Shown here in pieces: positions 1 through 56,479 of a DNA stretch of 56,479 nucleotides. Source of the DNA: a virus. The notes beneath the pieces are model-generated. The model was given only the letters and a program-made list of their open reading frames with translations. It was not told where the DNA came from and searched no databases. The position numbers were made by a program, and so were the translations under genes. Numbering within the stretch: position 1 is the first letter of the stretch; the number at the start of each line of letters is the position of its first letter. The stretch is taken from positions 1-56,479 of IMG/VR virus record IMGVR_UViG_3300044730_001415; one strand, written 5' to 3'.

Positions 1-2
1 TT

Positions 3-197
3 GTCCCACAAAGAGGAGAAGCCAAAAAAGTAAAGTTAGCAAAGTCAATATGCAAAGACTGTTTGGTTAAGCAGGAATGCCTTGAGTTTGCTGTGAGTAA
101 CGAGATAGTCGACGGCATTTGGGGCGGCTTATCCGGAAGAGAAATGCGAAGGCATAAACGAAAGCTAAAACTGACCACCTCGATCGAAGGAGACTAA
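3..197 (+). CDS. WhiB-family transcription factor, 5' end outside window
   Basis: Only the C-terminal about 64 codons are visible; the frame is open to the left edge and ends with TAA at 195-197. It shows the WhiB signature: CKDC, a third cysteine eight residues further (QEC), then GIWGG and the basic tail GREMRRHKRK. WhiB proteins bind a 4Fe-4S cluster through four cysteines and modulate transcription with the primary sigma factor; the first cysteine would lie upstream of the window. The family is restricted to Actinobacteria and their phages, so this is the strongest host clue in the window. It ends one base before the nucleotidase start and is probably cotranscribed with it. Confidence 0.9.
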   Translation, partial: VPQRGEAKKVKLAKSICKDCLVKQECLEFAVSNEIVDGIWGGLSGREMRRHKRKLKLTTSIEGD

Positions 198-198
198 A

Positions 199-771
199 AT
201 GATAAGACCGATTTTACTGTTAGATATGGATGGCCCAATCGCCGACTTTGACTTAGCTTTTTGGGAGTATTGTCAAGAGCAGGGGTTCGAGTTAAATATT
301 ACCGGACTTGATGATCCAAATCGAAAGCGATTCATGACCGAGAATTTCATTCATGATGATGAGCGCAAAGAGGCTCGTCGGCAGATCGATAAAACTCGAT
401 GGTTTCTTGATTTGCCGGTGACGAAAGGCGCAGCCGAAGGCGTGCCTGAATTGATGAAAATATTTGACGTTTGGGTTTGCACTAAGCCGCTTGAAGTCAA
501 CCCGTACTGTCGAGACGACAAAGGCGCTTGGCTAAAAAGGCATTTCCCATATCTTGAGCATAAGATGATCCTCGCCCCAAAGAAGTCGTTAGTTTTGGGC
601 GATCTTCTTCTTGACGATGCCCCAGATCCAAATTGCATTCCTTACGCAGCATGGAAGCCTGTGGTGTTCCCAAGCGTGTTTAATCAGCACCCCGATTCGC
701 ATTGGTCAAGTTTACCCGCTTGGGAATGGGGCGATGACCCGGAAACGCTTTGGGATTTGGGACCACAATGA
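199..771 (+). CDS. 5'(3')-deoxyribonucleotidase (HAD family)
   Basis: A 190-residue HAD-fold phosphatase of the 5' nucleotidase type C class. The N-terminus has the catalytic DMDG motif (LLLDMDGPIADFD), the middle has KGAAEGVPEL and VCTKP (HAD motif II region), and the C-terminal part has GDLLLDDAP (motif IV acidic pair). Such enzymes dephosphorylate deoxynucleoside monophosphates and tune phage nucleotide pools. The ATG has a good ribosome binding site (GAAGGAG). The stop overlaps the next start as ATGA, implying translational coupling. Confidence 0.85.
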   Translation: MIRPILLLDMDGPIADFDLAFWEYCQEQGFELNITGLDDPNRKRFMTENFIHDDERKEARRQIDKTRWFLDLPVTKGAAEGVPELMKIFDVWVCTKPLEVNPYCRDDKGAWLKRHFPYLEHKMILAPKKSLVLGDLLLDDAPDPNCIPYAAWKPVVFPSVFNQHPDSHWSSLPAWEWGDDPETLWDLGPQ

Positions 772-1022
772 CGACGCAACTTGAGATAGACCCAGTAGTA
801 GATCCCAATGACAATGGGCAAGAATTCACACACATTATCGACCGTGGCGATGACTTGCGGCCGGCCCGCATTATCGTGTTAGAAGCGATGCTGGCACAAA
901 CGCCAATAACAGCGCTATGCGGGTACACCTGGGTTCCTAGCAAAAACCCAGAAGAATTTCCTTTGTGTCCAAAATGCTTTGAGATCTTTGAGTTTGCAAA
1001 AGACTTTAGAGGTGTGGCATGA
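768..1022 (+). CDS. DUF3039-like zinc-binding protein
   Basis: An 84-residue protein starting at the ATG that overlaps the upstream stop. It contains ITALCGYTWVPSKNPEEFPLC followed by PKC, which matches the actinobacterial DUF3039 pattern (ALCGKxWVPSRDPxxFPVCPxC). Three cysteines and an upstream histidine (THIID) could bind zinc. The function of the family is unknown, but it occurs widely in actinobacteria, supporting the host inference. Its stop overlaps the next start. Confidence 0.75.
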   Translation: MTTQLEIDPVVDPNDNGQEFTHIIDRGDDLRPARIIVLEAMLAQTPITALCGYTWVPSKNPEEFPLCPKCFEIFEFAKDFRGVA

Positions 1023-1093
1023 TGGATTATATTTGGATGGGCTTGTATCTTTTGTGGGATTTCGTTGAGAAGTTGTTTAAACGAAAAAAATAA
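1019..1093 (+). CDS. 24-residue putative membrane peptide
   Basis: A tiny ORF whose ATG overlaps the upstream TGA. The product starts MMDYIWMGLYLLWDFVEKL and ends in a basic FKRKK tail, i.e. one short aromatic/hydrophobic helix plus positive charges, typical of a single-pass or interfacial membrane peptide. Coupled translation from DUF3039 is likely. No function can be assigned. Confidence 0.5.
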   Translation: MMDYIWMGLYLLWDFVEKLFKRKK

Positions 1094-1095
1094 AA

Positions 1096-1317
1096 GTGAA
1101 ACAGCAAGTCGAAATCACTTGGACTTTTAAAGGCAAGTTCAAAAAAGAAGTCTGTTACATACGAAGCTACGATGATGTGGTATTAGATGTTAACGGTGAA
1201 CCAGTCGTCGACGACTTTTCTGATTTTTTAAAACTAGAAGGTTTTGTCGTTTTTGAAGATGAGCATGGGTGTTTTCTCATGCAGGCCTCACAGATTGTTG
1301 ACATCAAACAACTTTAA
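1096..1317 (+). CDS. hypothetical protein
   Basis: A 73-residue protein with a GTG start just after the preceding small ORF. The sequence is beta-rich (VEITWTFKGKFKKEVCYI) and acidic in the middle. I do not recognise a family. It sits in the same run as the nucleotidase genes. Confidence 0.6.
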   Translation: MKQQVEITWTFKGKFKKEVCYIRSYDDVVLDVNGEPVVDDFSDFLKLEGFVVFEDEHGCFLMQASQIVDIKQL

Positions 1318-1329
1318 CGAAAGGGTAAC

Positions 1330-1551
1330 ATGAAAGGCATTTACATCACCAAAGAGAATCAAACAAAACTAGCTGTTCAATACGGAATTGACATCGATGA
1401 CGCCGATGATCTTGTTCCAGTAGACTATATCCTGGTTGCGGATTTTGGTGCCGAGTACATGAGTGGCGTACTTACGCAATCTGGATTCGACAGTCTTTTT
1501 GTTAAAGGTCAGGCGCTGGAAAACGACTACTTTGTCGTTAACTTGAAGTAA
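1330..1551 (+). CDS. hypothetical protein
   Basis: A 73-residue acidic protein (MKGIYITKENQTKLAVQYG start) with an ATG preceded by GAAAGG. No recognised domain. It is the last gene before the first terminator/promoter cassette, so it probably ends the upstream operon. Confidence 0.65.
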   Translation: MKGIYITKENQTKLAVQYGIDIDDADDLVPVDYILVADFGAEYMSGVLTQSGFDSLFVKGQALENDYFVVNLK

Positions 1552-1558
1552 GATCGTA

Positions 1559-1610
1559 GACACCTGGGTAGGTGTATAAACTGCCCGCTTTTCACACTGG
1601 GTATTGTTTT
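1559..1610 (+). terminator. putative terminator upstream of first micro-gene
   Basis: A perfect CACCT/AGGTG hairpin with GGGT loop (1561-1574) is followed by TGCCC...GGGTA and a TTGTTTTT tract at 1604-1610. This differs from the other cassettes of the array but occupies the same place, directly 5' of a 25-bp promoter. Confidence 0.45.
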
Positions 1611-1635
1611 TCGCATAAATAACATGGGGTATAAT
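1611..1635 (+). promoter_or_regulatory. conserved 25-bp phage promoter, copy 1
   Basis: Consensus element: TCGCA, an A/T-rich stretch, ACATGGGG, then TATAAT at 1630-1635. The same 25-bp layout recurs at least 14 further times in the window. A TTG-type -35 is not at a constant position, so the TCGCA block and the G-rich extension before the -10 are the conserved parts. Confidence 0.85.
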
Positions 1636-1660
1636 AGCAACACAACCGAAAGGACATCTA

Positions 1661-1906
1661 ATGAACAAGAAGTACATCCTCGGATTGTTGGTCACCGGAT
1701 TGGTGGCTGAAAGGATCACTCTGATTCGAGCGCACAAGCACTACTCCAGCGAGATCAACGACCTCAAGAAGGAGAACGAGGCCGCCATGATCGTCATTGA
1801 CGAGTTGTGCAACGTGCTCAACGACGACGACACCATCACCCACCCCGACGCGACCAACAGGTTCAAGGACCGTGTCAAGTTCAGGTGCATGACCACCAAC
1901 TGGTGA
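1661..1906 (+). CDS. small membrane-anchored protein (micro-gene 1)
   Basis: An 81-residue protein with an N-terminal hydrophobic helix (YILGLLVTGLVAERITLI) followed by a charged, helical segment (SSEINDLKKENEAAMIVIDEL) that may form a coiled coil. The ATG is preceded by CGAAAGGA. Codons are strongly C/G-ending compared with neighbouring genes, suggesting high expression. It is a monocistronic unit between a 25-bp promoter and a terminator/promoter cassette. Function unknown. Confidence 0.75.
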   Translation: MNKKYILGLLVTGLVAERITLIRAHKHYSSEINDLKKENEAAMIVIDELCNVLNDDDTITHPDATNRFKDRVKFRCMTTNW

Positions 1907-1912
1907 TGCCAC

Positions 1913-1950
1913 AAAGCCCGAAGCGCCCTAAACAAGCGCTAAGGGTTTTT
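1913..1950 (+). terminator. intrinsic terminator fused to promoter 2
   Basis: Two stacked helices: AAAGCCC pairs with GGGTTTT and, inside, AGCGC pairs with GCGCT around a CCTAAACAA loop, followed by a T tract. Other copies change the inner stem to AGCAC/GTGCT, a compensatory change. The T tract runs directly into the next promoter. Confidence 0.85.
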
Positions 1951-1953
1951 GTC

Positions 1954-1978
1954 TCGTATAAATAACATGGGGTATAAT
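1954..1978 (+). promoter_or_regulatory. conserved 25-bp phage promoter, copy 2
   Basis: TCGTA variant of the TCGCA block, ACATGGGG and TATAAT (1973-1978). A TTGTCT hexamer lies 18 bp upstream of the -10, formed by the end of the preceding terminator T tract, so terminator and possible -35 overlap. Confidence 0.85.
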
Positions 1979-2003
1979 GACAACTACTACGAGAGGAATT
2001 TTA

Positions 2004-2240
2004 ATGCCCCGAGCAACAACAGCAGTTTTCACAAACGAAATCGGAAACAGAATCTTGATGCATGTCGAGAAAGACTCCCGCAAAGGAATCACGATATCTG
2101 CAGTTGGCCCAACCAGCACTGTAGAACATACGTGGACCCCAAAGGAAGTCTCAGTACTCATCAAACTTCTTTCCGATGTTGGAGTGAAGCAATGCGATTT
2201 GATGACTCAGAAGCGGAAGAAATTTCGATTCAAGAAGTGA
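2004..2240 (+). CDS. hypothetical protein (micro-gene 2)
   Basis: A 78-residue basic protein, start chosen at the ATG preceded by GAGAGGA. The sequence MPRATTAVFTNEIGNRILMH leads into a segment HTWTPKEVSVLIKLLSDVG and ends KKRKKFRFKK-like (basic tail). Length and basic C-terminus would fit a nucleic-acid-binding protein, but this is only inference. Monocistronic, flanked by cassettes. Confidence 0.7.
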   Translation: MPRATTAVFTNEIGNRILMHVEKDSRKGITISAVGPTSTVEHTWTPKEVSVLIKLLSDVGVKQCDLMTQKRKKFRFKK

Positions 2241-2245
2241 TCCAC

Positions 2246-2283
2246 AAAGCCCGAAGCACCCTAAACAAGTGCTAAGGGTTTTT
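2246..2283 (+). terminator. intrinsic terminator fused to promoter 3
   Basis: Same two-helix design as at 1913, with inner stem AGCAC/GTGCT instead of AGCGC/GCGCT (covariation) and the outer AAAGCCC/GGGTTT stem ending in a T tract. Confidence 0.85.
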
Positions 2284-2286
2284 GCC

Positions 2287-2311
2287 TCGCAAAAATAACA
2301 TGGGGTATAAC
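2287..2311 (+). promoter_or_regulatory. conserved 25-bp phage promoter, copy 3
   Basis: TCGCA, ACATGGGG and TATAAC (2306-2311) in the standard spacing; only the last base of the -10 differs from consensus. Confidence 0.8.
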
Positions 2312-2335
2312 GACCCGCTACACAGGAGGAATCAA

Positions 2336-2485
2336 GTGAAAACATTCAGAAAAGCAGGCGAAATCGTGGTAGAGAACATGACCACCGAGGAGAGTACAAA
2401 GCTGTACGTCCTTGGTGCCGTGGTCTACACCCTCGCGCTCGCCGGGCTGATCATGATCGTGAAGAAGATCATCCGCCGCAAGTAG
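2336..2485 (+). CDS. 49-residue single-pass membrane protein (micro-gene 3)
   Basis: GTG start behind a strong AGGAGG site. After about 20 charged residues there is one hydrophobic helix (LYVLGAVVYTLALAGLIMIV) and a basic tail KKIIRRK, so the C-terminus should be cytoplasmic. GC-rich codons. Monocistronic between cassettes. Function unknown. Confidence 0.75.
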   Translation: MKTFRKAGEIVVENMTTEESTKLYVLGAVVYTLALAGLIMIVKKIIRRK

Positions 2486-2492
2486 TACCCAC

Positions 2493-2530
2493 AAAGCCCG
2501 AGGCACCGTAAACAAGTGCTAAGGGTTTTT
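2493..2530 (+). terminator. intrinsic terminator fused to promoter 4
   Basis: Copy of the two-helix terminator: outer AAAGCCC/GGGTTT, inner GGCAC/GTGCT with G-T closing, loop CGTAAACAA, then a T tract. Confidence 0.85.
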
Positions 2531-2533
2531 GCT

Positions 2534-2558
2534 TCGCAGGAATCACATGGGGTATAAT
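2534..2558 (+). promoter_or_regulatory. conserved 25-bp phage promoter, copy 4
   Basis: TCGCA, CACATGGGG and TATAAT (2553-2558) with the standard spacing, directly after the terminator T tract. Confidence 0.85.
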
Positions 2559-2583
2559 AGACCCCACAGAAAGGATGTCCCCA

Positions 2584-2748
2584 ATGGACATTGTACTGAA
2601 CCTCATCGAAGCATCGGTCCTCAACCCGACCACGACAACAGGCCAGACCTTCCTCGTCGCACTATTTGCGATGTGGATGGGAAGCTGCATCAACGTGAAC
2701 AGGAGGGCGACCGCCCGCCGAAAGAGCCAGAGCAACACCCCCAAGTAA
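2584..2748 (+). CDS. 54-residue membrane protein (micro-gene 4)
   Basis: Start at the ATG 9 bases after GAAAGGA; another in-frame ATG at 2575 is too close to that site. The product has a hydrophobic segment (TGQTFLVALFAMWMGSCI) and a basic, serine-rich tail (NRRATARRKSQ). Monocistronic. No family recognised. Confidence 0.7.
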   Translation: MDIVLNLIEASVLNPTTTTGQTFLVALFAMWMGSCINVNRRATARRKSQSNTPK

Positions 2749-2762
2749 TCCCTCTCAGAGTC

Positions 2763-2801
2763 AAAACAACGCCCCGCGATAATATCAAAGGGTATTGTTT
2801 T
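2763..2801 (+). terminator. variant terminator upstream of promoter 5
   Basis: AAAACAA (2763-2769) pairs with TTGTTTT (2795-2801) and CCC with GGG inside. The sequence differs from the other cassettes, but the place and the GGGTATTGTTTTT end match the element before promoter 1. Confidence 0.6.
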
Positions 2802-2826
2802 TCGCAGGAAATACATGGAGTATAAT
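2802..2826 (+). promoter_or_regulatory. conserved 25-bp phage promoter, copy 5
   Basis: TCGCA, TACATGGAG and TATAAT (2821-2826); one G in the G-rich block is A. Confidence 0.8.
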
Positions 2827-2855
2827 GAAGTAAACCCAACAGATAAGGACCCACC

Positions 2856-3122
2856 ATGGATCATTATATCGACGACTTTACCGCCCGTTACCATGTAACA
2901 CAACTCAAGAAGGATGAGCTAGCCGCTCTTCAACGCAAGTTGGATCCCGCTAACTTCGACGGAGCAGATACACATCTCTCAATCGAAGACAAATACAAGA
3001 TTCGAACCATGCTGCAGAAGACCCTGGCCGACCTCGCGCTTCTCGAGAGTGAGCTCATGGAGCCCACGGGCGACAAGAAGCCGAAGAAGATCATTTGGAG
3101 GTTCTACTATCGAAAGAAGTAG
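2856..3122 (+). CDS. hypothetical helical protein (micro-gene 5)
   Basis: An 88-residue charged protein with two predicted amphipathic helices (VTQLKKDELAALQRKLD and IRTMLQKTLADLALLESEL) and a basic end (PKKIIWRFYYRKK). No membrane segment. The ATG follows AAGGACC. Monocistronic, flanked by cassettes; function unknown. Confidence 0.7.
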   Translation: MDHYIDDFTARYHVTQLKKDELAALQRKLDPANFDGADTHLSIEDKYKIRTMLQKTLADLALLESELMEPTGDKKPKKIIWRFYYRKK

Positions 3123-3130
3123 ATCTTCAA

Positions 3131-3168
3131 AAAGCCCGAAGCGCCCTAAACAAGTGCTAAGGGTTTTT
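3131..3168 (+). terminator. intrinsic terminator fused to promoter 6
   Basis: Outer AAAGCCC/GGGTTTT stem and inner AGCGC/GTGCT stem (one G-T pair), loop CCTAAACAA, then T tract. Confidence 0.85.
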
Positions 3169-3171
3169 GCC

Positions 3172-3196
3172 TCGCATAAATAACATGGGGTATAAT
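3172..3196 (+). promoter_or_regulatory. conserved 25-bp phage promoter, copy 6
   Basis: Perfect copy: TCGCA, ACATGGGG, TATAAT at 3191-3196. Confidence 0.85.
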
Positions 3197-3231
3197 GAAG
3201 TAGTAATCTCAATCAAACAAAGGAGAATGCC

Positions 3232-3429
3232 ATGCAGAACGACGTCACCGAGACCGTCGCTGATACCTTCATCGAGATCACCCCCAAAGGCGCGATCGCC
3301 ACTGCCCTCATGGGTGTCGGCGCGTACGTCGTGGGGAGGACCTTGGTGCGTGGTATCCGCGCTCGGAAGCCGAAGACCTCGCCCCTGCCCCCGCCCGCTC
3401 CAGTGATCATCGAGACCACTGCCCGATAG
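3232..3429 (+). CDS. 65-residue membrane protein (micro-gene 6)
   Basis: ATG after AAAGGAG. A weakly hydrophobic helix (GAIATALMGVGAYVVGRTLV) is followed by a basic stretch (RGIRARKPK) and a proline-rich tail. GC-rich codons. Monocistronic between cassettes. Function unknown. Confidence 0.7.
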   Translation: MQNDVTETVADTFIEITPKGAIATALMGVGAYVVGRTLVRGIRARKPKTSPLPPPAPVIIETTAR

Positions 3430-3440
3430 ACCGAAAGGTC

Positions 3441-3476
3441 AAGCCCGAAGCACCGTAACAAGTGCTAAGGGTTTTT
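3441..3476 (+). terminator. intrinsic terminator fused to promoter 7
   Basis: Same two-helix terminator, slightly shorter loop (CGTAACAA); inner stem GCAC/GTGC, outer stem AAGCCC/GGGTTT. Confidence 0.85.
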
Positions 3477-3479
3477 GCC

Positions 3480-3504
3480 TCGCATAAATAACATGGGTTA
3501 TAAT
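3480..3504 (+). promoter_or_regulatory. conserved 25-bp phage promoter, copy 7
   Basis: TCGCA, ACATGGGT and TATAAT (3499-3504). Confidence 0.85.
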
Positions 3505-3535
3505 GAAGCCCCATCTAACCCAATAAGGAGACCCC

Positions 3536-3688
3536 ATGCTCAAGAAGAAGACCGCAGACCTCACCGTCGGTGAGTCACTGGTGTTCGGAGTCGTGACAAC
3601 CATCGTCATGACCGCGATCACCGTTGGCCCGCTCATGGTGACCGGATACCTGGTCGACCGCAAGCAGAAGAAGTCCAAGAAGGCGTGA
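3536..3688 (+). CDS. 50-residue membrane protein (micro-gene 7)
   Basis: ATG after AAGGAG. The product has a lysine-rich start (MLKKKTADL), one hydrophobic helix (LVFGVVTTIVMTAITVGPLM) and a lysine-rich end (RKQKKSKKA). GC-rich codons. Last of the seven monocistronic micro-genes. Confidence 0.75.
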   Translation: MLKKKTADLTVGESLVFGVVTTIVMTAITVGPLMVTGYLVDRKQKKSKKA

Positions 3689-3697
3689 CCCGCTTCA

Positions 3698-3736
3698 CAA
3701 AGCCCTCGGCACCGTAACAAGTGCTAAGGGTTTTTT
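3698..3736 (+). terminator. intrinsic terminator fused to promoter 8
   Basis: AAAGCCC/GGGTTTT outer stem, GGCAC/GTGCT inner stem, six-T tract. Confidence 0.85.
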
Positions 3737-3738
3737 CG

Positions 3739-3763
3739 TCGCACCCGTAACTAGTACTATATT
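3739..3763 (+). promoter_or_regulatory. degenerate 25-bp promoter, copy 8
   Basis: TCGCA and the 25-bp spacing are kept, but the ACATGGGG block is changed and the -10 is TATATT (3758-3763). It probably drives the 3776 gene more weakly. Confidence 0.5.
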
Positions 3764-3775
3764 TTTTGGAGATAC

Positions 3776-4114
3776 ATGAGGCCCACAAAAATAAACCCGC
3801 CCCGCCTACACCCAATTGAACAAACATTAGTTGTCTTGATGAGCAGACCAAACAAATGGATTGTCGTTGATGTGTGGGAACACAAACCGCTCGCTGCCCC
3901 GTCAAATCGCCACGCGTATGTCTCTTTAACGGCGTTAGTTGCTGCTCTACGTCGACGAGGCGCCGAGACCCGAGTAAAGCGATTTGGTAGCGTGATCGTC
4001 GCTAAAGCTCGATGGACTCATCCGGTTCCAGTAGACGTTCCGGAGTTTGAAGGCCTTCGACCAAAAGATTCCACAATTGACGAATGGCTTGAGGAGGACG
4101 GACGCCTTGAATAG
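3776..4114 (+). CDS. hypothetical protein with terminase-like 41-bp segment
   Basis: A 112-residue basic protein; start ATG follows TTTTGGAG. Most of it is unrecognised, but its C-terminal GLRPKDSTIDEW matches GLRPRVSTIDEW of the large terminase Walker B region in this window, and the DNA is 38/41 identical (4050-4090 versus 18464-18504). The stop precedes the next gene by 16 bp. An internal ATG at 3839 is an alternative start. Confidence 0.6.
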   Translation: MRPTKINPPRLHPIEQTLVVLMSRPNKWIVVDVWEHKPLAAPSNRHAYVSLTALVAALRRRGAETRVKRFGSVIVAKARWTHPVPVDVPEFEGLRPKDSTIDEWLEEDGRLE

Positions 4115-4130
4115 TGGAAAAGGAGATCTT

Positions 4131-4328
4131 GTGGCAGAAAGTCTTTGTCCCTGGGATGTCTATCACAAAGAGCAATGCGAGAACGATGGCTCGCCAGAGT
4201 GTTATCAGCAATGTCTAAACGAGCGCACTCTTCGTAACGAACTAGAGAAAAATGAATTAAGACAGAAAATCGTCCTATCAACCTATAACTACGAGAAGGA
4301 TATTTATGGACTCAATAGTCGTCTGTAG
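4131..4328 (+). CDS. small cysteine-containing protein
   Basis: A 65-residue protein; GTG chosen because AAAAGGAG lies just upstream (TTG at 4128 is equally possible). Four cysteines (LCPW, EQCE, ECYQQC) followed by a charged helix (NERTLRNELEKNELRQK). A zinc site is possible but the spacing is not a standard one. Overlaps the next gene. Confidence 0.6.
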   Translation: MAESLCPWDVYHKEQCENDGSPECYQQCLNERTLRNELEKNELRQKIVLSTYNYEKDIYGLNSRL

Positions 4329-4593
4329 AGAAGAACCAGACTTCTTCACAAACCAAATAAACTTTTATGCTTACGGTGACTTTTTTGATGAAGCCCAGTT
4401 ACCAGAAACCTTTTATAAAATAGAAAAAGCTGCTTATGAATACGGAGCAGACCCGACACAAATCGAATGGGAGTGTATCGAATACTTCTACACAAGTAAT
4501 CTTAAGCATTACCGTTTGATGAGTCGGTGGAATGTGTCAAGGGACTCTGGGTACGTTGGTCGACGAGATGAGCGAATTGGGCTGTTTCGATAA
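4306..4593 (+). CDS. hypothetical protein upstream of helicase
   Basis: A 95-residue acidic, aromatic-rich protein with a ribosome site (AAGGA) inside the upstream gene. No recognised family. Its TAA overlaps the helicase ATG (TAATG), so the two are probably coupled. Confidence 0.65.
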   Translation: MDSIVVCREEPDFFTNQINFYAYGDFFDEAQLPETFYKIEKAAYEYGADPTQIEWECIEYFYTSNLKHYRLMSRWNVSRDSGYVGRRDERIGLFR

Positions 4594-5783
4594 TGATCGA
4601 ACTTCTCCCGCACCAAAAAAGAGCATTAGACCAAATCCGTAATCGAACCATTTTGTACGGCGGTGTTGGTACCGGCAAGTCGATTACCATTTTGTCTTAC
4701 TATTTAAAAGAGGAGGCACCCAAAGACATCTACGTCATTACAACAGCGAAGAAGCGGGACTCTCTTGAGTGGGAGAAGGACGCCGCTCAGCTCGGGATAT
4801 CAAGGTTAAGAGAATGCACGCCAAAGCACATTGGAGTCCTAACTGTTGACTCTTGGAACAATATTGGAAAGTACATTAACATCGAAGATGCTTTCTTTAT
4901 TTTTGACGAGCAAAGACTTGTTGGTACTGGAGCCTGGGTTAAGTCGTTTCAAAAGATCGCTCGAAACAATAACTGGGTTTTGCTTACGGCAACGCCTGGG
5001 GACACTTGGATGGACTACGTTCCCATTTTTGTGGCGAACGGCTTTTATAAAAACGCAAGTCAATTTAAACGAGAGCATGTCTTGTATGCGCCCTACTCTA
5101 AGTTCCCCAAGATAGTAAGATACCTCGGGATTAAGACGTTGGAGAAATACAGGAACATCGTCTTGGTCGAGATGCCATACCACAAGCATACGGAACGAAC
5201 ATTGGAAGAAGTTCCAGTTTGTTATGATCCGGTGTTGTTTAAGAAAGTTACTGTGGATCGTTGGCATATATTTGAAGACCGACCGATACGAGACGTATCA
5301 GAAATGTTTTCGTTAATGCGAAAAGTTGTCAATGGTGATCCAAGTCGAATTCAGGTTTTGCGTGAGCTGTTACATAAGCATCCGAAAATGATCGTCTATT
5401 ACAACTTTAATTACGAACTCGAAGCTCTTCGTACGTTGTCGGATGAGTTTGTGGTTGCTGAATGGAATGGCCATAGAAAACAACCAATTCCTGATACCGA
5501 TTCGTGGGTGTATCTGGTTCAGTATGTTAGTGGAGCAGAGGGTTGGAATTGCATACAAACTGATACAATGGCGTTCTACTCTCTAACTTACTCATACAAA
5601 AACTTCGAGCAAGCACAGGGTAGAATTGATCGTTTGAATAGTCCATTCACTCAATTACACTATTACATTCTACTCTCCAGCTCGCCAATCGACTATGCGG
5701 TACGCCAATCACTATCTAAAAAACAGCTGTTTAACGAGAAAAAATGGGCTGCGGAATCACTTGGAATTGATGTTGAGTTTTGA
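4593..5783 (+). CDS. SF2/SNF2-type DNA helicase
   Basis: A 396-residue helicase with motif Q/I region LLPHQKRAL and Walker A GGVGTGKS (residues 23-30), a DExx-type motif II FDEQR (104-108), motif III LTATP (131-135) and motif VI QAQGRIDR (340-347) preceded by GAEGWNC. This order is typical of the compact phage helicases that remodel DNA or assist replication and recombination. It is compact, without extra domains. The gene closes the operon; the AT-rich repeat region follows. Confidence 0.88.
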   Translation: MIELLPHQKRALDQIRNRTILYGGVGTGKSITILSYYLKEEAPKDIYVITTAKKRDSLEWEKDAAQLGISRLRECTPKHIGVLTVDSWNNIGKYINIEDAFFIFDEQRLVGTGAWVKSFQKIARNNNWVLLTATPGDTWMDYVPIFVANGFYKNASQFKREHVLYAPYSKFPKIVRYLGIKTLEKYRNIVLVEMPYHKHTERTLEEVPVCYDPVLFKKVTVDRWHIFEDRPIRDVSEMFSLMRKVVNGDPSRIQVLRELLHKHPKMIVYYNFNYELEALRTLSDEFVVAEWNGHRKQPIPDTDSWVYLVQYVSGAEGWNCIQTDTMAFYSLTYSYKNFEQAQGRIDRLNSPFTQLHYYILLSSSPIDYAVRQSLSKKQLFNEKKWAAESLGIDVEF

Positions 5784-6079
5784 TAAACACCCGTCAAATT
5801 TGCCAAGATTTTTTAGCGGCTTTATTTTTTGCTGATTTTTGGAGATGGTTTTTCGTTAGAAATTGGCAGTTTTCTGGGGTTAAAAGCCGGTCGAGACGGC
5901 TCTGTTTTGCTGGGAAAAACTTAACTTTTTGACTGGTATTTTCAAGTGTTTTTAAAAAGGTTAAAAAATCTTGGCAGATTTGGCGGCTTTGTTTTCAAAT
6001 CAAATCAAAAACTACAAATAAAAAAATAGCCATCTACCAGGTGTTTTGTGGTATTTTGCTTGCTCCGAGGCTGTTTGCT

Positions 6080-6121
6080 CTAAAGTGAGTATTAATGCCA
6101 AAATTTTTTCTCAACTCGTAT
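6080..6121 (+). repeat. left arm of 42-bp inverted repeat
   Basis: Pairs with 6215-6256 at 39 of 42 positions. Contains one AGTGAGTATTA core and an AAAATTTTTT tract. Could extrude as a cruciform enclosing the inner repeat. Confidence 0.9.
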
Positions 6122-6131
6122 AGAAATTTTA

Positions 6132-6148
6132 AAAGATAATACTCACTT
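6132..6148 (-). repeat. left arm of inner 17-bp inverted repeat
   Basis: AAAGATAATACTCACTT, perfectly complementary to 6188-6204; a further direct copy of its core (GATAATACTCACT) is at 6163-6175. Confidence 0.9.
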
Positions 6149-6187
6149 ACGCGCGAGATAGAGATAATACTCACTCGTGAAATTTAA

Positions 6188-6204
6188 AAGTGAGTATTAT
6201 CTTT
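6188..6204 (+). repeat. right arm of inner 17-bp inverted repeat
   Basis: AAGTGAGTATTATCTTT, the exact complement of 6132-6148. Confidence 0.9.
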
Positions 6205-6214
6205 CATTTTTTCC

Positions 6215-6256
6215 ATACGAGTTTGAAAAAAATTTTGGCATTAATACTCACTTTAG
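6215..6256 (-). repeat. right arm of 42-bp inverted repeat
   Basis: Reverse complement of 6080-6121 with three mismatches in the T-rich part. Confidence 0.9.
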
Positions 6257-6302
6257 GGCGACAACCTTGGTTTTTGTTTTTACTTCCACCAAGGGGGCGG
6301 AA

Positions 6303-6851
6303 ATGGACGAAGAATGGGTGACCATCTTCGAGTTCCCCATGTATCAAGTAAGTAGCTTAGGGAACGTTATTAATCGCAATACTGGAAGGCGCGTATCGAC
6401 AAGCCTAACCAGACAAAAAATAGTAAAGGTGGCGTTAATCAACGAAAGAGGTAGATACACAAGATCGGTGGCGCTTCTTGTAGCAAACATATTTGTGTAT
6501 GGTCGCACAGATATACTAAACACGCCAATTCATCTTGACGGTGATTTACAAAACTGTGAGGCAACAAATTTAGCATGGCGACCGCGTTGGTTTGCTTATA
6601 ACTACCATCGACAATTTCTAAAAAACAAAGACTCAACGATAGACTACATTTCTGAACTCGGTCCAGTTTATGAAACCAACACAAACATGCATTATAAAAA
6701 CATTGCAGAAGCGGCTATGCTGAATGGTTTACTTATAAAAGAAATATTCCAAAGCTCAAATAATACTGGTAGTAAACGAGTTTGGCCTACTGGACAGATT
6801 TTTGAATTTGAGGATCAAAGGTTGACCGTAAAAACACTAAGTGAGTATTAA
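6303..6851 (+). CDS. NUMOD4/HNH-family protein, probably degenerate
   Basis: A 182-residue protein starting at ATG 6303 (GGGGGCGG upstream); the upstream GTG at 6177 lies inside the repeats and is unlikely. The N-terminus has the NUMOD4 pattern (EEWVTIFEFPMYQVSSLGNV), followed by an HNH-like block (LVANIFVYG... IHLDGDLQNCEATNLAW). The first catalytic His, normally HRLVA, reads VALLVA, so nuclease activity is doubtful while DNA binding may persist. The stop codon lies within the AGTGAGTATTA repeat of the upstream region. Either an inactivated homing endonuclease or a recruited DNA-binding protein. Confidence 0.7.
   Translation: MDEEWVTIFEFPMYQVSSLGNVINRNTGRRVSTSLTRQKIVKVALINERGRYTRSVALLVANIFVYGRTDILNTPIHLDGDLQNCEATNLAWRPRWFAYNYHRQFLKNKDSTIDYISELGPVYETNTNMHYKNIAEAAMLNGLLIKEIFQSSNNTGSKRVWPTGQIFEFEDQRLTVKTLSEY
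6840..6850 (+). repeat. distal copy of the AGTGAGTATTA element
   Basis: Same 11 bp as the cores at 6084, 6190 and the reverse copies near 6138, 6163 and 6241. It includes the stop region of the HNH-like gene and sits immediately before a 25-bp promoter, as an operator would. Confidence 0.7.
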
Positions 6852-6852
6852 G

Positions 6853-6877
6853 TTGCAAGAATAACACTGGGTATAAT
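6853..6877 (+). promoter_or_regulatory. 25-bp promoter, copy 9
   Basis: TTGCA instead of TCGCA, AACACTGGG and TATAAT at 6872-6877. Adjacent to an AGTGAGTATTA element. Probably drives the nuclease/RNA polymerase-like operon. Confidence 0.75.
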
Positions 6878-6929
6878 AGGAGAGATAGAGTAACTCTAAC
6901 ACATGCTATGTTTTTTTTTGGAGAAATGC

Positions 6930-7226
6930 ATGAAAGAAAATGATTACCAAGCTAAGTTGATCAAAAAACTTAGATTATTGTTTCCGGATTGCGTCATCCA
7001 GAAAAATGATTCGTCTTACATTCAAGGATATCCGGATATTACTATTTTTTACTATGATCGTTGGGCCGCCTTAGAAGTAAAGCGAGACGCTAATGCTTCT
7101 GAGCGCCCGAATCAACAGTATTGGGTTGACACGTTAAATCAGATGTCTTACGCATCTGTGATCTATCCGGAAAACGAAACAAGGGTGCTAAATGAACTTC
7201 AACACGCACTCCGCACTTCGAGGTAA
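6930..7226 (+). CDS. VRR-NUC domain nuclease
   Basis: A 98-residue protein; start at ATG 6930 after TTGGAG. It carries the compact VRR-NUC pattern: ENDYQAKLIKKL at the N-terminus, KNDSSYIQGYPDIT (catalytic D), WAALEVK (E-x-K) and RPNQQYWV. Such single-domain PD-(D/E)XK enzymes occur in many phages next to helicases and act on branched DNA or recombination intermediates. It overlaps the next gene by 35 bp. Confidence 0.85.
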   Translation: MKENDYQAKLIKKLRLLFPDCVIQKNDSSYIQGYPDITIFYYDRWAALEVKRDANASERPNQQYWVDTLNQMSYASVIYPENETRVLNELQHALRTSR

Positions 7227-7755
7227 ACATGCCCTTTTGAGCCCAAGCAGTTATCACTGGATTAATTATAACGAACAAAAGCTAACGGCTCGTTACTATT
7301 CGGCGGCACAAGCAGCACGCGGCGTTGCTTTACACGAATATGCGCAAACTGCGATAAAGCTAGGAATAAAACAACCAAGAAGCAGTAAGACACTGTATGC
7401 TTACATCAATGATGCAATAAATTATAAGATGAAACCAGAACAAGCGCTCTATTACTCAGACAACTGCTTTGGTACCGCAGATGCAATAAGCTTCCGTAAT
7501 GGTAAGCTTAGAATTCACGATTTAAAAACAGGAATATCAAAAACATCCGAACATCAACTTGAGATCTATGCGGCGTTGTTTTGTCTTGAATATGGCGTGT
7601 CTCCGTTTGAGATAGACATAGAACTTCGCATCTATCAAAACAATGACGTATCTATATTTGTTGCAGACCCCGAAGAAATTCTAACAATCATGAATACGAT
7701 TATTGATTTCGATCGTCACGTTGAATACTTAAAGGAGAACGACCTTGATTATTGA
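7192..7755 (+). CDS. Cas4/RecB-like PD-(D/E)XK nuclease
   Basis: A 187-residue protein with ALHEYAQ early (RGVALHEYAQTA), FGTADAI, HDLKTG (D-x-K) and QLEIYAALF, the order of the RecB/Cas4 nuclease core. No cysteine cluster for an Fe-S site is evident (only two cysteines), unlike true Cas4. Likely a recombination or DNA-end-processing exonuclease. It overlaps both neighbours, so the three genes VRR-NUC, this one and the RNA polymerase-like gene form one operon. Confidence 0.75.
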   Translation: MNFNTHSALRGKHALLSPSSYHWINYNEQKLTARYYSAAQAARGVALHEYAQTAIKLGIKQPRSSKTLYAYINDAINYKMKPEQALYYSDNCFGTADAISFRNGKLRIHDLKTGISKTSEHQLEIYAALFCLEYGVSPFEIDIELRIYQNNDVSIFVADPEEILTIMNTIIDFDRHVEYLKENDLDY

Positions 7756-10489
7756 TGAGGATGAATACAAAGACTATTTGGCTCACTACGGGATTTTGCG
7801 TAAGTCTGGACGTTACCCTTGGGGTTCTGGCGGAGAAGAAATACACTATACAGAGTTTCTCAGCACTGTTGATTCTTTAAAGAAACAAGGGCTTTCGGAG
7901 ACTGCTATTGCGGCAGGCCTTGGTATGAACACGTCCGAGCTTCGAGCTCGAAAGTCAATTGCTAAGAACGAACAAAAACAAGCACGTATCGATCAGGCTT
8001 GGGGCTTAAAAGATAAGGGCGTAAGCACGTCTGAAATCGGTAGGATTATGGGTATTCCAGAATCTACTGTTCGAACGTTACTCGTCCCCGGCGAGAAAGA
8101 CAAGTTGGACCGACTTCAGTCAGTTACCAACATGTTGAAAAAAGAGGTCGATCAAAAAAAGTATCTCGACGTAGGCGATAACACTTGGTTGCATCAAGGC
8201 GTATCAGAAACAACCTGGCGCAATGCGGTTGCCTTGGCTAGAGAAGAAGGCTACACAAAACATTACGTTCGAGTGCTTCAGCTTGGTACCGGAAAAGAAA
8301 CTACAGTTAAAGTGTTAGCCGGCCCTGGAGTGAAAACGTCAGAAGTCAGAAAAAATCAAGACCTCATTCGACAAGTTCAGAATTTCTCTGATGACGGCGG
8401 TAGATCTTTCTTTGGGTTGCTGCCTCCGCTCAAAATAGATCCAAAACGAGTGGACGTAGTTTATAAAGAACAAGGCGGAGATAAACTTGACGGCGTAATA
8501 TATGTGCGCCAAGGCGTTAAAGATGTTTCTCTGGGCGATGCTCGCTACGCACAAGTTCGAATCGCGGTTGGTGATGGGCATTATATGAAGGGTATGGCTA
8601 TGTATAAAGAGGATCTGCCCAAGGGCATTGATCTTCAATTCAACACAAATAAAAGCGATACCGGAAATAAACTTGATGCACTTAAACCAGTAAAGCGTAC
8701 GGGAGAAGGCGACGTTGATGAGGCTAACCCGTTCGGTTCTATAGTTCGACAAATCGTGGCTAGAGAATCAGATGGTAAGCAGTATTTAACTGGATATGGC
8801 AAGAACCTGACTGATGGTACAGAAAAAGTGATCTCTGCCATGAACATTGTGCATGAAGAAGGAAACTGGTCGAACTGGTCAGACACCCTGTCTAAACAAG
8901 TACTATCTAAGCAAAGCACAAAATTAGCAAAAACACAGTTGGACATGACGTATGAGAGTAAGGAAGCAGAATTCAAAGAAATCGCTAAGCTTACTAACCC
9001 GGCCGTTCGAAAGCTACTTTTAGAAAAGCTAGCTGATGATGTTGATTCTTCAGCAGTACATTTGAAGGCCGCTGCGTTAAAGGGTCAAGGGACTCACGTC
9101 ATTCTTCCGATTGGCTCTATGCCCCCGAGTCAAGTTTATGCGCCGAATTACCTTGATGGAACAAAAGTCGTGTTAATTCGATTCCCGCATGGTGGCACTT
9201 TTGAGATTCCAGAATTGACGGTGAACAACAAGCAACCCGAAGCAAAGCGATTGCTGAAGGACGCACGAGATGCGATTGGCATTCATCACTCCGTTGCCGA
9301 AAGGTTGTCTGGCGCAGACTTCGATGGCGACACGGTACTCGTAATACCAAATGACGGCCCTGTTTCTAAAAGAATAGATACAACACGAGCACTGGAAGAC
9401 TTACAAGGGTTTGACCCAAGAAGTTCTTATCGTCGTTATGAGGGCATGAAAGTTATGACCGCACGCGAAAAAGGACTCGAGATGGGTCTCGTGTCAAACT
9501 TAATTACTGACATGACTTTACGAGGCGCGTCTAGAAGCGAACTAGCTAGAGCAATTAAACACTCAATGGTAGTCATTGATGCTGAGAAACACGAACTAAA
9601 CTATAAGCAATCGGCGATAGACAATGGCATTCCCGCATTAAAAGCTAAGTATCAAGGTGGACCAACCGCCGGTGCATCCACTCTAATCTCGTTATCAAAC
9701 CAACAGCTTAGAGTCCCCGACCTCAAACCAAGGCGGGCGCAAGATGGTGGACCAATAGACAAAGCTACGGGCAAAAGGGTATTTGATCCGGCATCTGCTG
9801 AAACTTTTGTTAATAGCAAAGGAAAACAAAACGTAAGAACAAGGCAGTCGGTTAGGCTCGCGGAGACCGACGATGCGTTTACTTTAATTAAAAATACCCC
9901 CACCCAAATTGAAAAGGTATACGCTGAGCATTCTAACAAACTAAAGAACCTTGCTAATGAAATCAGATTAGAGCAAATCAATACCCCCAATGTGGTGAGG
10001 TCGCCATCTGCAGCCAAAGTTTATAAGAAAGAAGTAGATTCCCTGACAGCTAAGCTTCGCATAGCTGAAAGAAACGCCCCCCTTGAAAGGCAGGCTCAGA
10101 TCTTTGCTAATGCTATTGTTCGTATGCGTCAAGCAGCCAATCCTGATATGGACAAAGAAACATTAAAGAAGGTTAAAACCCAGGCCCTAAATCAAGCCCG
10201 TACCCGAACAGGTGCAGGCAAGGATAAAATAGTCATCACTCCAGACGAGTGGAATGCCATTCAACAGGGTGCCGTGTCCAACACAAAACTCAATGAGATT
10301 CTAAGACAATCTGACATTGACGTAGTGCGACAGTTTGCTACACCAGTAAACAAAAAGATTATGACTTCTAATAAAGTTGTAAGAGCCAAGCAAATGTTGG
10401 CCAGTGGCTACACAAGAGCCGAAGTCGCAGCAAAGTTTGGTATCTCTTTAACAACACTAGACACTGCAGTAAACGAGTCCGAGGCTTAG
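7745..10489 (+). CDS. putative single-chain double-psi beta-barrel RNA polymerase
   Basis: A 914-residue protein with a TTG start 8 bases after AAGGAG. Residues 525-529 are DFDGD in the context HHSVAERLSGADFDGDTV, the metal-binding signature of the beta' subunit of cellular RNA polymerases (NADFDGD) and of YonO-type phage enzymes; the stretch before it (VVLIRFPHGG...) fits the barrel. A lysine-bearing segment near residues 285-305 (HYMKGMAMYKEDLP) may be the beta-like barrel. Helix-turn-helix stretches lie near residues 50-115 (LSETAIAAGLGM, VSTSEIGRIMGIPESTV) and at the C-terminus (TRAEVAAKFGI). The extreme N-terminus holds a LAHYG motif shared with two virion-module proteins. Polymerase activity is inferred, not shown. 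Confidence 0.65.
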   Translation: MIIDEDEYKDYLAHYGILRKSGRYPWGSGGEEIHYTEFLSTVDSLKKQGLSETAIAAGLGMNTSELRARKSIAKNEQKQARIDQAWGLKDKGVSTSEIGRIMGIPESTVRTLLVPGEKDKLDRLQSVTNMLKKEVDQKKYLDVGDNTWLHQGVSETTWRNAVALAREEGYTKHYVRVLQLGTGKETTVKVLAGPGVKTSEVRKNQDLIRQVQNFSDDGGRSFFGLLPPLKIDPKRVDVVYKEQGGDKLDGVIYVRQGVKDVSLGDARYAQVRIAVGDGHYMKGMAMYKEDLPKGIDLQFNTNKSDTGNKLDALKPVKRTGEGDVDEANPFGSIVRQIVARESDGKQYLTGYGKNLTDGTEKVISAMNIVHEEGNWSNWSDTLSKQVLSKQSTKLAKTQLDMTYESKEAEFKEIAKLTNPAVRKLLLEKLADDVDSSAVHLKAAALKGQGTHVILPIGSMPPSQVYAPNYLDGTKVVLIRFPHGGTFEIPELTVNNKQPEAKRLLKDARDAIGIHHSVAERLSGADFDGDTVLVIPNDGPVSKRIDTTRALEDLQGFDPRSSYRRYEGMKVMTAREKGLEMGLVSNLITDMTLRGASRSELARAIKHSMVVIDAEKHELNYKQSAIDNGIPALKAKYQGGPTAGASTLISLSNQQLRVPDLKPRRAQDGGPIDKATGKRVFDPASAETFVNSKGKQNVRTRQSVRLAETDDAFTLIKNTPTQIEKVYAEHSNKLKNLANEIRLEQINTPNVVRSPSAAKVYKKEVDSLTAKLRIAERNAPLERQAQIFANAIVRMRQAANPDMDKETLKKVKTQALNQARTRTGAGKDKIVITPDEWNAIQQGAVSNTKLNEILRQSDIDVVRQFATPVNKKIMTSNKVVRAKQMLASGYTRAEVAAKFGISLTTLDTAVNESEA

Positions 10490-10502
10490 GAAGGAGGAAA
10501 GC

Positions 10503-10808
10503 ATGAGCGACATAACTAATTCAAACAACACTAAGTTAAACGATACTAATGCGAAACAATACGAGTCTATGCTTACTACTGTTGACAATCCATTTGATCC
10601 GTTTACTCAATTCAAGCCTTGGTTTTCTTTTGATATAGCCTCCGGGTACCACACACTGGCCTTGCTAGCTAGAATCATCAATACATCCAATGAAATGTCA
10701 GACGCCGACCAACTAGCTGCCAACGAACTAGCCATCGATGAAATACTTATGGAAAACGTTAGTGGTATGCATAGACGAGTCATGCGAGAAGTAGATAGTA
10801 ACGTCTAG
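10503..10808 (+). CDS. conserved phage protein
   Basis: A 101-residue acidic protein following the polymerase-like gene after an AGGAGG site. The central block TVDNPFDPFTQFKPWFSFDIASG and LARIINTS resembles a family common in phages of Gram-positive bacteria, found near the start of the packaging module. Function unknown. Confidence 0.75.
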   Translation: MSDITNSNNTKLNDTNAKQYESMLTTVDNPFDPFTQFKPWFSFDIASGYHTLALLARIINTSNEMSDADQLAANELAIDEILMENVSGMHRRVMREVDSNV

Positions 10809-10831
10809 TTGCGGTAAAGCTCTACCCGGGG

Positions 10832-10862
10832 GAGGGGGTCTTCAAAAATACCCCCCCCTTGT
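10832..10862 (+). terminator. intrinsic terminator
   Basis: GGGGGT pairs with ACCCCC across CTTCAAAAAT, followed by CCTTGTTTA. It probably ends the nuclease/polymerase operon. A CCCGGGGGAG decamer occurs just before it (10825-10834) and again at 10888-10897. Confidence 0.6.
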
Positions 10863-10944
10863 TTATCGCCGGTGTCCTCTATATTTCCCCGGGGGAGCAT
10901 TTACCATGATCAATTTACGATTCGACTATCAATTGAGGACTTAG

Positions 10945-11241
10945 ATGAGTGACGAGATTAACTTTAATGTGTCAACCCCGTTCACAAACGTGGTAAGTCG
11001 CGGCGGTAAATTTGATGACGCTTCTTTTTATGCCGGATTCGAAATGGGAAATCTTGACTTCAAGTTATTTCAAATGAATGCGATCCAAGCGGACTCCCTT
11101 TGTGTCGTAATTCTTAGCGATAACCTGCATCAAGCCGATATCATCGCAATGAAACATGGTTTAGTTTTGACGGAAAAGACATTTAATGACACAGGCAACC
11201 TGTGTAGTTGTCGGTTCGCAAAAGCTAATCATGTGCTCTAA
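10945..11241 (+). CDS. hypothetical protein
   Basis: A 98-residue protein starting after TTGAGGAC. It contains a central Rossmann-like-looking stretch (SLCVVILSDNLHQADIIAM) but no recognised motif. It opens the next gene cluster. Confidence 0.6.
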   Translation: MSDEINFNVSTPFTNVVSRGGKFDDASFYAGFEMGNLDFKLFQMNAIQADSLCVVILSDNLHQADIIAMKHGLVLTEKTFNDTGNLCSCRFAKANHVL

Positions 11242-11262
11242 CCCCTATAGGGAGTACGTGCA

Positions 11263-11538
11263 ATGAATGAGTTTGAAAAGCTCCAACATAAAAAACTTAT
11301 TGAGCAACGACAAAAAAAATGTGTGACCTGTTCTGGTGTACTTAGTTTACCAAAAACAAAAATTAAACAGTTTTACGAAGCGCTATTAGATCACAGTATA
11401 AGTGCTCCAGTCATTTGTGAGGTTTTAAATGATTGGGGAATAGCTTCAAGCACCAGCACAATCTTAAACCACAGACACGGGCGCGACAGCTATGCGGCAC
11501 ATATGGCCGTAATAAAAAAGGCGGCAGGAATTGAATAA
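11263..11538 (+). CDS. small helix-turn-helix protein
   Basis: A 91-residue basic protein with CVTC near residue 20 and a helical segment (SAPVICEVLNDWGIASSTSTILNHRHG) that looks like a helix-turn-helix with a conserved histidine-rich end. Similar small proteins sit before metallophosphoesterase genes in actinophages. It could be a regulator or part of the terminase complex. The start has GGGAG upstream. Confidence 0.6.
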   Translation: MNEFEKLQHKKLIEQRQKKCVTCSGVLSLPKTKIKQFYEALLDHSISAPVICEVLNDWGIASSTSTILNHRHGRDSYAAHMAVIKKAAGIE

Positions 11539-12652
11539 GTCAAAAACAGATGATTTCTCCAAGGCGCAAAACGAATCCGATCTTTATCTTGCTCGACTTA
11601 AAGCAGATAAGCTTGAACGAACCTTAAAAACCACAACGCTTAATTTAGCAGAAAGCGCTAAACGCGTCGAAGAGCTTGAACGTTCATTAAAAATTTTTGA
11701 AAAGATTGACAAGTTCAATCCAAATCCGGATTGGCTGGTTAAACAACCCGCATCAAGTTCAAAGAAACATCACGGAACTTGGACCGTTATGCTCAGTGAT
11801 CTTCACCTTGATGAAGTCGTCAATGTGCATGAAGTTATGGGTATGAACAAGCTTGATCGCCAAATTTCCGAAATGCGTTTAAAGAAAATTTTTAACGGAA
11901 TAGTTAAAATTGCAGACGATTGGCATAGTGGTATTTCTGTGGACGGTCTTGTTCTACAGCTCGGCGGTGACCTTTTTGCCGGAGTCATTCATGATGAACT
12001 TCGCAGAACGAACTCGGCCCCAATTCTTGACACGCTTGATTATTGGATCGATCCCTTTGTACAAGGCATCGAAATGTTAGCGAAGCATTTTGGTAAAATT
12101 TACATTCCGGTCGTGGTTGGTAATCATGGGCGATACGATCGTAAACCAATTGCCAAACTCAGAGCTCGCGAAAACTATGACTGGTACTTCAGTAAAGTGG
12201 TGGCGCGAGTAGTGGCTGAGCGTAAAATAAAAGGCGTCGACTTTCATATTTCAGACAGCGCAGATGTCACATACATGACTTATGGTTATCGCAAAATGCT
12301 TACACATGGCGATCAAGCTAGTGGCGGTTCTGGTTGGGGCGGCATTATGTCACCCATTATGCGCATGGATGATAAGAAACAAAAGCGACAATCTGCGGTC
12401 GGTCTCTCGTACGACTACATGGACATTGGGCACTGGCATCAACTTATTTGGCTCCCACGAGGAATGATTAACGGGTGCATGTCCGGTTACGATGAGTACG
12501 CCTTCCTCAATAACTTTGGGTTCGAAGAGCCACAGCAAGGCATGTATCTTATGACCCCAGAACACGGAAGAACGTTTACCGCACCTATATTTTGTCAAGA
12601 TAGTGTTGCCGAAGGCTGGGGCGACAAGAGTGTACAGTCGCTTAGAAATTAG
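11531..12652 (+). CDS. calcineurin-like metallophosphoesterase
   Basis: A 373-residue protein with a TTG start overlapping the upstream stop. The metal-binding motifs are in order: SDLHLD (D90, H92), GGDLFAG, VGNHGR, THGD and GHWHQL. The N-terminal 75 residues form a probable coiled coil. Phage enzymes of this type act as nucleases or phosphodiesterases in DNA processing; the exact substrate is unknown. Position beside terminase-type genes suggests a DNA role. Confidence 0.85.
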   Translation: MNKSKTDDFSKAQNESDLYLARLKADKLERTLKTTTLNLAESAKRVEELERSLKIFEKIDKFNPNPDWLVKQPASSSKKHHGTWTVMLSDLHLDEVVNVHEVMGMNKLDRQISEMRLKKIFNGIVKIADDWHSGISVDGLVLQLGGDLFAGVIHDELRRTNSAPILDTLDYWIDPFVQGIEMLAKHFGKIYIPVVVGNHGRYDRKPIAKLRARENYDWYFSKVVARVVAERKIKGVDFHISDSADVTYMTYGYRKMLTHGDQASGGSGWGGIMSPIMRMDDKKQKRQSAVGLSYDYMDIGHWHQLIWLPRGMINGCMSGYDEYAFLNNFGFEEPQQGMYLMTPEHGRTFTAPIFCQDSVAEGWGDKSVQSLRN

Positions 12653-12664
12653 AAAGGAGAGTAT

Positions 12665-13015
12665 ATGGTTGCTCGCAATGCTTCATCGGGAAAACAAAAA
12701 TTAGAACGCAAAATAAAACCGGCAACCACTCCGGAAGGTCAAGAAACGTTAATGATCTCTAGAGCTATGCAGCTTGCCGAAAAACAGATAGAAGAGGGCA
12801 CTGCATCCGCGCAAGTCATAACGCATTTTTTGAAACTAGGCACTACAAGAGAGCGCCTAGAACAGCAGCGGCTTCAGCACGAAAACGAGCTTCTTAAAAA
12901 GAAAACAGAAGCAATGGAGTCGGCTAAGGAAGTCGAAGCATTGTATCGAGAGGCACTTAACGCGATGCGAAGCTACAACGGAGAAGAAACAGATTTAGAT
13001 GGCCAAGAAGATTAG
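12665..13015 (+). CDS. probable small terminase-like protein
   Basis: A 116-residue, highly charged helical protein after AAAGGAG. The block EGTASAQVITHFLKLGTTRER and a following coiled-coil helix match a family that precedes packaging genes in many phages of Gram-positive bacteria and is often suspected to be the small terminase. That role is inferred from position. It overlaps the HNH gene by 17 bp. Confidence 0.55.
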   Translation: MVARNASSGKQKLERKIKPATTPEGQETLMISRAMQLAEKQIEEGTASAQVITHFLKLGTTRERLEQQRLQHENELLKKKTEAMESAKEVEALYREALNAMRSYNGEETDLDGQED

Positions 13016-13415
13016 AACTTATTCTGAGCTAAAGCAATTTGATAGCTTTGAGGATAGGTACGCTTATTTACGTCTTGGTGGTGAAGTTGGAGCTTCAACG
13101 TTTGGGTTTGATCGCTACATCAACCAGGCTTTTTATACTTCTACCGAGTGGAAAAGAGCGCGACGCATTGCTATCGCTCGCGATTCTGGTTGTGACTTAG
13201 GCGTTTTAGGTATGTATATTCATGCAAATTTGCTGGTGCATCACATGAACCCAGTTGAGCTTGATGATTTATTGGATCATGAAGAGTGGGTTCTCGACCC
13301 AGAATATCTAATCACGACTTCTCAAAACACGCATAATGCCATTCACTATGGGGACGTAAGTCTTTTACCGCAAAAAATAGTGGATCGATCGCCTGGTGAC
13401 ACAAAACTTTGGTAG
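12999..13415 (+). CDS. HNH endonuclease
   Basis: A 138-residue protein with an HNH core: LLVHHMNP, a linker to LDPEYLITTSQNTHNAIHYGD. The conserved histidines and asparagines are present. HNH proteins next to terminase genes support DNA packaging cleavage in HK97-like phages; alternatively it is a free-standing homing nuclease. Confidence 0.8.
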   Translation: MAKKIRTYSELKQFDSFEDRYAYLRLGGEVGASTFGFDRYINQAFYTSTEWKRARRIAIARDSGCDLGVLGMYIHANLLVHHMNPVELDDLLDHEEWVLDPEYLITTSQNTHNAIHYGDVSLLPQKIVDRSPGDTKLW

Positions 13416-13426
13416 AAAGGAATCAA

Positions 13427-14239
13427 ATGTCTAAAGTTTTATATCCTTTTGGTTATGGTACACGGCTAGTAGATTTAGAAACAATTAAAGAATATTTACG
13501 TTTTCGCATGCATCCGGAAGCTTTCAGACGAACTATTAATTTTATTATACACCAAGGCGGGAAGTTTGGACCTGGCGGAGCAAGGAGAGCGCGAGGGGGA
13601 CAACCTAACAAACCGGGTTTTGCCCTTGAAGGTCAGTCCTTTCATCAAGACCAAAATTTTCCGTCAGGACTATACTACACGGCAGTGGACTGGGTTGTTG
13701 TAAATCCTGGACACAAACATCGCGCCCCAAACTGGGATGAAGTTCCAAAACAAGGATCTTTAGCGGCAATTCAGTATGGTTATCATATGAATGTTGGTGG
13801 GCCTGGTGAAAAAGGCGCCGAGTCATGGCATGGTCAACCAATTGAGTTAGATGGATGGAACACTTGGGTCGCTGCCGGCCGTCCAGACCTTGATTACTCT
13901 TATCAATTAGCCGAAGTCACACCTCGCCAGCAACCTCCACAACCTCCTGTCCCATCAACGCAACCATCAACTTCGGGAGTCATCGTGCAAATTAAGTCTC
14001 GTTATCTAAAAGAAGGCGCTGTCGGGAATGACGTAAAGTTCTTTCAGCGACAGCTAAACGAAATAGCCGGTCAAAGTCTTCTTATTGATGGGTATTACGG
14101 ATCAAAAACAAAAGATTCAGTAAGAAACTGGCAGGCGTTTTTTAAGAAAACAAGTGACGGGATTGTTCTCCCGCTTCATGGTGAGCTTGACAGTCTTACA
14201 CAAAAGTCGATCATTGAAGTCTCTCTTCTGACGGCATAA
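13427..14239 (+). CDS. endolysin: M15-like peptidase plus peptidoglycan-binding domain
   Basis: A 270-residue protein starting at ATG 13427 (GAAAGGAATCAA upstream). Residues 40-150 hold SFHQDQNF (H73), AVD (D88) and ESWH (H135), the zinc-ligand layout of M15 D-Ala-D-Ala-type peptidases. A proline/glutamine-rich linker (165-182) leads to a peptidoglycan-binding domain (LKEGAVGNDVKFFQRQL... DGYYGSKTKDSV). It should cleave peptide stems of the host wall at lysis. It is far from the holins at 38.1-38.8 kb. Confidence 0.75.
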   Translation: MSKVLYPFGYGTRLVDLETIKEYLRFRMHPEAFRRTINFIIHQGGKFGPGGARRARGGQPNKPGFALEGQSFHQDQNFPSGLYYTAVDWVVVNPGHKHRAPNWDEVPKQGSLAAIQYGYHMNVGGPGEKGAESWHGQPIELDGWNTWVAAGRPDLDYSYQLAEVTPRQQPPQPPVPSTQPSTSGVIVQIKSRYLKEGAVGNDVKFFQRQLNEIAGQSLLIDGYYGSKTKDSVRNWQAFFKKTSDGIVLPLHGELDSLTQKSIIEVSLLTA

Positions 14240-14348
14240 TACTTATTTGTCTCCCTTTAAATCGACAGAGACATAAAAATGAGTAATATTAAAAACTTTT
14301 CCATCTATAGTGCCGCCTAAAATTTAACGGCAAGAAAAGAGAATTAAA

Positions 14349-16400
14349 ATGAGCGCTATTTTAAAATCAACAACCGTTTCTACACCACCAATTAATACTA
14401 TTCCGGGTAACATCACCACAAAGTTTCGAGAGGCGTTTGAGAGTTACACGCCCGATGAGATCTGGGACGAGAACAAAGCGTCTGGTGACATTATTCAACT
14501 CGACGGTAATGCCGCCGCAGCTTCGTACCTCGTCATTTCTAAAGATCCGCATCAGGCCGGTACTGAGAGCAGTATTGAAACCACTCTGACGTTCACTCTC
14601 CCCGTAGAGATGGCGTTCGGTGTTTCAATGTCACAGCGCACGGTCGGGCAAGAGTTCGCTGTTGAAATCGTGGACACTGGTGCGCCGCTGGCCAATATCT
14701 CCGACATCGAAATCTCTAGCATCTCGCAGACCACGACAGTGCTGACCGTCAACACGACCACCAACCACGGCCTCAGTATTGGCAAGAGTGTCGGCGTCCG
14801 TGGGTGCTCCAACCAGTTGGCAAACTACCCGTCGTTAGTAGTTGCGTCAGTACCCGCCCCAAACCAGTTCACCTGTACGGTCGCGACAGGCACCATCACG
14901 AACCCTACTGGGGCTAAGGGCTTCGTGTATTTCCGTGAGCGTTTGGGTCGTGCTCAGAACGGCGTCTCGCAGATCTTTGAGACAGCCTCTGCTACACAGT
15001 CAAACCTGTACGTCCGGAGCGAGTCGGGCGATGCTCTCCCCTCGGGTGTAATCGCTGGTAGCCACGCCATCACGGTCGGTACGACCAACCCAGTCGCTCT
15101 TGCCTCGAGCCCGTACACCTACGCCTGGTCCCCGACGACCGAGTACCGCATTGTCTCGCAGGCTGACCGTGTGCAGTGGTCTGACGCCCCAGTGGACACG
15201 GTCACCCAGGCGTCGAACCGCGCCCTCCGCACCCAGGTGTGTCCCGACCCAAGCGCCACCTACAAGCTGCGGATTCGTGCTGTAAATAATAAGTCGTTAA
15301 CCGTTCCAAACGCAAAAGTCGTCTCGGTCGTGAAGTCTGGTACGACAACGGCTACGTTCACAACGGATGTGGACCATGGCTACACCACTGGCGATTTAGT
15401 AGTTTACTACGGCTCTAACGACCAGGGGGCCGCAAACTTCCCGAACCTTTTGACTGCGACGGCGATCACGGTGACGACGGCCAACACCTTCACTGCCGTG
15501 ATCGGTACTGGCACCACGGGCACTGGCTTTGGTGGCTACGTTGCCAAGGTCAATGGCGGCAACCTGATGTCGTCGCTCGGCGCAATCGCTATTACGGCGA
15601 TCAACGCGACTCTATCCACTCTTAGTGATGGCACCCGTCAGTTAGTGCTCACGGGAAGCGGCAACTGGTCTGGTGTAGCTATCGGCGACTACGTGAACGT
15701 GGTCGGTTGTCGCACTCTTGCGGCAAACCTCGGCGTGGACGGCGCATGGAAGGTTGCCAACTTTGCCACTACGACACTGACGCTGGTTCCTGCTACGAGT
15801 ACAATGGTGCCGTCGCTTCCCGCCGACTTCGGTCTCACCGTGTGCGGTGGCGGTGTCATCCGACGCACGTCGATGTTCCTTTCGTTCGTGCGAATCTTCG
15901 ACTACGAGCGAGAGCGAGTGGAAGTCATGGCTCGTCCCGCTGGTGATTTGTCCGGTTCGTTGCCGGTCGTCCTTCAGGGTGGCACCACCGCCGTTACGGG
16001 TACCTTAACGGGTGTCACCACGGTTTCGGCTGTGACAACCGCAAACGTCGTCCCTCAGGCGCCGGCTACTCAGTATTCCGTGAGCTCACTTGCAACAACT
16101 AACGCCGCTCTTATTTTAACGGGATCTTCTGGTCTTGGGGCCTTCTATGCGTCTAACACTGGCGCTACAGATGCTTTCGTTAAGTTGTACAACAAAGCGA
16201 CAGCACCGACGGTCGGAACTGATGTTCCGCTTATGGTTATCAGGGTCCCTGCGACGGGACAAGTGGAGTTAACTCCGGGTTTTACTGGATACCGCTTCCC
16301 GCTTGGACTCGGTATCGCCATCACAGGCGCCGCCGCCGATTCCGATACAACTGCCGTTGCTCTTAATCAGGTTAAGGTTCAGTTAAGTAGGACTGCATGA
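14349..16400 (+). CDS. large virion structural protein
   Basis: A 683-residue secreted-looking beta-rich protein, threonine/serine/glycine-rich. The N-terminal region (IIQLDGNAAAASYLVISKDP and MSQRTVGQEFAVEIV) resembles a phage structural family seen in actinophages and myoviruses. Repeated motifs such as TTTVLTVNTTTNHGL and TTTATFTTDVDHGY suggest tandem Ig-like or beta-sandwich domains. C/G-ending codons suggest high expression. Possibly a capsid decoration or fibre protein; it opens the virion gene block. Confidence 0.65.
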   Translation: MSAILKSTTVSTPPINTIPGNITTKFREAFESYTPDEIWDENKASGDIIQLDGNAAAASYLVISKDPHQAGTESSIETTLTFTLPVEMAFGVSMSQRTVGQEFAVEIVDTGAPLANISDIEISSISQTTTVLTVNTTTNHGLSIGKSVGVRGCSNQLANYPSLVVASVPAPNQFTCTVATGTITNPTGAKGFVYFRERLGRAQNGVSQIFETASATQSNLYVRSESGDALPSGVIAGSHAITVGTTNPVALASSPYTYAWSPTTEYRIVSQADRVQWSDAPVDTVTQASNRALRTQVCPDPSATYKLRIRAVNNKSLTVPNAKVVSVVKSGTTTATFTTDVDHGYTTGDLVVYYGSNDQGAANFPNLLTATAITVTTANTFTAVIGTGTTGTGFGGYVAKVNGGNLMSSLGAIAITAINATLSTLSDGTRQLVLTGSGNWSGVAIGDYVNVVGCRTLAANLGVDGAWKVANFATTTLTLVPATSTMVPSLPADFGLTVCGGGVIRRTSMFLSFVRIFDYERERVEVMARPAGDLSGSLPVVLQGGTTAVTGTLTGVTTVSAVTTANVVPQAPATQYSVSSLATTNAALILTGSSGLGAFYASNTGATDAFVKLYNKATAPTVGTDVPLMVIRVPATGQVELTPGFTGYRFPLGLGIAITGAAADSDTTAVALNQVKVQLSRTA

Positions 16401-16448
16401 CCAAGCTTAAACATTGCAACATCAAAGCACAGATCTAGGAGATGCCGC

Positions 16449-16613
16449 ATGTCTATTGAAGAAATCATCGAAATTACTAATAATAAACTTAAACACCTAC
16501 AAGCTAATCGAGTCTTAGCATTTAGTCGAGGCGATCTTGAAGTCGTCGAAAATCTTGATGCTAGTATTTTATTAACAGAAGATACTTTAAGACGGCTTCA
16601 AACTTTACTTTAA
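16449..16613 (+). CDS. 54-residue hypothetical protein
   Basis: A small ORF with AGGAG 8 bases before the ATG, encoding two amphipathic helices (SIEEIIEITNNKLKHLQ and LEVVENLDASILLTEDTL). It lies between virion genes in the same direction with tight spacing. Function unknown. Confidence 0.65.
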   Translation: MSIEEIIEITNNKLKHLQANRVLAFSRGDLEVVENLDASILLTEDTLRRLQTLL

Positions 16614-16644
16614 CTTTTAACTTCTAAACGGAGGGTATGCCCTT

Positions 16645-16992
16645 ATGGAAACAAGTATTTTAACTAGTACAAAAAAGATTTTGGGCGTTGCCTCGGATTA
16701 TACAGCATTTGATTTGGACATAATAACTCATATCAATTCTGCTTTTGCAACAATTACTCAGCTTGGCATTGGGTCTTCTTCTGGATTTGCAATTGAAGAC
16801 GATGACTCAAAATGGGAGGACTTTATTGCAAATAATACAAAACTTGTGAGTATGTGTAAAACTTATGTTTATTTAAAAGTTCGTTATTTGTTTGATCCTC
16901 CCGTCACTTCCTTTCATCTAAACGCCATGAAAGAACAAATTGCCGAGCATGAGTGGCGTTTAAATCAATTTCGAGAAGAGTCAATAGTATGA
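16645..16992 (+). CDS. head-tail connector (HK97 gp6-like)
   Basis: A 115-residue helical protein with the pattern of phage gp6-like connectors: N-terminal ILTSTKKILGV, DLDIITHINSAFATITQLGIG, and VYLKVRYLFDPP near the C-terminus. Such proteins form the ring under the portal. The GGAGGG site precedes the ATG. Its stop overlaps the next start. Confidence 0.75.
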   Translation: METSILTSTKKILGVASDYTAFDLDIITHINSAFATITQLGIGSSSGFAIEDDDSKWEDFIANNTKLVSMCKTYVYLKVRYLFDPPVTSFHLNAMKEQIAEHEWRLNQFREESIV

Positions 16993-17720
16993 GCGCAAAA
17001 GATTCTTATGAACCACCGCAAGAAGTTCGCGATGAAGCCAAACGAGCATTAAAGTGGATTTCAGAAGGATTCGCAGGTTCTGGTTTTACTGGGGTAGGCC
17101 GAGCACGAGCGCGTGATCTCGCGTCAGGTCGTTCGATATCTGTAGACACAATGCGACGGATGTCGTCCTACTTCGCAAGACATGAGGTAGATAAACAAGG
17201 TAAGGGATGGGGACCCGACGAAAAAGGTTATCCTTCTGCCGGTCGTGTTGCATGGGCGGCATGGGGTGGAGATCCAGGGAGAAAGTGGGTAAGTAAAATG
17301 CTTTCCAATATTTCTGAAGTAAAGCATGATATAACAAAAGAACAAATAGACGAATATTTAGCCCATTACGGCGTTAAAGGTCAGCAGTGGGGTGTTCGAC
17401 GCACGCAAAAACAACTTGCCTTAGGTCGATCGGTTAAAAACAACAAGGGTAAAACCAAATTTAAAGAAAAAGGAAATCGTCTAACTGACGAGGAACTTAG
17501 CGCTCGAATTAAAAGGTTAGAAACCGAAAAACGATACAATGAACTGAATAAACGTCAAGTAAGTTCCGGCGTAAAACACATAAACGATGTTCTTGTGAAA
17601 ATCGGCAAAAATTCAGCAGAGACCGTTGGCACTAAAGCTACCGTATTTGCTGTGAAAAAGCTAATTGAAAAGAAGTATAACAAGCAGGTGGTTGCCGATA
17701 TGTTTCCGAAAAAGGGTTAA
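16989..17720 (+). CDS. virion-module protein with ARDLA and LAHYG motifs
   Basis: A 243-residue protein starting at the ATG that overlaps the upstream stop (ATGA). The first third has ARARDLASGRSISVDTMRRM and SYFARHEVDK, then YPSAGRVAWAAWGG, a block that recurs in phage structural and portal-associated proteins. Near residues 120-135 it has YLAHYGVKGQQWGVRR, a motif frequent in phage head-module proteins and also in two other products here. The C-terminal half is basic and helical. A capsid-internal or maturation role is plausible. Confidence 0.6.
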   Translation: MSAKDSYEPPQEVRDEAKRALKWISEGFAGSGFTGVGRARARDLASGRSISVDTMRRMSSYFARHEVDKQGKGWGPDEKGYPSAGRVAWAAWGGDPGRKWVSKMLSNISEVKHDITKEQIDEYLAHYGVKGQQWGVRRTQKQLALGRSVKNNKGKTKFKEKGNRLTDEELSARIKRLETEKRYNELNKRQVSSGVKHINDVLVKIGKNSAETVGTKATVFAVKKLIEKKYNKQVVADMFPKKG

Positions 17721-17778
17721 CAAGGTAAAAAACGTTTGCAAAAGCTTCCAAAAAATAATTCGGAGGGAGGTTGCCACC

Positions 17779-19524
17779 TTGGAAATGTCAAACACCGCGG
17801 TACCAAAATATTACTTTGAGTTTCGACAAAAAGTTTTATCGGGAGAAATTCCGGTAAACCGCGAAGTTTCTTTGGAAATGAATCGCATTGACGATCTCAT
17901 TGCCAACCCAAACATATATTATGACGGCACAATTGTCGAGGGGTTCGTTCGATACTGCGAAAAAGAACTTACCTTAACGGATGGTAGCAACCTTCTCCTT
18001 TTGGATTCATTTAAACTTTGGGCAGAACAGCTTTTAGGCTGGTATTACTACGTTGAGAGAAGCGTATATACTCCCGGACCAGACGGTCGTCGAGGTTCTT
18101 ACGTGAAAAAGTACGTAAAGACCAGGCTAACAAAAAAGCAATACCTGATTGTTGCGCGAGGTGCCGCAAAGTCTATGTATGCAATGTGTGTACAAAGCTA
18201 CTTTTTAAATGTAGTCACAGCGACAACGCACCAAATAACGACTGCCCCAACAATGAAACAGGCAGATGAAGTAATGTCTCCGTTTAGGACTGCAATAACT
18301 AGGTCTCGAGGACCTTTATTTAAGTTTCTAACAGAAGGGTCACTTCAGAATACCACGGGATCAAGAGCAGATCGAACCAAATTAGCGGCAACAAAAAAGG
18401 GCATTGAAAACTTTTTAACTGGTTCGTTATTAGAAGTTCGACCAATGGCAATTACAAAACTTCAAGGCCTTCGACCAAGAGTCTCCACAATTGACGAATG
18501 GCTTTCTGGGGATATTCGAGAGGATGTCGTTGGTGCAATAGAACAAGGCGCCTCAAAACTTGACGACTACGTGATTGTTGCCATTAGTTCAGAAGGAACC
18601 GTTCGAAATGGTTCCGGAGACACAATCAAAATGGAGCTTGCCACTATCTTAAAAGGCGATTATCAAGCGCCACATATTTCAATTTGGCACTACAAGTTGG
18701 ATGATGTGGAAGAGGTAGCGAATCCAGAGATGTGGATTAAAGCTCAGCCAAATATTGGTCAAACCGTCAGTTATGAGACATATCAACTTGATGTTGAGAG
18801 AGCTGAAAAAGCACCAGCTTCTAGAAATGATATTTTGGCTAAGCGATTTGGTATTCCGATGGAAGGGTATACATATTTCTTTACTTACGAAGAAACAATA
18901 CCCCACCGAATGCGTGAGTTTTGGAGACTTCCATGTTCTCTTGGCGCAGACCTTTCACAAGGGGACGATTTCTGTGCGTTCACATTTTTATTTCCTCTTT
19001 CTGATGGAAGCTTCGGTATAAAAACTCGAAGTTATATTTCTTCTTTAACGCTAATGCAACTGCAAGCAGCAATGCGAGCAAAATACGAAACTTTCATTGC
19101 AGAAGATAGTCTTCATGTACTTGACGGTACCGTGTTAGACATGATGCAAGTATACGACGACCTCGACATGTTTATTCAAAGATGCGAGTATGACGTAAGG
19201 TGCTTTGGTTTCGATCCGTACAACGCAAAAGAGTTCGTTACTCGATGGGAAGCAGAAAATGGCCCATATGGGATCGAAAAAGTAATTCAAGGCGCAAAAA
19301 CAGAATCAGTACCTCTCGGTGAATTAAAAATTTTAAGCGAACAAAGAATGCTTATATTTGATCAAGAGTTAATGGGCTTTGCTATGGGTAATGCCGTAAC
19401 TCTCGAGGACACAAATGGTAATCGCAAATTATTTAAAAAAAGAAAAGAAGAAAAGATCGACAATGTATCCGCATTAATGGATGCTTACGTCGCATACAAA
19501 GCAAACAAAGAAGCATTTGATTGA
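17779..19524 (+). CDS. terminase large subunit
   Basis: About 581 residues. TTG 17779 is preferred because GGAGGGAGG lies 8 bases upstream; ATG 17785 is the alternative. The ATPase part has an ARGAAKS-type Walker A region (LIVARGAAKSMYA), and a Walker B-like RPRVSTIDEW. The nuclease part has GADLSQGDDF, GFDPYNAKEF and a late DAYVAY. It packages DNA into proheads through the portal. Unusually, it follows the connector genes rather than opening the head operon. Confidence 0.88.
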   Translation: MEMSNTAVPKYYFEFRQKVLSGEIPVNREVSLEMNRIDDLIANPNIYYDGTIVEGFVRYCEKELTLTDGSNLLLLDSFKLWAEQLLGWYYYVERSVYTPGPDGRRGSYVKKYVKTRLTKKQYLIVARGAAKSMYAMCVQSYFLNVVTATTHQITTAPTMKQADEVMSPFRTAITRSRGPLFKFLTEGSLQNTTGSRADRTKLAATKKGIENFLTGSLLEVRPMAITKLQGLRPRVSTIDEWLSGDIREDVVGAIEQGASKLDDYVIVAISSEGTVRNGSGDTIKMELATILKGDYQAPHISIWHYKLDDVEEVANPEMWIKAQPNIGQTVSYETYQLDVERAEKAPASRNDILAKRFGIPMEGYTYFFTYEETIPHRMREFWRLPCSLGADLSQGDDFCAFTFLFPLSDGSFGIKTRSYISSLTLMQLQAAMRAKYETFIAEDSLHVLDGTVLDMMQVYDDLDMFIQRCEYDVRCFGFDPYNAKEFVTRWEAENGPYGIEKVIQGAKTESVPLGELKILSEQRMLIFDQELMGFAMGNAVTLEDTNGNRKLFKKRKEEKIDNVSALMDAYVAYKANKEAFD

Positions 19525-19548
19525 TGCCAATTTTGAAAGGATACGAAA

Positions 19549-19938
19549 ATGGCTGGAAACAAAGTTACAAAACAGATTATTGTTACGGGTCAGAAAAACC
19601 TCGACTCGAATTTAATTGCCGAAGACTGCGCATTTTTCACGCCATCTGGCCAGCAGCTAACACTTGGTGTTATTACCGCGACAACTGCAACTGCAGCAGC
19701 AACGGCCGCTAAAACCACGTCCACTCCTGCGCCCCCTGCAAACTCGTTGATTGCAGTCAGTTTTACGTCGGGTAATACGGTGGCGTCGCCGACTATTAAC
19801 TTTAACGGTGCTGGTGCAGTAAACATCCTTCTTGGAGGGGCTGCCCCTGCCTCGGCAGAGATCACGCTTTCTGCCAATGGTGTGGCAATGTTCTTCTACG
19901 ACGGAACAAACTTGCATCAAATCGGTGTATATTCCTGA
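19549..19938 (+). CDS. small virion structural protein
   Basis: A 129-residue protein rich in alanine, threonine and beta-strand residues, without charged clusters (IVTGQKNLDSNLIAEDCAFF, then an Ala/Thr-rich stretch, then FFYDGTNLHQIGVYS). The composition fits a capsid or fibre component. GAAAGGA precedes the ATG. Family not recognised with certainty. Confidence 0.55.
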   Translation: MAGNKVTKQIIVTGQKNLDSNLIAEDCAFFTPSGQQLTLGVITATTATAAATAAKTTSTPAPPANSLIAVSFTSGNTVASPTINFNGAGAVNILLGGAAPASAEITLSANGVAMFFYDGTNLHQIGVYS

Positions 19939-19965
19939 TTTTAAACTTTAGAACAGGAGAACGTT

Positions 19966-20394
19966 ATGGACCTTAACGCAGTTGGGGTTTACCTTGAGGC
20001 ACAGGGACTAAACGATAACGAAATTGATGAATTTTTTAAACATCATAATATCGAAGGTATAAGCTGGGCTGACTATAAACTGGATGATCCGGTTGATAAA
20101 GTTCTTGCACATTTTGGTGTTCCCGGCATGAAGTGGGGGCGACGAAAAGCCTCTGGGCCCCCGTCGAGAGCCGAACGAAAAAAGCAGCTATATGATGTTA
20201 CAGCAAGAAACAACCGAGTTCAAAGGCGTGTTGCCACCGGCGCCGCATTCATCGCTACAAATATCATAGCAAGTGGCGTTGCAAAAAAAGCAGGCTTAAA
20301 TAAAAAGTTTGTCGTTAGCGCTGTTGTGCTTGGTACTGCTTCAGTTAACAGTGCATTGAAAGTTCATGGGGCTAAAAAGCTTGCCGACATCTAA
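19966..20394 (+). CDS. small LAHFG-motif protein
   Basis: A 142-residue protein with VLAHFGVPGMKWGRRK near residues 46-61, a basic stretch (SRAERKKQLYDV) and a hydrophobic segment (ATGAAFIATNIIASGVAKKAG; further VVSAVVLGTASV). The motif parallels YLAHYGVKGQQWGVRR of the 16989 protein and LAHYGILRKSG of the polymerase-like protein. It directly precedes portal. Role unknown; an internal head protein is conceivable. Confidence 0.55.
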   Translation: MDLNAVGVYLEAQGLNDNEIDEFFKHHNIEGISWADYKLDDPVDKVLAHFGVPGMKWGRRKASGPPSRAERKKQLYDVTARNNRVQRRVATGAAFIATNIIASGVAKKAGLNKKFVVSAVVLGTASVNSALKVHGAKKLADI

Positions 20395-20427
20395 AGTCAA
20401 AGCTAACAAATAGAAAGGAGGTATATT

Positions 20428-21642
20428 TTGCCGATTAAAACACGTTTATTAAACGCACTAAACGCATTTATAAAATACGAACAAGATGGGGCTGATCAGT
20501 TTCCCAACCTAGGCCCAAGCTCGTATGTTCGACCGGATAAGCCGCGTTTGATGTTGTACAACGACAGATCGCTAATTTCCTCTATATATACTAGGCTAAG
20601 TATTGATGTCGCGGGCGTTGATATTCGTCATGTTGTAGTTGATGGTTTTAAGCGATATTCAAACGAGGCAGAATCTTCGCTAAATGATTGTTTAACATTT
20701 GAACCAAATATCGACCAAGGTCCAAGACAGTTTATTCAAGACGCGGCGTTAACCTTATTCGACAAAGGCGTCATGGCAATCGTCCCGATCGAAACAAGCG
20801 AAGATCCAAGTTTATCGAAAAGTTATGATGTTTTTCAGCTGCGAATTGGTCACATTGTGGACTGGTATCCGCAGCATGTTAAAGTAAGTATTTATAACGA
20901 GATCAAAGGCGTTCGTCAAGAAATAATTCTAGCAAAAAGAGCAGTTGCTGTAGTCGAGAATCCGTTTTACTCAGTAATGAATGAGACTAACTCTACTCTT
21001 CAGCGACTTGTCCGAAAGCTTGCGCTTCTTGATTCGGTAGACGAAGCAACTGGATCAGGCAAACTTGATTTGATCATTCAGCTCCCTTACGTCATCAAGT
21101 CTGAGGCCCGTCAGCAGCAAGCCGAAAAGAGACGACAAGAAATTGAGTTTCAGTTGCGTGGAAGTCAATACGGTATTGCCTACACAGACGGAACCGAGAA
21201 GATTACCCAACTTAATCGACCTGCAGAAAACAATCTGCTTAAACAAATTGAGTATTTAACAAATCAGTTGTTTAGTCAATTAGGGTTAACGCCGGAAGTT
21301 ATGAATGGAACCGCCGACGAAAAAGTAATGGTCGCCTACTTTAATCGCACTATTGAGCCAATTTTAGATGCAATTACACAAGCAGTGCAACGATCATTTA
21401 TTGGCATTGAACGGGTTAAAAAGGGAGAAAGAATCAAATACTTCCGAGATCCGTTTAAGCTTGTTCCTGTTTCTGATCTTGCGGAAATCGCAGACAAATT
21501 CTCTCGAAATGAAATCTTAACAAGTAATGAAATTCGAGGGTTCCTTGGGTTTATGCCACACAATGATCCAAAAGCAGATAAACTTCTTAATAGCAACATG
21601 CCTCAGCCAACTTCAAATGAATTGGCGCAACCGACTCAGTAA
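20428..21642 (+). CDS. portal protein
   Basis: A 404-residue protein with a TTG start behind AAAGGAGG. Features of HK97-type portals: RPDKPRLMLYNDRSLISSIY and SIDVAGVDIRHV early, and the helical C-terminal half LLKQIEYLTNQLFSQLGLTPEVMNG followed by a YFNRTIEPIL helix. It forms the dodecameric DNA gate. It lies directly before the protease-capsid gene. Confidence 0.85.
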   Translation: MPIKTRLLNALNAFIKYEQDGADQFPNLGPSSYVRPDKPRLMLYNDRSLISSIYTRLSIDVAGVDIRHVVVDGFKRYSNEAESSLNDCLTFEPNIDQGPRQFIQDAALTLFDKGVMAIVPIETSEDPSLSKSYDVFQLRIGHIVDWYPQHVKVSIYNEIKGVRQEIILAKRAVAVVENPFYSVMNETNSTLQRLVRKLALLDSVDEATGSGKLDLIIQLPYVIKSEARQQQAEKRRQEIEFQLRGSQYGIAYTDGTEKITQLNRPAENNLLKQIEYLTNQLFSQLGLTPEVMNGTADEKVMVAYFNRTIEPILDAITQAVQRSFIGIERVKKGERIKYFRDPFKLVPVSDLAEIADKFSRNEILTSNEIRGFLGFMPHNDPKADKLLNSNMPQPTSNELAQPTQ

Positions 21643-21682
21643 TTCTTTTGACTAAAACTAGATTTAAGAAAGGAAGGTCAAA

Positions 21683-23656
21683 ATGGAAGCAGATTTTGGT
21701 GGATACGCAACAAAAGCGGGATTGAAGTGCAGCGACGGCAGAACGATTATGCCGGATGCATTCAAACATCAAGACCGAGTTACAGTCCCTCTGGTGTGGC
21801 AGCATGGTCACAACACTCCGAGCAACGTCTTGGGCCATGCGGTTTTAGAAAACCGTGAAGATGGTGTATATGCTTACGCATATTTTAACGACACTCAGCC
21901 CGCTGATCATGCCAAAAAATTAGTTCACCATCGCGACATTAAAGCGCTCTCGATATGGGCTAACCAGTTAATTGAACGTGGCGGTCGAGTTCTTCACGGG
22001 ATGATTCGTGAAGTCAGTTTAGTGTTTTCGGGCGCAAATCCCGGCGCACTCATCGACACTATTAACATTCGGCATAGCGATGGTAGTAATGACATCGTCG
22101 AAGACGAAGCAATTATTTACACAGGGCTTGACATTGAGCTCTTTCATTCAGAAGATACAATGAACAAAGGCGATTCTAAAATGACCGATACAAATAACGA
22201 TCTTACGGTTCAGGATGTCTATGAATCGATGACGCAGGAGCAGAAAGACGTCGTCGCTTACATGGTGCAGACGGCTCTTGAAGACGCATCCACAATGGCG
22301 CAGAGCGCAATTAATACTGAAGAAATTAAAGCAACACTTAACGAAATTAAGGAAGGAATCACAATGTCCCACAACGTCTTCGATCAGAGCGAAAGCACAA
22401 ACAAGCACGTGGTCAGTCACGCGGACGTTAAGAGCGTTCTTGATGACGCCAAGAAGCGCGGTTCGTTCAAAGAGGCAATTTACGATTACGGCTTGGTGCA
22501 CGGCATCACTGACGTGGATGTCCTTTTCCCGGACGCTAAGAACGTTCTTAGCCAGCCTGAATGGAACAAGCGTCGCACTGAGTGGGTGACAAACTTCCTG
22601 AACGGCACCAACAAGACGCCGTTTAGCCGGATTCGCACGCTGTCGGCAGATCTCACCTTTGATCAGGCTCGCGCCAAGGGCTACATCAAGTCCAGCTTCA
22701 AGAAGGAAGAGTTCTTCTCGATCGGTAAGCGCGTTACCACCCCTACCACAATCTATAAGAAGCAGAAGCTTGAGCGCGACGATATGATCGAGATCACAGA
22801 TTTCGACGTCGTTGCTTGGCTGAAGGCCGAGATGCGCATCATGCTTGACGAGGAGATCGCCCGTGCGGCGCTTGTTGGTGACGGTCGCGATGTGGCTGAC
22901 AGCGACAAGATCAGCGAGACGAACATTCGTCCGATCGCCAAAGATAGCGAATTGTTCACGACCACGGTCAACGTCAACATCGATGACTCTGCTTCGTCGA
23001 TGTCGGAAGTTGTGGATGCAATTATTTCGGCTCGTCGCTTCTACAAGGGCACTGGCCTCCCCAATGCCTATATGAGCGAAACCTACATCTCGCGGTTCTT
23101 GCTGCTCAAGGACACAACCGGCCGTCGTATCTACGCCGACATCAACCAGCTGGCTGCTGAGCTTCGCGTCTCGGCAATCATTGGTTGCGAGATCCTTGAG
23201 GACGACGCGTCGATCGTTGCGATCATCGTCAACCCGGTGGACTACACCATGGGCGCAACTCGCGGTGGCGAAGTTAGCATGTTCGAGGACTTCGACATTG
23301 ACTACAACCAGCAGAAGTACCTCATTGAGACTCGCATGTGCGGTGCACTGACAAAGCTCAAGTCGGCTCTCGTCGTCAAGAAGGTTGCCGCTTCGGTTAC
23401 TCTGGTCAGCCCGACCAAGCCGACGTTCAATGCTTCGACTGGTGTTGTTACCATCCCGACGGTCACTGGCGTCACGTACAAAGCCGCAACGTACAACTCG
23501 GTTGATGGCGTGGTTACCGCGGGTGCAACTTTGTCGGCTGGCGCACAGACAGCGATTGCCGCTGGCGCTACAACTTACGTGGTTGCAGTCCCGTCGAGCG
23601 CCTCGTTTGAGTTCAACACCTCGGCTGAGGACTTCTGGGCATTCACTCGTAACTGA
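21683..23656 (+). CDS. prohead protease fused to HK97-fold major capsid protein
   Basis: A 657-residue ORF. Residues 1-130 resemble HK97 prohead proteases, with a likely catalytic His in VWQHGHN (H41) and Ser in REVSLVF (S112). After an acidic linker, residues 228-560 resemble a major capsid protein (FSRIRTLSADLTFDQARAKG, DFDVVAWLKAEMR, MLDEEIARAALVGDG). The last about 85 residues form a separate beta domain (TKPTFNASTGVVTIPTVTGV) shared with the tail tube protein. An in-frame ATG at 22364 has its own strong ribosome site, so capsid protein may also be made alone. Confidence 0.85.
   Translation: MEADFGGYATKAGLKCSDGRTIMPDAFKHQDRVTVPLVWQHGHNTPSNVLGHAVLENREDGVYAYAYFNDTQPADHAKKLVHHRDIKALSIWANQLIERGGRVLHGMIREVSLVFSGANPGALIDTINIRHSDGSNDIVEDEAIIYTGLDIELFHSEDTMNKGDSKMTDTNNDLTVQDVYESMTQEQKDVVAYMVQTALEDASTMAQSAINTEEIKATLNEIKEGITMSHNVFDQSESTNKHVVSHADVKSVLDDAKKRGSFKEAIYDYGLVHGITDVDVLFPDAKNVLSQPEWNKRRTEWVTNFLNGTNKTPFSRIRTLSADLTFDQARAKGYIKSSFKKEEFFSIGKRVTTPTTIYKKQKLERDDMIEITDFDVVAWLKAEMRIMLDEEIARAALVGDGRDVADSDKISETNIRPIAKDSELFTTTVNVNIDDSASSMSEVVDAIISARRFYKGTGLPNAYMSETYISRFLLLKDTTGRRIYADINQLAAELRVSAIIGCEILEDDASIVAIIVNPVDYTMGATRGGEVSMFEDFDIDYNQQKYLIETRMCGALTKLKSALVVKKVAASVTLVSPTKPTFNASTGVVTIPTVTGVTYKAATYNSVDGVVTAGATLSAGAQTAIAAGATTYVVAVPSSASFEFNTSAEDFWAFTRN
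22364..23656 (+). CDS. major capsid protein from internal in-frame start
   Basis: ATG at codon 228 of the fusion ORF, preceded by AAGGAAGGAATCACA (an AAGGAAGG site 6-7 bases upstream). From this point codons shift to C/G-ending triplets, as in other abundant structural proteins of the window. The 430-residue product would begin MSHNVFDQSES and lack the protease. This allows many capsid copies per protease without proteolytic release. Inference from sequence only. Confidence 0.65.
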   Translation: MSHNVFDQSESTNKHVVSHADVKSVLDDAKKRGSFKEAIYDYGLVHGITDVDVLFPDAKNVLSQPEWNKRRTEWVTNFLNGTNKTPFSRIRTLSADLTFDQARAKGYIKSSFKKEEFFSIGKRVTTPTTIYKKQKLERDDMIEITDFDVVAWLKAEMRIMLDEEIARAALVGDGRDVADSDKISETNIRPIAKDSELFTTTVNVNIDDSASSMSEVVDAIISARRFYKGTGLPNAYMSETYISRFLLLKDTTGRRIYADINQLAAELRVSAIIGCEILEDDASIVAIIVNPVDYTMGATRGGEVSMFEDFDIDYNQQKYLIETRMCGALTKLKSALVVKKVAASVTLVSPTKPTFNASTGVVTIPTVTGVTYKAATYNSVDGVVTAGATLSAGAQTAIAAGATTYVVAVPSSASFEFNTSAEDFWAFTRN

Positions 23657-23674
23657 TAAGCACAAGGAGTTTTT

Positions 23675-24022
23675 ATGGCAAGATTTTATGGTGCAGTTGG
23701 TTATGGCGAAACCATAGAAAGTCCAGCAAACTCCGGAATATGGGTAGACGTCATCACAGAGTATTTATATTTTGGTGACGTTACCCGTGCTTCGCGTAAA
23801 AGTGGCGACAACGAACATCTTAATTCGGACATAACAGTAAGTAACACAATAAGCATTCTTGTCGATCAGCACGCTGCAAAACACTTTTCTAAAATAAAGT
23901 ATGTCGTATGGAATGACGTTAAATGGACTGTAGACAATGTTGAAGTTCAGCCACCTCGTCTTATACTTCGGTTAGGAAGCGTTTATAATGGCCCAACGTA
24001 CATCCCTCCAAGCCCTGCTTAA
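23675..24022 (+). CDS. head-tail joining protein
   Basis: A 115-residue beta-rich protein following AAGGAG. The block EYLYFGDVTRASRKSG and YVVWNDVKWTVDNVEVQPPRLILRLGSVYNG fits the small head-closure/joining proteins that follow capsid genes. Overlaps the next gene by 35 bp. Confidence 0.65.
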   Translation: MARFYGAVGYGETIESPANSGIWVDVITEYLYFGDVTRASRKSGDNEHLNSDITVSNTISILVDQHAAKHFSKIKYVVWNDVKWTVDNVEVQPPRLILRLGSVYNGPTYIPPSPA

Positions 24023-24293
24023 AACTATTCTGGGGTCAAATAATGTATATTTCCAACCACCCCCAAGTATACAAATGCAATACCCTGCAATAGTCTATCG
24101 TCGAGATGATGACGATTTGACGCATGCTGGAAATAAACCGTATAATCGTCGAATTCGGTATCAAGTAACTGTGATTGATTCAAATCCGGACAGTTTGATT
24201 CCAGAAAAAATAGCATCGCTTCCGCTTTGCTCTTATGATCGATTTTATACGGCAGATAAATTAAACCATGACGTGTTCAATCTTTTCTTCTAA
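23988..24293 (+). CDS. tail terminator-like protein
   Basis: A 101-residue protein: MAQRTSLQALLKTILG then PPSIQMQYPAIVYRRDD, YQVTVIDSNPDSLIPEKIASLP. The order of strands and the RYQVTVIDxNPDS motif match tail terminator / minor tail proteins in siphoviruses. It lies between head-tail joining and tail tube genes, as expected. Confidence 0.7.
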   Translation: MAQRTSLQALLKTILGSNNVYFQPPPSIQMQYPAIVYRRDDDDLTHAGNKPYNRRIRYQVTVIDSNPDSLIPEKIASLPLCSYDRFYTADKLNHDVFNLFF

Positions 24294-24304
24294 GGAGAAA
24301 TAAA

Positions 24305-25228
24305 ATGCCAATACTTACTTGGGACAATGTCGGCGAACGTTTCTACGAAACAGGTGTCGATCAGGGCGTCCTTTACATCCCTGATGCTAATGGTAACTAT
24401 AACATTACCCCCGGAGTTCCTTGGAACGGTCTCGTTTCCGTTACCGAGTCGCCTAGTGGTGCAGAAGCAAATGCGCAGTATGCCGACAACATTAAGTACC
24501 TGAACCTGTATTCGGTCGAGGAGTTTAGCGCATCGCTGGAAGCCTATACCTACCCCGACGAGTTCAACCAGTTCGACGGAATCGTCACACAGAACTCTGG
24601 AGTTCAGATCGGCCAGCAGCCGCGCAAAACTTTCGGTCTTTCGTATCGAACCAAGCTTGGTAACGACATCAATGACGATTTAGCGTATAAGTATCACCTT
24701 GTCTACGGCCTTAAGGCCAGCCCGACAGAAAAGGCGTACAGCACCGTCAGCGATTCGCCGGAGCCGATTACATTTAGCTGGGAGCTCATGTCGACTCCGG
24801 TTAGCGTCACCGGTCAGAAGCCGACATCGATCATCACTATCGATTCTCGCAGGGTTAGCGCCGCAAACCTGCTAGCTCTGACAAATGCGCTGTATGGCAC
24901 TTCTAGCTCCACCGCGTATCTTCCGCTCCCGGATCAGGTCGTGTCGATGTTTGCTGGCAGCGCTCCAACCGTCATTACGCCTGCGCAGCTTCAGGCTGCA
25001 GCCCCGACCTTTGTTGCGGGAACTGGTATTGCCACTATTACCAACCTTACCGGCGTTACTTGGAAGCTTACAAATGCTGCCGTCAGCAACGTTACTGTTA
25101 CCGCAGGACCTACCTCGGGTGCTCAGATTCCACTCGCTTCGTCACCCGTTCTCATTCAGGCAGTGCCGCAGGCGGGGTACATCTTTGGGACGTTTGCTCA
25201 GACGTCTTGGACGTTCAACCGTACCTGA
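24305..25228 (+). CDS. major tail tube protein
   Basis: A 307-residue protein, start after AAGGAG. The core has GVDQGVLYIPD, VPWNGLVSVTESPSG, TYPDEFNQFDG and FGLSYRTKLGND, a layout typical of actinophage tail tubes. The C-terminal about 85 residues (APTFVAGTGIATITNLTGVTW ... SWTFNRT) form an added beta domain similar to that at the capsid C-terminus. C/G-ending codons point to strong expression. A second copy of the core lies at 25816. Confidence 0.85.
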   Translation: MPILTWDNVGERFYETGVDQGVLYIPDANGNYNITPGVPWNGLVSVTESPSGAEANAQYADNIKYLNLYSVEEFSASLEAYTYPDEFNQFDGIVTQNSGVQIGQQPRKTFGLSYRTKLGNDINDDLAYKYHLVYGLKASPTEKAYSTVSDSPEPITFSWELMSTPVSVTGQKPTSIITIDSRRVSAANLLALTNALYGTSSSTAYLPLPDQVVSMFAGSAPTVITPAQLQAAAPTFVAGTGIATITNLTGVTWKLTNAAVSNVTVTAGPTSGAQIPLASSPVLIQAVPQAGYIFGTFAQTSWTFNRT

Positions 25229-25257
25229 TTCTAAATTAGACAGAAAGAGACCAGAGA

Positions 25258-25806
25258 ATGCTAAAACTTGTTATCGAAGGTCAAGAACTGTGGGACGAAT
25301 CCACAGAATCTTTTAAAAGAGATGATAATGAAACTGTAATCTTAAACTTAGAGCATTCTCTGGTCTCTCTGTCAAAATGGGAGTCAAAATTTGAGAAATC
25401 TTTTTTGGGGAAGCAAGATAAAAGCGTCGCTGAAATAGTTGCATATATTGAAGCAATGATTGTCGACGAAAACTACCCCATTGGAGTCTTAGAAAAACTT
25501 ACGCAAGCGCACATCTCCGAAATAAACAACTACATCGATTCAAAACAATCGGCTACTTTCTTTTCGGAAATAAAAAGGCAAGGCGGACGTAGTGAGGTAA
25601 TTACATCAGAGCTTATTTACTATTGGATGATTGCCTTTAACATACCATTTGAATGTCAGACGTGGCATCTTAATCGACTTTTTGCATTAATTAGGATTTG
25701 CAACATGAAGAATGCAAAACCAGACAAAATGTCAAAACACGCCGTTGCGCAAAGAAATCGCGAGCTTAATGAATCTCGCAAAAAACAACTCGGAACTTCT
25801 GGATAG
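25258..25806 (+). CDS. tail assembly chaperone
   Basis: A 182-residue protein recognisable by LNLEHSLVSLSKWESKFEK near the N-terminus, ITSELIYYWMIAFNIPFE and LNRLFALIRICNMKN near the C-terminus, the pattern of tail assembly chaperones in actinophages. These bind the tape measure during tail assembly. Unusually the tape measure is 5 kb downstream, and no frameshifted extension is apparent. Confidence 0.85.
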   Translation: MLKLVIEGQELWDESTESFKRDDNETVILNLEHSLVSLSKWESKFEKSFLGKQDKSVAEIVAYIEAMIVDENYPIGVLEKLTQAHISEINNYIDSKQSATFFSEIKRQGGRSEVITSELIYYWMIAFNIPFECQTWHLNRLFALIRICNMKNAKPDKMSKHAVAQRNRELNESRKKQLGTSG

Positions 25807-25815
25807 GGGGTAGAA

Positions 25816-26592
25816 ATGCCAATTCTTTCATGGAATAATGCGGGCACGCGAAGATTTGAAACCGGTCTTGATCGTGGCGTTTTGTATTTAGATACTTCTT
25901 TAGGTGTCGCTTGGAATGGGCTTCTTTCCGTAAGTGAAGAAAAAGTAGGCCAAGAAGTAATAGGTTTATACTACGACGGTCTTAAACATTATGACTACGT
26001 TACCCCAAAGGAGTATGCGGCAACGCTCACAGCCTATACGTATCCTGATCAATTTTTAGAATACGAGGGTGTCGCAACTATCGACAATAACATCCGAATT
26101 GACAACCAACGACACAAGCGATTTGGATTAAGTTATAGGACACAAATAGGCAACGATATAAATGAAGATCTTGGTTACAAAATTCATATATTGTATGATT
26201 TGACCGCCGTTCCCTCAGATGTTACTTACGGCTCGAGAACTGACTCGCCTGAAATAATAGAGTTTGAATGGCAGATCACGTCCCGCCCAAAAAACGTAAC
26301 GGGATATAGACCAACTTCGCACCTAACTATAGACTCAACAAAAACGCCGCCTGATGTGGTAGCCGCTATAGAAAACATACTCTATGGTACTTTGAGTTCA
26401 AACCCACAACTACCCTCAATATCTTCCTTACGAACTTTAATGACAATGCTAAGCATTATCGATAATGGCGATGGAACTTGGACGGCAATTGGGTCGGATT
26501 CTGTAGTTTATATGATAGACGCAAACACGTTTGAAATTAACAGTCCATCTGTCAGCATGATCAATGCGACAACGTTTCAGGTTTCTAGCTAA
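25816..26592 (+). CDS. second tail-tube-like protein
   Basis: A 258-residue paralogue of the tail tube: GLDRGVLYLD, VAWNGLLSVSEE, TYPDQFLEYEG and FGLSYRTQIGNDINEDLGYK align with the 24305 product, but the C-terminal beta domain is replaced by a different about 60-residue tail (DGTWTAIGSDSVVYMIDANT). A/T-rich codons suggest few copies. Possibly a minor tube or tail-tip adaptor. Confidence 0.75.
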   Translation: MPILSWNNAGTRRFETGLDRGVLYLDTSLGVAWNGLLSVSEEKVGQEVIGLYYDGLKHYDYVTPKEYAATLTAYTYPDQFLEYEGVATIDNNIRIDNQRHKRFGLSYRTQIGNDINEDLGYKIHILYDLTAVPSDVTYGSRTDSPEIIEFEWQITSRPKNVTGYRPTSHLTIDSTKTPPDVVAAIENILYGTLSSNPQLPSISSLRTLMTMLSIIDNGDGTWTAIGSDSVVYMIDANTFEINSPSVSMINATTFQVSS

Positions 26593-26607
26593 TAGTAAGG
26601 AAAAACT

Positions 26608-28404
26608 ATGGCGACAGTTCAATCACTCACAAAAGCGGCGTCAGAACTTGCGTATTCATCTGCTACCCTATCTAGCGGGATTTTAACTTTAAATAGAATA
26701 AGCGGTCAAAACCCAACAACTTTAAATATTGGTAGTGGCACGGGCAGCGGCGCAACTTGGATAACTGGAGCTTCGGATCCAGTAGCAGGCACAACACGAT
26801 CTGACGGAAGCGCCAGCATTGTAGGTGACCTATATCTCAACACAACCTCAGGTAAAGTTCTTCAAAGAACATCTTCAACTGTATGGACTACGTTAATTAA
26901 TTCTATTGTTGGTGCTACCGGCGCAACAGGCCCCCAAGGCCCCCAAGGCCCCCAAGGCCCCCAAGGCCCCCAAGGTCCTAGCGGTAGTGGATCCGCTTCC
27001 GGCAACTACGTTCCCAGTGACCAGTTTCCAGTCACGTTCGGCGTGCAACTCACAGGTAGCTCGTCAACAACTGCTTCGTCTACCGTTCCCGTAACTACGA
27101 TTAGATCACCGTTTGCGTTTACATTGACCGAACTACGGGCTTGGGCATCAGCATCGGACGGTACCGCTATTCTTGTCGATATTGAGTCAACGATTGGTGG
27201 AACGCCGCAGTCCCTCTTGGGTAACCGGATTCAGATCGATGCAAGCGAACTAAGCTCGCTCGATGCTACGACGCAACCGACAATTGTTAACGCAAACATC
27301 GCATCCGACCAAGAGTTGCGGTTCTTCGTCGATCAGATCGGCGCTGGGGCGCGAAACCTAATGGTATGGCTGCTGGGTCGACGCACCATCACCGTTGCGC
27401 CGGGAGTTCCAAACGCGCCCGCATGGGCCCCCACCAGCTTCACCCTTGGTTCGACAACTGCGACCGTATATTGGGCTGCGCCTGGCGATAACGGAAGTCC
27501 AATTACGTCTTACGAAGTTCAATACAAGCGGTCAATCGACTCAAGTTGGGTTTCTTACAATGGGATAATTGGGTCAACTACTATAAACTTTATCCCCTAC
27601 AGGTCTGCGGCGATCACGGGTCTGACTGCAAGTACGACGTATGACGTGCGTGTTCGTGCTATAAACACCGTCGGACCCAGCCCTTGGTCAGAGACGCAGT
27701 TCACAACGAGTGGCACTCCCACTGTTCCCGGTGCACCGACGTTGTTGGGATCTGGGGGTAGTCCTACAGCAACATCAGTGGCGTTGTCGTGGCAAGCTCC
27801 GGCTTCAAACGGTGGAGCTAATATCACCGACTACGTTATTGAGTATAAACTGTCAACCTCTGATTCGTGGTTAATTTTCGGCGATGGTTCGTCGACTACA
27901 CCGTCTGCAACGGTCACTGGTCTTTCGGCTTCTACATCATATAATTTCCGCGTTTCGGCAACCAACAGCGTTGGTACCGGTAGTCCTTCGTCGACGTACA
28001 CGGCGTCAACGACGGCGGCATCCGGTACGCCACCAAACGCCCCGACTAACTTGAGGATGAACGGTGACGTATCTGGCGGAATCTTCTATGATAGTTCTGG
28101 AACGCTGACATGGACGGCACCGTCTGGTGGCGGAGTTACCGACTATGTCGTGGAAGTGAAGTTAACTTCTGAAACAGATTCGTCTCCCAACCAATGGCGA
28201 CGCTATGCGACTCGGCCATCTACGACATCGTTGAATGTTGTTTTCGAAGTGGGTAACCCTCAATTCGCTTACGGCGGAACACCTAACTCTAGTTTCGGCA
28301 ACGGCGGTGGTCTTTCTTATAGTTTCCGGGTTGCTGCGTCTAACGCCAGCGGTCTAAGCGGGTGGTTGTCTGGTACGTGGAATAACCAAGATGGCGGCGG
28401 GTGA
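26608..28404 (+). CDS. tail fibre with collagen-like and FN3 domains
   Basis: A 598-residue protein. The N-terminal region carries a collagen-like run (GATGATGPQG followed by repeated PQG triplets, about residues 102-128), which should trimerise. Around residues 265-480 there are two fibronectin type III domains (PNAPAWAPTSFTLGSTTATV... and PGAPTLLGSGG...ATSVALSWQAP) and a third-like one to the end (PPNAPTNLRMNGDVSGG). Such multidomain proteins bind host surface polymers. It lies upstream of the tape measure. Confidence 0.8.
   Translation: MATVQSLTKAASELAYSSATLSSGILTLNRISGQNPTTLNIGSGTGSGATWITGASDPVAGTTRSDGSASIVGDLYLNTTSGKVLQRTSSTVWTTLINSIVGATGATGPQGPQGPQGPQGPQGPSGSGSASGNYVPSDQFPVTFGVQLTGSSSTTASSTVPVTTIRSPFAFTLTELRAWASASDGTAILVDIESTIGGTPQSLLGNRIQIDASELSSLDATTQPTIVNANIASDQELRFFVDQIGAGARNLMVWLLGRRTITVAPGVPNAPAWAPTSFTLGSTTATVYWAAPGDNGSPITSYEVQYKRSIDSSWVSYNGIIGSTTINFIPYRSAAITGLTASTTYDVRVRAINTVGPSPWSETQFTTSGTPTVPGAPTLLGSGGSPTATSVALSWQAPASNGGANITDYVIEYKLSTSDSWLIFGDGSSTTPSATVTGLSASTSYNFRVSATNSVGTGSPSSTYTASTTAASGTPPNAPTNLRMNGDVSGGIFYDSSGTLTWTAPSGGGVTDYVVEVKLTSETDSSPNQWRRYATRPSTTSLNVVFEVGNPQFAYGGTPNSSFGNGGGLSYSFRVAASNASGLSGWLSGTWNNQDGGG
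26929..26973 (+). repeat. 9-bp tandem repeat in the collagen-like segment
   Basis: Five near-perfect copies of GGCCCCCAA encode the PQG triplets. Perfect third-position conservation suggests recent copy-number change by slippage. Confidence 0.9.
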
Positions 28405-28410
28405 TTCACG

Positions 28411-30348
28411 ATGCCGCTCTATCCAGTTGAACAGGTTTGGGGGCAGGATCTGGGATTTATCTCCTCACAGTTGCTGCCGAATGGTAAGATCCTGGCATGG
28501 GATTTTGCTTTGGGGCAATGTTGGCTGATCGAACCTGATGAATACGGTTCATATCGTTCGGCGCGTGTTCGCCGGGTCCAAGACCTTCCCGCGACTCAGT
28601 TGTACGGTCCCGTGTCAATCGCCAATAATGGCAACGTCGTTGTCCACGCAGGCGAATACGGGTCGTCCATTTTTGGGATCACACAGATGTTTGATCCCGA
28701 GACAGAACGTTGGACAAGCTTCACGTCTTACTTGGCGAAACATTCACCCGGGATTATGTCAACAAACGGAACGGTTTGGGGCATGAAACGGCTTGAGCCA
28801 AACGCGTTGCCAACAGCTGCACAACCCTTCTCCATTACTTCTCCGCAAGGATATCAGGGACTTGAGTTGTCGGAAACGTCACAATACAGTCAAGAATCGT
28901 CGTTTGTTATTCTACCGGAAGGGAACGCAGTCATTGTCGAAAGGCATAACCCACGAGAACCGGCTTTTGTAGGGGAGATCGTGTTCAACAGCCCAACGAC
29001 AGGGAATATGACTTGGCGGCGGTTTGACATGACAAATAGGTTGCGGAGTTTGAGCCCAACACATTTTCGTGAACAGGCCGCCGATTTTCAAGACACTGGA
29101 CGTTGGTGTTCTAGCGGAGACACCAGCCTTGGTGTAAAGTACGAACCTGGAGTGTTGACCTACATGGCAAAACTTAGCAAGGTCGTACTGGTTGCAGGTA
29201 ACGGCTGTTTGTACACGTGGAGCCTGGACAGCAACGGCAATCTTCAACCAAACTCTTTGGCTCGTCCTGCTTCTTTGCCAAACACGCCTCTTTGGAACAT
29301 CAGCAACAGCAACTTTATTGTTGACGATAAAATTTCGCTGACAACTTACTGTGGAGTGGTTTCCGGTACTTCGGTCGGAAAATCTGGAAGTCAACTTGTT
29401 ACTGCGGGTTCACTCCAGTTTACCGCAAGAAATGAACTCGAAGCCGCAAGTACTGTAAGTGCTCTTCAGGGTCGTCTCAATTCGTCAAATGATATTGCGG
29501 CCGTGTTTGTGCGGGTCAATGAAAATACAGAGTGGGTAAAGTTTCTTTATACAGGCGTATCATATACACCATCAAACTCAACAATAAATGTAACTGTAAC
29601 GGGATTGTCACTTGCAGTATGGCCTGGTCAAATAAACTGGATGACAACAACCACGGACCAAGTTTGTATTGGTCGTCCTTCTTATGATTCTCGTGATGGT
29701 TGCGCTACATTTCTACCTAACGGCGACATGCTGATCCTTGCCGGAGCCAACACTACGGGCGCTGAAGGCTTTAATAACACATCTCGTCTTTTGAAATGGG
29801 ACGGCATATCTAGTAAAGCCGTCGAAGTTCATCAAGATAGAACCTCAACATTTAGAGGCGGAGAATACACAGGGTCGTTGTTTCCACTTCCTGACGGCTC
29901 AATCTGGTGTGGCTTTGGGTTTGAGACAAGAGTGTATGTGCCAACAACTGCTGAAGCGACGCCCTTGACTAATTCCGTTCCAGTCATCACATCTGCACCA
30001 ACGTCATTTGCTGCTGGTGGCCAATTCAGTATTGCTGGGACCGGATTAACGGGCACTCATGAAGGTGGATATTTCTCGGAAGACCGTTCGCCTAGAACTA
30101 ATTTCCCAATTGTGAAACTACGAAACACCACTAATAACTACGTATACTATTGTATGACGCGTGATTTTACGTATCGGGGCATCAAACCGGGCCAGGCATC
30201 ATCATGTAACGTGCGCGTCCCATACACAGTCCCCGTGGGTTCTTATCAGATGTCGGTTGTTGTCAATGGCGTGCCGTCAAGTGAAATGACGGTAACGGTT
30301 GATGGGCAGTCTGGTGGCGAACCGATGTTTTTAAATAGAAAGATATAA
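28411..30348 (+). CDS. galactose-oxidase/kelch-like tail adhesin
   Basis: A 645-residue protein. The N-terminal about 500 residues show repeated beta-propeller blades (ISSQLLPNGKILAWDF, VSIANNGNVVVHAGE, TFLPNGDMLILAGANTTG, SLFPLPDGSIWCGFG). The C-terminal 120 residues (VPVITSAPTSFAAGGQFSI ... SYQMSVVVNGVPSSEMTVTV) match the early-set domain that follows the propeller in galactose oxidase-like proteins. The catalytic Tyr-Cys pair cannot be confirmed. Probably a carbohydrate-binding tail protein. Confidence 0.65.
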   Translation: MPLYPVEQVWGQDLGFISSQLLPNGKILAWDFALGQCWLIEPDEYGSYRSARVRRVQDLPATQLYGPVSIANNGNVVVHAGEYGSSIFGITQMFDPETERWTSFTSYLAKHSPGIMSTNGTVWGMKRLEPNALPTAAQPFSITSPQGYQGLELSETSQYSQESSFVILPEGNAVIVERHNPREPAFVGEIVFNSPTTGNMTWRRFDMTNRLRSLSPTHFREQAADFQDTGRWCSSGDTSLGVKYEPGVLTYMAKLSKVVLVAGNGCLYTWSLDSNGNLQPNSLARPASLPNTPLWNISNSNFIVDDKISLTTYCGVVSGTSVGKSGSQLVTAGSLQFTARNELEAASTVSALQGRLNSSNDIAAVFVRVNENTEWVKFLYTGVSYTPSNSTINVTVTGLSLAVWPGQINWMTTTTDQVCIGRPSYDSRDGCATFLPNGDMLILAGANTTGAEGFNNTSRLLKWDGISSKAVEVHQDRTSTFRGGEYTGSLFPLPDGSIWCGFGFETRVYVPTTAEATPLTNSVPVITSAPTSFAAGGQFSIAGTGLTGTHEGGYFSEDRSPRTNFPIVKLRNTTNNYVYYCMTRDFTYRGIKPGQASSCNVRVPYTVPVGSYQMSVVVNGVPSSEMTVTVDGQSGGEPMFLNRKI

Positions 30349-30351
30349 AAA

Positions 30352-30552
30352 ATGGAATCAGCAATGCCTGACACAGTGGTGATAGAAAGAGCAGAATGGG
30401 ATCGCATTCGTAGCGAAATCACCGCTCTCGTTGACCTTCATAACATGGTGCGCAAGTTGTGCGATGTGGTTTTGCGTCACGAAACGGCCACCGATGAAGA
30501 ATGGTCGATGGTTATTATGGAAGTTCAACACTTCTTGCGACACTACGGCTGA
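30352..30552 (+). CDS. 66-residue hypothetical protein
   Basis: A small acidic helical protein (DTVVIERAEWDRIRSEITALV) between the adhesin and the next tail gene. The ribosome site is weak; ATG 30364 is an equally plausible start. Function unknown. Confidence 0.55.
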   Translation: MESAMPDTVVIERAEWDRIRSEITALVDLHNMVRKLCDVVLRHETATDEEWSMVIMEVQHFLRHYG

Positions 30553-30591
30553 GTAAAACCACAATCACAAAAGACTTTCGGAGGTAAGATA

Positions 30592-30969
30592 ATGATTAAT
30601 GTTAACGCCTCCGGGTCTTTTAACAAAACTGAAAAATTTTTAAAAAAGATAAAATCCAATGAAATATTTTCTTCGCTAGATAGACTCGGTCAAAAAGGAG
30701 TCGATGCGTTATCCAGCGCAAGTCCAGTTGAAACCGGCCTACTTTCAACTTCTTGGGATTATTATATAATTAATAAGGTCGGTAAAAAAGGTATTGTTTG
30801 GACTAACACAAACGTAGAAAATAACATACCCGTGGCTATTTTAGTTCAATATGGTCATGCAACAAAGGATGGTGGGTTAGTGGAAGGCTTAGATTACATT
30901 AATCCAGCAATACAACCTATATTTGACGAAATAGCAACAACGGTGTGGAGGGAGGTAAACCGTGCCTAG
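30592..30969 (+). CDS. HK97 gp10-like tail completion protein
   Basis: A 125-residue protein after GGAGGTAAGATA. It has GQKGVDALSSASPVETGLLSTSW and AILVQYGHATKDGG, the pattern of HK97 gp10-like proteins (TxxxP.dTG.lr.S and vEyG). They join head and tail. Here it is displaced to just before the tape measure, which it overlaps by 8 bp. Confidence 0.8.
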   Translation: MINVNASGSFNKTEKFLKKIKSNEIFSSLDRLGQKGVDALSSASPVETGLLSTSWDYYIINKVGKKGIVWTNTNVENNIPVAILVQYGHATKDGGLVEGLDYINPAIQPIFDEIATTVWREVNRA

Positions 30970-33900
30970 TATTGACAACCGCGTAGTGTCAATGACGTTT
31001 GATAATTCTGAATTTGAACGAAAAATAAAGACGACTATTGACAGTCTAGATAAACTCAAGATGAGTTTAAATTTTGGGGACACTTCAAAGAGCATACAGG
31101 ATATATCTACTAGCTTAAAAAACTTCAATCTGGATAGCTTGTCGACGGCCGCCGACAATGTAAGCTCAAAATTCTCTGCCATGGGAGCAGCCGCGTTCGC
31201 TGCTGTATCCAACATCACGAACCGTGCTGTAGACGCAGGAATTGCGCTTACAAAATCCCTTACGATCACGCCAACATTAACCGGTTATAAAGAGTATGAA
31301 ACAAACATCAGCTCTATTCAAACTATCCTTGCTAACACGTCGAGCAAAGGCTCTACGCTTGAAGATGTCAATAACGCTTTAGATGAGTTAAACACATATT
31401 CCGATCAAACCATTTATAACTTTAGCCAAATGGCTAAAAACATTGGTACTTTCTCGGCGGCTGGCGTTGACTTAGATACCTCGGTGAAATCAATCAAGGG
31501 TATTGCAAACATCGCTGCGATCTCGGGATCAAACTCCGAGCAAGCGTCAAACGCCATGTATCAGCTTTCGCAGGCACTGGCCTCTGGTTCGCTTAAATTA
31601 ATGGACTGGAACTCGGTTGTTAATGCGGGCATGGGTGGTGAAGTATTCCAAACGGCGTTGTTCGAGACCGGTAAAGCTTTAAACAAGCTAGAGGGCGTTG
31701 GTCTTGATACAACGTTCGAAGAATGGAAAAACGCAGGAAACTCCTTCCGAGGCTCATTAGAAACTGGATGGCTTACTGCTGATGTTCTAACTAACACCTT
31801 ACAAGCGTTCACTGGTGACTTAACCGAGGCGCAGTTGACCGCTATGGGTTACACCAAAGAGCAAGCAAAAGAGATGCTTCGTCTTGGAGCTCTTGGTAAA
31901 GAGTCGGCGACCTCAGTAAAAACACTAACTCAGCTTTTGGGAACAGTCAAAGAGTCGGTCGCTTCTGGGTGGTCTGCATCGTTCCGAACTATATTTGGTG
32001 ACTTTGAGCAAGCCAAAAAATTGTTCACAATGTTAAACCAAGCAATCGGGACGGTAGTATCTACTACGGCAGATGCAAGAAATAAAATTCTTGGCGATTG
32101 GGCCGCTCTTGGCGGAAGAACCGACATTATTGACGGTATCATACACTTATTCGCGGCCTTGGGTCATATCAAAAACTCGGTTAAAGACGCCTTTCGAGAA
32201 GTGTTCCCACGAAAAACTGGCGAAGACTTAGCGCGCTTAAGTAAAAGCTTTTTGCTCTTCATGCAGTACTTAGAGCCAAGCCCGAAAACCCTTGACACAG
32301 TTAAACGAGTATTTAAAGGCGTTTTTGCTGCTTTAGAAATTGGGTTTACAATAGTCAAAGCCGTAGCCAGAGTGTTTCAAAGGTTGTTTCAATCATTTAA
32401 CTCAGTTGCCGGATCAGGAATAACTGGCGTAGTACTTAAAGTTGCTGACGCATTTGTTGCTTTAAATGAGAAATTAGTTTCGGGTCAGGGTATAGAGAGG
32501 TTTGTTCAGACCGTATTTGGTTTGATATCCAAAGTAACCGGCTACGTTGGTCTATTTGTTGAACTTTTTAAAACGGGTTTTAGCAAAGCGGCAAATGGAC
32601 TTGCTCAAGCAGCTGGCAAAATGGGAGCGATTTTTTTCAGTGTTGGCGAAGGACTTTCTAAACTTTTTGACGTAATTAAAACTGGTGCATCTAAATTAGG
32701 TTCTGGTGTGGTTTGGGTATTTAAACAAATAGGGTCTTTGATTGGTTCTGTCGTTGAGCGGTTTGATCCGAAAATCTTTACCACTATAGGCAGAGGGATC
32801 TTGACTTTCTTTAAAGCCATTGGGTCAATAGCGAGTACGGTTGGCAGCGCATTTGTTTTTGTGTTGGGTGGAATTGCTAACGGAATATTAAGCCTTGGTA
32901 CAGCGATCGTTAAGTTTGCGGGTAGTGGCATTAATAAACTTACCGGTTTCTTTTCGGAAGCCTCAGTCAGTCTTGAGAAATTTGACAACAACTTCAAAAA
33001 AATAAGTGGTGGAGGGGGCAAGGGGAGGTTTGTACAATTTAAAACCGCCTTAGATGACACTGGGAAAAGTGTTACTGAGTTCCGAAACAAACTTTCGAGT
33101 GGTTCCAATGGCGTAGCGTCCGAAATAGACGCAGTTGGAACAAGCGTTAACAGATCTTCTTTTGGTTTATTAGCTTATAAAGATATTTTTGAGAAAGTTT
33201 TTAATGTTTTAAAACCTATTGGCGATAAAATTGCAGATTTGTTTTCCAAACTATCGCTTAATGATATTTTGAAGATAGCCGGTACGGTAAGCATCGTTAA
33301 ACTACTAAAAGGTATTCGAACTGCTTTTGAAGATTTTGGTGGTGTTTTTAGAAGTTTTAGTAGCATTTTTGGGCAAGTTTCGGGTGTCATTTTTAAAGCC
33401 GGTGAAGTTTTTACAGGCATCAAAGATGTGTTGGCCGCATTCGCACTCGAAGTAAAAGCACAAGCTTTGCAAAAAATAGCAATCGCCGTCGCGATACTCG
33501 CCGTGTCGCTTATAGCTTTGGCAATGGTCGACCATAAGGCACTTGGTATTGCCCTTAGTGTTGCCGCTGGAGGATTCAGTTTGCTTGTTGGGTCTTTAGC
33601 TGTATTAGCAAAACTCACAGGCGGTGGCGATGCCAAAACGGGCCCGGCCAACTTGCTTGCCCTTACCGCTGCACTTTCTTTGATCGCAGTGGCTGTTTTG
33701 CTAATGACTGCCTCTTTGAAATTGCTTGCGAATGAAGACCCGGAAAGGTTGACATATGCGGCAGCAGCCCTTCTTCCTATTACTACAGCATTCATTGCCA
33801 TTCTAGAATCATTTAAAAAGTTTGAAAATATAGACTTTAAGTCCGTGGCCAAAGGTGCTTTGGGTATCCTTGCTATTGGTGGCGCAGTCAAATCCATTTC

Positions 33901-36133
33901 AAAGTCGGTTGAGAGACTGGCGAAATTGGACCCCAAGGCTCTTGGTTTCGGGCTTGCTGGCGTTACTACAATCCTTGGCGGTCTTGTCATTGCGATGAAA
34001 AACATGCCTCAGGACACGGATAAAGTCAAGGGCATGATTGGTATTTCCATTGCGCTTTACATCATAAGTAAAGCAATCGGTCTTCTTGGTGACATGAAGC
34101 CCGAGGAACTAGCGGCTGGCTTGGGCGCAATGGCTGCACTAATGACAATGTTGACGGGGGTTCTTGTCTCTCTAGACAAGGTAGACACTGCTGGTGTCGG
34201 CGTTGCATTATTGGGATTTGCCGTCGCTATTGGGGCGGTGACTGCCGCGCTCGTAATCATCTCGATGCTTAGTCTAGAAAGCCTGGCTAAAGGAATTGGC
34301 GCCCTTGCGGTTGTTTTATATTCTCTGGCTTTGGCACTTGTCGTCATGAATGGAAGTGTTACTGGCGCATTAGCGCTTGGTGTTGCGGCTTTAGGTCTTA
34401 CCCTCTTAGCAATTGCAATGGACAAATTCTCCGAAGTAGGCTGGGGAGAAATCGTAAAAGGCCTGTTAGGTATAGCGGCCGTCATTGCAATAATTGCTGT
34501 CGCAGGCGCGCTTGTCGCTCCAATTCTAGTTCCAATGTTAGGTCTTGCTGCCGTGCTCTTATTAGTTGGCGCTGGGTTTGCTTTGATTGGCATAGGCGCA
34601 AAAGGTATAGCAGAAGCATTTAGTATTGTTTCTAAAGCAGGCGACAAGGGTATAGCCGTGTTTAAAGAGCTGCTTAAAGCCATTGGTGGTGCCATCCCAA
34701 CTTTTATTGCTGGGTTTGCGCTGGGTATCGTTGAGCTTGTTGAGACAGTATTAAAACTTGCCCCAACTCTTGTTAAAGGATTAATAAGCGTAATTATTCA
34801 GGCTCTAAAAGGCATGCGAGAGGTCCTACCAGAGCTTATCTTAACTGTTGCCGATCTTATCGACGCGTTGGTTACTCTTATTTTAGATAAAAAAGAGGAT
34901 ATGATCAGCGCCGGCTTTGCTCTGCTTATTAGTTTCCTTAGCGGCTTGAAGGACAACATTCGCGAGATTACTACTCTGGTTGTGGACTTAATAGAGGAGT
35001 TTTTGACAGTCCTCGCCAAAGAAGCTGGCAGATTAACTAGTATGGGTTTGTTGGTCCTTACTGAATTCTTAAAGGGGATTACTGATAACATCCAGCAGGT
35101 TATTGACGCCGGCGCTGATCTTGTTGTGAAGATTATGGAAGGTCTTACCAATAACGTGAGCGAAGTCACAGAGTCAATTGGGACATTCCTTACTACCTTT
35201 ATAACAGAGTTTGGGAAACAGGTTCTTCGCGTTGGTTCTTCTGGTCTTGCCGTTTTAACTGCCATTCTTGACGCGATGATTAATGGTACAGTGATTATTG
35301 GCCGAAAGATAGGCGAGTTTTTAGTAGCACTTGGTGACGCCATTGTTGATAACATCAACCTCGCAAAAGAACAAGGCGTTAGAATTGCAAAGACAATTTT
35401 GAATGCATTAGCTACTGCAGTACCCGAGCTTGCTGACGCGGTGGGTTTGTTTGCGATTAATTTACTAAATGGTTTGGCAGACGTAATTAGGAATAGAGGC
35501 AAAGGCATTCGTGATGCCGCATTAAATCTTGGCGATGCTATTCTTGATGCAGTTAGTTTTGGGATGTTTGATAAAATGAAAGCTGGCGGTAACTTCTTAT
35601 TGTCGCCGTTCAAAAAAATGGGCGGTTACGCAACAGACGCATGGAAATGGGCTTTTGATAGTAACTCCCCGTCTAAATTATTTATAAAACTTGCCGGGGA
35701 AATTCCTGCGGGCATTGTTGCGGGTTTAAACAAAGACAAAACTGCCGTGTCAAGCGTCACCGGTCTTTCCGAACGTATTGTCAATGCGGCCTCAAAGAGC
35801 TTTGGGGCCATTCCTGCCTTTGATGCTATAGGCGATATCAATCCTGTTATCAGTCCGGTTCTTGACCTAACCAACGTGCAGCAAGGCGCAAGGAACATTA
35901 ATGGGATGTTTTCGGAAAGTCAAATTGGCGCATCCGTTTCACTTAACCAGGCTCGGGCGTTGTCAATTGCTACGTTGGGTAATAATTCTACCTCGACAGA
36001 AAATTCAGCCCCAGTCGTAAAAGAAGTTAAGTTCGAGCAGATCATCAACTCGCCGACAACACTGTCAAACGCTGAAATATACCGGCAAACCAGATCGCAG
36101 ATTCAAATGGCCAAGGAGGAATTGTTTAAATAA
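30962..36133 (+). CDS. tape measure protein
   Basis: 1723 residues, GTG start overlapping the upstream gene. The N-terminal 350 residues (FERKIKTTIDSLDKLK, TAADNVSSKFSAM, YEtNISSIQTILANTS, VNAGMGGEVFQTAL) match phage tape measures; long hydrophobic alpha-helical stretches from about 820 to 1220 and 1300-1500 follow. No lytic-enzyme domain is evident. Its length sets tail length and it is ejected into the host membrane. The stop overlaps the next start (TAATGG). Confidence 0.92.
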   Translation: MPSIDNRVVSMTFDNSEFERKIKTTIDSLDKLKMSLNFGDTSKSIQDISTSLKNFNLDSLSTAADNVSSKFSAMGAAAFAAVSNITNRAVDAGIALTKSLTITPTLTGYKEYETNISSIQTILANTSSKGSTLEDVNNALDELNTYSDQTIYNFSQMAKNIGTFSAAGVDLDTSVKSIKGIANIAAISGSNSEQASNAMYQLSQALASGSLKLMDWNSVVNAGMGGEVFQTALFETGKALNKLEGVGLDTTFEEWKNAGNSFRGSLETGWLTADVLTNTLQAFTGDLTEAQLTAMGYTKEQAKEMLRLGALGKESATSVKTLTQLLGTVKESVASGWSASFRTIFGDFEQAKKLFTMLNQAIGTVVSTTADARNKILGDWAALGGRTDIIDGIIHLFAALGHIKNSVKDAFREVFPRKTGEDLARLSKSFLLFMQYLEPSPKTLDTVKRVFKGVFAALEIGFTIVKAVARVFQRLFQSFNSVAGSGITGVVLKVADAFVALNEKLVSGQGIERFVQTVFGLISKVTGYVGLFVELFKTGFSKAANGLAQAAGKMGAIFFSVGEGLSKLFDVIKTGASKLGSGVVWVFKQIGSLIGSVVERFDPKIFTTIGRGILTFFKAIGSIASTVGSAFVFVLGGIANGILSLGTAIVKFAGSGINKLTGFFSEASVSLEKFDNNFKKISGGGGKGRFVQFKTALDDTGKSVTEFRNKLSSGSNGVASEIDAVGTSVNRSSFGLLAYKDIFEKVFNVLKPIGDKIADLFSKLSLNDILKIAGTVSIVKLLKGIRTAFEDFGGVFRSFSSIFGQVSGVIFKAGEVFTGIKDVLAAFALEVKAQALQKIAIAVAILAVSLIALAMVDHKALGIALSVAAGGFSLLVGSLAVLAKLTGGGDAKTGPANLLALTAALSLIAVAVLLMTASLKLLANEDPERLTYAAAALLPITTAFIAILESFKKFENIDFKSVAKGALGILAIGGAVKSISKSVERLAKLDPKALGFGLAGVTTILGGLVIAMKNMPQDTDKVKGMIGISIALYIISKAIGLLGDMKPEELAAGLGAMAALMTMLTGVLVSLDKVDTAGVGVALLGFAVAIGAVTAALVIISMLSLESLAKGIGALAVVLYSLALALVVMNGSVTGALALGVAALGLTLLAIAMDKFSEVGWGEIVKGLLGIAAVIAIIAVAGALVAPILVPMLGLAAVLLLVGAGFALIGIGAKGIAEAFSIVSKAGDKGIAVFKELLKAIGGAIPTFIAGFALGIVELVETVLKLAPTLVKGLISVIIQALKGMREVLPELILTVADLIDALVTLILDKKEDMISAGFALLISFLSGLKDNIREITTLVVDLIEEFLTVLAKEAGRLTSMGLLVLTEFLKGITDNIQQVIDAGADLVVKIMEGLTNNVSEVTESIGTFLTTFITEFGKQVLRVGSSGLAVLTAILDAMINGTVIIGRKIGEFLVALGDAIVDNINLAKEQGVRIAKTILNALATAVPELADAVGLFAINLLNGLADVIRNRGKGIRDAALNLGDAILDAVSFGMFDKMKAGGNFLLSPFKKMGGYATDAWKWAFDSNSPSKLFIKLAGEIPAGIVAGLNKDKTAVSSVTGLSERIVNAASKSFGAIPAFDAIGDINPVISPVLDLTNVQQGARNINGMFSESQIGASVSLNQARALSIATLGNNSTSTENSAPVVKEVKFEQIINSPTTLSNAEIYRQTRSQIQMAKEELFK

Positions 36134-36981
36134 TGGATATAGATTCGATTGTTCTTTTAAGGTCGTTAGATGGCGTTTATTCCGACTTTGCAGAGTTTAC
36201 TTTGCGAGATACCACAGGCATAAGCCCCTACATTATTCGTAATATAACGGGGGTTGATGCCGACGAAATAGTACCTAGATTTTCTGGGGTAGGTGGTTCT
36301 TCCGGTAATAAATTCTTTAATATGCGGTTAAAGTCAAGGCAAATTGCTATTAGCTTGATACTAAACCCAAATTATTCTATCGGTAATACGCCTTCGACTC
36401 TTAGGGATAGAATATACAGTCTTATAAGCTCGTACAAAACCTCAAAAATAGGTCTTGCGTTTCATAAAGACGACGCAGAAGTTTCCAGAATATATGGGTT
36501 TATTACTAAAATTGAGTCCGATTTAAATACGCTTATGCCGGAAGTAAAGATTACCGTTTATTGCGAAGACCCTTATTTTAGAAGTCCTCAGCGTTTTGAT
36601 GTGAACCTGCAGAATATGAGTAAAACCGCCCCGGTGATAGGGGACTACGCATCAAGTGCCCCGCACGGTTTTAGAATGGCGATTACCGCGACTGGATCCT
36701 TTGGTCAGTTTCGAATTAGAAAAACAGGAAATTTTGATTGGAACTTTACTATCAATTTTGGTTTTGATACTGGTGATAGTTTATTTATCTCGTCAGAGGA
36801 AAACGATAGATACGTACAGGTAAATAGACCCTCGCTTGGAGTTACATATAACCTGATTTCAGCTATTGCAGTTGGGTCTGAATGGCCAATCATTTTTCCC
36901 GGAGAAAATGCGTTTAACATTAATACCTCGTCGTACAATTATCAGTACGTCGACTATTACCAAACGTATTGGGGGCTGTGA
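36133..36981 (+). CDS. distal tail (Dit-like) protein
   Basis: A 282-residue protein directly after the tape measure. IVLLRSLDGVYSDFAEFTLRD, GVGGSSGNKFFNMRLKSRQIAISL and KITVYCEDPYFRSPQ are typical of Dit/minor tail proteins with an N-terminal beta-barrel. It should form the hub at the tail tip. Overlaps the next gene by 13 bp. Confidence 0.8.
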   Translation: MDIDSIVLLRSLDGVYSDFAEFTLRDTTGISPYIIRNITGVDADEIVPRFSGVGGSSGNKFFNMRLKSRQIAISLILNPNYSIGNTPSTLRDRIYSLISSYKTSKIGLAFHKDDAEVSRIYGFITKIESDLNTLMPEVKITVYCEDPYFRSPQRFDVNLQNMSKTAPVIGDYASSAPHGFRMAITATGSFGQFRIRKTGNFDWNFTINFGFDTGDSLFISSEENDRYVQVNRPSLGVTYNLISAIAVGSEWPIIFPGENAFNINTSSYNYQYVDYYQTYWGL

Positions 36982-38084
36982 TGGATATCTTAGTTCTTAG
37001 CGATCAAACATATGCCGCTACAAGCCTGGTTCAGAATGTAAAAAGTATCGAGTGGATAGAGCGTTATCAAGAGCCTGGTGAGTTTACAATAACAACGGAT
37101 GCAACAGACGCAATGCGCAATCAGTTATATTTGGGCGCTTTGATTACGCATTCGGAGACTTTCGATATTATGATGATCGAGAACCATCAGATAGACGAAA
37201 GCGTTAACGAAGATCCGGTATTGACAGTTACGGGTAGAAGTTTGTTTGCTTTTCTTGAGAACAGAATGGCGACCGGAAACAACTTCCCCCAGAAAAATCC
37301 AGTTACCGATGAAATATTTTTGTACGACTTTCCGAAAGACACGACGATTAACAACACAAAGAAGTTGTTAAGCGAGCATATCGGAACCGCAAATACATTC
37401 GGGGCTACAGTAAATGCAATAACCGCAGCAGATACGCTACCAAATGTTGTTGTTACTGCCACTTTTACTGGCTCGGATTCTACTAGAGAAATGGTAGTAA
37501 AGCGAGGCCAGCTATATCGCGAAGTAGCTCGTCTTCTTGAAGAGATGGGGGCAGGTTTAAAAATAATAAGACCGGCGCCCGGCACGTCGGGTAGGTGCAC
37601 TTGGCAGCTACACAAAGGAACAGACGTCAGTTCTTTAGTTATATTTTCAGCTGATTATGGCGATCTTGATAGCACAAAATATTTTTGGTCGATTAAGAAA
37701 AAGAAGAACGCTGCTCTAGTGACGGGTGCCTATACGCAAACGGTTATGCGATCGCTCGGTGGAACTGGCTTTAACATGCGAGTATTATATGTTGACGCCG
37801 GCGATTACGATTTTAAACCGGTATCTCCCAGCGAAATAGACGCCGCGACAAATATACTTATTCGAAGAGGTAATGAAGAACTCGCTAATTATCCTGAAAC
37901 CACCTTACTGGAAACAAAAATAGTCGCAAATACCAGATACACATATCGAAAAGACTACGATATTGGAGATATTGTTTGGGTTCGAGGAAACTATGGAATT
38001 TCCCAAAAAATGCGTGTAGTTGAGTTTGCGGAATTTGAAGATGAGTTTGGTAGAACTGGAATCCCCACGTTAAGGGCCGTTTAA
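36969..38084 (+). CDS. ReqiPepy6 gp37-like minor tail protein
   Basis: A 371-residue protein with DILVLSDQTYAATSLVQNVKS and WIERYQEPGEFTITT, the hallmark N-terminus of the siphovirus gp37-like family, and RKDYDIGDIVWVRGNYGI at the C-terminus. It is the likely Tal-type baseplate or tail-tip protein. Translationally coupled to the Dit-like gene. Confidence 0.82.
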   Translation: MGAVMDILVLSDQTYAATSLVQNVKSIEWIERYQEPGEFTITTDATDAMRNQLYLGALITHSETFDIMMIENHQIDESVNEDPVLTVTGRSLFAFLENRMATGNNFPQKNPVTDEIFLYDFPKDTTINNTKKLLSEHIGTANTFGATVNAITAADTLPNVVVTATFTGSDSTREMVVKRGQLYREVARLLEEMGAGLKIIRPAPGTSGRCTWQLHKGTDVSSLVIFSADYGDLDSTKYFWSIKKKKNAALVTGAYTQTVMRSLGGTGFNMRVLYVDAGDYDFKPVSPSEIDAATNILIRRGNEELANYPETTLLETKIVANTRYTYRKDYDIGDIVWVRGNYGISQKMRVVEFAEFEDEFGRTGIPTLRAV

Positions 38085-38095
38085 AAAGGTTAAGT

Positions 38096-38437
38096 ATGTT
38101 TGGACTAGAAAATAGCACTACTGAATTTATGCTGACGTTGATATGCGCATTTTTAGCATCAGGTGGTTTTTGGGCTTATTTGACAAAGCGCCAAGATAGA
38201 AACAGCGACACGACAAAGCTACTTATGGGGTTAGCTCACGATCTTATCTTAACTCGTGGGACGACTTATATGAGTCGAGGATATATAACAAACGAAGAGT
38301 TCAATGATCTCGACGTCTATCTAATTCGCCCATATTTGGGTTTGGGCGGAAATGGAATGGCCGAAAGAATATTGAACGAGATAAAGAAACTACCGATTCA
38401 CGATCCGGATTTTGCACAAGGAGCAAAAAATGACTAA
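38096..38437 (+). CDS. membrane protein, holin-like
   Basis: A 113-residue protein with one N-terminal transmembrane helix (FMLTLICAFLASGGFWAYL) and a long cytoplasmic part (LLMGLAHDLILTRGTTYMSRGYITNEEF). It matches a family seen before holin genes in phages of Gram-positive bacteria. It overlaps the holin gene; a second holin or antiholin is plausible. Confidence 0.65.
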   Translation: MFGLENSTTEFMLTLICAFLASGGFWAYLTKRQDRNSDTTKLLMGLAHDLILTRGTTYMSRGYITNEEFNDLDVYLIRPYLGLGGNGMAERILNEIKKLPIHDPDFAQGAKND

Positions 38438-38771
38438 TGGTTCTCCCATTCTAAAAGATAATGTCTACAACTTCCTCAAGAACTTGGTGCAGATCGTTCT
38501 GCCTGCGGCAGCGACTTTATATTTGTCGATGGCTGGCATTTGGGGTCTTCCTGGTGCAGAACAGGTGGCTGGAAGCATGGCCGCTATCGCAACATTTATC
38601 GGCGTATTGTTACGGATATCCACAAAAGCATACAACGCTTCCGACCTTTCATTCGATGGGAATATGGTTGTTAGCGAGAGCGAGGATGGAGTGACTTTAT
38701 ATTCGCTCGAGCTTAATGGCGATCCGGAAGCGTTGCTCACTAAAAAGTCGGTTAGTTTTAAAGTTAACTGA
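38430..38771 (+). CDS. holin (r1t/Dp-1-like)
   Basis: A 113-residue protein; start at ATG 38430. Two membrane segments (NLVQIVLPAAATLYLSMAGIW and VAGSMAAIATFIGVLLRIS) with the short hairpin between, then a polar C-terminus. This fits small class II holins. It permeabilises the membrane to release the endolysin, whose gene is 24 kb away. Confidence 0.8.
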   Translation: MTNGSPILKDNVYNFLKNLVQIVLPAAATLYLSMAGIWGLPGAEQVAGSMAAIATFIGVLLRISTKAYNASDLSFDGNMVVSESEDGVTLYSLELNGDPEALLTKKSVSFKVN

Positions 38772-38773
38772 CG

Positions 38774-38798
38774 TCGCAATATAAACATGGGCTATAAT
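38774..38798 (+). promoter_or_regulatory. 25-bp promoter, copy 10
   Basis: TCGCA, AACATGGGC and TATAAT at 38793-38798. Confidence 0.8.
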
Positions 38799-38819
38799 GA
38801 CACATAACGAAAGGAATCC

Positions 38820-39071
38820 ATGTTTAACCGACAACAGAACACGAAGATACTGCGGGAGCAAGTATTCGAATCAATGAGGGGCATGACCCCGACCGATCCC
38901 CGTTACGCCGAACTGGCCGAGCTTCTGGTGCTACTTGACAAGAACAAAGTATCACCGGACACGAAGCTGCTCGTCGCGGCGGGGTTGGCCCAGGTCTTGC
39001 TCATCCTGACATTCGAGCACGCCCACCCTGTAATGTCCAAGGCGTTCAATTTCGTCTTGAAGCCGAGATAA
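38820..39071 (+). CDS. conserved phage membrane-associated protein
   Basis: An 83-residue protein; the block MTPTDPRYAELAELLVLLDKNKVSPDTKL followed by a hydrophobic helix (LLVAAGLAQVLLILTFEHA) and NFVLKPR recurs in many actinophages. One membrane segment. Driven by its own 25-bp promoter and closed by a terminator; function unknown. Confidence 0.75.
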   Translation: MFNRQQNTKILREQVFESMRGMTPTDPRYAELAELLVLLDKNKVSPDTKLLVAAGLAQVLLILTFEHAHPVMSKAFNFVLKPR

Positions 39072-39090
39072 TTCGTAAGTGCAAAACGTA

Positions 39091-39127
39091 AGCCCCCAGG
39101 CATCCGCAAGATGTTCTGGGGGTTTTA
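39091..39127 (+). terminator. intrinsic terminator
   Basis: CCCCCAG pairs with CTGGGGG around a 16-base loop, followed by TTTTACGTTT. It directly precedes another 25-bp promoter, like the array at 1.5-3.8 kb, but with a different hairpin. Confidence 0.8.
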
Positions 39128-39131
39128 CGTT

Positions 39132-39156
39132 TCGCATTTTTAACAAGGGCTATATA
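39132..39156 (+). promoter_or_regulatory. degenerate 25-bp promoter, copy 11
   Basis: TCGCA and AACAAGGGC are kept; the -10 reads TATATA (39151-39156). No gene follows before the next promoter at 39201, so it may be a tandem or decayed copy. Confidence 0.5.
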
Positions 39157-39200
39157 TTTTTTTCTAAAAAATTCCCCGGGTGAGAATTTTGAAAAAGAGT

Positions 39201-39225
39201 TCGCAAAAAACACATGGGGTATAAT
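39201..39225 (+). promoter_or_regulatory. 25-bp promoter, copy 12
   Basis: TCGCA, ACATGGGG and TATAAT at 39220-39225. Confidence 0.85.
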
Positions 39226-39259
39226 GAAGTTAAACCCAACCCCAACAAAGGAGCCCCTC

Positions 39260-39382
39260 GTGAAGAGGAATCGTCCATATGAATTCAAGAACTTTCTCGT
39301 CGATGTCATCGGAATGGCATTGACGGGTTGCCTCTGGATCATCTGGGTGGTAATCCGCGAAGCCCAGGCTTGGCGTAAGTAA
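39260..39382 (+). CDS. 40-residue membrane protein
   Basis: GTG start after AAAGGAG. The product begins VKRNRPYEFKNF (initiator Met) and has one hydrophobic helix (LVDVIGMALTGCLWIIWVVI) plus a short tail EAQAWRK. Monocistronic, like the 1.6-3.7 kb micro-genes, and closed by the same terminator type. Confidence 0.7.
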   Translation: MKRNRPYEFKNFLVDVIGMALTGCLWIIWVVIREAQAWRK

Positions 39383-39392
39383 CAACTACCCC

Positions 39393-39430
39393 AAAGCCCT
39401 CGGCACTGTAACAAGTGCTAAGGGTTTTTA
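39393..39430 (+). terminator. two-helix terminator fused to promoter 13
   Basis: AAAGCCC/GGGTTTT outer stem, GGCAC/GTGCT inner stem, loop with TGTAACAA, T tract; same design as the 1.9-3.7 kb copies. Confidence 0.85.
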
Positions 39431-39432
39431 CC

Positions 39433-39457
39433 TCGCAAAAATTACACGGCCTATAGT
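39433..39457 (+). promoter_or_regulatory. 25-bp promoter, variant class (copy 13)
   Basis: TCGCA is kept, but the block before the -10 is TTACACGGCC instead of AACATGGGG; the -10 is TATAGT (39452-39457). The same variant block occurs only at 50293, and both copies precede a structured RNA. Confidence 0.75.
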
Positions 39458-39462
39458 GAGAA

Positions 39463-39580
39463 AAAGACAAGACACGAAGCGTAGGTGAAAGACCTACCTG
39501 TCTGGCGCGGAAGCTAAGCCGCTAATTACGAGTTTTCGTTGGACCGTAAGCCCGAGTTTTCTCACGTCTTATTTTTTTTT
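39463..39580 (+). ncRNA. structured small RNA or leader upstream of DUF6353 gene
   Basis: No ORF is convincing here. Nested stems are visible: AAGAC near the start pairs with GTCTT before the T tract; AGACA pairs with TGTCT around a perfect GTAGGT/ACCTAC hairpin with GAAAG loop; GCGG pairs with CCGC; TTACG pairs with CGTAA. GAGAAAA and TTTTCTC can also pair. A nine-T tract ends the unit at 39572-39580. It may be a stable small RNA or an attenuating leader of the gene at 39605. Confidence 0.65.
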
Positions 39581-39604
39581 CGCAAACAAACAACCAGGAG
39601 AATA

Positions 39605-40339
39605 ATGAATGCCCTCGTTGATAACATCAACAAAGTTGAACGGTTAATTAGAAATAACTCTTCGTCCATTCTTACCGCACTTGGTGTGTCCGGTACCATT
39701 AGCACGGCATATTTAACCGGAAAAGCCGCTTATAAAGCGCGAGATGTTATTAAGGAAGAAGAGGTTAAATTAGACCGCAAACTAGATCAAAAAGAAGCAG
39801 TCAAGATTGTCTGGAGATTGTATATTCCGGCTAGTATTTCCGGGGCAGTAACAATAACCTGCATTCTTGGCGCAAACACAATAAGTGCTAAAAGAACAGC
39901 TGCAATCACTGCAGCATATTCTCTTGGCGAAAAAGCATTTACCGAGTACAAAGACAAGGTAGTAGAAACTCTCGGTCAAAAAGAAGAGCAAAAAATAAGA
40001 GACGAAGTTGCCGCAAGTAAAGTCAACTCTCAACCCCCGCCGCAAAGCTTAATTGTTTCTGGTGGGGATGTTTTGTGCTGTGAGATGTGGACGGGGCGAT
40101 ATTTTCAAAGTAATATGGAAGCCCTCCGACAAGCGCAAAACACAATCAATGAAAAACTCATTGGACAAAACGAAGCTACTTTAAGTGACTTCTATTATAT
40201 TTTAGGAATACCGCAAACGTCTTCGTCTGGGTATTCTGGTTGGACATCAACCAAGATGTTGAAACTTTCGTTTTCAACTCAGTTAGCAGATGGTAAGCCC
40301 TGTCTTACCTTTGAGTATAATTACGTTCACACGTTCTAA
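39605..40339 (+). CDS. DUF6353-like membrane protein
   Basis: A 244-residue protein starting at ATG 39605 (AGGAGAATA upstream). SSILTALGVSGTISTAYLTGKAAYKARDV, WRLYIPASISGAVTITCILGAN and AAITAAYSLGEKAF then LCCEMWTGRYFQSN are family features: two or three hydrophobic segments followed by a soluble part. A second paralogue lies at 42392. Function unknown. Confidence 0.75.
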   Translation: MNALVDNINKVERLIRNNSSSILTALGVSGTISTAYLTGKAAYKARDVIKEEEVKLDRKLDQKEAVKIVWRLYIPASISGAVTITCILGANTISAKRTAAITAAYSLGEKAFTEYKDKVVETLGQKEEQKIRDEVAASKVNSQPPPQSLIVSGGDVLCCEMWTGRYFQSNMEALRQAQNTINEKLIGQNEATLSDFYYILGIPQTSSSGYSGWTSTKMLKLSFSTQLADGKPCLTFEYNYVHTF

Positions 40340-40353
40340 CAAAGGAAAAAACC

Positions 40354-40539
40354 ATGGAAGAGATTACAGAAGTTGCCGAGATTGTTGCGCCTATCGTTAC
40401 GACGACCACAACGACCAAGCCGAATGTTATGATTTACGTTGCATCAGCGGTCGTTGGATATTTGGTTGGGAGCGGCGTTGTGTATTTGATTAAGCACAAA
40501 AAGGACCAGAAGGACAATAACCAGAAAATTGAGGGCTGA
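40354..40539 (+). CDS. 61-residue single-pass membrane protein
   Basis: Acidic N-terminus with a threonine run, one hydrophobic helix (VMIYVASAVVGYLVGSGVVYLI), and a lysine-rich tail. It is coupled to the next gene (TGATGA). Function unknown. Confidence 0.7.
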   Translation: MEEITEVAEIVAPIVTTTTTTKPNVMIYVASAVVGYLVGSGVVYLIKHKKDQKDNNQKIEG

Positions 40540-40934
40540 TGAATCACTACGAATTCGATAAGGTTTTTGAGCATCAAGTAGACTTGTGTAAAAATACACT
40601 AATAGTCAAAGGTGCTGAGTATTCGCCGGAAGAGCGTTTTTCTAACTTCAGAAAAGCGGCAGCCTTTCAAAACACAACCATAAAAAAGGCTCTCGGCGGC
40701 ATGCTAGCCAAGCACATCGTGTCAATTTACGACATGATTGACGATGAATCGGCCGACTATCCGATTGATATTTGGGAAGAAAAAATAGGAGATGCCCTTA
40801 ACTACCTATTTTTATTAAAGGGTATCGTCATCGAAGAGTATGGACAAGTGCAGCCAATGCCGCCGGCTAATGAGTATGCGTGGCCTGAGTTTGCACCCGT
40901 AAAAGAAAACTACAAAAAGGAAAAGTATGCTTAA
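40539..40934 (+). CDS. MazG-like all-alpha NTP pyrophosphohydrolase family
   Basis: A 131-residue protein: LIVKGAEYSPEERFSNFRKAA, MLAKHIVSIYDMID and IWEEKIGDALNYLFLLKG. The EEKIGDALNYL helix fits the metal-binding helix of all-alpha NTP pyrophosphatases. It would hydrolyse a nucleotide and protect pools or support DNA modification. Exact substrate unknown. Confidence 0.6.
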   Translation: MNHYEFDKVFEHQVDLCKNTLIVKGAEYSPEERFSNFRKAAAFQNTTIKKALGGMLAKHIVSIYDMIDDESADYPIDIWEEKIGDALNYLFLLKGIVIEEYGQVQPMPPANEYAWPEFAPVKENYKKEKYA

Positions 40935-41430
40935 GCGAACAATTCAGTACGAAGATTTTAACGGTAACAACATCATCGAAGATTTCTACTTTAACCTCTC
41001 CAAGTCGGAGTTAATCGAGCTTGAGGTGGAATACGATGGCGGTCTTGGTCAGGCTTTGCAGCGCATCGTTGCCAACAACGACCTCAAAAACCTCATCGCT
41101 GAGATGAAGAAGATTGTTCTTTTGTCTTACGGTAAGAAGTCCGAAGACGGGAAGCGATTCATCAAGACCGAAGAGTTGCGAGCCGAGTTTGCACAAACCC
41201 CGGCGTATGATACTTTGTTCATGGAGCTTGCCACAAACGACAACGCAGCGTCAGCATTCATCCAGGGTATCATCCCTAAGGATATGGGCGACGCAGTCCT
41301 CAAAGCTCAGAACGAACAGATTAAAGCTGTTGCCGTTCAAGCCATTCAAGGTCCAAATCTGATGGTCGATCACGCTGTTGCGCAAGCAGCCGCAACCTTT
41401 GCACCGCCGTCTACGTCTATTGACGTCTGA
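40927..41430 (+). CDS. conserved phage protein resembling tail-chaperone-type family
   Basis: A 167-residue protein (FNLSKSELIELEVEYDGGLG, KKIVLLSYGKKSEDGKRFIKTEEL, LFMELATNDNAASAFIQGIIP). The block is common in phages of Gram-positive bacteria and is sometimes annotated near tail genes. Here it lies away from the tail genes. Its codons are more C/G-ending than its neighbours. Confidence 0.7.
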   Translation: MLKRTIQYEDFNGNNIIEDFYFNLSKSELIELEVEYDGGLGQALQRIVANNDLKNLIAEMKKIVLLSYGKKSEDGKRFIKTEELRAEFAQTPAYDTLFMELATNDNAASAFIQGIIPKDMGDAVLKAQNEQIKAVAVQAIQGPNLMVDHAVAQAAATFAPPSTSIDV

Positions 41431-41431
41431 C

Positions 41432-41456
41432 TCGCAGTAAAAACACGCTGTATAAT
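41432..41456 (+). promoter_or_regulatory. 25-bp promoter, copy 14
   Basis: TCGCA, AACACGCTG and TATAAT at 41451-41456. Confidence 0.75.
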
Positions 41457-41479
41457 AGACCCCATCGAAAGGAATTTTT

Positions 41480-41737
41480 ATGAGTGTTTTAAATTTAGCC
41501 AAATCAACAACGTCGTTTGTCGTCGGTCTTGGTGCCGACCAAATCGTAAAAAAAGTTATCGATAATAACGTTGTCGCGACCAATACGCTTGGTAAAGTTT
41601 TACTTTACGCCGGTCGTTTCGGTATTAGTACAGCTGTTGCTGCGATCGTTACTCGTGAAGTCGAGAAGCAATTTGATGAGGTGGTCGATATCTTTAAAAA
41701 AAGCACACCCAAACCCGAACCTACAGATACTAAATAA
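41480..41737 (+). CDS. 85-residue hydrophobic protein
   Basis: ATG after AAAGGAA. Two moderately hydrophobic helices (TTSFVVGLGADQIVKKV and LLYAGRFGISTAVAAIVTREV) and a proline-rich tail. Driven by its own promoter. Function unknown. Confidence 0.7.
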   Translation: MSVLNLAKSTTSFVVGLGADQIVKKVIDNNVVATNTLGKVLLYAGRFGISTAVAAIVTREVEKQFDEVVDIFKKSTPKPEPTDTK

Positions 41738-41745
41738 AGGGAGTC

Positions 41746-42384
41746 ATGGAATCATTCCCCAGTAATAGCCACAAATCTAAAGAACAAAAGAAATCAACCG
41801 AGCCAAAAAATATATCCAAAGTTACTACCGGCGAAGTAACATTGAAAAAGCGATCACTAACCGATCGTTTTAAAAATGTATTTTTTGGTGCTGACTTCAA
41901 AGGCGTAGCTCGATATGTGGCAGCAGATGTTATGTTGCCCGCGCTAAAGAATCTTGCGGTTGACACCATAGAGCAAGGCGCAAAAAGAGCTATTTACGGT
42001 GATTCCCCCGGACCATCGAGACGAAGGTTCATGGACCCCACTCGTCCTCGGATATCTTACAACACGCCAGTTGACCGCACCTACAACCCAAGAAGCACAA
42101 TGCTTCCGCATCAACCGCCGTTTAGTAACGCCCCAAGACAGCGGCTTCAGAATTTCCACGACATCATCTTGTCGAGTAAAAATGATGCCGACATTGTTCT
42201 TACTGGCCTAAAAGATATTCTCGATGCGTACGATAGCGTGTCTGTTGCTGATTTGTATGAGCTTATTGGGCAGCCAGCAGCGCATACGGATCATATGTGG
42301 GGTTGGATCGATCTTCCCTACATAAGCGTACGTCAGATTCGAGAAGGTTATATTATTGATTTACCTCCGGCACAACCTCTTTAG
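41746..42384 (+). CDS. conserved phage protein
   Basis: A 212-residue protein with a basic, low-complexity N-terminus, then ARYVAADVMLPALKNLAVDTIEQGAKRAIYG and a C-terminal domain (ASVADLYELIGQP-like: VSVADLYELIGQPA ... MWGWIDL). The family occurs with DUF6353 genes in phages of Gram-positive bacteria; role unknown. Confidence 0.7.
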   Translation: MESFPSNSHKSKEQKKSTEPKNISKVTTGEVTLKKRSLTDRFKNVFFGADFKGVARYVAADVMLPALKNLAVDTIEQGAKRAIYGDSPGPSRRRFMDPTRPRISYNTPVDRTYNPRSTMLPHQPPFSNAPRQRLQNFHDIILSSKNDADIVLTGLKDILDAYDSVSVADLYELIGQPAAHTDHMWGWIDLPYISVRQIREGYIIDLPPAQPL

Positions 42385-42391
42385 GAGAAAA

Positions 42392-43246
42392 ATGAAACTC
42401 ATTCCAAACTCAGTTACTCAAAATTTTGGGCGTCAGATTCTGATTGCACAAAAGCATGCGCCTACCGCGATGTTTGCTGCCGGCATTGCCGGTTTTGTTG
42501 GAACAGTGGTTCTGGCTTCTCGAGCCACACTTAAGCTTTCTCCGGTATTGGAGGAGATTGAGGACGAGATCCAAGCAGTTAAAACTGATCTCAAAGACAG
42601 TGACGGATACCACAAAGATCTGGCTTACGTGTATGCAAAAGGCACTATGCGTGTCACTAAACTTTATGCACCATCGGTTATTGTTGGCACAACGTCGATC
42701 GGTTTGTTGACTGGCTCACATGTAACCCTGACCAAGCGCAATGGGGCAATTACTGCTGCCTATGCGACTCTTTCAACGGCGTATGATAATTATCGAAACC
42801 GAGTTCGCAGTGAGCTTGGGGAGGAAAAGGAACATGACCTTTATCGTGGTGTTGTTGTTGAAAAGACTGTTGTTGACGGAAAACAGAAGAAGGTTGCTGT
42901 TGTGGATCCAAATACTTGGTCGCCATACGCTCGTTTCTTTGACGAGGGCTCAATACAGTTTAAGAAAAATGCAGAGCTGAACTTACTCTATATTCGTGCT
43001 CAGCAGACTTACTTAAACGATATTCTTCGAGCTCGAGGTCACGTATTCCTGAACGAAGCGTACGACGCATTGGGTCTTGACCGCTCGAAGGAGGGTGCCG
43101 TGGTCGGTTGGATTCTAAGCGAATCTGGAGACAATTTCATCGACTTCGGCCTTTACTCTCACAATAGCGCTCCGTTTATCAACGGTTACGAACCGCGTGT
43201 TCTACTTGACTTTAACGTCGATGGCGTTATATTTGACAAGATTTAG
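42392..43246 (+). CDS. DUF6353-like membrane protein, second copy
   Basis: A 284-residue protein starting at ATG 42392 after TAGGAG. APTAMFAAGIAGFVGTVVLASRATLKLSPVL, YAPSVIVGTTSIGLLTGSHV, AAYATLSTAYDNYRNRV and YARFFDEGSIQFKKNAE parallel the 39605 product, with an extra about 40 residues. Two membrane segments. Diverged paralogues close together suggest a paired function. Confidence 0.75.
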   Translation: MKLIPNSVTQNFGRQILIAQKHAPTAMFAAGIAGFVGTVVLASRATLKLSPVLEEIEDEIQAVKTDLKDSDGYHKDLAYVYAKGTMRVTKLYAPSVIVGTTSIGLLTGSHVTLTKRNGAITAAYATLSTAYDNYRNRVRSELGEEKEHDLYRGVVVEKTVVDGKQKKVAVVDPNTWSPYARFFDEGSIQFKKNAELNLLYIRAQQTYLNDILRARGHVFLNEAYDALGLDRSKEGAVVGWILSESGDNFIDFGLYSHNSAPFINGYEPRVLLDFNVDGVIFDKI

Positions 43247-43254
43247 GGGGATGA

Positions 43255-43893
43255 GTGAAAACGCTAAACAAAAATTCTGCCCCTATCTTAGTTGGTCTTC
43301 TGTCTTTTGCGGGTAGAATTGGTTACGAATATGCAAAAACGTTATTTAACGGTTCGGTCGTTGCGGTCATTCCGGCAGAACCAAAAGGTAATGAAATGAA
43401 CAGTGAAACAGAAGACATGGTAATCAATGACGAATCGCTTGATTTGTCTGCGGAAGATCACGAGCACCTAGTGCTGGTTGAGGATGTAAAAGAACATCTA
43501 GTTAACATATTTTCCACGCCATCACAATGGAACGAAGAGCACGAGCTAGCGCATCGAACTTCTGAAAACCCGTATGTGATAACAGTAGACGAATACGTTA
43601 ACAACGATTTTGATTACAAGCAGTCTACTGTCACGTACTACGAAGAAGACGATATTTTATCGGATATAAACGACGTTCCAGTCTACAATTGGCCGTCTCT
43701 GCTCGGCGATTTAAAGTGGGGGCATGGGTCAAACAACAAAGACGTCGTTTATATTCGCAACGAAAAGCATAAAGAAGAGTGGGAAGTACTACTTCATCAT
43801 GGCTCGTACGAGGTTGAGGTGCAAGGACTCCACGAAGAAGATGGTGAACTTAAACACGCTCAAAATCGCGTTCTGAAGTTTAGAGAATACTGA
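43255..43893 (+). CDS. conserved phage protein with N-terminal membrane segment
   Basis: A 212-residue acidic protein, GTG start after GGGGGATGA. A short hydrophobic start (SAPILVGLLSFAGRIGYEYA) precedes the conserved part PYVITVDEYVNNDFDYKQSTVTYY and KDVVYIRNEKHKEEWEVL. It is found beside DUF6353 genes in related phages. Coupled to the next gene. Confidence 0.7.
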   Translation: MKTLNKNSAPILVGLLSFAGRIGYEYAKTLFNGSVVAVIPAEPKGNEMNSETEDMVINDESLDLSAEDHEHLVLVEDVKEHLVNIFSTPSQWNEEHELAHRTSENPYVITVDEYVNNDFDYKQSTVTYYEEDDILSDINDVPVYNWPSLLGDLKWGHGSNNKDVVYIRNEKHKEEWEVLLHHGSYEVEVQGLHEEDGELKHAQNRVLKFREY

Positions 43894-44426
43894 TGAACGA
43901 CGAGCCGATTGAAGAGGTATATTTCAACTGGCTCTACAATAAAGTTGCTTTTGTTCGGCACCCAACTCCGTCCCTGACGTTCTATTGTTTATTAAGAGAG
44001 CTACATCGCACTGAATTTGTGTGGTTTGTTTCTGGCGATGACAATAGAGCTCAGGACGGGTTGGATGTTCGATACGAATTTTTATCGGGTTCCTTTCTTG
44101 CGAAAGAGTCATATTGGTTAGATATAGGATGTTCGGTTTTTGAAGTGTTTTACGCACTTGCACAAAGAGCGGAATTTCATACCAGTTTGACAAAAAAACA
44201 ATGGTTTTGGATTTTTCTAGAAAACTTAAACCTTGCCGAATTGTCTGACGCAAAAAAAGAAATCAAATATAACGTATCTCATGTTATGGAATCGTTTATC
44301 TGGCGAACTTATGAACCAAACGGCCAAGGGGGCTTGTTTCCACTTAAATACCCGACAGAAGATCAACGAAAAGTAGAGATTTGGTACCAGTTCTTCGCGT
44401 ACCTAAATGAAAATAATATATCGTAA
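43893..44426 (+). CDS. conserved phage protein
   Basis: A 177-residue protein (YFNWLYNKVAF, FVSGDDNRAQDGLDVRYEFL, SVFEVFYALAQRAEF, NGQGGLFPLKYPTEDQRKVEIW). The GGLFPL...EDQRxVEIWYQ ending is highly conserved in phages of Gram-positive bacteria. Function unknown. Precedes the replication polyprotein. Confidence 0.7.
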   Translation: MNDEPIEEVYFNWLYNKVAFVRHPTPSLTFYCLLRELHRTEFVWFVSGDDNRAQDGLDVRYEFLSGSFLAKESYWLDIGCSVFEVFYALAQRAEFHTSLTKKQWFWIFLENLNLAELSDAKKEIKYNVSHVMESFIWRTYEPNGQGGLFPLKYPTEDQRKVEIWYQFFAYLNENNIS

Positions 44427-44435
44427 GGAGGGCGC

Positions 44436-47400
44436 TTGGATTTTTATCAAATTAGTTGGACGGAACCAAAAACTGGACCTCCTAAATTATTTCCTGATTG
44501 GGTGGTGGGACGCTCAAAGGACCTGATGGTTCGAGGCAGATCTTTTTACGCCATTTGGGACGAAAAGAAAAGTTTATGGTCGACTGACGAATACGACGTA
44601 CAGCGTTTGGTCGACGAAGAATTACAAGAGTATGCACGCAAAGTACAACAAGAACGTGGCGGCGAACTCCCAATAGCAATGAACTTACGTTCCTTTAACA
44701 CGAAGATTTGGAGTACGTTTCGGGCGTACATGCAAAATATCAGCGATAATAGTCACCCGCTTGATGAGAATTTAACCTTTGCAAATACCGTTACGAAAAA
44801 AAGTGACTACGCAAGTAGAAAGTTACCGTACCCGCTTGAGGAAGGAACTACTAGCGCTTGGGACGAACTTATGGCAGTTTTGTACACCGAGGAAGAGCTG
44901 GCAAAAATTGAGTGGGCCATTGGTGCTGTTGTATCCGGGGACTCAAAAAAGATTCAAAAGTTCTTGGTCTTTTATGGCCCTGCCGGAACGGGTAAGTCAA
45001 CAGTCCTAAACATAATTCAAAATCTCTTTTCGGGCTACGTTTCGACATTTGACGCCAAAGCTCTTGGTAGTAATAACAACAGTTTTGCTACCGAGGTGTT
45101 TCGTAACAACCCACTTGTTGCGATTCAGCATGACGGCGACTTGTCAAAAATCGACGACAACACAAAACTGAACTCAATTATATCTCACGAAGAGATGACC
45201 ATAAACGAAAAGTTTAAACCAAGTTATACAACTAAAATCAATGCTTTTTTATTTATGGGGACCAATCAGCCAGTCAAGATATCTGATGCAAAAAGTGGAA
45301 TTATTAGAAGACTGATAGACGTGCACCCAAGTGGCGTTAAAGTTGAGCCAGAACGCTACAATATACTGATGAAGCAGATTGACTTTGAGCTCGGCGCAAT
45401 TGCCTATAAATGTCTTAAAAAATATCAAGCGATGGGCAAGAACTACTACAACACCTATCGCCCGCTTGAGATGATGCTTCAAACTGACGTGTTTTATAAC
45501 TATGTTGAAGCAAACTTTGACCTGTTCAAGAAGCAAAATGGCGTTTCCTTAAAGCAGGCGTACGAACTATACAAAGAGTATTGCTCAGAGACCGGAATCG
45601 ATCGGCTTCTTCCGCAGTATAAGTTCCGGGAAGAGCTTCGAAACTACTTCGTAAAGTTTCACGACCGAATTGAGAAGGACGGCGTATCAATACGTAGTTA
45701 CTATTCAGAGTTCAAAGACCTAAACCCGCCGACGTCACTCAAACCACACGAATCATATTTGATTGATCTTGGTGAAAATACGTCCGCATTTAATAATGCG
45801 TATGGCTCACAGCCCGCTCAATACGGCAAAGCAAGTGGTGCTCCTGGGCGAAAGTGGAATCAGATATCGACAACTCTTTCAGATATCGATACGTCAAAAC
45901 TGCATTTTGTAAAGATACCAACGAATCATATTGTTATTGATTTTGATTTAGTTGATGAAAATGGAAACAAAGATCTTAATCTAAACTTGCAAGCAGCTTC
46001 GCTTTGGCCGCCGACATATTCGGAAGTTAGTCAGTCCGGACATGGTTTACATTTGCATTATATTTATACTGGAGATGTACAACAGCTGTCGAATGTCTAT
46101 GATGTTGGTATTGAGATCAAAACATTACTCGGTGATAGCTCACTTCGACGAAGACTTACAAAATGCAACAATCTTGGCATTTCTACATTATCCAGCGGCC
46201 TACCAAAGAAGGAAAAAAACGTGATAGATAATCAAAGCATAAAGAGCGAAAAGAATCTGCGAGCGTTAATTGAGCGAAACCTTCGAAAAGAAATTCATCC
46301 GGGCACAAAACCGTCGATAGACTTTATTCAAAAAATACTCGAAGATGCCTACGAAGGCGGGTTAAGTTACGACGTTCGTGATATGCGAGGACGGATACTG
46401 TCTTTTGCAGCGGCAAGTACTAACCAGTCGTCCGCTTGCATAAAGATTGTGCAGCAAATGAAATTCGCAAGCGAAAGCTCCATGGTCGAACCAAGCGATA
46501 TTGATGAAAATCAACCTTTGGTCTTTTATGACGTTGAGGTATATCCTAATTTGTTTGTTGTTTGTTGGAAATACGAAAATGACCCGGTAATCGTGAAGAT
46601 GATAAACCCGTCCCCAGAGCAGATCGAGCCGTTATTTAAACTTCGACTCGTCGGGTTTAACAACCGTAGATACGACAATCATATTTTGTACGGTCGATTT
46701 CTAGGTGAGTCACTTGACGAGCTGTATGCTCGCTCTCAAAAAATAATCTCAACGCCGAACGATGGGTTATTCGGGGAAGCCTACAATTTGTCTTATGCCG
46801 ATATTTACGACTTTAGCTCAAAGAAGCAAGGTCTCAAAAAGTTTGAGATCGAGTTGGATATTCATCACATGGAACTCGACATTCCTTGGGACAAGCCAGT
46901 TTCGGAAGATCTTTGGCCTTTAATCGTAGAGTATTGTAGTAACGACGTTGCGGCCACAGAAGTGGTCTTCAAAGATCGCCATCAAGATTTTGTTGCGAGA
47001 CAGATTCTTGCTGATTTGTCCGGTCTTTCCGTAAACCACACCACGCAGCAGCATACTGCCAAAATTATATTTGGCGAAGAAAAGAACCCGCAACGAAGCT
47101 TCGTGTACACAAATCTTTGGGAGCAATTTGAGGGGTATTTGTTTGACGGTAAGGTTTCATCGTACCGTGGAGAAATTGTTGGCGAAGGAGGTTACGTTTA
47201 TGCGGAACCAGGCATGTATGATAACGTTGCGGTACTAGACGTTGCCAGCATGCATCCTACGTCAATTGAGGTATTAAACTTGTTTGGGCCGTATACCGAA
47301 AGATATTCTGAGCTAAAAGAGGCTCGTCTTGCGATTAAACGCAAAGAATATGACAAGGCTGCGGGTCTTCTTAACGGAAAGCTTGCTAAATATCTGAATG

Positions 47401-48164
47401 GCAACGACGCTGCAGCTAAAGAACTGTCTTACGCTCTTAAGATTGTCATCAACATTGTCTATGGACTTACCAGTGCCAAATTTAGTAACGCCTTCCGAGA
47501 CCCAAAGAACATAGACAATATCGTTGCAAAACGTGGCGCGTTGTTTATGATCGACTTGAAGAATGCCGTTCAAGATAAAGGTTATACTGTCGTTCACATC
47601 AAAACGGATTCAATTAAGATCCCAGACGCAACCCCAGAAATAATCGACTTTGTCACGGAATTTGGTAAGTCGTATGGGTATGAGTTTGAGCATGAGTGCA
47701 CGTACGATAAATTCTGTCTGGTCAACGATGCGGTTTATATTGCTCGTGAGAAAGCAGAATGGACTGCAGTTGGCGCTCAGTTCCAACACCCGTATGTATT
47801 TAAATCTTTGTTCAGTGGCGAAGAGATTATATTTGCCGATTTCTGCGAGACAAAAAGTGTTACGCAAGGCGCAATGTACCTCGACTTTGGTGATGATGTT
47901 GACAATCACGACATTAACACTATGCGACATGTTGGTAGAACTGGTAGCTTTGTTCCGGTTTTATCTAATGGCGCATATTTGTGGCGCATTAAAGATGGTA
48001 AGAAATATGCAGTTGCCGGAACAAAAGGCTATCGATGGGTCGAGCGAAATGTCGCTGGTAGCAGAGACGTACTCGATATCGACATGTGCTATTTCGATGC
48101 GCTAAAAGAAGAAGCATATTCCGCTGTTGACTACTATGGATCGTTTGATCGTTTCGTATCGTAA
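44436..48164 (+). CDS. SF3 helicase / AEP-like primase / family B DNA polymerase fusion
   Basis: 1242 residues, TTG start behind AAGGAGGG. Residues 181-189 are Walker A GPAGTGKST, with motif B near 226-236, MGTNQP (274-279) and RR (291-292): an SF3 helicase. Residues 490-545 hold IDFDLVD (D-x-D, 501-507) and SGHGLHLHY (534-542), as in archaeo-eukaryotic primases. Exonuclease motifs follow: FYDVEVYP (697-704), FNNRRYDNHI (741-750), YCSNDVAATE (833-842). Polymerase motifs are LDVASMHPTSI (934-944), KIVINIVYG (1002-1010) and KTDSIKI (1056-1062). It could unwind, prime and copy DNA in one chain. Confidence 0.85.
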   Translation: MDFYQISWTEPKTGPPKLFPDWVVGRSKDLMVRGRSFYAIWDEKKSLWSTDEYDVQRLVDEELQEYARKVQQERGGELPIAMNLRSFNTKIWSTFRAYMQNISDNSHPLDENLTFANTVTKKSDYASRKLPYPLEEGTTSAWDELMAVLYTEEELAKIEWAIGAVVSGDSKKIQKFLVFYGPAGTGKSTVLNIIQNLFSGYVSTFDAKALGSNNNSFATEVFRNNPLVAIQHDGDLSKIDDNTKLNSIISHEEMTINEKFKPSYTTKINAFLFMGTNQPVKISDAKSGIIRRLIDVHPSGVKVEPERYNILMKQIDFELGAIAYKCLKKYQAMGKNYYNTYRPLEMMLQTDVFYNYVEANFDLFKKQNGVSLKQAYELYKEYCSETGIDRLLPQYKFREELRNYFVKFHDRIEKDGVSIRSYYSEFKDLNPPTSLKPHESYLIDLGENTSAFNNAYGSQPAQYGKASGAPGRKWNQISTTLSDIDTSKLHFVKIPTNHIVIDFDLVDENGNKDLNLNLQAASLWPPTYSEVSQSGHGLHLHYIYTGDVQQLSNVYDVGIEIKTLLGDSSLRRRLTKCNNLGISTLSSGLPKKEKNVIDNQSIKSEKNLRALIERNLRKEIHPGTKPSIDFIQKILEDAYEGGLSYDVRDMRGRILSFAAASTNQSSACIKIVQQMKFASESSMVEPSDIDENQPLVFYDVEVYPNLFVVCWKYENDPVIVKMINPSPEQIEPLFKLRLVGFNNRRYDNHILYGRFLGESLDELYARSQKIISTPNDGLFGEAYNLSYADIYDFSSKKQGLKKFEIELDIHHMELDIPWDKPVSEDLWPLIVEYCSNDVAATEVVFKDRHQDFVARQILADLSGLSVNHTTQQHTAKIIFGEEKNPQRSFVYTNLWEQFEGYLFDGKVSSYRGEIVGEGGYVYAEPGMYDNVAVLDVASMHPTSIEVLNLFGPYTERYSELKEARLAIKRKEYDKAAGLLNGKLAKYLNGNDAAAKELSYALKIVINIVYGLTSAKFSNAFRDPKNIDNIVAKRGALFMIDLKNAVQDKGYTVVHIKTDSIKIPDATPEIIDFVTEFGKSYGYEFEHECTYDKFCLVNDAVYIAREKAEWTAVGAQFQHPYVFKSLFSGEEIIFADFCETKSVTQGAMYLDFGDDVDNHDINTMRHVGRTGSFVPVLSNGAYLWRIKDGKKYAVAGTKGYRWVERNVAGSRDVLDIDMCYFDALKEEAYSAVDYYGSFDRFVS

Positions 48165-48179
48165 GGAAGGATCTTATAC

Positions 48180-48470
48180 GTGAAATACCCAGTGGTTTAT
48201 GTGGTTTGGAAAGACCATGCCGAAGCAAACACTGAAGCCTGGGCGCAGATATCAAACCTACCATCAAACAAGCTTGTTGATGCGGTAACAATTGGATTTC
48301 TGGTTCACGAAGACGAAGAAGCCATTCAAATCTCATCGACGTACGTTAGTGAATACGGGATTTGTGGCCGACCCGATATTATTGCGAAAGCGCTAATTGT
48401 CTATCGGGTCGAGCTACAAGTAGCAGAATATAAACCAACAAAGAAAAGGGTAAGGAAAAATAATGACTAA
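48180..48470 (+). CDS. hypothetical protein in replication operon
   Basis: A 96-residue protein (YVVWKDHAEANTEAWAQISN, IGFLVHEDEEAIQISSTYV) with a basic C-terminus (PTKKRVRKNND). Start codon is GTG with AAGGAAGGA upstream. The central part looks like a small alpha/beta domain. It overlaps the next gene. Confidence 0.65.
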   Translation: MKYPVVYVVWKDHAEANTEAWAQISNLPSNKLVDAVTIGFLVHEDEEAIQISSTYVSEYGICGRPDIIAKALIVYRVELQVAEYKPTKKRVRKNND

Positions 48471-48927
48471 CCAACGCCAATCCGTAACTATTGAAAATGC
48501 AACTATCCCTTTTAGGAACTTTTCAGGAAAAGAGGGTCCTTATAATGTCGCTGGCGACCGAGAGTTTACGGTTTTTCTAGATGAAGACAGCGCAGCAATT
48601 CTAGAGAGGGATGGCTGGAACGTAAAGTATTTAAAGCCGCGAGAAGGCGACGAAGAGCACGAGCCGAAGCCATATTTGCCGGTTAAAGTGAACTTCAAGG
48701 TTCGTCCGCCGACAGTGGTGATGATCACAAGCAACGCTCGTACTCGGTTGGACGAGGACTCCATCGGCGCTCTTGACTGGGCGGATTTTAAGCATGTGGA
48801 CCTTATTGTCACACCATATAACTGGACGTATGGCGCAAAGACAGGCACCAAAGCCTATCTCAAGTCTATGTATGTGACCATCGAAGAAGACGACCTGGCT
48901 CTTAAGTACGCGGAAGAAGGCGAATGA
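48463..48927 (+). CDS. probable single-stranded DNA-binding-like protein
   Basis: A 154-residue protein: ENATIPFRNFSGKEGPYNVAGDREF, WNVKYLKPREGDEEHEPKPYLPVKVNFKVRPPTVVMIT and DLIVTPYNWTYGAKTGTKAYLKSMYV. This is a conserved phage family next to replication genes, with a beta-rich pattern that could be an OB-fold. No direct evidence of DNA binding. Position behind the polymerase fusion supports a replication role. Confidence 0.6.
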   Translation: MTNQRQSVTIENATIPFRNFSGKEGPYNVAGDREFTVFLDEDSAAILERDGWNVKYLKPREGDEEHEPKPYLPVKVNFKVRPPTVVMITSNARTRLDEDSIGALDWADFKHVDLIVTPYNWTYGAKTGTKAYLKSMYVTIEEDDLALKYAEEGE

Positions 48928-48928
48928 C

Positions 48929-49009
48929 ATGGGTCTTTTATATTTTGTGTCGGGATGGCTTCTGGCCGTTTTGACTTTAGAAATCGGAAGGTCGGGCAGT
49001 AAACGATGA
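48929..49009 (+). CDS. 26-residue membrane peptide
   Basis: A tiny ORF after the SSB-like gene: MGLLYFVSGWLLAVLTLEIG followed by a basic RSGSKR tail. One transmembrane helix. Its TGA overlaps the next ATG (ATGA), a sign of real translation coupling. Function unknown. Confidence 0.5.
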   Translation: MGLLYFVSGWLLAVLTLEIGRSGSKR

Positions 49010-49386
49010 GTTTGATAAGTCATGCTCGAGAAGAACTGACTCGAATCAAAGAAGACCCCGATATGATCGAGGGATATTTGGATATTATCCAGTCGTTCGC
49101 AGATCTTAGGCTTAGTGGCTCTCAAGCAGAGCACATGATTCCTATTTTGTTTAAACTGTTGAACTTTCAGCCTTTATCTCCTCTAACCAACGATCCGGCT
49201 GAATGGACGCTAGTTACGGATGATCTCTGGCAGAGTAAACGAAATCCAGAAGCGTTCTCAAAGAATGGTGGCGGAAGCTACTATATTCTATCAGAACGCG
49301 ATATTGACCCAACAGCATTTCACGTTTCACAGCCGACCTACCTCACTATGGTCGACTTGCGGACCAATCAAGTTGTGGATTTGTGA
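49006..49386 (+). CDS. conserved phage protein
   Basis: A 126-residue protein. The second half (EWTLVTDDLWQSKRNPEAFSKNGGGSYYIL) resembles a family frequent in phages (WqnxRxxxxF...Gxxyyxl). Start overlaps the small upstream ORF. Function unknown. Confidence 0.7.
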   Translation: MSLISHAREELTRIKEDPDMIEGYLDIIQSFADLRLSGSQAEHMIPILFKLLNFQPLSPLTNDPAEWTLVTDDLWQSKRNPEAFSKNGGGSYYILSERDIDPTAFHVSQPTYLTMVDLRTNQVVDL

Positions 49387-49387
49387 C

Positions 49388-49693
49388 ATGGCAAAAGACT
49401 ATCAGCTTGAGGCCCGCCAGCGGGTTGTTAACTTTTTTAACGACTTCCGCTTAGAGACTGTCCCTGAGATAACGCTCGACAGCGTCTACATAGTGTGGTT
49501 TTGCAAAACACTAAAAAACTGGAAGGCGCTTGTTTCGACAATAATTCCCGATGAAATTTACTATGAAGTAACTTATAACGGGGAGACCAAAGAAACATAT
49601 TTAGACGTTTACTCAAAACAGTATAACTTTACCATTTCTGAAGACTCTGAGTCAGAAATTAATCAGGGTAGTTTAGATTTAATGTGGGAATAA
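49388..49693 (+). CDS. DUF6275-like protein
   Basis: A 101-residue protein; start at ATG 49388. VYIVWFCKTLKNWKALVST and YYEVTYNGETKETYLDVY match my memory of the DUF6275 pattern. A small alpha/beta phage protein of unknown function. It follows the preceding gene by a single base. Confidence 0.65.
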   Translation: MAKDYQLEARQRVVNFFNDFRLETVPEITLDSVYIVWFCKTLKNWKALVSTIIPDEIYYEVTYNGETKETYLDVYSKQYNFTISEDSESEINQGSLDLMWE

Positions 49694-49694
49694 T

Positions 49695-49964
49695 ATGGAT
49701 ATATATCCATTGAATAAAAGTGAGAATCGCGTATTAAGCGAACATGACATTTTCGAGCGATTCAACTACAAAAAGATAGCTAGCGAAGGCACATTTTCTT
49801 ATGAGCAATTAAAGTTAGTCTACCGATTATCTTACTCGTTCAACGAAATTGCTCGCGAAGTTGATCACCTGTGTCCAAACACAGAGGCCAAAATGCTTGC
49901 TTTTAACAAACTTGAGGAAGCAATTAGCCTCGCTATTTCATCAATAAAAGAATCAAACACGTAA
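49695..49964 (+). CDS. Acb2-like cyclic-nucleotide sponge (anti-CBASS candidate)
   Basis: An 89-residue protein. The first part has ERFNYKKIASEG; the C-terminal helical hairpin reads SFNEIAREVDHLCPNTEAKMLAFNKLEEAISLAISSI. This matches the Acb2 pattern (RFxYH..., IxxxxPxSREKSLAxTxLEEAVMWANAAI). Acb2 binds cyclic di/trinucleotides and blocks CBASS and related signalling defence. The conserved pattern supports the fold; ligand residues were not verified. It lies in the early-type gene run beside replication genes. Confidence 0.6.
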   Translation: MDIYPLNKSENRVLSEHDIFERFNYKKIASEGTFSYEQLKLVYRLSYSFNEIAREVDHLCPNTEAKMLAFNKLEEAISLAISSIKESNT

Positions 49965-49973
49965 AGGAAAATT

Positions 49974-50291
49974 ATGGAAACCGACGACAATATCTTTACT
50001 AATTTTGTGCGCAAGCCTTTCTGCGTTCAAGCGGTTCAGATTACTGCTGAAAACATTGCTGCGTTAGCGCCCCACCTTGGTGAGCTTAAGGAAAAGGACG
50101 GCGAGCTTTCGATTTTAATCGATCGTCGAATCGTCCCGAACATCAAAAAGGCATACATCAACTGGTGGGTAACAAAGCTTGACGACAACCTTCGGTGTTA
50201 TTCTCCCAAAGTGTTTGAAAAGGAGTTCACCACTTACGATGAGGCTTGGGATGGTTATTTCAACGCGCTAGGCGACCAGTTCGCTGACTAA
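49974..50291 (+). CDS. conserved phage protein, PGDW-like paralogue
   Basis: A 105-residue protein with VRKPFCVQAVQITAENIAALAPHLGEL at the N-terminus and NWWVTKLDDNLRCYSPKVFEKEF at the C-terminus. It resembles a divergent version of the 55986 product ([15 protein letters not shown] ... [21 protein letters not shown]). Function unknown. Confidence 0.65.
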   Translation: METDDNIFTNFVRKPFCVQAVQITAENIAALAPHLGELKEKDGELSILIDRRIVPNIKKAYINWWVTKLDDNLRCYSPKVFEKEFTTYDEAWDGYFNALGDQFAD

Positions 50292-50292
50292 C

Positions 50293-50317
50293 TCGCAGAA
50301 ATTACACGGCCTATAAT
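50293..50317 (+). promoter_or_regulatory. 25-bp promoter, variant class (copy 15)
   Basis: TCGCA, then TTACACGGCC as at 39433, and TATAAT at 50312-50317. A hairpin RNA starts immediately downstream. Confidence 0.75.
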
Positions 50318-50321
50318 GAAG

Positions 50322-50390
50322 GAGACGGACTGTACGTAAGTCGATACAAATTAATTTGTATTGCAGTACAGTCCGTCTCTTTTTTATTTC
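50322..50390 (+). ncRNA. short hairpin RNA with built-in terminator
   Basis: A perfect 14-bp stem (GAGACGGACTGTAC, 50322-50335, with 50366-50379) encloses an 18-bp palindrome (50344-50361, ATACAAATT/AATTTGTAT) and ends in TTTTTTATTT. Only about five bases separate it from the -10 element, so the transcript would be about 65 nt of almost pure hairpin. It is either a small RNA or an attenuator for the gene at 50409. Confidence 0.75.
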
Positions 50391-50408
50391 CACGACCAAA
50401 GGAGTGTT

Positions 50409-50630
50409 ATGATTTGCGTTTTCCCTGAGTGCAATTCGAATACAGACACTGACAACTGGTGCCTCAAGCATTGGGGCCTTTTCCCGCATCCTTGCGAGCG
50501 TGAGGGCTGCGAGAGTAGGTGCATCTATGACGACGAGCCGTTTTGTTTCACGCACTCTCCGGACAGCGGATCTTCCATCAAAGGATATTCCGCCTACAAG
50601 AAGTTCCGTGCTTCGCAGGAGTTGAAATGA
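50409..50630 (+). CDS. small zinc-finger-like protein
   Basis: A 73-residue protein; ATG 50409 follows AAAGGAG. Two tandem Cys/His units: C-x4-C ... C-x2-H (CVFPEC ... CLKH) and C-x4-C-x3-C ... C-x2-H (CEREGCESRC ... CFTH). Likely two zinc sites. Its stop overlaps the lipoprotein start. It lies behind the hairpin RNA and may be controlled by it. Confidence 0.65.
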   Translation: MICVFPECNSNTDTDNWCLKHWGLFPHPCEREGCESRCIYDDEPFCFTHSPDSGSSIKGYSAYKKFRASQELK

Positions 50631-50860
50631 GAAAAGCTCTTTTTTCTCTGATGTGCCTTCTCAGTTTCACTGCCTGTGCACCAACCGACTTCAAGCCCTC
50701 TGTTGACATTAACGAGGGCGATCCGTATCCATCAGACGGCCCTATAGTTATCCGCGTGCACCTTCGACTCGGTGGTGCACCAGGTGACCGCTGTGATGCG
50801 ATGATGGGCTCTTACCAAGAGGCAAACCGAGTTTGCGTAGTCATATATCCTGGTGAGTAA
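50627..50860 (+). CDS. small lipoprotein
   Basis: A 77-residue protein starting at the ATG that overlaps the upstream stop. N-terminus RKALFSLMCLLSFTACAPT is a signal peptide with a lipobox (LSFTAC), so it should be lipid-anchored on the outer face of the host membrane. Phage lipoproteins often exclude superinfecting phages. The mature part is acidic with two more cysteines (GDRCD, NRVCVV). Confidence 0.7.
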   Translation: MRKALFSLMCLLSFTACAPTDFKPSVDINEGDPYPSDGPIVIRVHLRLGGAPGDRCDAMMGSYQEANRVCVVIYPGE

Positions 50861-50871
50861 CAGGGTATAAA
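50847..50871 (+). promoter_or_regulatory. weak 25-bp-type promoter
   Basis: AACAGGG followed by TATAAA at 50866-50871, with no clear TCGCA block. Placed before the gene at 50900. Confidence 0.35.
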
Positions 50872-50899
50872 AGTTCCAACCACAGTAATAAGGAGAATA

Positions 50900-51397
50900 A
50901 TGAACAGACAAGTGTTTGTAATCCCACACGATCAATTCGAAGAAGTTGATCACCCCGAAGAAGTCACAGAGCAATCGCTTCTTTCAGTTGTTCGATGCCT
51001 CGTTGCAGAAAGTCCTGAAAAAAAGCGAATTAGCTACCCGGCCTTCTACGCAATTCCGCTGGACATCGATCAGAAACCGATCGGCGAAACGCATAGCATC
51101 TATCCCGGCGACGTGGATGACCGCTATAAAACATTCATGGAAGTGCTCGACAACGCCTGCTACATCAGTGGCTTGTTCAAAAGAATGTACGGGTTCGGCG
51201 AGGATAACGACCCTGTGATCGACAGCTTTGTCTACGTCGTTTCCACGCAGTACGGTTTTGATATTCACGACATGCGAGCTCTGAGTTTGGCGCTAACGTG
51301 TATGAATGCGATTCCGGATAACGTCCACATCTCGGCGTTTGTTGTATCGACGGACATTGATTTCTACATCATCCCGTCATTTACGTCGTTGACGTAG
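50900..51397 (+). CDS. hypothetical protein
   Basis: A 165-residue acidic protein after AAGGAGAATA. Mixed alpha/beta pattern (VFVIPHDQFEEVDHPEE, VIDSFVYVVSTQYGFDIHDMRALSLAL). No recognised family. Last protein gene before the RNA-rich region. Confidence 0.65.
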   Translation: MNRQVFVIPHDQFEEVDHPEEVTEQSLLSVVRCLVAESPEKKRISYPAFYAIPLDIDQKPIGETHSIYPGDVDDRYKTFMEVLDNACYISGLFKRMYGFGEDNDPVIDSFVYVVSTQYGFDIHDMRALSLALTCMNAIPDNVHISAFVVSTDIDFYIIPSFTSLT

Positions 51398-51406
51398 TAA
51401 TGGTTC

Positions 51407-51490
51407 GGAAGCTAGCATGGTGCCAGATGTGACAAACCACTTGAGTTGTCAAAGAACAACATCTGATGGGTTCGATTCCCTAAGCTTCCA
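51407..51490 (+). ncRNA. tRNA-like structure, not a canonical tRNA
   Basis: A 7-bp acceptor-like stem (GGAAGCT with AGCTTCC, then A) and a T-arm-like GGGTTCGATTCCC are clear. The middle is not a normal tRNA: CAGATGT pairs with ACATCTG and encloses GACAA/TTGTC, giving an extended arm, and no standard D-stem is found. A 7-nt anticodon loop is possible only with a bulge and without U33. It could be a decayed tRNA, a tRNA mimic or part of the large RNA downstream. Confidence 0.55.
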
Positions 51491-51623
51491 CTGAAATCTA
51501 GTTGGTCAAGTGTCGGTAAAGGTCATATTCCGCTTACGAACTACGTAGCGCACGACGTAGGAGTGATGGCACTATATAGGGTATGACTACCAACACATTT
51601 TCAAAACTAATCAAAGGAGAAGC

Positions 51624-51836
51624 ATGAAGCAAATTGTCCAAGACACGCTGGTGTACATCGTTGAGTTTGAGCAGCTTCCAAAACTCCCGATCGCCGCCAA
51701 TGATGAAAGTGAAGTTCCGTACGCAATGGCTCTTCAAAACGCCATTGAAGTTGGCATCATAACCAAGGGTGGAAAGTACGGAATTCACATAAACCCAAAC
51801 TCGATGAGTTACATGGTTTATGCAATCGTCGACTGA
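51624..51836 (+). CDS. 70-residue hypothetical protein
   Basis: ATG after AAAGGAG. Sequence begins MKQIVQDTLVYIVEFEQLPK and ends YMVYAIVD. No family recognised. Its last codons lie within the first copy of the 44-nt repeat of the downstream RNA, which is odd for an ordinary gene/RNA border. Confidence 0.6.
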   Translation: MKQIVQDTLVYIVEFEQLPKLPIAANDESEVPYAMALQNAIEVGIITKGGKYGIHINPNSMSYMVYAIVD

Positions 51837-51870
51837 GCGACGTTAAATAGGCCTTTAGGCTCAGAGCGGT
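51827..51870 (+). repeat. 44-nt direct repeat, copy 1
   Basis: Begins CGTCGACTGAGCGACG (a CGTCG/CGACG hairpin) and also allows CTGAGC/GCTCAG pairing. Differs from copy 2 at one base. Confidence 0.9.
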
Positions 51871-52049
51871 ATCCCAGGAAGCTGTTCCGTATGACAGCGG
51901 GTTTTTAAGACGTAAAATCTCAACATAGGCAGGACTCTTTGCGTACACGTCGCGAAATCAGCATGAGAGAAAGTAACCGAGAAACTGACTTAACTACGTA
52001 AATTTAGAGTGCGCACTCTTTAGACTCGTAGCTGGGATACATAGGTAAC

Positions 52050-52093
52050 CGTCGACTGAGCGACGTTAAACAGGCCTTTAGGCTCAGAGCGGT
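52050..52093 (+). repeat. 44-nt direct repeat, copy 2
   Basis: One mismatch to copy 1 (C for T after GTTAAA). Heads the second module of the large RNA. Confidence 0.9.
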
Positions 52094-52555
52094 GTGGGTT
52101 GTGTTCGTAGCACATAAAGCAGATAAGAGGACCGACAGGCGTTAGCAAACGCTTATGGTTTCCGGCATATCATCCTTGGTTTGATATGTACGAGGGATAC
52201 TACGAGTTACCCCTGCTTCCCACACATAGGCATTCCGTATTCGTGTTGCAATGACGGTTGCAACAAATATGGTAAGATATTCTAGGTGTCCCTGGTATAG
52301 CGCCTAGAATCAAAGCCTTTATTATACCAGTAGGTGTCCAATACGCCTAAACCAAGCCGATCGCGACGGCAATTGGAACCGCGATACTCAGGCGGTATAG
52401 CTTACGGCGTTTCCCGTAAGACACCACTTTGGTGAAATGTAGAGCGGCGTCGACGGTACGCGGCAGCAGAAAACCGGAAGGGAGCCCCAGTCCCCTTATA
52501 CCGAAGCCTTTATGGCAACTGGCGGATCTGTTGAAAAACAGACAGAGTATTGAGC

Positions 52556-52597
52556 GCGCTGACAGATGATTTACCTCCTTTAATCGTCTGTCGGCGC
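52556..52597 (+). ncRNA. long hairpin displaying an anti-Shine-Dalgarno loop
   Basis: A 16-bp stem (52556-52571 with 52582-52597, two or three G-T pairs) carries a 10-nt loop TACCTCCTTT. ACCTCCTTT (52573-52581) equals the 3' end of bacterial 16S rRNA that pairs with ribosome binding sites. It is the last structure before tRNA-Lys. Confidence 0.7.
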
Positions 52598-52619
52598 TGC
52601 TCTACTTTGTGTATTTTTC

Positions 52620-52692
52620 GCCTCTTTAGCTCAGTCGGTAGAGCAGTGGACTTTTAATCCATTGGTCGTGGGTTCGAACCCCACAGGAGGCA
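52620..52692 (+). tRNA. tRNA-Lys (UUU)
   Basis: GCCTCTT pairs with AGGAGGC; D-arm AGCTCAGTCGGTAGAGCA; anticodon arm TGGACTTTTAATCCA with anticodon TTT; T-arm GTGGGTTCGAACCCCAC. No encoded CCA. Confidence 0.95.
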
Positions 52693-52723
52693 CTCACCAA
52701 CCACAACAGAAAGGAACGAACGC

Positions 52724-52906
52724 ATGGTTCGTTTTTACGCCCCGGCAAATCTTTGGATTTCCTCCAGAAATCGCGACGACCAGGGAATGCCATCCGGAAA
52801 TTTGGATGGGCATATCTGGGCGGACGTCTGTCAGTGCGTCGAATGTAAAGACGCATACGTTTCGTCCTCTGGAGTAAACATCCAAAATGTTCGAGACTTG
52901 AAATAG
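52724..52906 (+). CDS. 60-residue hypothetical protein
   Basis: ATG after GAAAGGAACG. VRFYAPANLWISS, then IWADVCQCVECKDAYVSSSG with three cysteines (C-x-C-x2-C) that may bind metal. The competing frame starting at 52662 overlaps the tRNA and is less likely. Followed by a GAGCA hairpin. Confidence 0.6.
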   Translation: MVRFYAPANLWISSRNRDDQGMPSGNLDGHIWADVCQCVECKDAYVSSSGVNIQNVRDLK

Positions 52907-52919
52907 TCTCGCAAACCTG

Positions 52920-52940
52920 AGCATGTTTTAAAACTGCTCA
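52920..52940 (+). repeat. GAGCA hairpin element, copy 1
   Basis: GAGCA and TGCTC enclose GTTTTAAAAC, forming a hairpin of about nine pairs. Preceded by ACCT in all three copies. No T tract here, so it may be an RNA processing site. Confidence 0.75.
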
Positions 52941-52967
52941 CTCACCAACCACAACCAAGGAGGAGTA

Positions 52968-53165
52968 ATGAAAGCCATCAACATCAACCGGACAACTCAG
53001 CGTTATATTGCTGAGATGTACAACGAAGGGGTTGTGCCTCAGATAGAAGTGGAACCAACGTACTATATCGTTGTTGATGACGGTCCAAATCTGATCGTCG
53101 ACAGACACGAGTACGTTCGCGTCTGGAAAGACAAAGTCGACGTGGACATCATCGCGGTTGTCTGA
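52968..53165 (+). CDS. 65-residue hypothetical protein
   Basis: ATG after AAGGAGGAGTA, a strong site. KAININRTTQRYIAEMYNEG followed by VVDDGPNLIVDRHEYVRVWK; looks beta-rich. No family recognised. A GAGCA hairpin follows the stop. Confidence 0.65.
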   Translation: MKAININRTTQRYIAEMYNEGVVPQIEVEPTYYIVVDDGPNLIVDRHEYVRVWKDKVDVDIIAVV

Positions 53166-53176
53166 GGTTTTGGAAC

Positions 53177-53197
53177 CTGAGCATGTTTTAAAACTGC
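53177..53197 (+). terminator. GAGCA hairpin element, copy 2, with T tract
   Basis: Same 21-nt hairpin followed by TCTTTTTCTTG, so this copy can act as an intrinsic terminator. Confidence 0.7.
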
Positions 53198-53253
53198 TCT
53201 CTTTTTCTTGTTGCACTTAATACCTAATCAACCCAAACAGGAGGAAACACCCA

Positions 53254-53547
53254 ATGGCCATTCCCGAGAACTTCGTGTTCATGAAGAACCCGCCAACAAA
53301 TAAAAGAGGTACCAAGAGCAAGTACGAATCCATTGCGGACGCCTGCCGACGGCATCCCAACATGTGGACTGTCTTCAACACTGACGTCAGCTACGGAATG
53401 ACCACTGCCTTCAAAAAGCAGTTCCCCGGGTTCGAGTTCACGTCAAGAGCAAACCCGCCTGACGGCAACCGCACTACGGTGACCATCTACGGTCGATTTG
53501 TCGAAGAAGTCGACCTAGAACTGGAAGCGCTGCTGGACGAGGAATAA
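53254..53547 (+). CDS. hypothetical protein
   Basis: A 97-residue protein after CAGGAGGAAAC. It begins AIPENFVFMKNPPTNKRGTKSKYESIADACRRHP and has a C-terminal acidic end (LELEALLDEE). No family recognised. Followed by GAGCA hairpin copy 3. Confidence 0.65.
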   Translation: MAIPENFVFMKNPPTNKRGTKSKYESIADACRRHPNMWTVFNTDVSYGMTTAFKKQFPGFEFTSRANPPDGNRTTVTIYGRFVEEVDLELEALLDEE

Positions 53548-53560
53548 ATCTCGAAAACCT

Positions 53561-53581
53561 GAGCATGTTTTAAAACTGCTC
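53561..53581 (+). repeat. GAGCA hairpin element, copy 3
   Basis: Same 21-nt hairpin, ending five bases before tRNA-Ile. No T tract, so a processing role for the tRNA 5' end is plausible. Confidence 0.75.
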
Positions 53582-53585
53582 GCCC

Positions 53586-53659
53586 ATCCCCATAGCTCAG
53601 TTGGTTAGAGCAGCATCCTTATAAGATGCAGGTCACGGGTTCAAGCCCCGTTGGGGATA
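53586..53659 (+). tRNA. tRNA-Ile (UAU)
   Basis: ATCCCCA pairs with TGGGGAT; D-arm AGCTCAGTTGGTTAGAGCA; anticodon arm GCATCCTTATAAGATGC with anticodon TAT, reading AUA; T-arm ACGGGTTCAAGCCCCGT. AUA is rare in high-GC actinobacteria. Confidence 0.93.
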
Positions 53660-53671
53660 CTGAAAGTAAAA

Positions 53672-53734
53672 ATCGTGGGTGCTACGTCGACGAGACCGTA
53701 CAGTCTGGTAAAAAACAGTCAGGCCACCCACACA
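53672..53734 (+). ncRNA. 63-nt repeated structured element, copy A
   Basis: GTGGGTG at the start pairs with CACCCAC at the end; inside are CGTCGACG and AGAC/GTCT. It lies between tRNA-Ile and the gene at 53753 and is 62/63 identical to copy B at 54206. It could be a leader, a stable RNA or a processing unit. Confidence 0.7.
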
Positions 53735-53752
53735 TTCAAAAAGGAGAAAACA

Positions 53753-54199
53753 ATGAAGCTTAACGTGTTCAAGTACATCAAAGAAGTTCTTGATGAGAAC
53801 CACGACGATGGTACCATCGTAGAAAACGTAGAAAAGCTCGAGAGTTCGGTAATTGGTCGCCGGATTGTTTCTGCAGAACGCCAACAGATCAAATCGCGGG
53901 GTTCTTACTGGAGAACAGGATCAACAGTCTTTGTGATCACTCTTGATAATGGCGATCAAGTGCAGTTATTTGATACAGCAGATTGCTGCGCATACACGAC
54001 TCTTGAAAACTTTCTTCTTCACCCGCAAAGCGTTGACCACGTCATTCTTGGTGTTGGTACGACCGAAAAGTACACGACTTGGCATATCTATGCTGATTTT
54101 GGTGACATTCTTGCGCTTGAGGTTGATTGGTCTTGCGGTAATCCGTTTTACTACGGTTACGGCTTTGACATCAACGTTGTGAGTACGTCGTTCAGTTAA
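53753..54199 (+). CDS. DUF7448-like protein
   Basis: A 148-residue protein starting at ATG 53753 (AAGGAGAAAACA upstream). ESSVIGRRIVSAERQQI, TADCCAYTTLENFLLHP and GVGTTEKYTTWHIYADFGD, then WSCGNPFYYGYGFDI, match a family common in actinophages that I recall as DUF7448. Function unknown. Flanked by both copies of the 63-nt RNA element. Confidence 0.7.
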   Translation: MKLNVFKYIKEVLDENHDDGTIVENVEKLESSVIGRRIVSAERQQIKSRGSYWRTGSTVFVITLDNGDQVQLFDTADCCAYTTLENFLLHPQSVDHVILGVGTTEKYTTWHIYADFGDILALEVDWSCGNPFYYGYGFDINVVSTSFS

Positions 54200-54205
54200 G
54201 TAAAG

Positions 54206-54268
54206 ATCGTGGGTGCTACGTCGACGAGACCGTACAGTCTGGTAAAAAACAGTCAGACCACCCACACA
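54206..54268 (+). ncRNA. 63-nt repeated structured element, copy B
   Basis: 62/63 identical to copy A, with the single change (G to A) at position 51 of the element. Directly followed by the stem-loop at 54267 that ends at tRNA-Thr. Confidence 0.7.
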
Positions 54269-54350
54269 AATATGGGGACAGTCCAAGAACCGTTAACACG
54301 CTTGCCGCGGAGGTGAGGATTGGTAGATGTATATACCTAACCCATATTTG
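54267..54350 (+). ncRNA. stem-closed RNA segment before tRNA-Thr
   Basis: CAAATATGGG (54267-54276) pairs perfectly with CCCATATTTG (54341-54350); the last G is the first base of tRNA-Thr. The 64 nt between hold no T-arm and no ORF. It could shape processing of the tRNA 5' end. Confidence 0.55.
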
Positions 54351-54422
54351 CCGGATTAGCTCAGTTGGTAGAGCACCGCACTTGTAATGCGGTTGTCGCA
54401 GGTTCAATTCCTGCATCCGGCT
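54350..54422 (+). tRNA. tRNA-Thr (UGU)
   Basis: GCCGGAT pairs with ATCCGGC; D-arm AGCTCAGTTGGTAGAGCA; anticodon arm CCGCACTTGTAATGCGG with anticodon TGT; T-arm GCAGGTTCAATTCCTGC. Confidence 0.95.
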
Positions 54423-54444
54423 CTCAATTAGTAAAAGGAGAAAG

Positions 54445-54738
54445 ATGACAGAAATTAATTACGAAGAATACAACACCCGACGCGATGAGTTCTTCCATAG
54501 ACTCGAGTCGCTTTTGGCGGAATACCCAGACGTGATGACAAAACCAACGGTTGGGGATCATGAATACGATTGCGAATGTGATTACAACCCAGACGCTCCC
54601 AAAATGATCAGTGGTATGGTGATGATTGTTACCACTCGTGATGCTAACGATTGGGAGCAATTGTTTTGGGAAAAACCAAGTGGGCAATCATATTTCCACA
54701 CAATCGGAATGGTTCGAGAAGTTCTCGATTCAATGTGA
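54445..54738 (+). CDS. hypothetical protein
   Basis: A 97-residue acidic protein after AAAGGAGAAAG. YEEYNTRRDEFFHRLESLLAEYPDVM then GDHEYDCECDYNPDAPKMISGMV. No family recognised. Followed closely by a second small gene. Confidence 0.65.
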   Translation: MTEINYEEYNTRRDEFFHRLESLLAEYPDVMTKPTVGDHEYDCECDYNPDAPKMISGMVMIVTTRDANDWEQLFWEKPSGQSYFHTIGMVREVLDSM

Positions 54739-54753
54739 CTAACAAGGAGAGCA

Positions 54754-54891
54754 ATGAGCGTTCAAAAAGAGCGTGAAGCTGTTTTAAAAATTGGTTTGTT
54801 TCCCAACCAATGGAAAGAAAAAGTCAACAAAATGCCAGACAACCAAGTCTTGGCTATTTACCTTCGACTGAAGAGTCAGGGTAAACTTTAG
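54754..54891 (+). CDS. 45-residue hypothetical protein
   Basis: ATG after AAGGAGAGC. Basic and helical: SVQKEREAVLKIGLFPNQW and NQVLAIYLRLKSQGKL. No family recognised. Confidence 0.6.
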   Translation: MSVQKEREAVLKIGLFPNQWKEKVNKMPDNQVLAIYLRLKSQGKL

Positions 54892-54899
54892 CCAAAAAT

Positions 54900-55044
54900 C
54901 TTCCACATTAATGTTTTGCCAGAGGTCTTGGTGTGGAAGCAATAAAACTTCTGGAGCGTACTAGGTCAAATCCTGAACCCCCCTTTCAAGGATTCCTGGA
55001 AATGTACGTGAGCTAGGGGATAAACCTAAGCCCTAGCACCACAC
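54900..55044 (+). ncRNA. structured RNA segment before tRNA-Leu
   Basis: Three stems in a row: CTTCCACA/TGTGGAAG, an outer CGTAC/GTACG enclosing AATCC/GGATT, and GCTAGGG/CCCTAGC just upstream of tRNA-Leu. No ORF fits. Comparable in design to the segment before tRNA-Thr. Could be a stable small RNA or a pre-tRNA leader. Confidence 0.6.
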
Positions 55045-55046
55045 AA

Positions 55047-55129
55047 GCCTGGCTGGCGAAATGGCAGACGCAGGGGACTTAAAATCCCTCGATCATGTGA
55101 TCATCCGGGTTCGAGTCCCGGGCTAGGCA
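55047..55129 (+). tRNA. tRNA-Leu (UAA)
   Basis: GCCTGGC pairs with GCTAGGC (one G-T); D-arm TGGCGAAATGGCAGACGCA; anticodon arm GGGGACTTAAAATCCCT with anticodon TAA; long variable arm; T-arm CCGGGTTCGAGTCCCGG. Confidence 0.95.
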
Positions 55130-55153
55130 CTGGCACTAATCACAAGGAGAAAT

Positions 55154-55192
55154 AAAAGCCTCTAGCGCCTCAAACAAGTGCTATGCTTTTTT
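55154..55192 (+). terminator. two-helix terminator after tRNA-Leu
   Basis: AAAAGC/GCTTTT outer stem and AGCGC/GTGCT inner stem with CCTCAAACAA loop: the same design as the micro-gene terminators, but no 25-bp promoter follows. Confidence 0.8.
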
Positions 55193-55211
55193 CTATTTTA
55201 AAGGAGAGATA

Positions 55212-55433
55212 ATGACCAAAGAATACACAACCGTGGAGTCCGCGCCTTGCATGGCGTGTAAGAAAATTAGAAAATACACAGTCGAAACCAAACAGGCCGA
55301 CGCCTGGCGAAAGGGTAAACGACCCTCGTTCGCGTTTCCGCATTTAACCGCGATGGAGATCGAATCTTTGATAAGCGGCGTGTGTAGCGATAAGTGTTGG
55401 GATAGTTTGTTTAACGACGATCAAAAAGACTAA
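55212..55433 (+). CDS. small zinc-binding-like protein
   Basis: A 73-residue protein with CMAC near the N-terminus and CSDKC near the C-terminus, and AFPHLTAMEIESLISGVC, a pattern I recall from a phage zinc-ribbon family (PCxxC ... AFPxLxxxxREMLISGxCxxC). ATG after AAAGGAGAG. Role unknown. Confidence 0.7.
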   Translation: MTKEYTTVESAPCMACKKIRKYTVETKQADAWRKGKRPSFAFPHLTAMEIESLISGVCSDKCWDSLFNDDQKD

Positions 55434-55441
55434 GGAGAATA

Positions 55442-55600
55442 ATGAACCAGATCAACCCAGACAAGCTTGACTATGAGGTGTATAGCGCAACAAACAAAAT
55501 ACGCGCAATGACCAATCAAGCACGTAGAAATTTGAACCTGCCAGAAAAGACATACCCACTTGTCCTCCTTGGAGTTCCTGAAACCGGGGAGACATACTAA
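55442..55600 (+). CDS. 52-residue hypothetical protein
   Basis: ATG after AAGGAGAAT. Sequence MNQINPDKLDYEVYSATNKI and QARRNLNLPEKTYPLVLLGVP. Coupled to the next gene by TAATG. No family recognised. Confidence 0.6.
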   Translation: MNQINPDKLDYEVYSATNKIRAMTNQARRNLNLPEKTYPLVLLGVPETGETY

Positions 55601-55782
55601 TGCCTACGTATGTCATTTTCTCAACTGGTTATGGCAGAGAAACCCTAATACTAAAGCTTTCGCCAAACAAACAATACTACAACAAATTTGTTGTATGCGA
55701 TAATTTTGTTGACGCTTCGGGCGTCTTAAGGGCTCTACTTGAATTCGAAAATAAGGAGGAAGATAATGAAACGTCAGTGTAA
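55600..55782 (+). CDS. 60-residue hypothetical protein
   Basis: Starts at the ATG overlapping the upstream stop. YVIFSTGYGRETLILKLSPNKQYYNKFVVCDNF, a beta-rich small protein. Overlaps the next gene by 16 bp. Confidence 0.55.
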   Translation: MPTYVIFSTGYGRETLILKLSPNKQYYNKFVVCDNFVDASGVLRALLEFENKEEDNETSV

Positions 55783-55996
55783 TTCCTTCCAATGGATTGG
55801 GCAGCCGATCACTTCGTGCGATGGCTGCGGGAAGCCAGCATGGGACCACGACTACCGAGAGGTCGCCGTTGTTGACTCCGTGCGCGTCGATGCCCCGTGG
55901 GCTTATTGGGTCGTTGGTGATTGGCTGCAACATGGGGTTATCAACCAAAAGCGGGCCGTCTTCTTGGTGGAATTGAAGGTGCGCAGTGAGCAGTGA
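55766..55996 (+). CDS. 76-residue zinc-motif protein
   Basis: ATG after [27 protein letters not shown] (C-x2-C with His/Asp after) may bind a metal; then [10 protein letters not shown]. No certain family. Overlaps the next gene. Confidence 0.6.
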
Positions 55997-56327
55997 ACCA
56001 ATGAAGTTTCGCAAGAAGCCAGTCGTCATTGAGGCGATGCAGTGGACAGGCACCAACATGCCAGAACTCATTGAGTTCATCGGTGAGCATCCACCCACTG
56101 ATGTCCTTGGCTTTTTCATTCACACCCTGGAAGGGCAGATGTTTGCCAGCCCTGGCGACTGGATCATCAAGGGTGTGGCGGGCGAGTTCTACCCGTGCAA
56201 GCCCGACATCTTTGCGGCGACCTACGAGCGAGTTGGAGGCCTGTCGCGATTGGTTGAGACACCTGTCCCTGTCGTCAAACTCGATCCCGGATACCTTGAA
56301 GTAAGGGAGGCACGTCGTGAGCGGTGA
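55986..56327 (+). CDS. conserved phage protein (PGDWIIKG family)
   Basis: About 113 residues; GTG 55986 or ATG 56001. [42 protein letters not shown] are typical of a family common in phages of many hosts. Function unknown. A divergent relative lies at 49974. Confidence 0.75.
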
Positions 56328-56479
56328 TCGTATGACATGCATGTTGTGCGGAAGATCCAAAGCATGGCCCGATGGCTACCCGAGCTTGGTTTATGCTGAG
56401 TGCTGGAAATGCTGTTGGGATCGACACAACCGCGAAGAACATCCACCAAAAAAGCGTTGGCGACTTCGTTCCCCAATCT
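56317..56479 (+). CDS. small cysteine-rich protein, 3' end outside window
   Basis: GTG start after AAGGGAGG; the frame runs to the window edge. Visible part: CMLCGRSK (C-x2-C) and CWKCCWD (C-x2-CC), consistent with a zinc-binding protein. Incomplete, so no family call. Confidence 0.6.

Follow-up and report, generated by a model that had tools for sequence, protein, structure and literature searches.

Between 1.6 and 3.7 kb of the window (the whole stretch of viral DNA analyzed here, 56,479 nucleotides of IMG/VR record IMGVR_UViG_3300044730_001415), there are seven ORFs of 81, 78, 49, 54, 88, 65, and 50 aa, each 24-35 nt downstream of a TATAAT hexamer and with a Shine-Dalgarno-like sequence (Table 1). 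The original prediction placed each of these small genes (49-88 aa) behind a terminator and a 25-bp promoter-like repeat, and this is confirmed by the ORFs, the folds, and the repeat search. Its view that five of the seven products are membrane-anchored is fair as a hydropathy estimate: a hydrophobic stretch is present in genes 1, 3, 4, 6, and 7 (Kyte-Doolittle mean 1.36-2.33, 19-residue window) and absent by the same measure from genes 2 and 5. The C/G-ending codons it noted are found in five genes (GC3 0.77-0.89 against a genome median of 0.44) and less strongly in gene 5 (0.64), but not in gene 2 (0.49). High GC3 was rejected as a sign of strong expression in general, being present here, weak in the Gordonia phage Vardy (p 0.016), and absent in five other phages. 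The micro-proteins have no match to a family of known function in Pfam, PHROGs, or tblastn searches. The idea that the array serves strong early expression of proteins for host takeover is not supported. Genes 5 and 7 have no match among cultured phages, gene 2 has no IMG/VR relative by the method used, and when the first 6 kb were compared with cultured phages by megablast, nothing matched.

Table 1. Positions of the cassette elements and related features in the window (mismatch, mismatch search; matrix, weight matrix; fold, predicted RNA fold).
Feature	Position	Strand	Evidence and remarks
Type-B terminator before gene 1	1578..1610	+	Ends GGGTATTGTTTT, adjoins promoter 1; fold of 1559-1611, -13.1 kcal/mol
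Promoter 1	1611..1635	+	TCGCATAAATAACATGGGGTATAAT; mismatch, matrix
Gene 1	1661..1906	+	81 aa; N-terminal hydrophobic segment; GC3 0.89
Type-A terminator after gene 1	1913..1950	+	Two-helix fold, -16.5 kcal/mol
Promoter 2	1954..1978	+	Mismatch, matrix
Gene 2	2004..2240	+	78 aa; soluble; GC3 0.49; weak match to phrog_12635 (family without assigned function)
Type-A terminator after gene 2	2246..2283	+	Fold
Promoter 3	2287..2311	+	Mismatch, matrix
Gene 3	2336..2485	+	49 aa; GTG start; one hydrophobic segment; basic C-terminus
Type-A terminator after gene 3	2493..2530	+	Fold
Promoter 4	2534..2558	+	Mismatch, matrix
Gene 4	2584..2748	+	54 aa; hydrophobic segment; basic tail
Type-B terminator after gene 4	2763..2801	+	Ends GGGTATTGTTTT; fold
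Promoter 5	2802..2826	+	Mismatch, matrix; recombinant joint
Gene 5	2856..3122	+	88 aa; soluble; basic C-terminus; GC3 0.64
Type-A terminator after gene 5	3131..3168	+	Fold
Promoter 6	3172..3196	+	Mismatch, matrix
Gene 6	3232..3429	+	65 aa; hydrophobic segment; Pro-rich tail
Type-A terminator after gene 6	3441..3476	+	Fold
Promoter 7	3480..3504	+	Mismatch, matrix
Gene 7	3536..3688	+	50 aa; hydrophobic segment; basic tail
Type-A terminator after gene 7, last of array	3699..3736	+	Fold
Decayed promoter copy	3739..3763	+	TCGCA-N14-TATATT, without ACA core; under matrix threshold
Gene 8	3776..4114	+	112 aa; GC3 0.44 (ordinary); preceded by decayed promoter copy
Promoter of same class	6853..6877	+	892 bp upstream of phage RNA polymerase ORF; position kept in most relatives
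Candidate QDE-1/YonO-like single-chain RNA polymerase	7745..10489	+	914 aa; DFDGD at residue 525
Promoter, outlying mini-array	38774..38798	+	Mismatch, matrix
83-aa gene	38820..39071	+	Hydrophobic segment; phrog_5818 (family without assigned function)
Promoter, cassette missing in relative G001	39201..39225	+	Matrix
40-aa membrane micro-gene	39260..39382	+	GTG start
Type-A terminator, main-array family	39393..39429	+	Fold, comparison
Promoter, structured RNA cassette	39433..39457	+	Matrix
Structured non-coding RNA	39457..39578	+	Covarying family without Rfam match
Promoter of same class	41432..41456	+	Upstream of genes at 41.5 kb; matrix
Promoter, hairpin RNA cassette	50293..50317	+	Matrix
Hairpin RNA	50318..50386	+	-35.8 kcal/mol; identical in both near relatives

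The repeat has the consensus TCGCA-N6-ACA-N5-TATAAT-GAGA, and no conserved -35 element is found at its sites. Searching for TCGCANNAATAACATGGGGTATAAT with up to three mismatches yields 10 matches in the window, all on the + strand (0 in 100 shuffles). With a weight matrix, the genome has 13 sites on the forward strand and none on the reverse, namely all promoters of Table 1 except the decayed copy. The array had been drawn as ending at position 3765; seven units are indeed located there, but further units occur at 38.77-39.58, 41.43, and 50.29 kb, in addition to the decayed copy before gene 8. The cassettes had been described as micro-genes, which holds for the protein genes, but some carry structured RNAs.

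The array has eight predicted terminators, six of type A and two of type B. The type-A copies (n=6) fold into two stacked helices of -15 to -17 kcal/mol, end in T5-6, and mostly stop 3 nt ahead of TCGCA. A boundary that is “always the same” is thus found at the six type-A joints, but those before genes 1 and 5 carry the other terminator. That terminator and promoter are physically fused is supported by the folds and by the coordinates of the joints. The inner stem was said to covary: 99% of cells are paired in 13 copies, but a double change occurs in only one pair. Since 8 of the 12 pairs are invariant and 150 of 500 shuffles score as well, this covariation is too weak as proof of terminator structure. 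Judging from sequence comparison, the better structural argument is that unrelated stems occupy the same place in other phages. Homogenized terminators were rejected as a general feature, since they are clear only in the window clade. A terminator-like hairpin lies at most 70 nt upstream in 175 of 456 distinct promoter sites (24 in shuffled sequence), with the T run beginning a median of 8 nt ahead of TCGCA. In this wider promoter set, a directly upstream hairpin is detectable in only about 40% of sites.

Joints of this kind are common to cultured phages of Gordonia, Arthrobacter, Streptomyces, Curtobacterium, and Microbacterium, and their terminator stems are unrelated. The motif occurs in at least 120 IMG/VR stretches (reversed pattern, 0), and its sites are all co-directional. 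The window virus is an actinobacteriophage, and the same layout appears throughout a large group of actinobacterial viruses. When related phages are compared, cassettes are gained or lost and the joints are present, as the original prediction required; the gene 2 cassette, for instance, is missing in relative G001. Seven joints were scored. Two events, B and F, are noisy mosaics and are left out of the count, leaving five clean gains or losses in three phage lineages, each with its crossover inside the joint. The informative sites that match to the left and right of the crossover number 35/35 and 21/21 (event A), 31/31 and 28/30 (C), 32/32 and 23/23 (D), 39/40 and 7/7 (E), and 79/79 and 38/39 (G). 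The left part of promoter 5 matches the promoter of a 20-aa micropeptide in a relative (35/35), and its right part matches that relative's gene-5 promoter (21/21). These events support the suggestion that the array grows by recombination at its repeated joints.

RNA cassettes, called non-coding by a simple rule, start and stop exactly at joint elements. In the family of the RNA at 39457-39578, 29 of 35 pairs show double changes (0/500 shuffles), and the RNA in every case lies directly behind TCGCA-N6-ACA-N5-TATAAT. This segment has no Rfam match at the gathering threshold, and allowing E up to 5 adds nothing but weak overlaps on the opposite strand (snoZ267, wcaG). Of 79 dissimilar RNA cassettes, 36 can pair the 6 nt that follow TATAAT with their 3' end, the criterion being five or more Watson-Crick pairs with the 12 nt preceding the T run; with shuffled partners the mean is 13.3 and the maximum 21. 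The same count is 0 for the bases immediately upstream of TATAAT and 7 for positions +7 to +12. Positions +1 and +2 are purines in all of 115 promoter sites, and +7 is mostly C in cultured phages. Given the pairing with RNA 3' ends, transcription would start at the G directly behind TATAAT, which does not fit a host sigma-70 promoter and suggests a QDE-1/YonO-like phage polymerase. Two other options, a -35 element within the T run and a MotA-like activator at -30, were set aside when the start-site evidence made a phage polymerase likelier.

The candidate for this polymerase is the 914-aa protein. Its DFDGD motif is invariant in 22 orthologues except for the F (90% or more), and its AF2 model (pTM 0.59) has QDE-1 as best match (E 1.8e-8). 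The protein thus appears to have both the motif and the two-barrel polymerase fold of QDE-1/YonO-like enzymes, the TM-scores to QDE-1 being low (about 0.3). In most of 31 relatives, a promoter of the same class lies about 0.9 kb upstream of the polymerase ORF, 23 of them scoring above all shuffles. Sigma region 2 was not found in the genome, and a T7-type polymerase search gave no match there, its control likewise matching nowhere. The single-chain polymerase of the phage, rather than host sigma-70 holoenzyme, probably reads the promoter; array expression would then come after, and not before, the polymerase is made. With such a promoter ahead of the polymerase operon, the first round would need host transcription or injected polymerase.

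We infer transcription, termination, start site, and polymerase identity from sequence comparison, on which all promoter, terminator, and start-site claims are based, and other readings must be weighed. The window and its metagenomic relative were each assembled from metagenomes, where near-identical joints are easily misassembled, and the indels between them might be artefacts of short repeats. This is hardly credible, as cultured Arthrobacter and Gordonia phages that were isolated separately show the same type of event, again with the crossover in the joint, and the joints are only about 65 bp. Typical reads are longer than that. Another very unlikely reading is that the repeats serve chiefly in recombination, replication, or RNA processing, in a largely polycistronic array whose resemblance to terminators and promoters would be secondary. 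Crossovers do occur in the repeats and all sites point the same way; however, the hairpin-plus-T-run arrangement is kept while the stems differ between phages, the T run keeps its short distance to TCGCA, and the RNA genes are bounded exactly by the elements.

A more serious contender, though still an unlikely one, is that host sigma-70 holoenzyme reads both the array and the polymerase operon from ordinary early promoters, with TCGCA and ACA as accessory or activator contacts, and that the phage polymerase serves late genes. The TATAAT of the repeat matches the host -10 hexamer, a related motif in Gordonia cluster DJ phages was interpreted as a sigma-70 -10 (PMC9671010), a site upstream of the polymerase operon suits host-driven first expression, and YonO, the studied relative, transcribes late genes (PMC5467207). 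Yet the sites appear to have neither a -35 or extended -10 element nor a start 6-8 nt beyond the -10. The first six bases beyond TATAAT pair and co-vary with RNA 3' ends, although host polymerase would leave them untranscribed; the +1/+2 purines are fixed, C is dominant at +7, and the motif is nearly missing from 84,980 bacterial and archaeal genomes (one actinobacterial match).

The explanation we favor, and consider fairly probable, is that of insulated one-gene cassettes exchanged at their joints, with a promoter read by the phage single-chain polymerase. Each cassette would consist of a promoter, a short leader, a micro-gene or small structured RNA, and an intrinsic terminator. As this terminator adjoins the next promoter, adding or removing a cassette would leave its neighbours' transcription unaltered. 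Homologous recombination within the joint (terminator plus promoter) would add or remove whole cassettes, which would account for close relatives that retain the joints but differ in gene content. TCGCA-N6-ACA-N5-TATAAT would be a phage-specific promoter, with transcripts beginning directly after TATAAT at G(A), and the 914-aa DFDGD protein would probably read it; one copy of the promoter lies upstream of that protein's own operon. A wider proposal, to which we give about an even chance, is that this sequence, with its start at GAGA, is a QDE-1/YonO-like polymerase promoter driving dozens of exchangeable gene and RNA cassettes, including a new structured RNA family, across a large actinophage lineage. 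A region of orphan genes that many cultured actinophages share thus becomes a defined cassette system, and since its recombination joint is mapped, gain and loss can be traced base by base in laboratory-grown phages. If the start site is right, the phage polymerase class of YonO and QDE-1 gains a multi-copy candidate promoter; a covarying RNA family without Rfam match, travelling as a cassette, is added.

Promoter early stem-loop (PeSL) elements of T4-like phages were reportedly described by Arbiol et al. in 2010 and Comeau et al. in 2014, and fused promoter-terminator cassettes are already known from them and from the Vardy motif. According to other papers on these elements, composite promoter-terminators lie between small ORFs in regions rich in small genes without annotated function, and cassette shuffling by recombination is proposed (PMC4503421, PMC3950731). 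The joints described here share the fused stem-loop between small ORFs and, with five clean mosaics, the bounding of gene gain and loss by repeated elements. Phages, sequence, and promoter type are unrelated, the present promoter having no -35; here, too, crossovers within the joint are located to the base, and structured RNAs are among the cassettes. The window virus does not belong with the T4 PeSL phages either, its relatives being Gordonia, Arthrobacter, and Streptomyces phages, and Vardy a siphovirus. The host-takeover module of SPO1 is also a cluster of small genes, mostly without recognized homology (PMC10531801), and the array resembles it as a gene cluster. YonO of SPbeta, a phage-encoded DFDGD-type polymerase of about 100 kDa, resembles the candidate, for which the fold search also led to QDE-1. 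YonO transcribes late genes as one operon from one site, with a promoter then undescribed (PMC5467207), whereas a multi-copy candidate promoter is proposed here.

Other similar systems belong to the same phage lineage. Arthrobacter AM/AU, Rhodococcus CC, and Gordonia DJ phages have arrays of small membrane-protein genes, the same kind of gene, also without assigned function; the available parts of the papers describe no regulatory joints (PMC5513430, PMC13313380). Those arrays are placed there between tail/holin and primase genes, whereas the window clade has most of its array ahead of the helicase. For the cluster DJ phages Vardy and Conley, an intergenic motif of 50 or 43 bp was published as five copies and read as sigma-70 promoters by its -10 (PMC9671010, PMC10868162). 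It belongs to the same TATAAT motif family, with the same core, in gaps before small genes that often encode membrane proteins. These two papers report neither terminator fusion at the motif nor exchange of cassettes, and neither RNA cassettes nor a shifted start site. Both phages carry the joints found in the window, and in Vardy the weight matrix finds 8 motif sites.

The repeat that heads the cassettes of the main array (consensus TCGCA-N6-ACA-N5-TATAAT-GAGA) occurs in 10 copies in the window at up to three mismatches and in none of 100 shuffles, and a weight matrix finds 13 promoter sites on the forward strand and 0 on the reverse. This bears out the original prediction of seven micro-genes, each behind a terminator and a promoter repeat. 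The boundary had been thought always the same, which holds for the six type-A terminators, whose two stacked helices (about -15 to -17 kcal/mol) are followed by T5-6 and then, mostly after 3 nt, by TCGCA; the joints before genes 1 and 5 use another terminator. The supposed covariation of the inner stem is thin: it comes down to one base pair (GC, AU or GU), and in 13 copies it is not beyond shuffles. Five array proteins have a hydrophobic segment (Kyte-Doolittle), in line with the predicted membrane anchoring of five of the seven. The C/G-ending codons are confirmed for five to six genes, whose GC3 greatly exceeds the median for the genome (0.44), but not for gene 2, which is ordinary (0.49). 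Because the micro-proteins have no assigned function, a role in host takeover is a guess.

The array goes past the interval first given, with a decayed joint, a mini-array and single sites elsewhere. Its larger part lies upstream of the helicase; the smaller (38.7-39.6 kb) sits between tail genes and primase, the array position in cultured relatives.

Features of the window discussed in the text
Feature	Position	Strand	Details
Seven small ORFs	1.6-3.7 kb	+	each preceded by a copy of TCGCA..AATAACATGGGGTATAAT
Decayed joint	3739-3763		before an eighth gene
Single promoter sites	6853, 41432, 50293		weight matrix
Polymerase candidate	7745-10489		914 aa; DFDGD motif
Second mini-array	38.77-39.58 kb		83-aa gene, 40-aa gene, non-coding RNA
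Second RNA cassette	behind promoter 50293		hairpin
tRNA-like stretch	51405-51490		GGAAGCT ... GGTTCGATTCC ... AGCTTCCA
Two Pistol ribozymes	51827-51879, 52050-52112	same strand	about 170 nt between
Hairpin repeat	52918-53582		AACCTGAGCATGTTTTAAAACTGCTC, three copies
Repeat of ~60 bp	53670-53734, 54206-54268		ATCGTGGGTGCTACGTCGACGAGACC...; either side of 182-aa gene

Two cassettes of the window, that of gene 2 and a 40-aa one at 39.2 kb, are absent from the metagenomic relative G001, which in turn carries one for a 20-aa membrane micropeptide that the window does not have. That cassette is complete in G001 (L125:6967-7028), and its product is almost purely hydrophobic (MYIVAVILLCAIVQIVVDSK). 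The array had been suggested to grow by recombination at the repeats, and single-cassette differences between relatives were scored as mosaics, the single joint being set against both joints flanking the extra cassette in the other phage. Clean mosaics are seen in event A (left 35/35, right 21/21), event G (79/79, 38/39; crossover inside TTCGCAAAAAT), events C and D of the Arthrobacter phages Dynamite/Kardesai (31/31, 28/30) and Circum/Kardesai (32/32, 23/23), and event E of the Gordonia phages Conley/Petito (39/40, 7/7; crossover inside CCGCGTAGATTACATGG). Events B and F are noisy, and bigger replacements beyond the dense array have their breakpoints elsewhere than at joints. Cassettes are gained or lost at the joints, and each event can be read either way.

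The transcript region behind promoter 39433 is without an ORF. Homologues occur in environmental contigs and in the cultured Gordonia phages Petito, Conley and Perkunas, and a covariance model gives 20 matches. Double changes affect 29 of 35 pairs, a count that none of 500 shuffles and no slid control reaches, in an alignment fitted to the model; the starting MAFFT alignment already has 16 such pairs. The family begins -2 to +14 nt from the promoter end in all 19 matches checked. Rfam gives no family match at the gathering threshold, and its weak matches across the segment are on the opposite strand. Small RNA cassettes with the same promoter and tRNA-like acceptor and T-arm sequences lie in CapnMurica (L132, 11440-11831) and Vardy (L127, 17463-17680).

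Among 79 non-coding cassettes, counted once similar bodies were removed, 36 show pairing between the six bases that follow TATAAT and the bases just ahead of the T run; shuffling partners from cassette to cassette gives a mean of 13.3 and a maximum of 21, and the control with the six bases upstream gives 0 of 79. The longest helices start mostly at -2 to +2, and non-GAGA discriminators have matching 3' ends (e.g., GAGGAG/CTCCTC, GAAAGG/CCTTTC). In a set not chosen for GAGA, +1 and +2 are purines at 115/115 sites. This pairing and these purines are best explained, on comparative evidence, by a transcript that would begin directly after TATAAT. A sigma-70 -10 element does not permit a start immediately behind the hexamer.

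The window, a 56,479-base record of an uncultivated virus, has a primase/polymerase ~62% identical to those of Gordonia DJ phages and a helicase about 50-59% identical to those of Streptomyces, Curtobacterium, Arthrobacter and Gordonia phages. Across the region, identity to two IMG/VR relatives is 94-97%. The repeated joints, sought in related phages, are present in six cultured ones (Vardy, Scarif, Daddyjeff, Zeina, Damascus and CapnMurica), where a hairpin, a T run and TCGCA...ACA...TATAATGAGA separate many genes between tail/holin and primase. Sites chosen by TAYARTGAGA alone in seven cultured arrays carry TCGC in 94-100% and ACA in 94-100%, with no -35 conservation. The promoter pattern is found in at least 120 IMG/VR stretches (reversed pattern, 0) and in only six from 84,980 bacterial and archaeal genomes. 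Five of these six (L265-L268, L270) sit in Firmicutes, Bacteroidales or CPR metagenome bins, and are possibly phage contigs or chance matches. Over 456 distinct sites, a terminator-like hairpin lies ≤70 nt upstream in 175 (vs. 24 shuffled), and the ORF that follows has a median of 73 aa.

The DFDGD motif of the 914-aa protein is conserved in 22 orthologues. In Pfam the protein matches helix-turn-helix domains, including sigma-region-4-like ones, and weakly an RdRP; the best structural match of its AF2 model (pLDDT 77.9, pTM 0.59) is QDE-1 (E about 2e-8). A site of the array's promoter class lies ~0.9 kb upstream of the ORF in most relatives (in 23/31 above all shuffles). YonO, the studied phage member of the QDE-1-type class, transcribes late genes, its promoter being unknown in that study (PMC5467207). 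We propose that the array promoter is that of the candidate polymerase, whose first copy would come from host transcription from another promoter, or from injection.

Small membrane-gene arrays in these phage clusters are known (PMC5513430, PMC13313380), as is the TATAAT motif of DJ phages (PMC9671010, PMC10868162). The PeSL cassettes of T4-like phages are likewise known (cited through PMC4503421 and PMC3950731); the window's counterpart adds RNA cassettes and mapped crossovers. Relative to the literature outside subscription journals, these two and the start-site evidence are the additions made here.

Elsewhere in the window, the relative L001 is without the stretch holding the 182-aa gene and its ~60-bp repeats. 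The tRNA-like stretch is not called by ARAGORN on the window, and is kept in both near relatives. The hairpin repeat, another kind of repeated joint, lies between small genes of the tRNA block. The Pistol pair is arranged as though freeing a defined RNA, and similar sequences occur at loci L093, L143, L135 and L158.

Follow-up and report, generated by a model that had tools for sequence, protein, structure and literature searches.

A predicted single-chain, two-barrel RNA polymerase with built-in DNA-binding modules and a candidate 27-bp promoter in a large phage lineage

The DNA analysed here, called the window throughout, comprises the 56,479 bases of a virus record and carries nearly all of its genes on the + strand. 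A cluster of early genes (~0.2–7 kb) is followed by an operon that encodes an endonuclease, an exonuclease and a predicted RNA polymerase (RNAP), and a late block of packaging, head and tail genes occupies ~12.7–38.8 kb; past it lie middle or replication genes, among them a fused helicase/DNA polymerase, and tRNAs (Table 1). The gene order is that of Arthrobacter phage Gordon, Streptomyces phage Scap1 and Lactococcus phage 1706, but rotated. A preliminary description of this DNA had named nucleases and packaging genes as the neighbours of the polymerase gene, and both are found there. A conserved element that follows the operon aligns with the published cohesive end of 1706, GCCCTGTCT, which places the likely cos site of the window near GCCGGTGTC, and a strong hairpin (10815–10862) lies just 5' of it. 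It appears that the window is a genome in rotated form whose cos ends have been joined.

Other features of the window are recorded in their own right. Two paralogues of unknown function (DUF6353/PHROG 2152; 39539–40339 and 42356–43246) both match a single gene of Lactococcus phage 1706, and two large ORFs of the late block, 14349–16400 (683 aa) and 28411–30348 (645 aa), are without significant PHROG match. Between 52620 and 55130 are tRNA-Lys, -Ile(TAT), -Thr and -Leu(TAA), with a AACCTGAGCATGTTTTAAAACTGCTC element repeated at 52900, 53160 and 53542. A 44-nt repeat, 91% identical, is shared by positions 4047–4090, within an ORF at 3776–4114, and 18461–18504 in the terminase gene; as this ORF matches the terminase (E 4e-5), it looks like a terminase fragment.

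Table 1. Positions of the features discussed, numbered along the window.
Feature	Positions	Strand	Remarks
27-bp promoter-like motif	1611–1637	+	motif scan
27-bp promoter-like motif	1954–1980	+	motif scan
27-bp promoter-like motif	2287–2313	+	motif scan
27-bp promoter-like motif	2534–2560	+	motif scan
27-bp promoter-like motif	2802–2828	+	motif scan
27-bp promoter-like motif	3172–3198	+	motif scan
27-bp promoter-like motif	3480–3506	+	motif scan
Divergent motif copy	6853–6879	+	50 bp upstream of endonuclease-exonuclease-RNAP operon
VRR-Nuc-type endonuclease	6903–7226	+	same operon as RNAP; kept across lineage
Exonuclease (PHROG 3953)	7192–7755	+	same operon as RNAP; kept across lineage
Single-chain two-barrel RNA polymerase, PHROG 4291 family	7745–10489	+	TTG start, 914 aa
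Conserved N-terminal peptide YLAHYGILRKSGRYPWGSG (within residues 9–29)	7769–7831	+	predicted disordered; resembles HYGxKGMxWG tag of head-module proteins
HTH 1 (residues 35–75)	7847–7969	+	model; recognition-helix R67 in 55/57
HTH 2 (residues 85–114)	7997–8086	+	Pfam HTH_23/Sigma70_r4_2; R110 in 53/57
Winged-helix-like domain (residues 140–192)	8162–8320	+	best Z 8.0, TFIIIC tau138 eWH; moderate
Barrel B region (residues ~228–330), invariant K282, K303, K314	8426–8734	+	alignment, structure matches
Barrel A region (residues ~445–540), invariant R479 and catalytic loop	9077–9364	+	alignment, AF2 model, structure matches
DFDGD catalytic metal-binding motif (residues 525–529, within LSGADFDGDTVLVIP)	9317–9331	+	57/57
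C-terminal HTH (residues 871–910)	10355–10474	+	Pfam HTH_28/HTH_7
Small conserved protein, function unknown (PHROG 4303)	10503–10808	+	immediately 3' of RNAP in 4/4 genomes compared
Likely cos site GCCGGTGTC	10868–10876	+	alignment with published 1706 overhang GCCCTGTCT
Terminase	17665–19524		downstream of RNAP gene
27-bp promoter-like motif, first one past late block	38774–38800	+	motif scan
27-bp promoter-like motif	39201–39227	+	motif scan
27-bp promoter-like motif	39433–39459	+	motif scan
27-bp promoter-like motif	41432–41458	+	motif scan
27-bp promoter-like motif	50293–50319	+	motif scan

Upstream of its TTG start the frame of the RNAP gene stays open for only four codons more (918 aa), and the product matches the PHROG 4291 profile over its full length (1230.5 bits; residues 6–912 against profile positions 6–908 of 909). 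This family of ~250 phages is labelled 'RNA-dependent RNA polymerase' in databases. Members in actinophages and in Lactococcus phage 1706 are full-length homologues with the same gene order (37–57% identity in the named phages) and are known by name only, either as above or as 'helix-turn-helix DNA-binding domain protein', many submitters having recognised only the helix-turn-helix (HTH). In the literature searched, no work on the activity, the promoter or the structure of the family turned up, and no relatives of the window RNAP were found in plasmids. The window RNAP is a member of a known family for which no characterisation was found, and as far as we could find its built-in DNA-binding modules and candidate promoter are new.

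A search of PDB sequences gave no match when the protein alone was the query; with the profile it returned mainly HTH-like or helical pieces, together with a weak match to a tape-measure RNAP (8h2n, E 0.72). For structural comparison an AF2 model was built from 57 relatives (mean pLDDT 81). Both significant PDB matches in Foldseek were RDR2 (E 8e-6), and a second structural aligner placed QDE-1 at the top (Z 13.5; 355 residues at 4.2 Å, residues 227–744 of the window RNAP), with QDE-1, RDR2 and the phage proteins gp64 and gp62 (Z 11.7 and 11.6) outranking the largest subunits of cellular enzymes (Z ~10); the P23-45 protein A7XX94 is among the best viral structural matches. The alignments with QDE-1, RDR2 and gp64 span residues 227–744 or more of the model and so take in two double-psi beta-barrels in one chain, as judged by coverage rather than by strand-by-strand topology. 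The catalytic DxDxD loop of barrel A is present as DFDGD, in exactly the ORF and at exactly the residues given in the preliminary description, and the conserved basic residues of barrel B that mark the superfamily are represented by K282, K303 and K314; these lysines, R479 and DFDGD are invariant in all 57 aligned relatives. In QDE-1 the first barrel contributes K743 and K767, and a one-to-one equivalence of K282, K303 and K314 with these residues is inferred from spacing. The earlier suggestion of a double-psi-barrel polymerase with a DFDGD hallmark thus survives comparison: the best structural matches are single-chain two-barrel RNAPs, with both barrel regions aligned, and neither of the outcomes that would have refuted it, a fold without two such barrels or a better match to an unrelated family, was obtained. 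By its modelled fold and its residues, both of which are computed, the window protein is a two-barrel RNA polymerase; that it synthesises RNA is inferred.

QDE-1 and RDR2, although the best matches across both barrels, are eukaryotic enzymes of RNA silencing with 11–15% identity to the window RNAP. As these closest solved folds copy RNA (QDE-1 also DNA), the database name could be taken at its word and the protein regarded as an RNA-dependent RNA polymerase, or else as a maker of primers for DNA replication: in Pfam, the fused helicase/DNA polymerase of the lineage matched domains of D5-like helicases and of family B polymerases and gave no match to a catalytic primase domain. We consider this highly improbable, as the name rests on distant similarity only, the gene belongs to a dsDNA phage genome, several DNA-binding modules are fused to the polymerase, and the related phage enzymes that have been tested on a DNA template, YonO and P23-45 gp64, use DNA (PMC5467207, PMC10770324).

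A survey has placed phage and plasmid single-chain RNAPs and the RNAi polymerases in one clade (PMC10770324). YonO of Bacillus phage SPbeta shares with the window RNAP a single chain, a D-x-D-G-D loop and an R and an H before that loop. The kinship with YonO put forward in the preliminary description holds for the superfamily but is distant, being limited to ~80–120 residues of weak similarity (BLASTP E 0.017; hhalign E 0.016, probability 2.8). Membership of the YonO family itself (PHROG 8308) was considered and rejected: the profile matches only residues 457–537 (E 6e-4), and the C-terminal CxxC...CxxC that is invariant in the YonO alignment (C799, C802, C816, C819) is missing from the window RNAP, which ends in an HTH. 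As far as sequence comparison can tell, the window RNAP is a sister family of YonO in the same superfamily. The two also differ in that YonO, with its C-terminal cysteines, serves late genes, whereas the window RNAP has HTH modules and goes with putative early and middle promoters. YonO transcribes late genes from a start near its own gene, and its promoter and any helper factors are not known (PMC5467207). The non-virion RNAPs gp64 and gp62 of P23-45 and P74-26 are likewise single-chain two-barrel phage enzymes but are shorter (~600 aa, against 914 aa) and of low sequence identity, and since the alignment starts at residue 92–93 of gp64/gp62 there is little room in them for an N-terminal DNA-binding region. 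In P23-45, gp64 is responsible for early and for some middle transcription, and late genes are left to the host RNAP (PMC10770324), which provides a precedent for an early and middle phage RNAP opposite to that of YonO (PMC5467207).

The HTH stretches that had been noticed at both ends of the window RNAP pass Pfam cut-offs, with HTH_23 and Sigma70_r4_2 at residues 85–113 and HTH_28 and HTH_7 at 871–909. In a model of the N-terminal region (pLDDT 86.5), two HTHs precede a winged-helix-like unit; the structural matches here, to KorB/ParB and sigma-28 HTHs and to TFIIIC/TFIIE winged helices, are moderate (Z 5.5–8.0) and suggestive only. A putative recognition-helix arginine in each of the two HTHs is nearly invariant among the relatives (Table 1).

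A 27-bp motif, TCGCA-N4-TTACA-N5-TATARTGA (in the window, TCGCA.aAAtaACAtGGggTATAATga), occurs in 13 copies; every one is on the RNAP strand, and most lie immediately 5' of early genes. The copies score 31.7–43.6 bits, against no more than 13.0 in shuffled sequence, and most of them end 19–32 nt 5' of a start codon with a Shine-Dalgarno-like sequence. A plain sigma-70 promoter scan of positions 1–20000 gave no signal (25 found against 28.8 expected). Eight near-identical hairpin-plus-T terminators are present at 1912–3735, 39391–39429 and 55154–55192, several of them directly upstream of the motif, so that the early genes look like single-gene terminator-promoter cassettes.

An unbiased repeat search recovered the motif with identical spacing in Gordon, Scap1 and 1706 (34–61% G+C), and the same fixed spacing is seen in RNAP-carrying phages of Arthrobacter, Gordonia, Streptomyces and Lactococcus. 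Nine genomes contain 97 sites, with none inside the late block, and in five of the nine a divergent copy lies 50–277 bp 5' of the RNAP operon. A fixed PWM was used for these counts; in the A+T-rich Lactococcus genome an iterated one had picked up weak sites of doubtful standing (13–24 bits). A tenth genome, in which no HNH or terminase was found, was left out. Among 35 IMG/VR records that encode the RNAP, 149 of the 150 sites with up to three mismatches are on the RNAP strand, the reversed pattern giving 2, and every such record of at least 40 kb (18 of 18) has at least two sites; control records encoding YonO yield 12, all at three mismatches, against 13 for the reversed pattern, which is background. 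When IMG/VR was scanned with the motif only, the RNAP proved to be encoded in 28 of the 29 records of at least 40 kb among the matches listed. The one record without it, again among the matches listed, was examined as a counter-example and dismissed, its first ORFs showing that the contig stops before the RNAP position. In 257 Gb of bacterial genomes there are 22 exact stretches, against ~15 expected by chance on our own estimate, and 6 of the 21 genomes that contain them carry a PHROG 4291-type RNAP; being near chance, the motif is not a common host promoter. No earlier report of it was found in the literature searched.

The motif, its conservation, its strand and its location are computed, and its persistence over phages of two host phyla and so wide a range of G+C content, combined with a frequency close to chance in bacteria, suggests that its reader is encoded by the phage. 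We think it probable, though far from assured, that this reader is the RNAP, which would be a promoter-specific, DNA-dependent phage enzyme with the motif as its early and middle promoter; catalysis, template type, initiation, the reading of the motif and its timing are all inferred. The RNAP and other genes of the lineage, such as the DNA polymerase PHROG 4210, co-occur almost perfectly, and an attempt to separate the RNAP from the rest by means of that polymerase was not possible. As the whole lineage moves together, the tie between RNAP and motif is a strong association and not proof, and another phage factor could read the motif. The merely moderate structural matches of the N-terminal domain (best Z 8.0) likewise count against the proposal. 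A different lineage-wide DNA-binding protein might read the motif and activate the host RNAP, leaving the polymerase another task: the motif goes together with every gene of the lineage, and several shared proteins are without known domain or fold. This seems to us distinctly unlikely, in that a Pfam HTH is found, among the proteins common to four divergent genomes, in the RNAP only, and its putative recognition-helix residues are almost unvarying.

The motif could also be an early promoter that the host RNAP uses unaided or with the help of a phage factor. The window RNAP would then be a YonO-like polymerase of late genes, starting close to its own gene at a promoter yet to be identified. The RNAP gene sits where the early region ends, beside the late genes as in the case of YonO, a position that by analogy would suit a late polymerase, and here too the late module is directly 3' of it. 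In the window (11531–12652) as in SPbeta (17731–18945, yonJ), the stretch from RNAP to terminase includes a PHROG 284 exonuclease, of which Gordon, Scap1 and 1706 show no counterpart. The TATAAT included in the motif resembles the bacterial −10 box, so that host RNAP might use these sites, with or without an activator, and the early units of the window end in terminators of the host-RNAP type. We nevertheless hold this to be rather unlikely. The upstream boxes are not at −35 spacing and are conserved across two phyla, the whole motif is no more than near chance level in bacterial genomes, and the gap between RNAP and late genes in four genomes contains no conserved promoter-like element except the likely cos region. 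The phage-specific promoters mentioned in the preliminary description are real, but, as putative promoters, they stand at early and middle genes, whereas YonO serves late ones.

If the window RNAP does read the motif, a catalytically competent, single-chain, DNA-dependent RNAP of the two-barrel superfamily would recognise TCGCA-N4-TTACA-N5-TATARTGA through its two N-terminal HTHs and winged helix and its one C-terminal HTH. The three boxes begin at intervals of 9 and 10 bp, which sets them on one helix face, an arrangement that, we infer, would suit adjacent HTHs. Early and middle phage genes would be transcribed without a sigma factor, and transcription of its own operon through the divergent motif copy would provide positive feedback. 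The late block, which is without the motif, would be served by another polymerase, presumably that of the host, as reported for P23-45. The idea of a phage-encoded transcription programme thus gains support, since terminal HTHs and phage-specific promoters, the latter far beyond chance, are both real and conserved across a large phage lineage.

Another intriguing feature is the N-terminus of the RNAP, whose first 30 residues are predicted to be disordered yet are well conserved (HYG...SGRYPWGSG). A similar tag, HYGVKGMKWG, is borne by several proteins whose genes lie around terminase and portal, and one of these, orf7 of 1706, has been annotated as structural. The tag, as H[YF]GVxGxxWGxR (PF23847/DUF7211), is present in head-module proteins encoded at 16953–17720 (residue 138) and 19966–20394 (residue 49) of the window and in Gordon genes 6 and 8–11; it is possibly a cargo or assembly signal, and the literature searched contained no earlier report of an HYG tag. 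One might speculate, with more doubt than conviction, that phages of Actinobacteria and Firmicutes have in common a fixed three-box promoter read by a sigma-free two-barrel RNAP with fused tandem HTHs and winged helix, and that the virion takes up this RNAP by means of its N-terminal HYG...GRYPWGSG tag and injects it along with the DNA, so that early transcription can begin.

How single-chain relatives of cellular RNAP find their promoters is an open question. In ~250 sequenced phages, several of which grow on laboratory hosts, an enzyme is now available that has DNA-binding modules of its own and a precisely defined candidate promoter. Across the whole collection, the labels 'HTH protein' and 'RNA-dependent RNA polymerase' would need correction. 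If the proposed reading is true, this would be a two-barrel polymerase that needs no sigma or TBP-type factor to initiate at specific sites, and together with its promoter it would form a new orthogonal pair.

Follow-up and report, generated by a model that had tools for sequence, protein, structure and literature searches.

What does a phage keep in 0.78 kb of apparently gene-free DNA just before a tRNA gene? This stretch (51827-52600) lies in the window, i.e. the whole 56,479-nt DNA analysed here (IMG/VR virus record IMGVR_UViG_3300044730_001415), and the upstream ORF, the ribozymes, the structured RNA, the tRNA-Lys gene and the free-standing insert-type domains described below are on its plus strand. 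The initial annotation, made from the sequence alone, regarded the stretch as a candidate giant RNA fitting the GOLLD or ROOL kind, with two tandem modules headed by a common repeat and then a hairpin-rich 3′ part. GOLLD and ROOL are large structured phage RNAs often found near tRNA islands, and the size, the phage origin and the tRNA neighbourhood of the stretch agree with such an assignment (PMC12286853).

Identity of the tandem repeats

The repeats at 51827-51870 and 52050-52093 indeed differ by a single mismatch in 44 positions. When the window was scanned by cmscan against all 4227 Rfam families, two matches to the pistol ribozyme (RF02679) fell exactly on them, four tRNAs were recovered, and nothing besides these six exceeded the gathering score. 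Repeat 2 scored 44.7 bits and repeat 1 scored 41.4 bits with a cut-off of 34.5, and the E-values for the whole window were 6e-5 and 3e-4. The Rfam scans matched neither GOLLD nor ROOL, whether the gathering score or a permissive E≤5 was applied, so the proposed fit to these families is not borne out.

The P1 hairpin, the P1-loop pseudoknot, P2 and P3 are found in both copies, which are 223 nt apart. The core of pistol 1 (51827-51868) has P1 at 51827-51831/51838-51842, a pseudoknot of CTGAG (51833-51837) with CTCAG (51860-51864) and the core AGCG (51865-51868). Its P2 5′ strand (51851-51854) pairs with AGGT (52043-52046) across a P3 of 9 bp (51869-51877/52032-52040) that encloses a 154-nt insert (module 1, 51869-52040), and the predicted cleavage is at A52041^U52042. 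In pistol 2 (core 52050-52091), a P3 of 7 bp (52092-52098/52219-52225) encloses a 120-nt insert (module 2, 52092-52225), the predicted cleavage is at A52226^U52227, and AGGC (52228-52231) pairs with 52074-52077. The P3-P2 junction is 2 nt long in both and reads AU.

This anatomy explains the repeat, the long stems and the ATAGG tail that had been noticed earlier. The perfect closing stems, verified in both modules, are the pistol P3 stems, and the common ATAGG, verified as AT plus AGG, is the cleavage dinucleotide (A^U) followed by the P2 3′ strand. Those strands, AGGT and AGGC, pair with GCCT, and P2 of pistol 1 closes with a terminal G-U pair. The 3′ ends of the Rfam pistol matches are misplaced in the window, apparently because a match does not bridge the 154- or 120-nt P3 loop. 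By every defining feature that can be tested in a sequence, the repeats are two tandem pistol self-cleaving ribozymes with predicted cleavage sites. The layout of the tandem modules is unusual as the initial annotation supposed, but their identity had been overlooked.

Non-coding status and surroundings

The stretch contains no credible ORF, except that its first 10 nt are also the last of an upstream 70-aa ORF (51624-51836), whose TGA stop (51834-51836) sits in the P1-loop pseudoknot strand of pistol 1. Inside the stretch no ORF exceeds 63 aa on either strand, and in the alignment of the window with a related phage contig, L005, length differences break any reading frame. We rejected a coding explanation on these two grounds. 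The upstream ORF is kept in L005, where it ends in GACTAA and other genes lie between it and the pistol. The second pistol of the window has no ORF ahead of it.

Upstream of this ORF, 51407-51489 forms a degenerate tRNA-like structure (GGAAGCT..AGCTTCC with GGGTTCGATTCCC) that was missed by ARAGORN and gave a sub-threshold tRNA-Sec match of 23.5 bits. By eye, tRNA-like 3′ parts are visible in L016, L151 and L220 as well. Another gene-free element, probably structured, occupies 51495-51600, and in L005 its counterpart is directly followed by about 200 additional bases that resemble it in character. Farther downstream, the hairpin CCTGAGCATGTTTTAAAACTGCTC follows short genes in three copies (52913-52936, 53173-53196 and 53555-53578), which are perhaps terminators or processing sites.

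A structured RNA of about 390 nt

After the second predicted cleavage site comes a structured RNA (52227-52612) with a folding z of -6.30, a value equalled by 0 of 100 shuffles, and the tRNA-Lys gene (TTT; 52620-52693; ARAGORN, Rfam) directly follows. The pseudoknot proposed for this part was found as CTGGTATA/TATACCAG (52292-52299 and 52323-52330), and the proposed GAAA tetraloop as CTGTT-GAAA-AACAG (52528-52541). A long 3′ hairpin spans 52556-52597. The 8-bp pseudoknot still pairs in L005 through four double compensatory changes. The hairpin ATTCTAGG/CCTAGAAT, which holds the pseudoknot 5′ strand in its loop, becomes ATCCTAG/CTAGGAT there with the pairing kept. The 3′ RNA is thus structured and covarying, on good but thin evidence, as the comparison has two distinct sequences and the structure rests on few changes.

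Hence a large structured phage RNA beside tRNA genes is present as supposed, but a single giant RNA is not: the stretch holds two pistol-plus-insert units and a separate RNA of about 390 nt. Only two IMG/VR contigs, L005 and L013, which are nearly identical to each other, share the 3′ RNA, and both have one pistol with insert 1 ahead of it. Neither contig contains insert 2 or the second pistol. Among 50,697 phage records, no direct homologue of either insert or of the 3′ RNA was found.

The window phage is related to the Gordonia cluster DJ phages, with a primase/polymerase about 62% identical. The polymerase search supplied 48 records, to which L003 and L005 were added; 12 of these 50 contain a pistol at E≤0.01, and 11 of the 12 score above the cut-off. 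In L003, which is more distantly related, a pistol with the ordinary short P3 precedes tRNA-Met, Lys and Ile. The window is not alone in having tandem pistols: one phage contig, L122, has at least three pistol-pattern matches in a span of about 710 nt, with 235 nt between two of them.

Structured RNAs headed by pistols in other phages

A recurrent architecture follows many of the long-P3 pistols elsewhere: a hairpin CTGTGAAGG..CACAG (alternatively GGAGAAGG..CTCC), a variable hairpin, AAAAAACCG, a long-range stem and GAC. Its loci include L145, L184, L208, L220, L246, L258, L269, L276 and others. A search with the RNA pattern alone, requiring no pistol, returned 25 IMG/VR contigs. A pistol lies directly upstream in 24 of them (19 by script, 5 by eye with a looser core), and the 25th contig ends before that region. 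The long-range stem covaries: it occurs in 20 distinct versions, all paired, and swapped partners average 54% pairing, although choosing the best partner before GAC guarantees the own pairing in part. In the scanned loci of this family, Rfam matched only pistols and tRNAs.

The window RNA is analogous to this family in layout. Homology gains no support from a search of 51000-53500 with the model R1, which is sequence-only without base pairs and whose MAFFT alignment shifted three members; it gave no match, so we do not count the window RNA as a member. A second recurrent post-pistol motif, TATGCAC-hairpin-AAAGCCCCTG, was seen in L117, L138, L147 (twice), L201, L236, L303 and L304, which include cultured Curtobacterium phages.

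P3 as a variable slot

The P3 loop, normally tiny, is 154 nt in insert 1 and 120 nt in insert 2. Their folding z values are -1.71, which is modest, and -3.09, respectively, and neither has a homologue outside near-identical phages. For comparison, 169 phage pistols were assembled from pattern-collected IMG/VR cores and loci from other searches, with P1 and the pseudoknot required; this pattern-based set, in which the two pistols of the window are included, does not amount to a census. P3 was found in 134 of the 169. Loops of 30-170 nt occur in about 29 of the 169, whereas shuffled downstream sequence gave 0.6-0.8. P3 varies freely yet stays paired, with 27 distinct long-loop stems, for which the caller chose the best pairing. 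Among genome contigs, one pistol pattern had six matches.

The cultured sister phages JoyLin and Pippin15 differ in the whole P3 but hardly at all in the pistol core and the downstream RNA, so by sequence comparison they represent a natural P3 swap. A three-way junction recurs in many P3 inserts; it consists of a closing stem, C, a stem UA..UA, C(A/U) and GUCUG..GU-CAGRC. A scan of the examined phage loci recovered 26 distinct copies of this domain, whereas 3.67 Mb of shuffled sequence contained no copy, and the domain has no Rfam counterpart. Some copies are inside pistol P3 and others are free-standing; in L294 and L296 the domain is just upstream of a short-P3 pistol.

The window's own two inserts are of other kinds. 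Its two copies of the three-way-junction domain are free-standing (53675-53731 and 54209-54265) and make up a 71-nt repeat. Both were recovered by the domain scan, and the first and the insert in P3 of L295 are nearly identical. In the open-licence literature we found no report of large-P3 pistols.

The AU at the window junctions counts against predicted cleavage there, since GU is commoner: among 130 phage pistols, 108 have GU, 21 have AU and one has CU. However, AU is found in 13 of 29 long-P3 and 8 of 103 short-P3 pistols and is therefore a regular junction variant. Bimolecular pistols without the P3 loop still cleave, and the junction is strict in length but variable in its GU identity (PMC4604425), both of which support tolerance of changes in P3 and the junction.

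Upstream genes often run into the ribozyme. In 71 of the 169 phage pistols, an upstream frame of 50 codons or more has its stop within the P1 segment, compared with 6.4% of the same-strand TGAs nearby and 12.5% of random TGAs; as the controls count individual TGAs, the figures can be compared only approximately. From this placement, a terminating ribosome could delay the folding and cutting of the pistol.

A model of processing and its rivals

We think it probable that co-transcriptional pistol cutting severs the structured RNA and tRNA from the mRNA upstream and gives each side a defined structured end. This explanation builds on the pistol identity, the P3 pairing, the structured covarying RNA and the conserved layout, all observed here. 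Each pistol would cut its own strand just 3′ of P3 during transcription, at A52041^U52042 and A52226^U52227. The upstream mRNA would then end at A52041 in a knotted ribozyme plus insert 1 with a 2′,3′-cyclic phosphate, an internal RNA of about 185 nt (U52042-A52226) would be freed, and the downstream RNA would begin at U52227 with a 5′-OH and contain the 390-nt RNA and tRNA-Lys. Normal tRNA processing would later part these two. The pistols would thereby be protein-free processing sites that set RNA ends, and P3 a tolerant slot that accepts exchangeable RNA domains. Cleavage in the cell, protection of the ends, coupling to ribosomes and roles for the inserts and the 3′ RNA are what we infer from this arrangement.

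The stop codons in P1, far above expectation in the 169 pistols, could also mean that pistols mainly serve the upstream gene. The mRNA would be cut after its translation, and the insert, which remains on the 5′ product, would stabilise the 3′ end, with the downstream RNA either incidental or serving the tRNA operon as a leader. We find this unlikely, because the downstream RNA itself is strongly structured and covarying and the second pistol has no ORF ahead. Alternatively, the inserts could be sensors of a metabolite, a protein or a tRNA that gate cleavage, with the tandem arrangement accepting two inputs. They are structured, and in other phages the three-way-junction domain is conserved in sequence and fold and has an identity of its own, occurring also free-standing. 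Yet no known aptamer was matched, and the same downstream RNA goes with very different inserts and with exchanges of the whole P3, which is unexpected for a dedicated sensor, so dedicated sensing at this locus is rather unlikely. Its extension to a widespread class of gated ribozymes, in which exchangeable sensor or binding domains in P3 control cutting and release of downstream phage RNA and the window is a two-input tandem, is similarly doubtful.

Pistols decayed into inactive relics, their P3 filled by random DNA, would suit the A^U in place of G^U and the modest folding of insert 1 (z -1.7 against shuffles). We hold this to be quite improbable, because the core is kept in both copies and L005, the P3 stems are perfect and A^U is the regular variant described above. 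Least credible, to the point of being nearly negligible, is a GOLLD or ROOL RNA: no match appeared at E≤5, the pistols fully account for the repeats, and the structured remainder is only about 390 nt.

Because related phages repeat this layout, the natural job of pistol ribozymes becomes testable. Time and again in these phages, a pistol stands at the head of a large structured RNA whose conserved fold is absent from Rfam. Exchangeable RNA domains dock in the P3 loop, and in many cases the unit extends over the stop codon of the preceding gene. Long-P3 or P3-swapped pistols are present in the cultured Microbacterium phage Count and Curtobacterium phages JoyLin and Pippin15, so that direct tests of processing, stability and regulation are feasible. 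Gating of the ribozyme by its insert is the most interesting question raised.

Comparison with known systems

The window copies share with the typical pistol P1, the pseudoknot, P2, P3, the conserved core, the 2-nt junction and the phage association (PMC4604425). They differ from it in P3 loops of 154 and 120 nt in place of a few nt, in the AU junction and in having two copies, after which come a structured RNA and a tRNA. As judged from sequence, they are a pistol variant with unusual P3, in tandem, heading an unclassified structured RNA.

The pseudoknot hammerhead has a secondary structure and connectivity nearly identical to those of the pistol (PMC11300833), but the window core matches the pistol; the hammerhead core loop CUGAUGA is absent and the equivalent loop reads UUAG. 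The likeness to GOLLD and ROOL is limited to that of a structured phage RNA near tRNAs, whereas the window RNA matches neither covariance model, is shorter and has self-cleaving ribozymes ahead. A further mark of GOLLD and ROOL is assembly into a homo-oligomeric RNA nanocage. Theta (HDV-like) ribozymes adjoin phage tRNAs and are proposed to process RNA ends (PMC10879173). The window ribozymes belong to a different class, as no HDV-like family of Rfam was matched, and the second predicted cut, about 390 nt upstream of the tRNA, would free another structured RNA.
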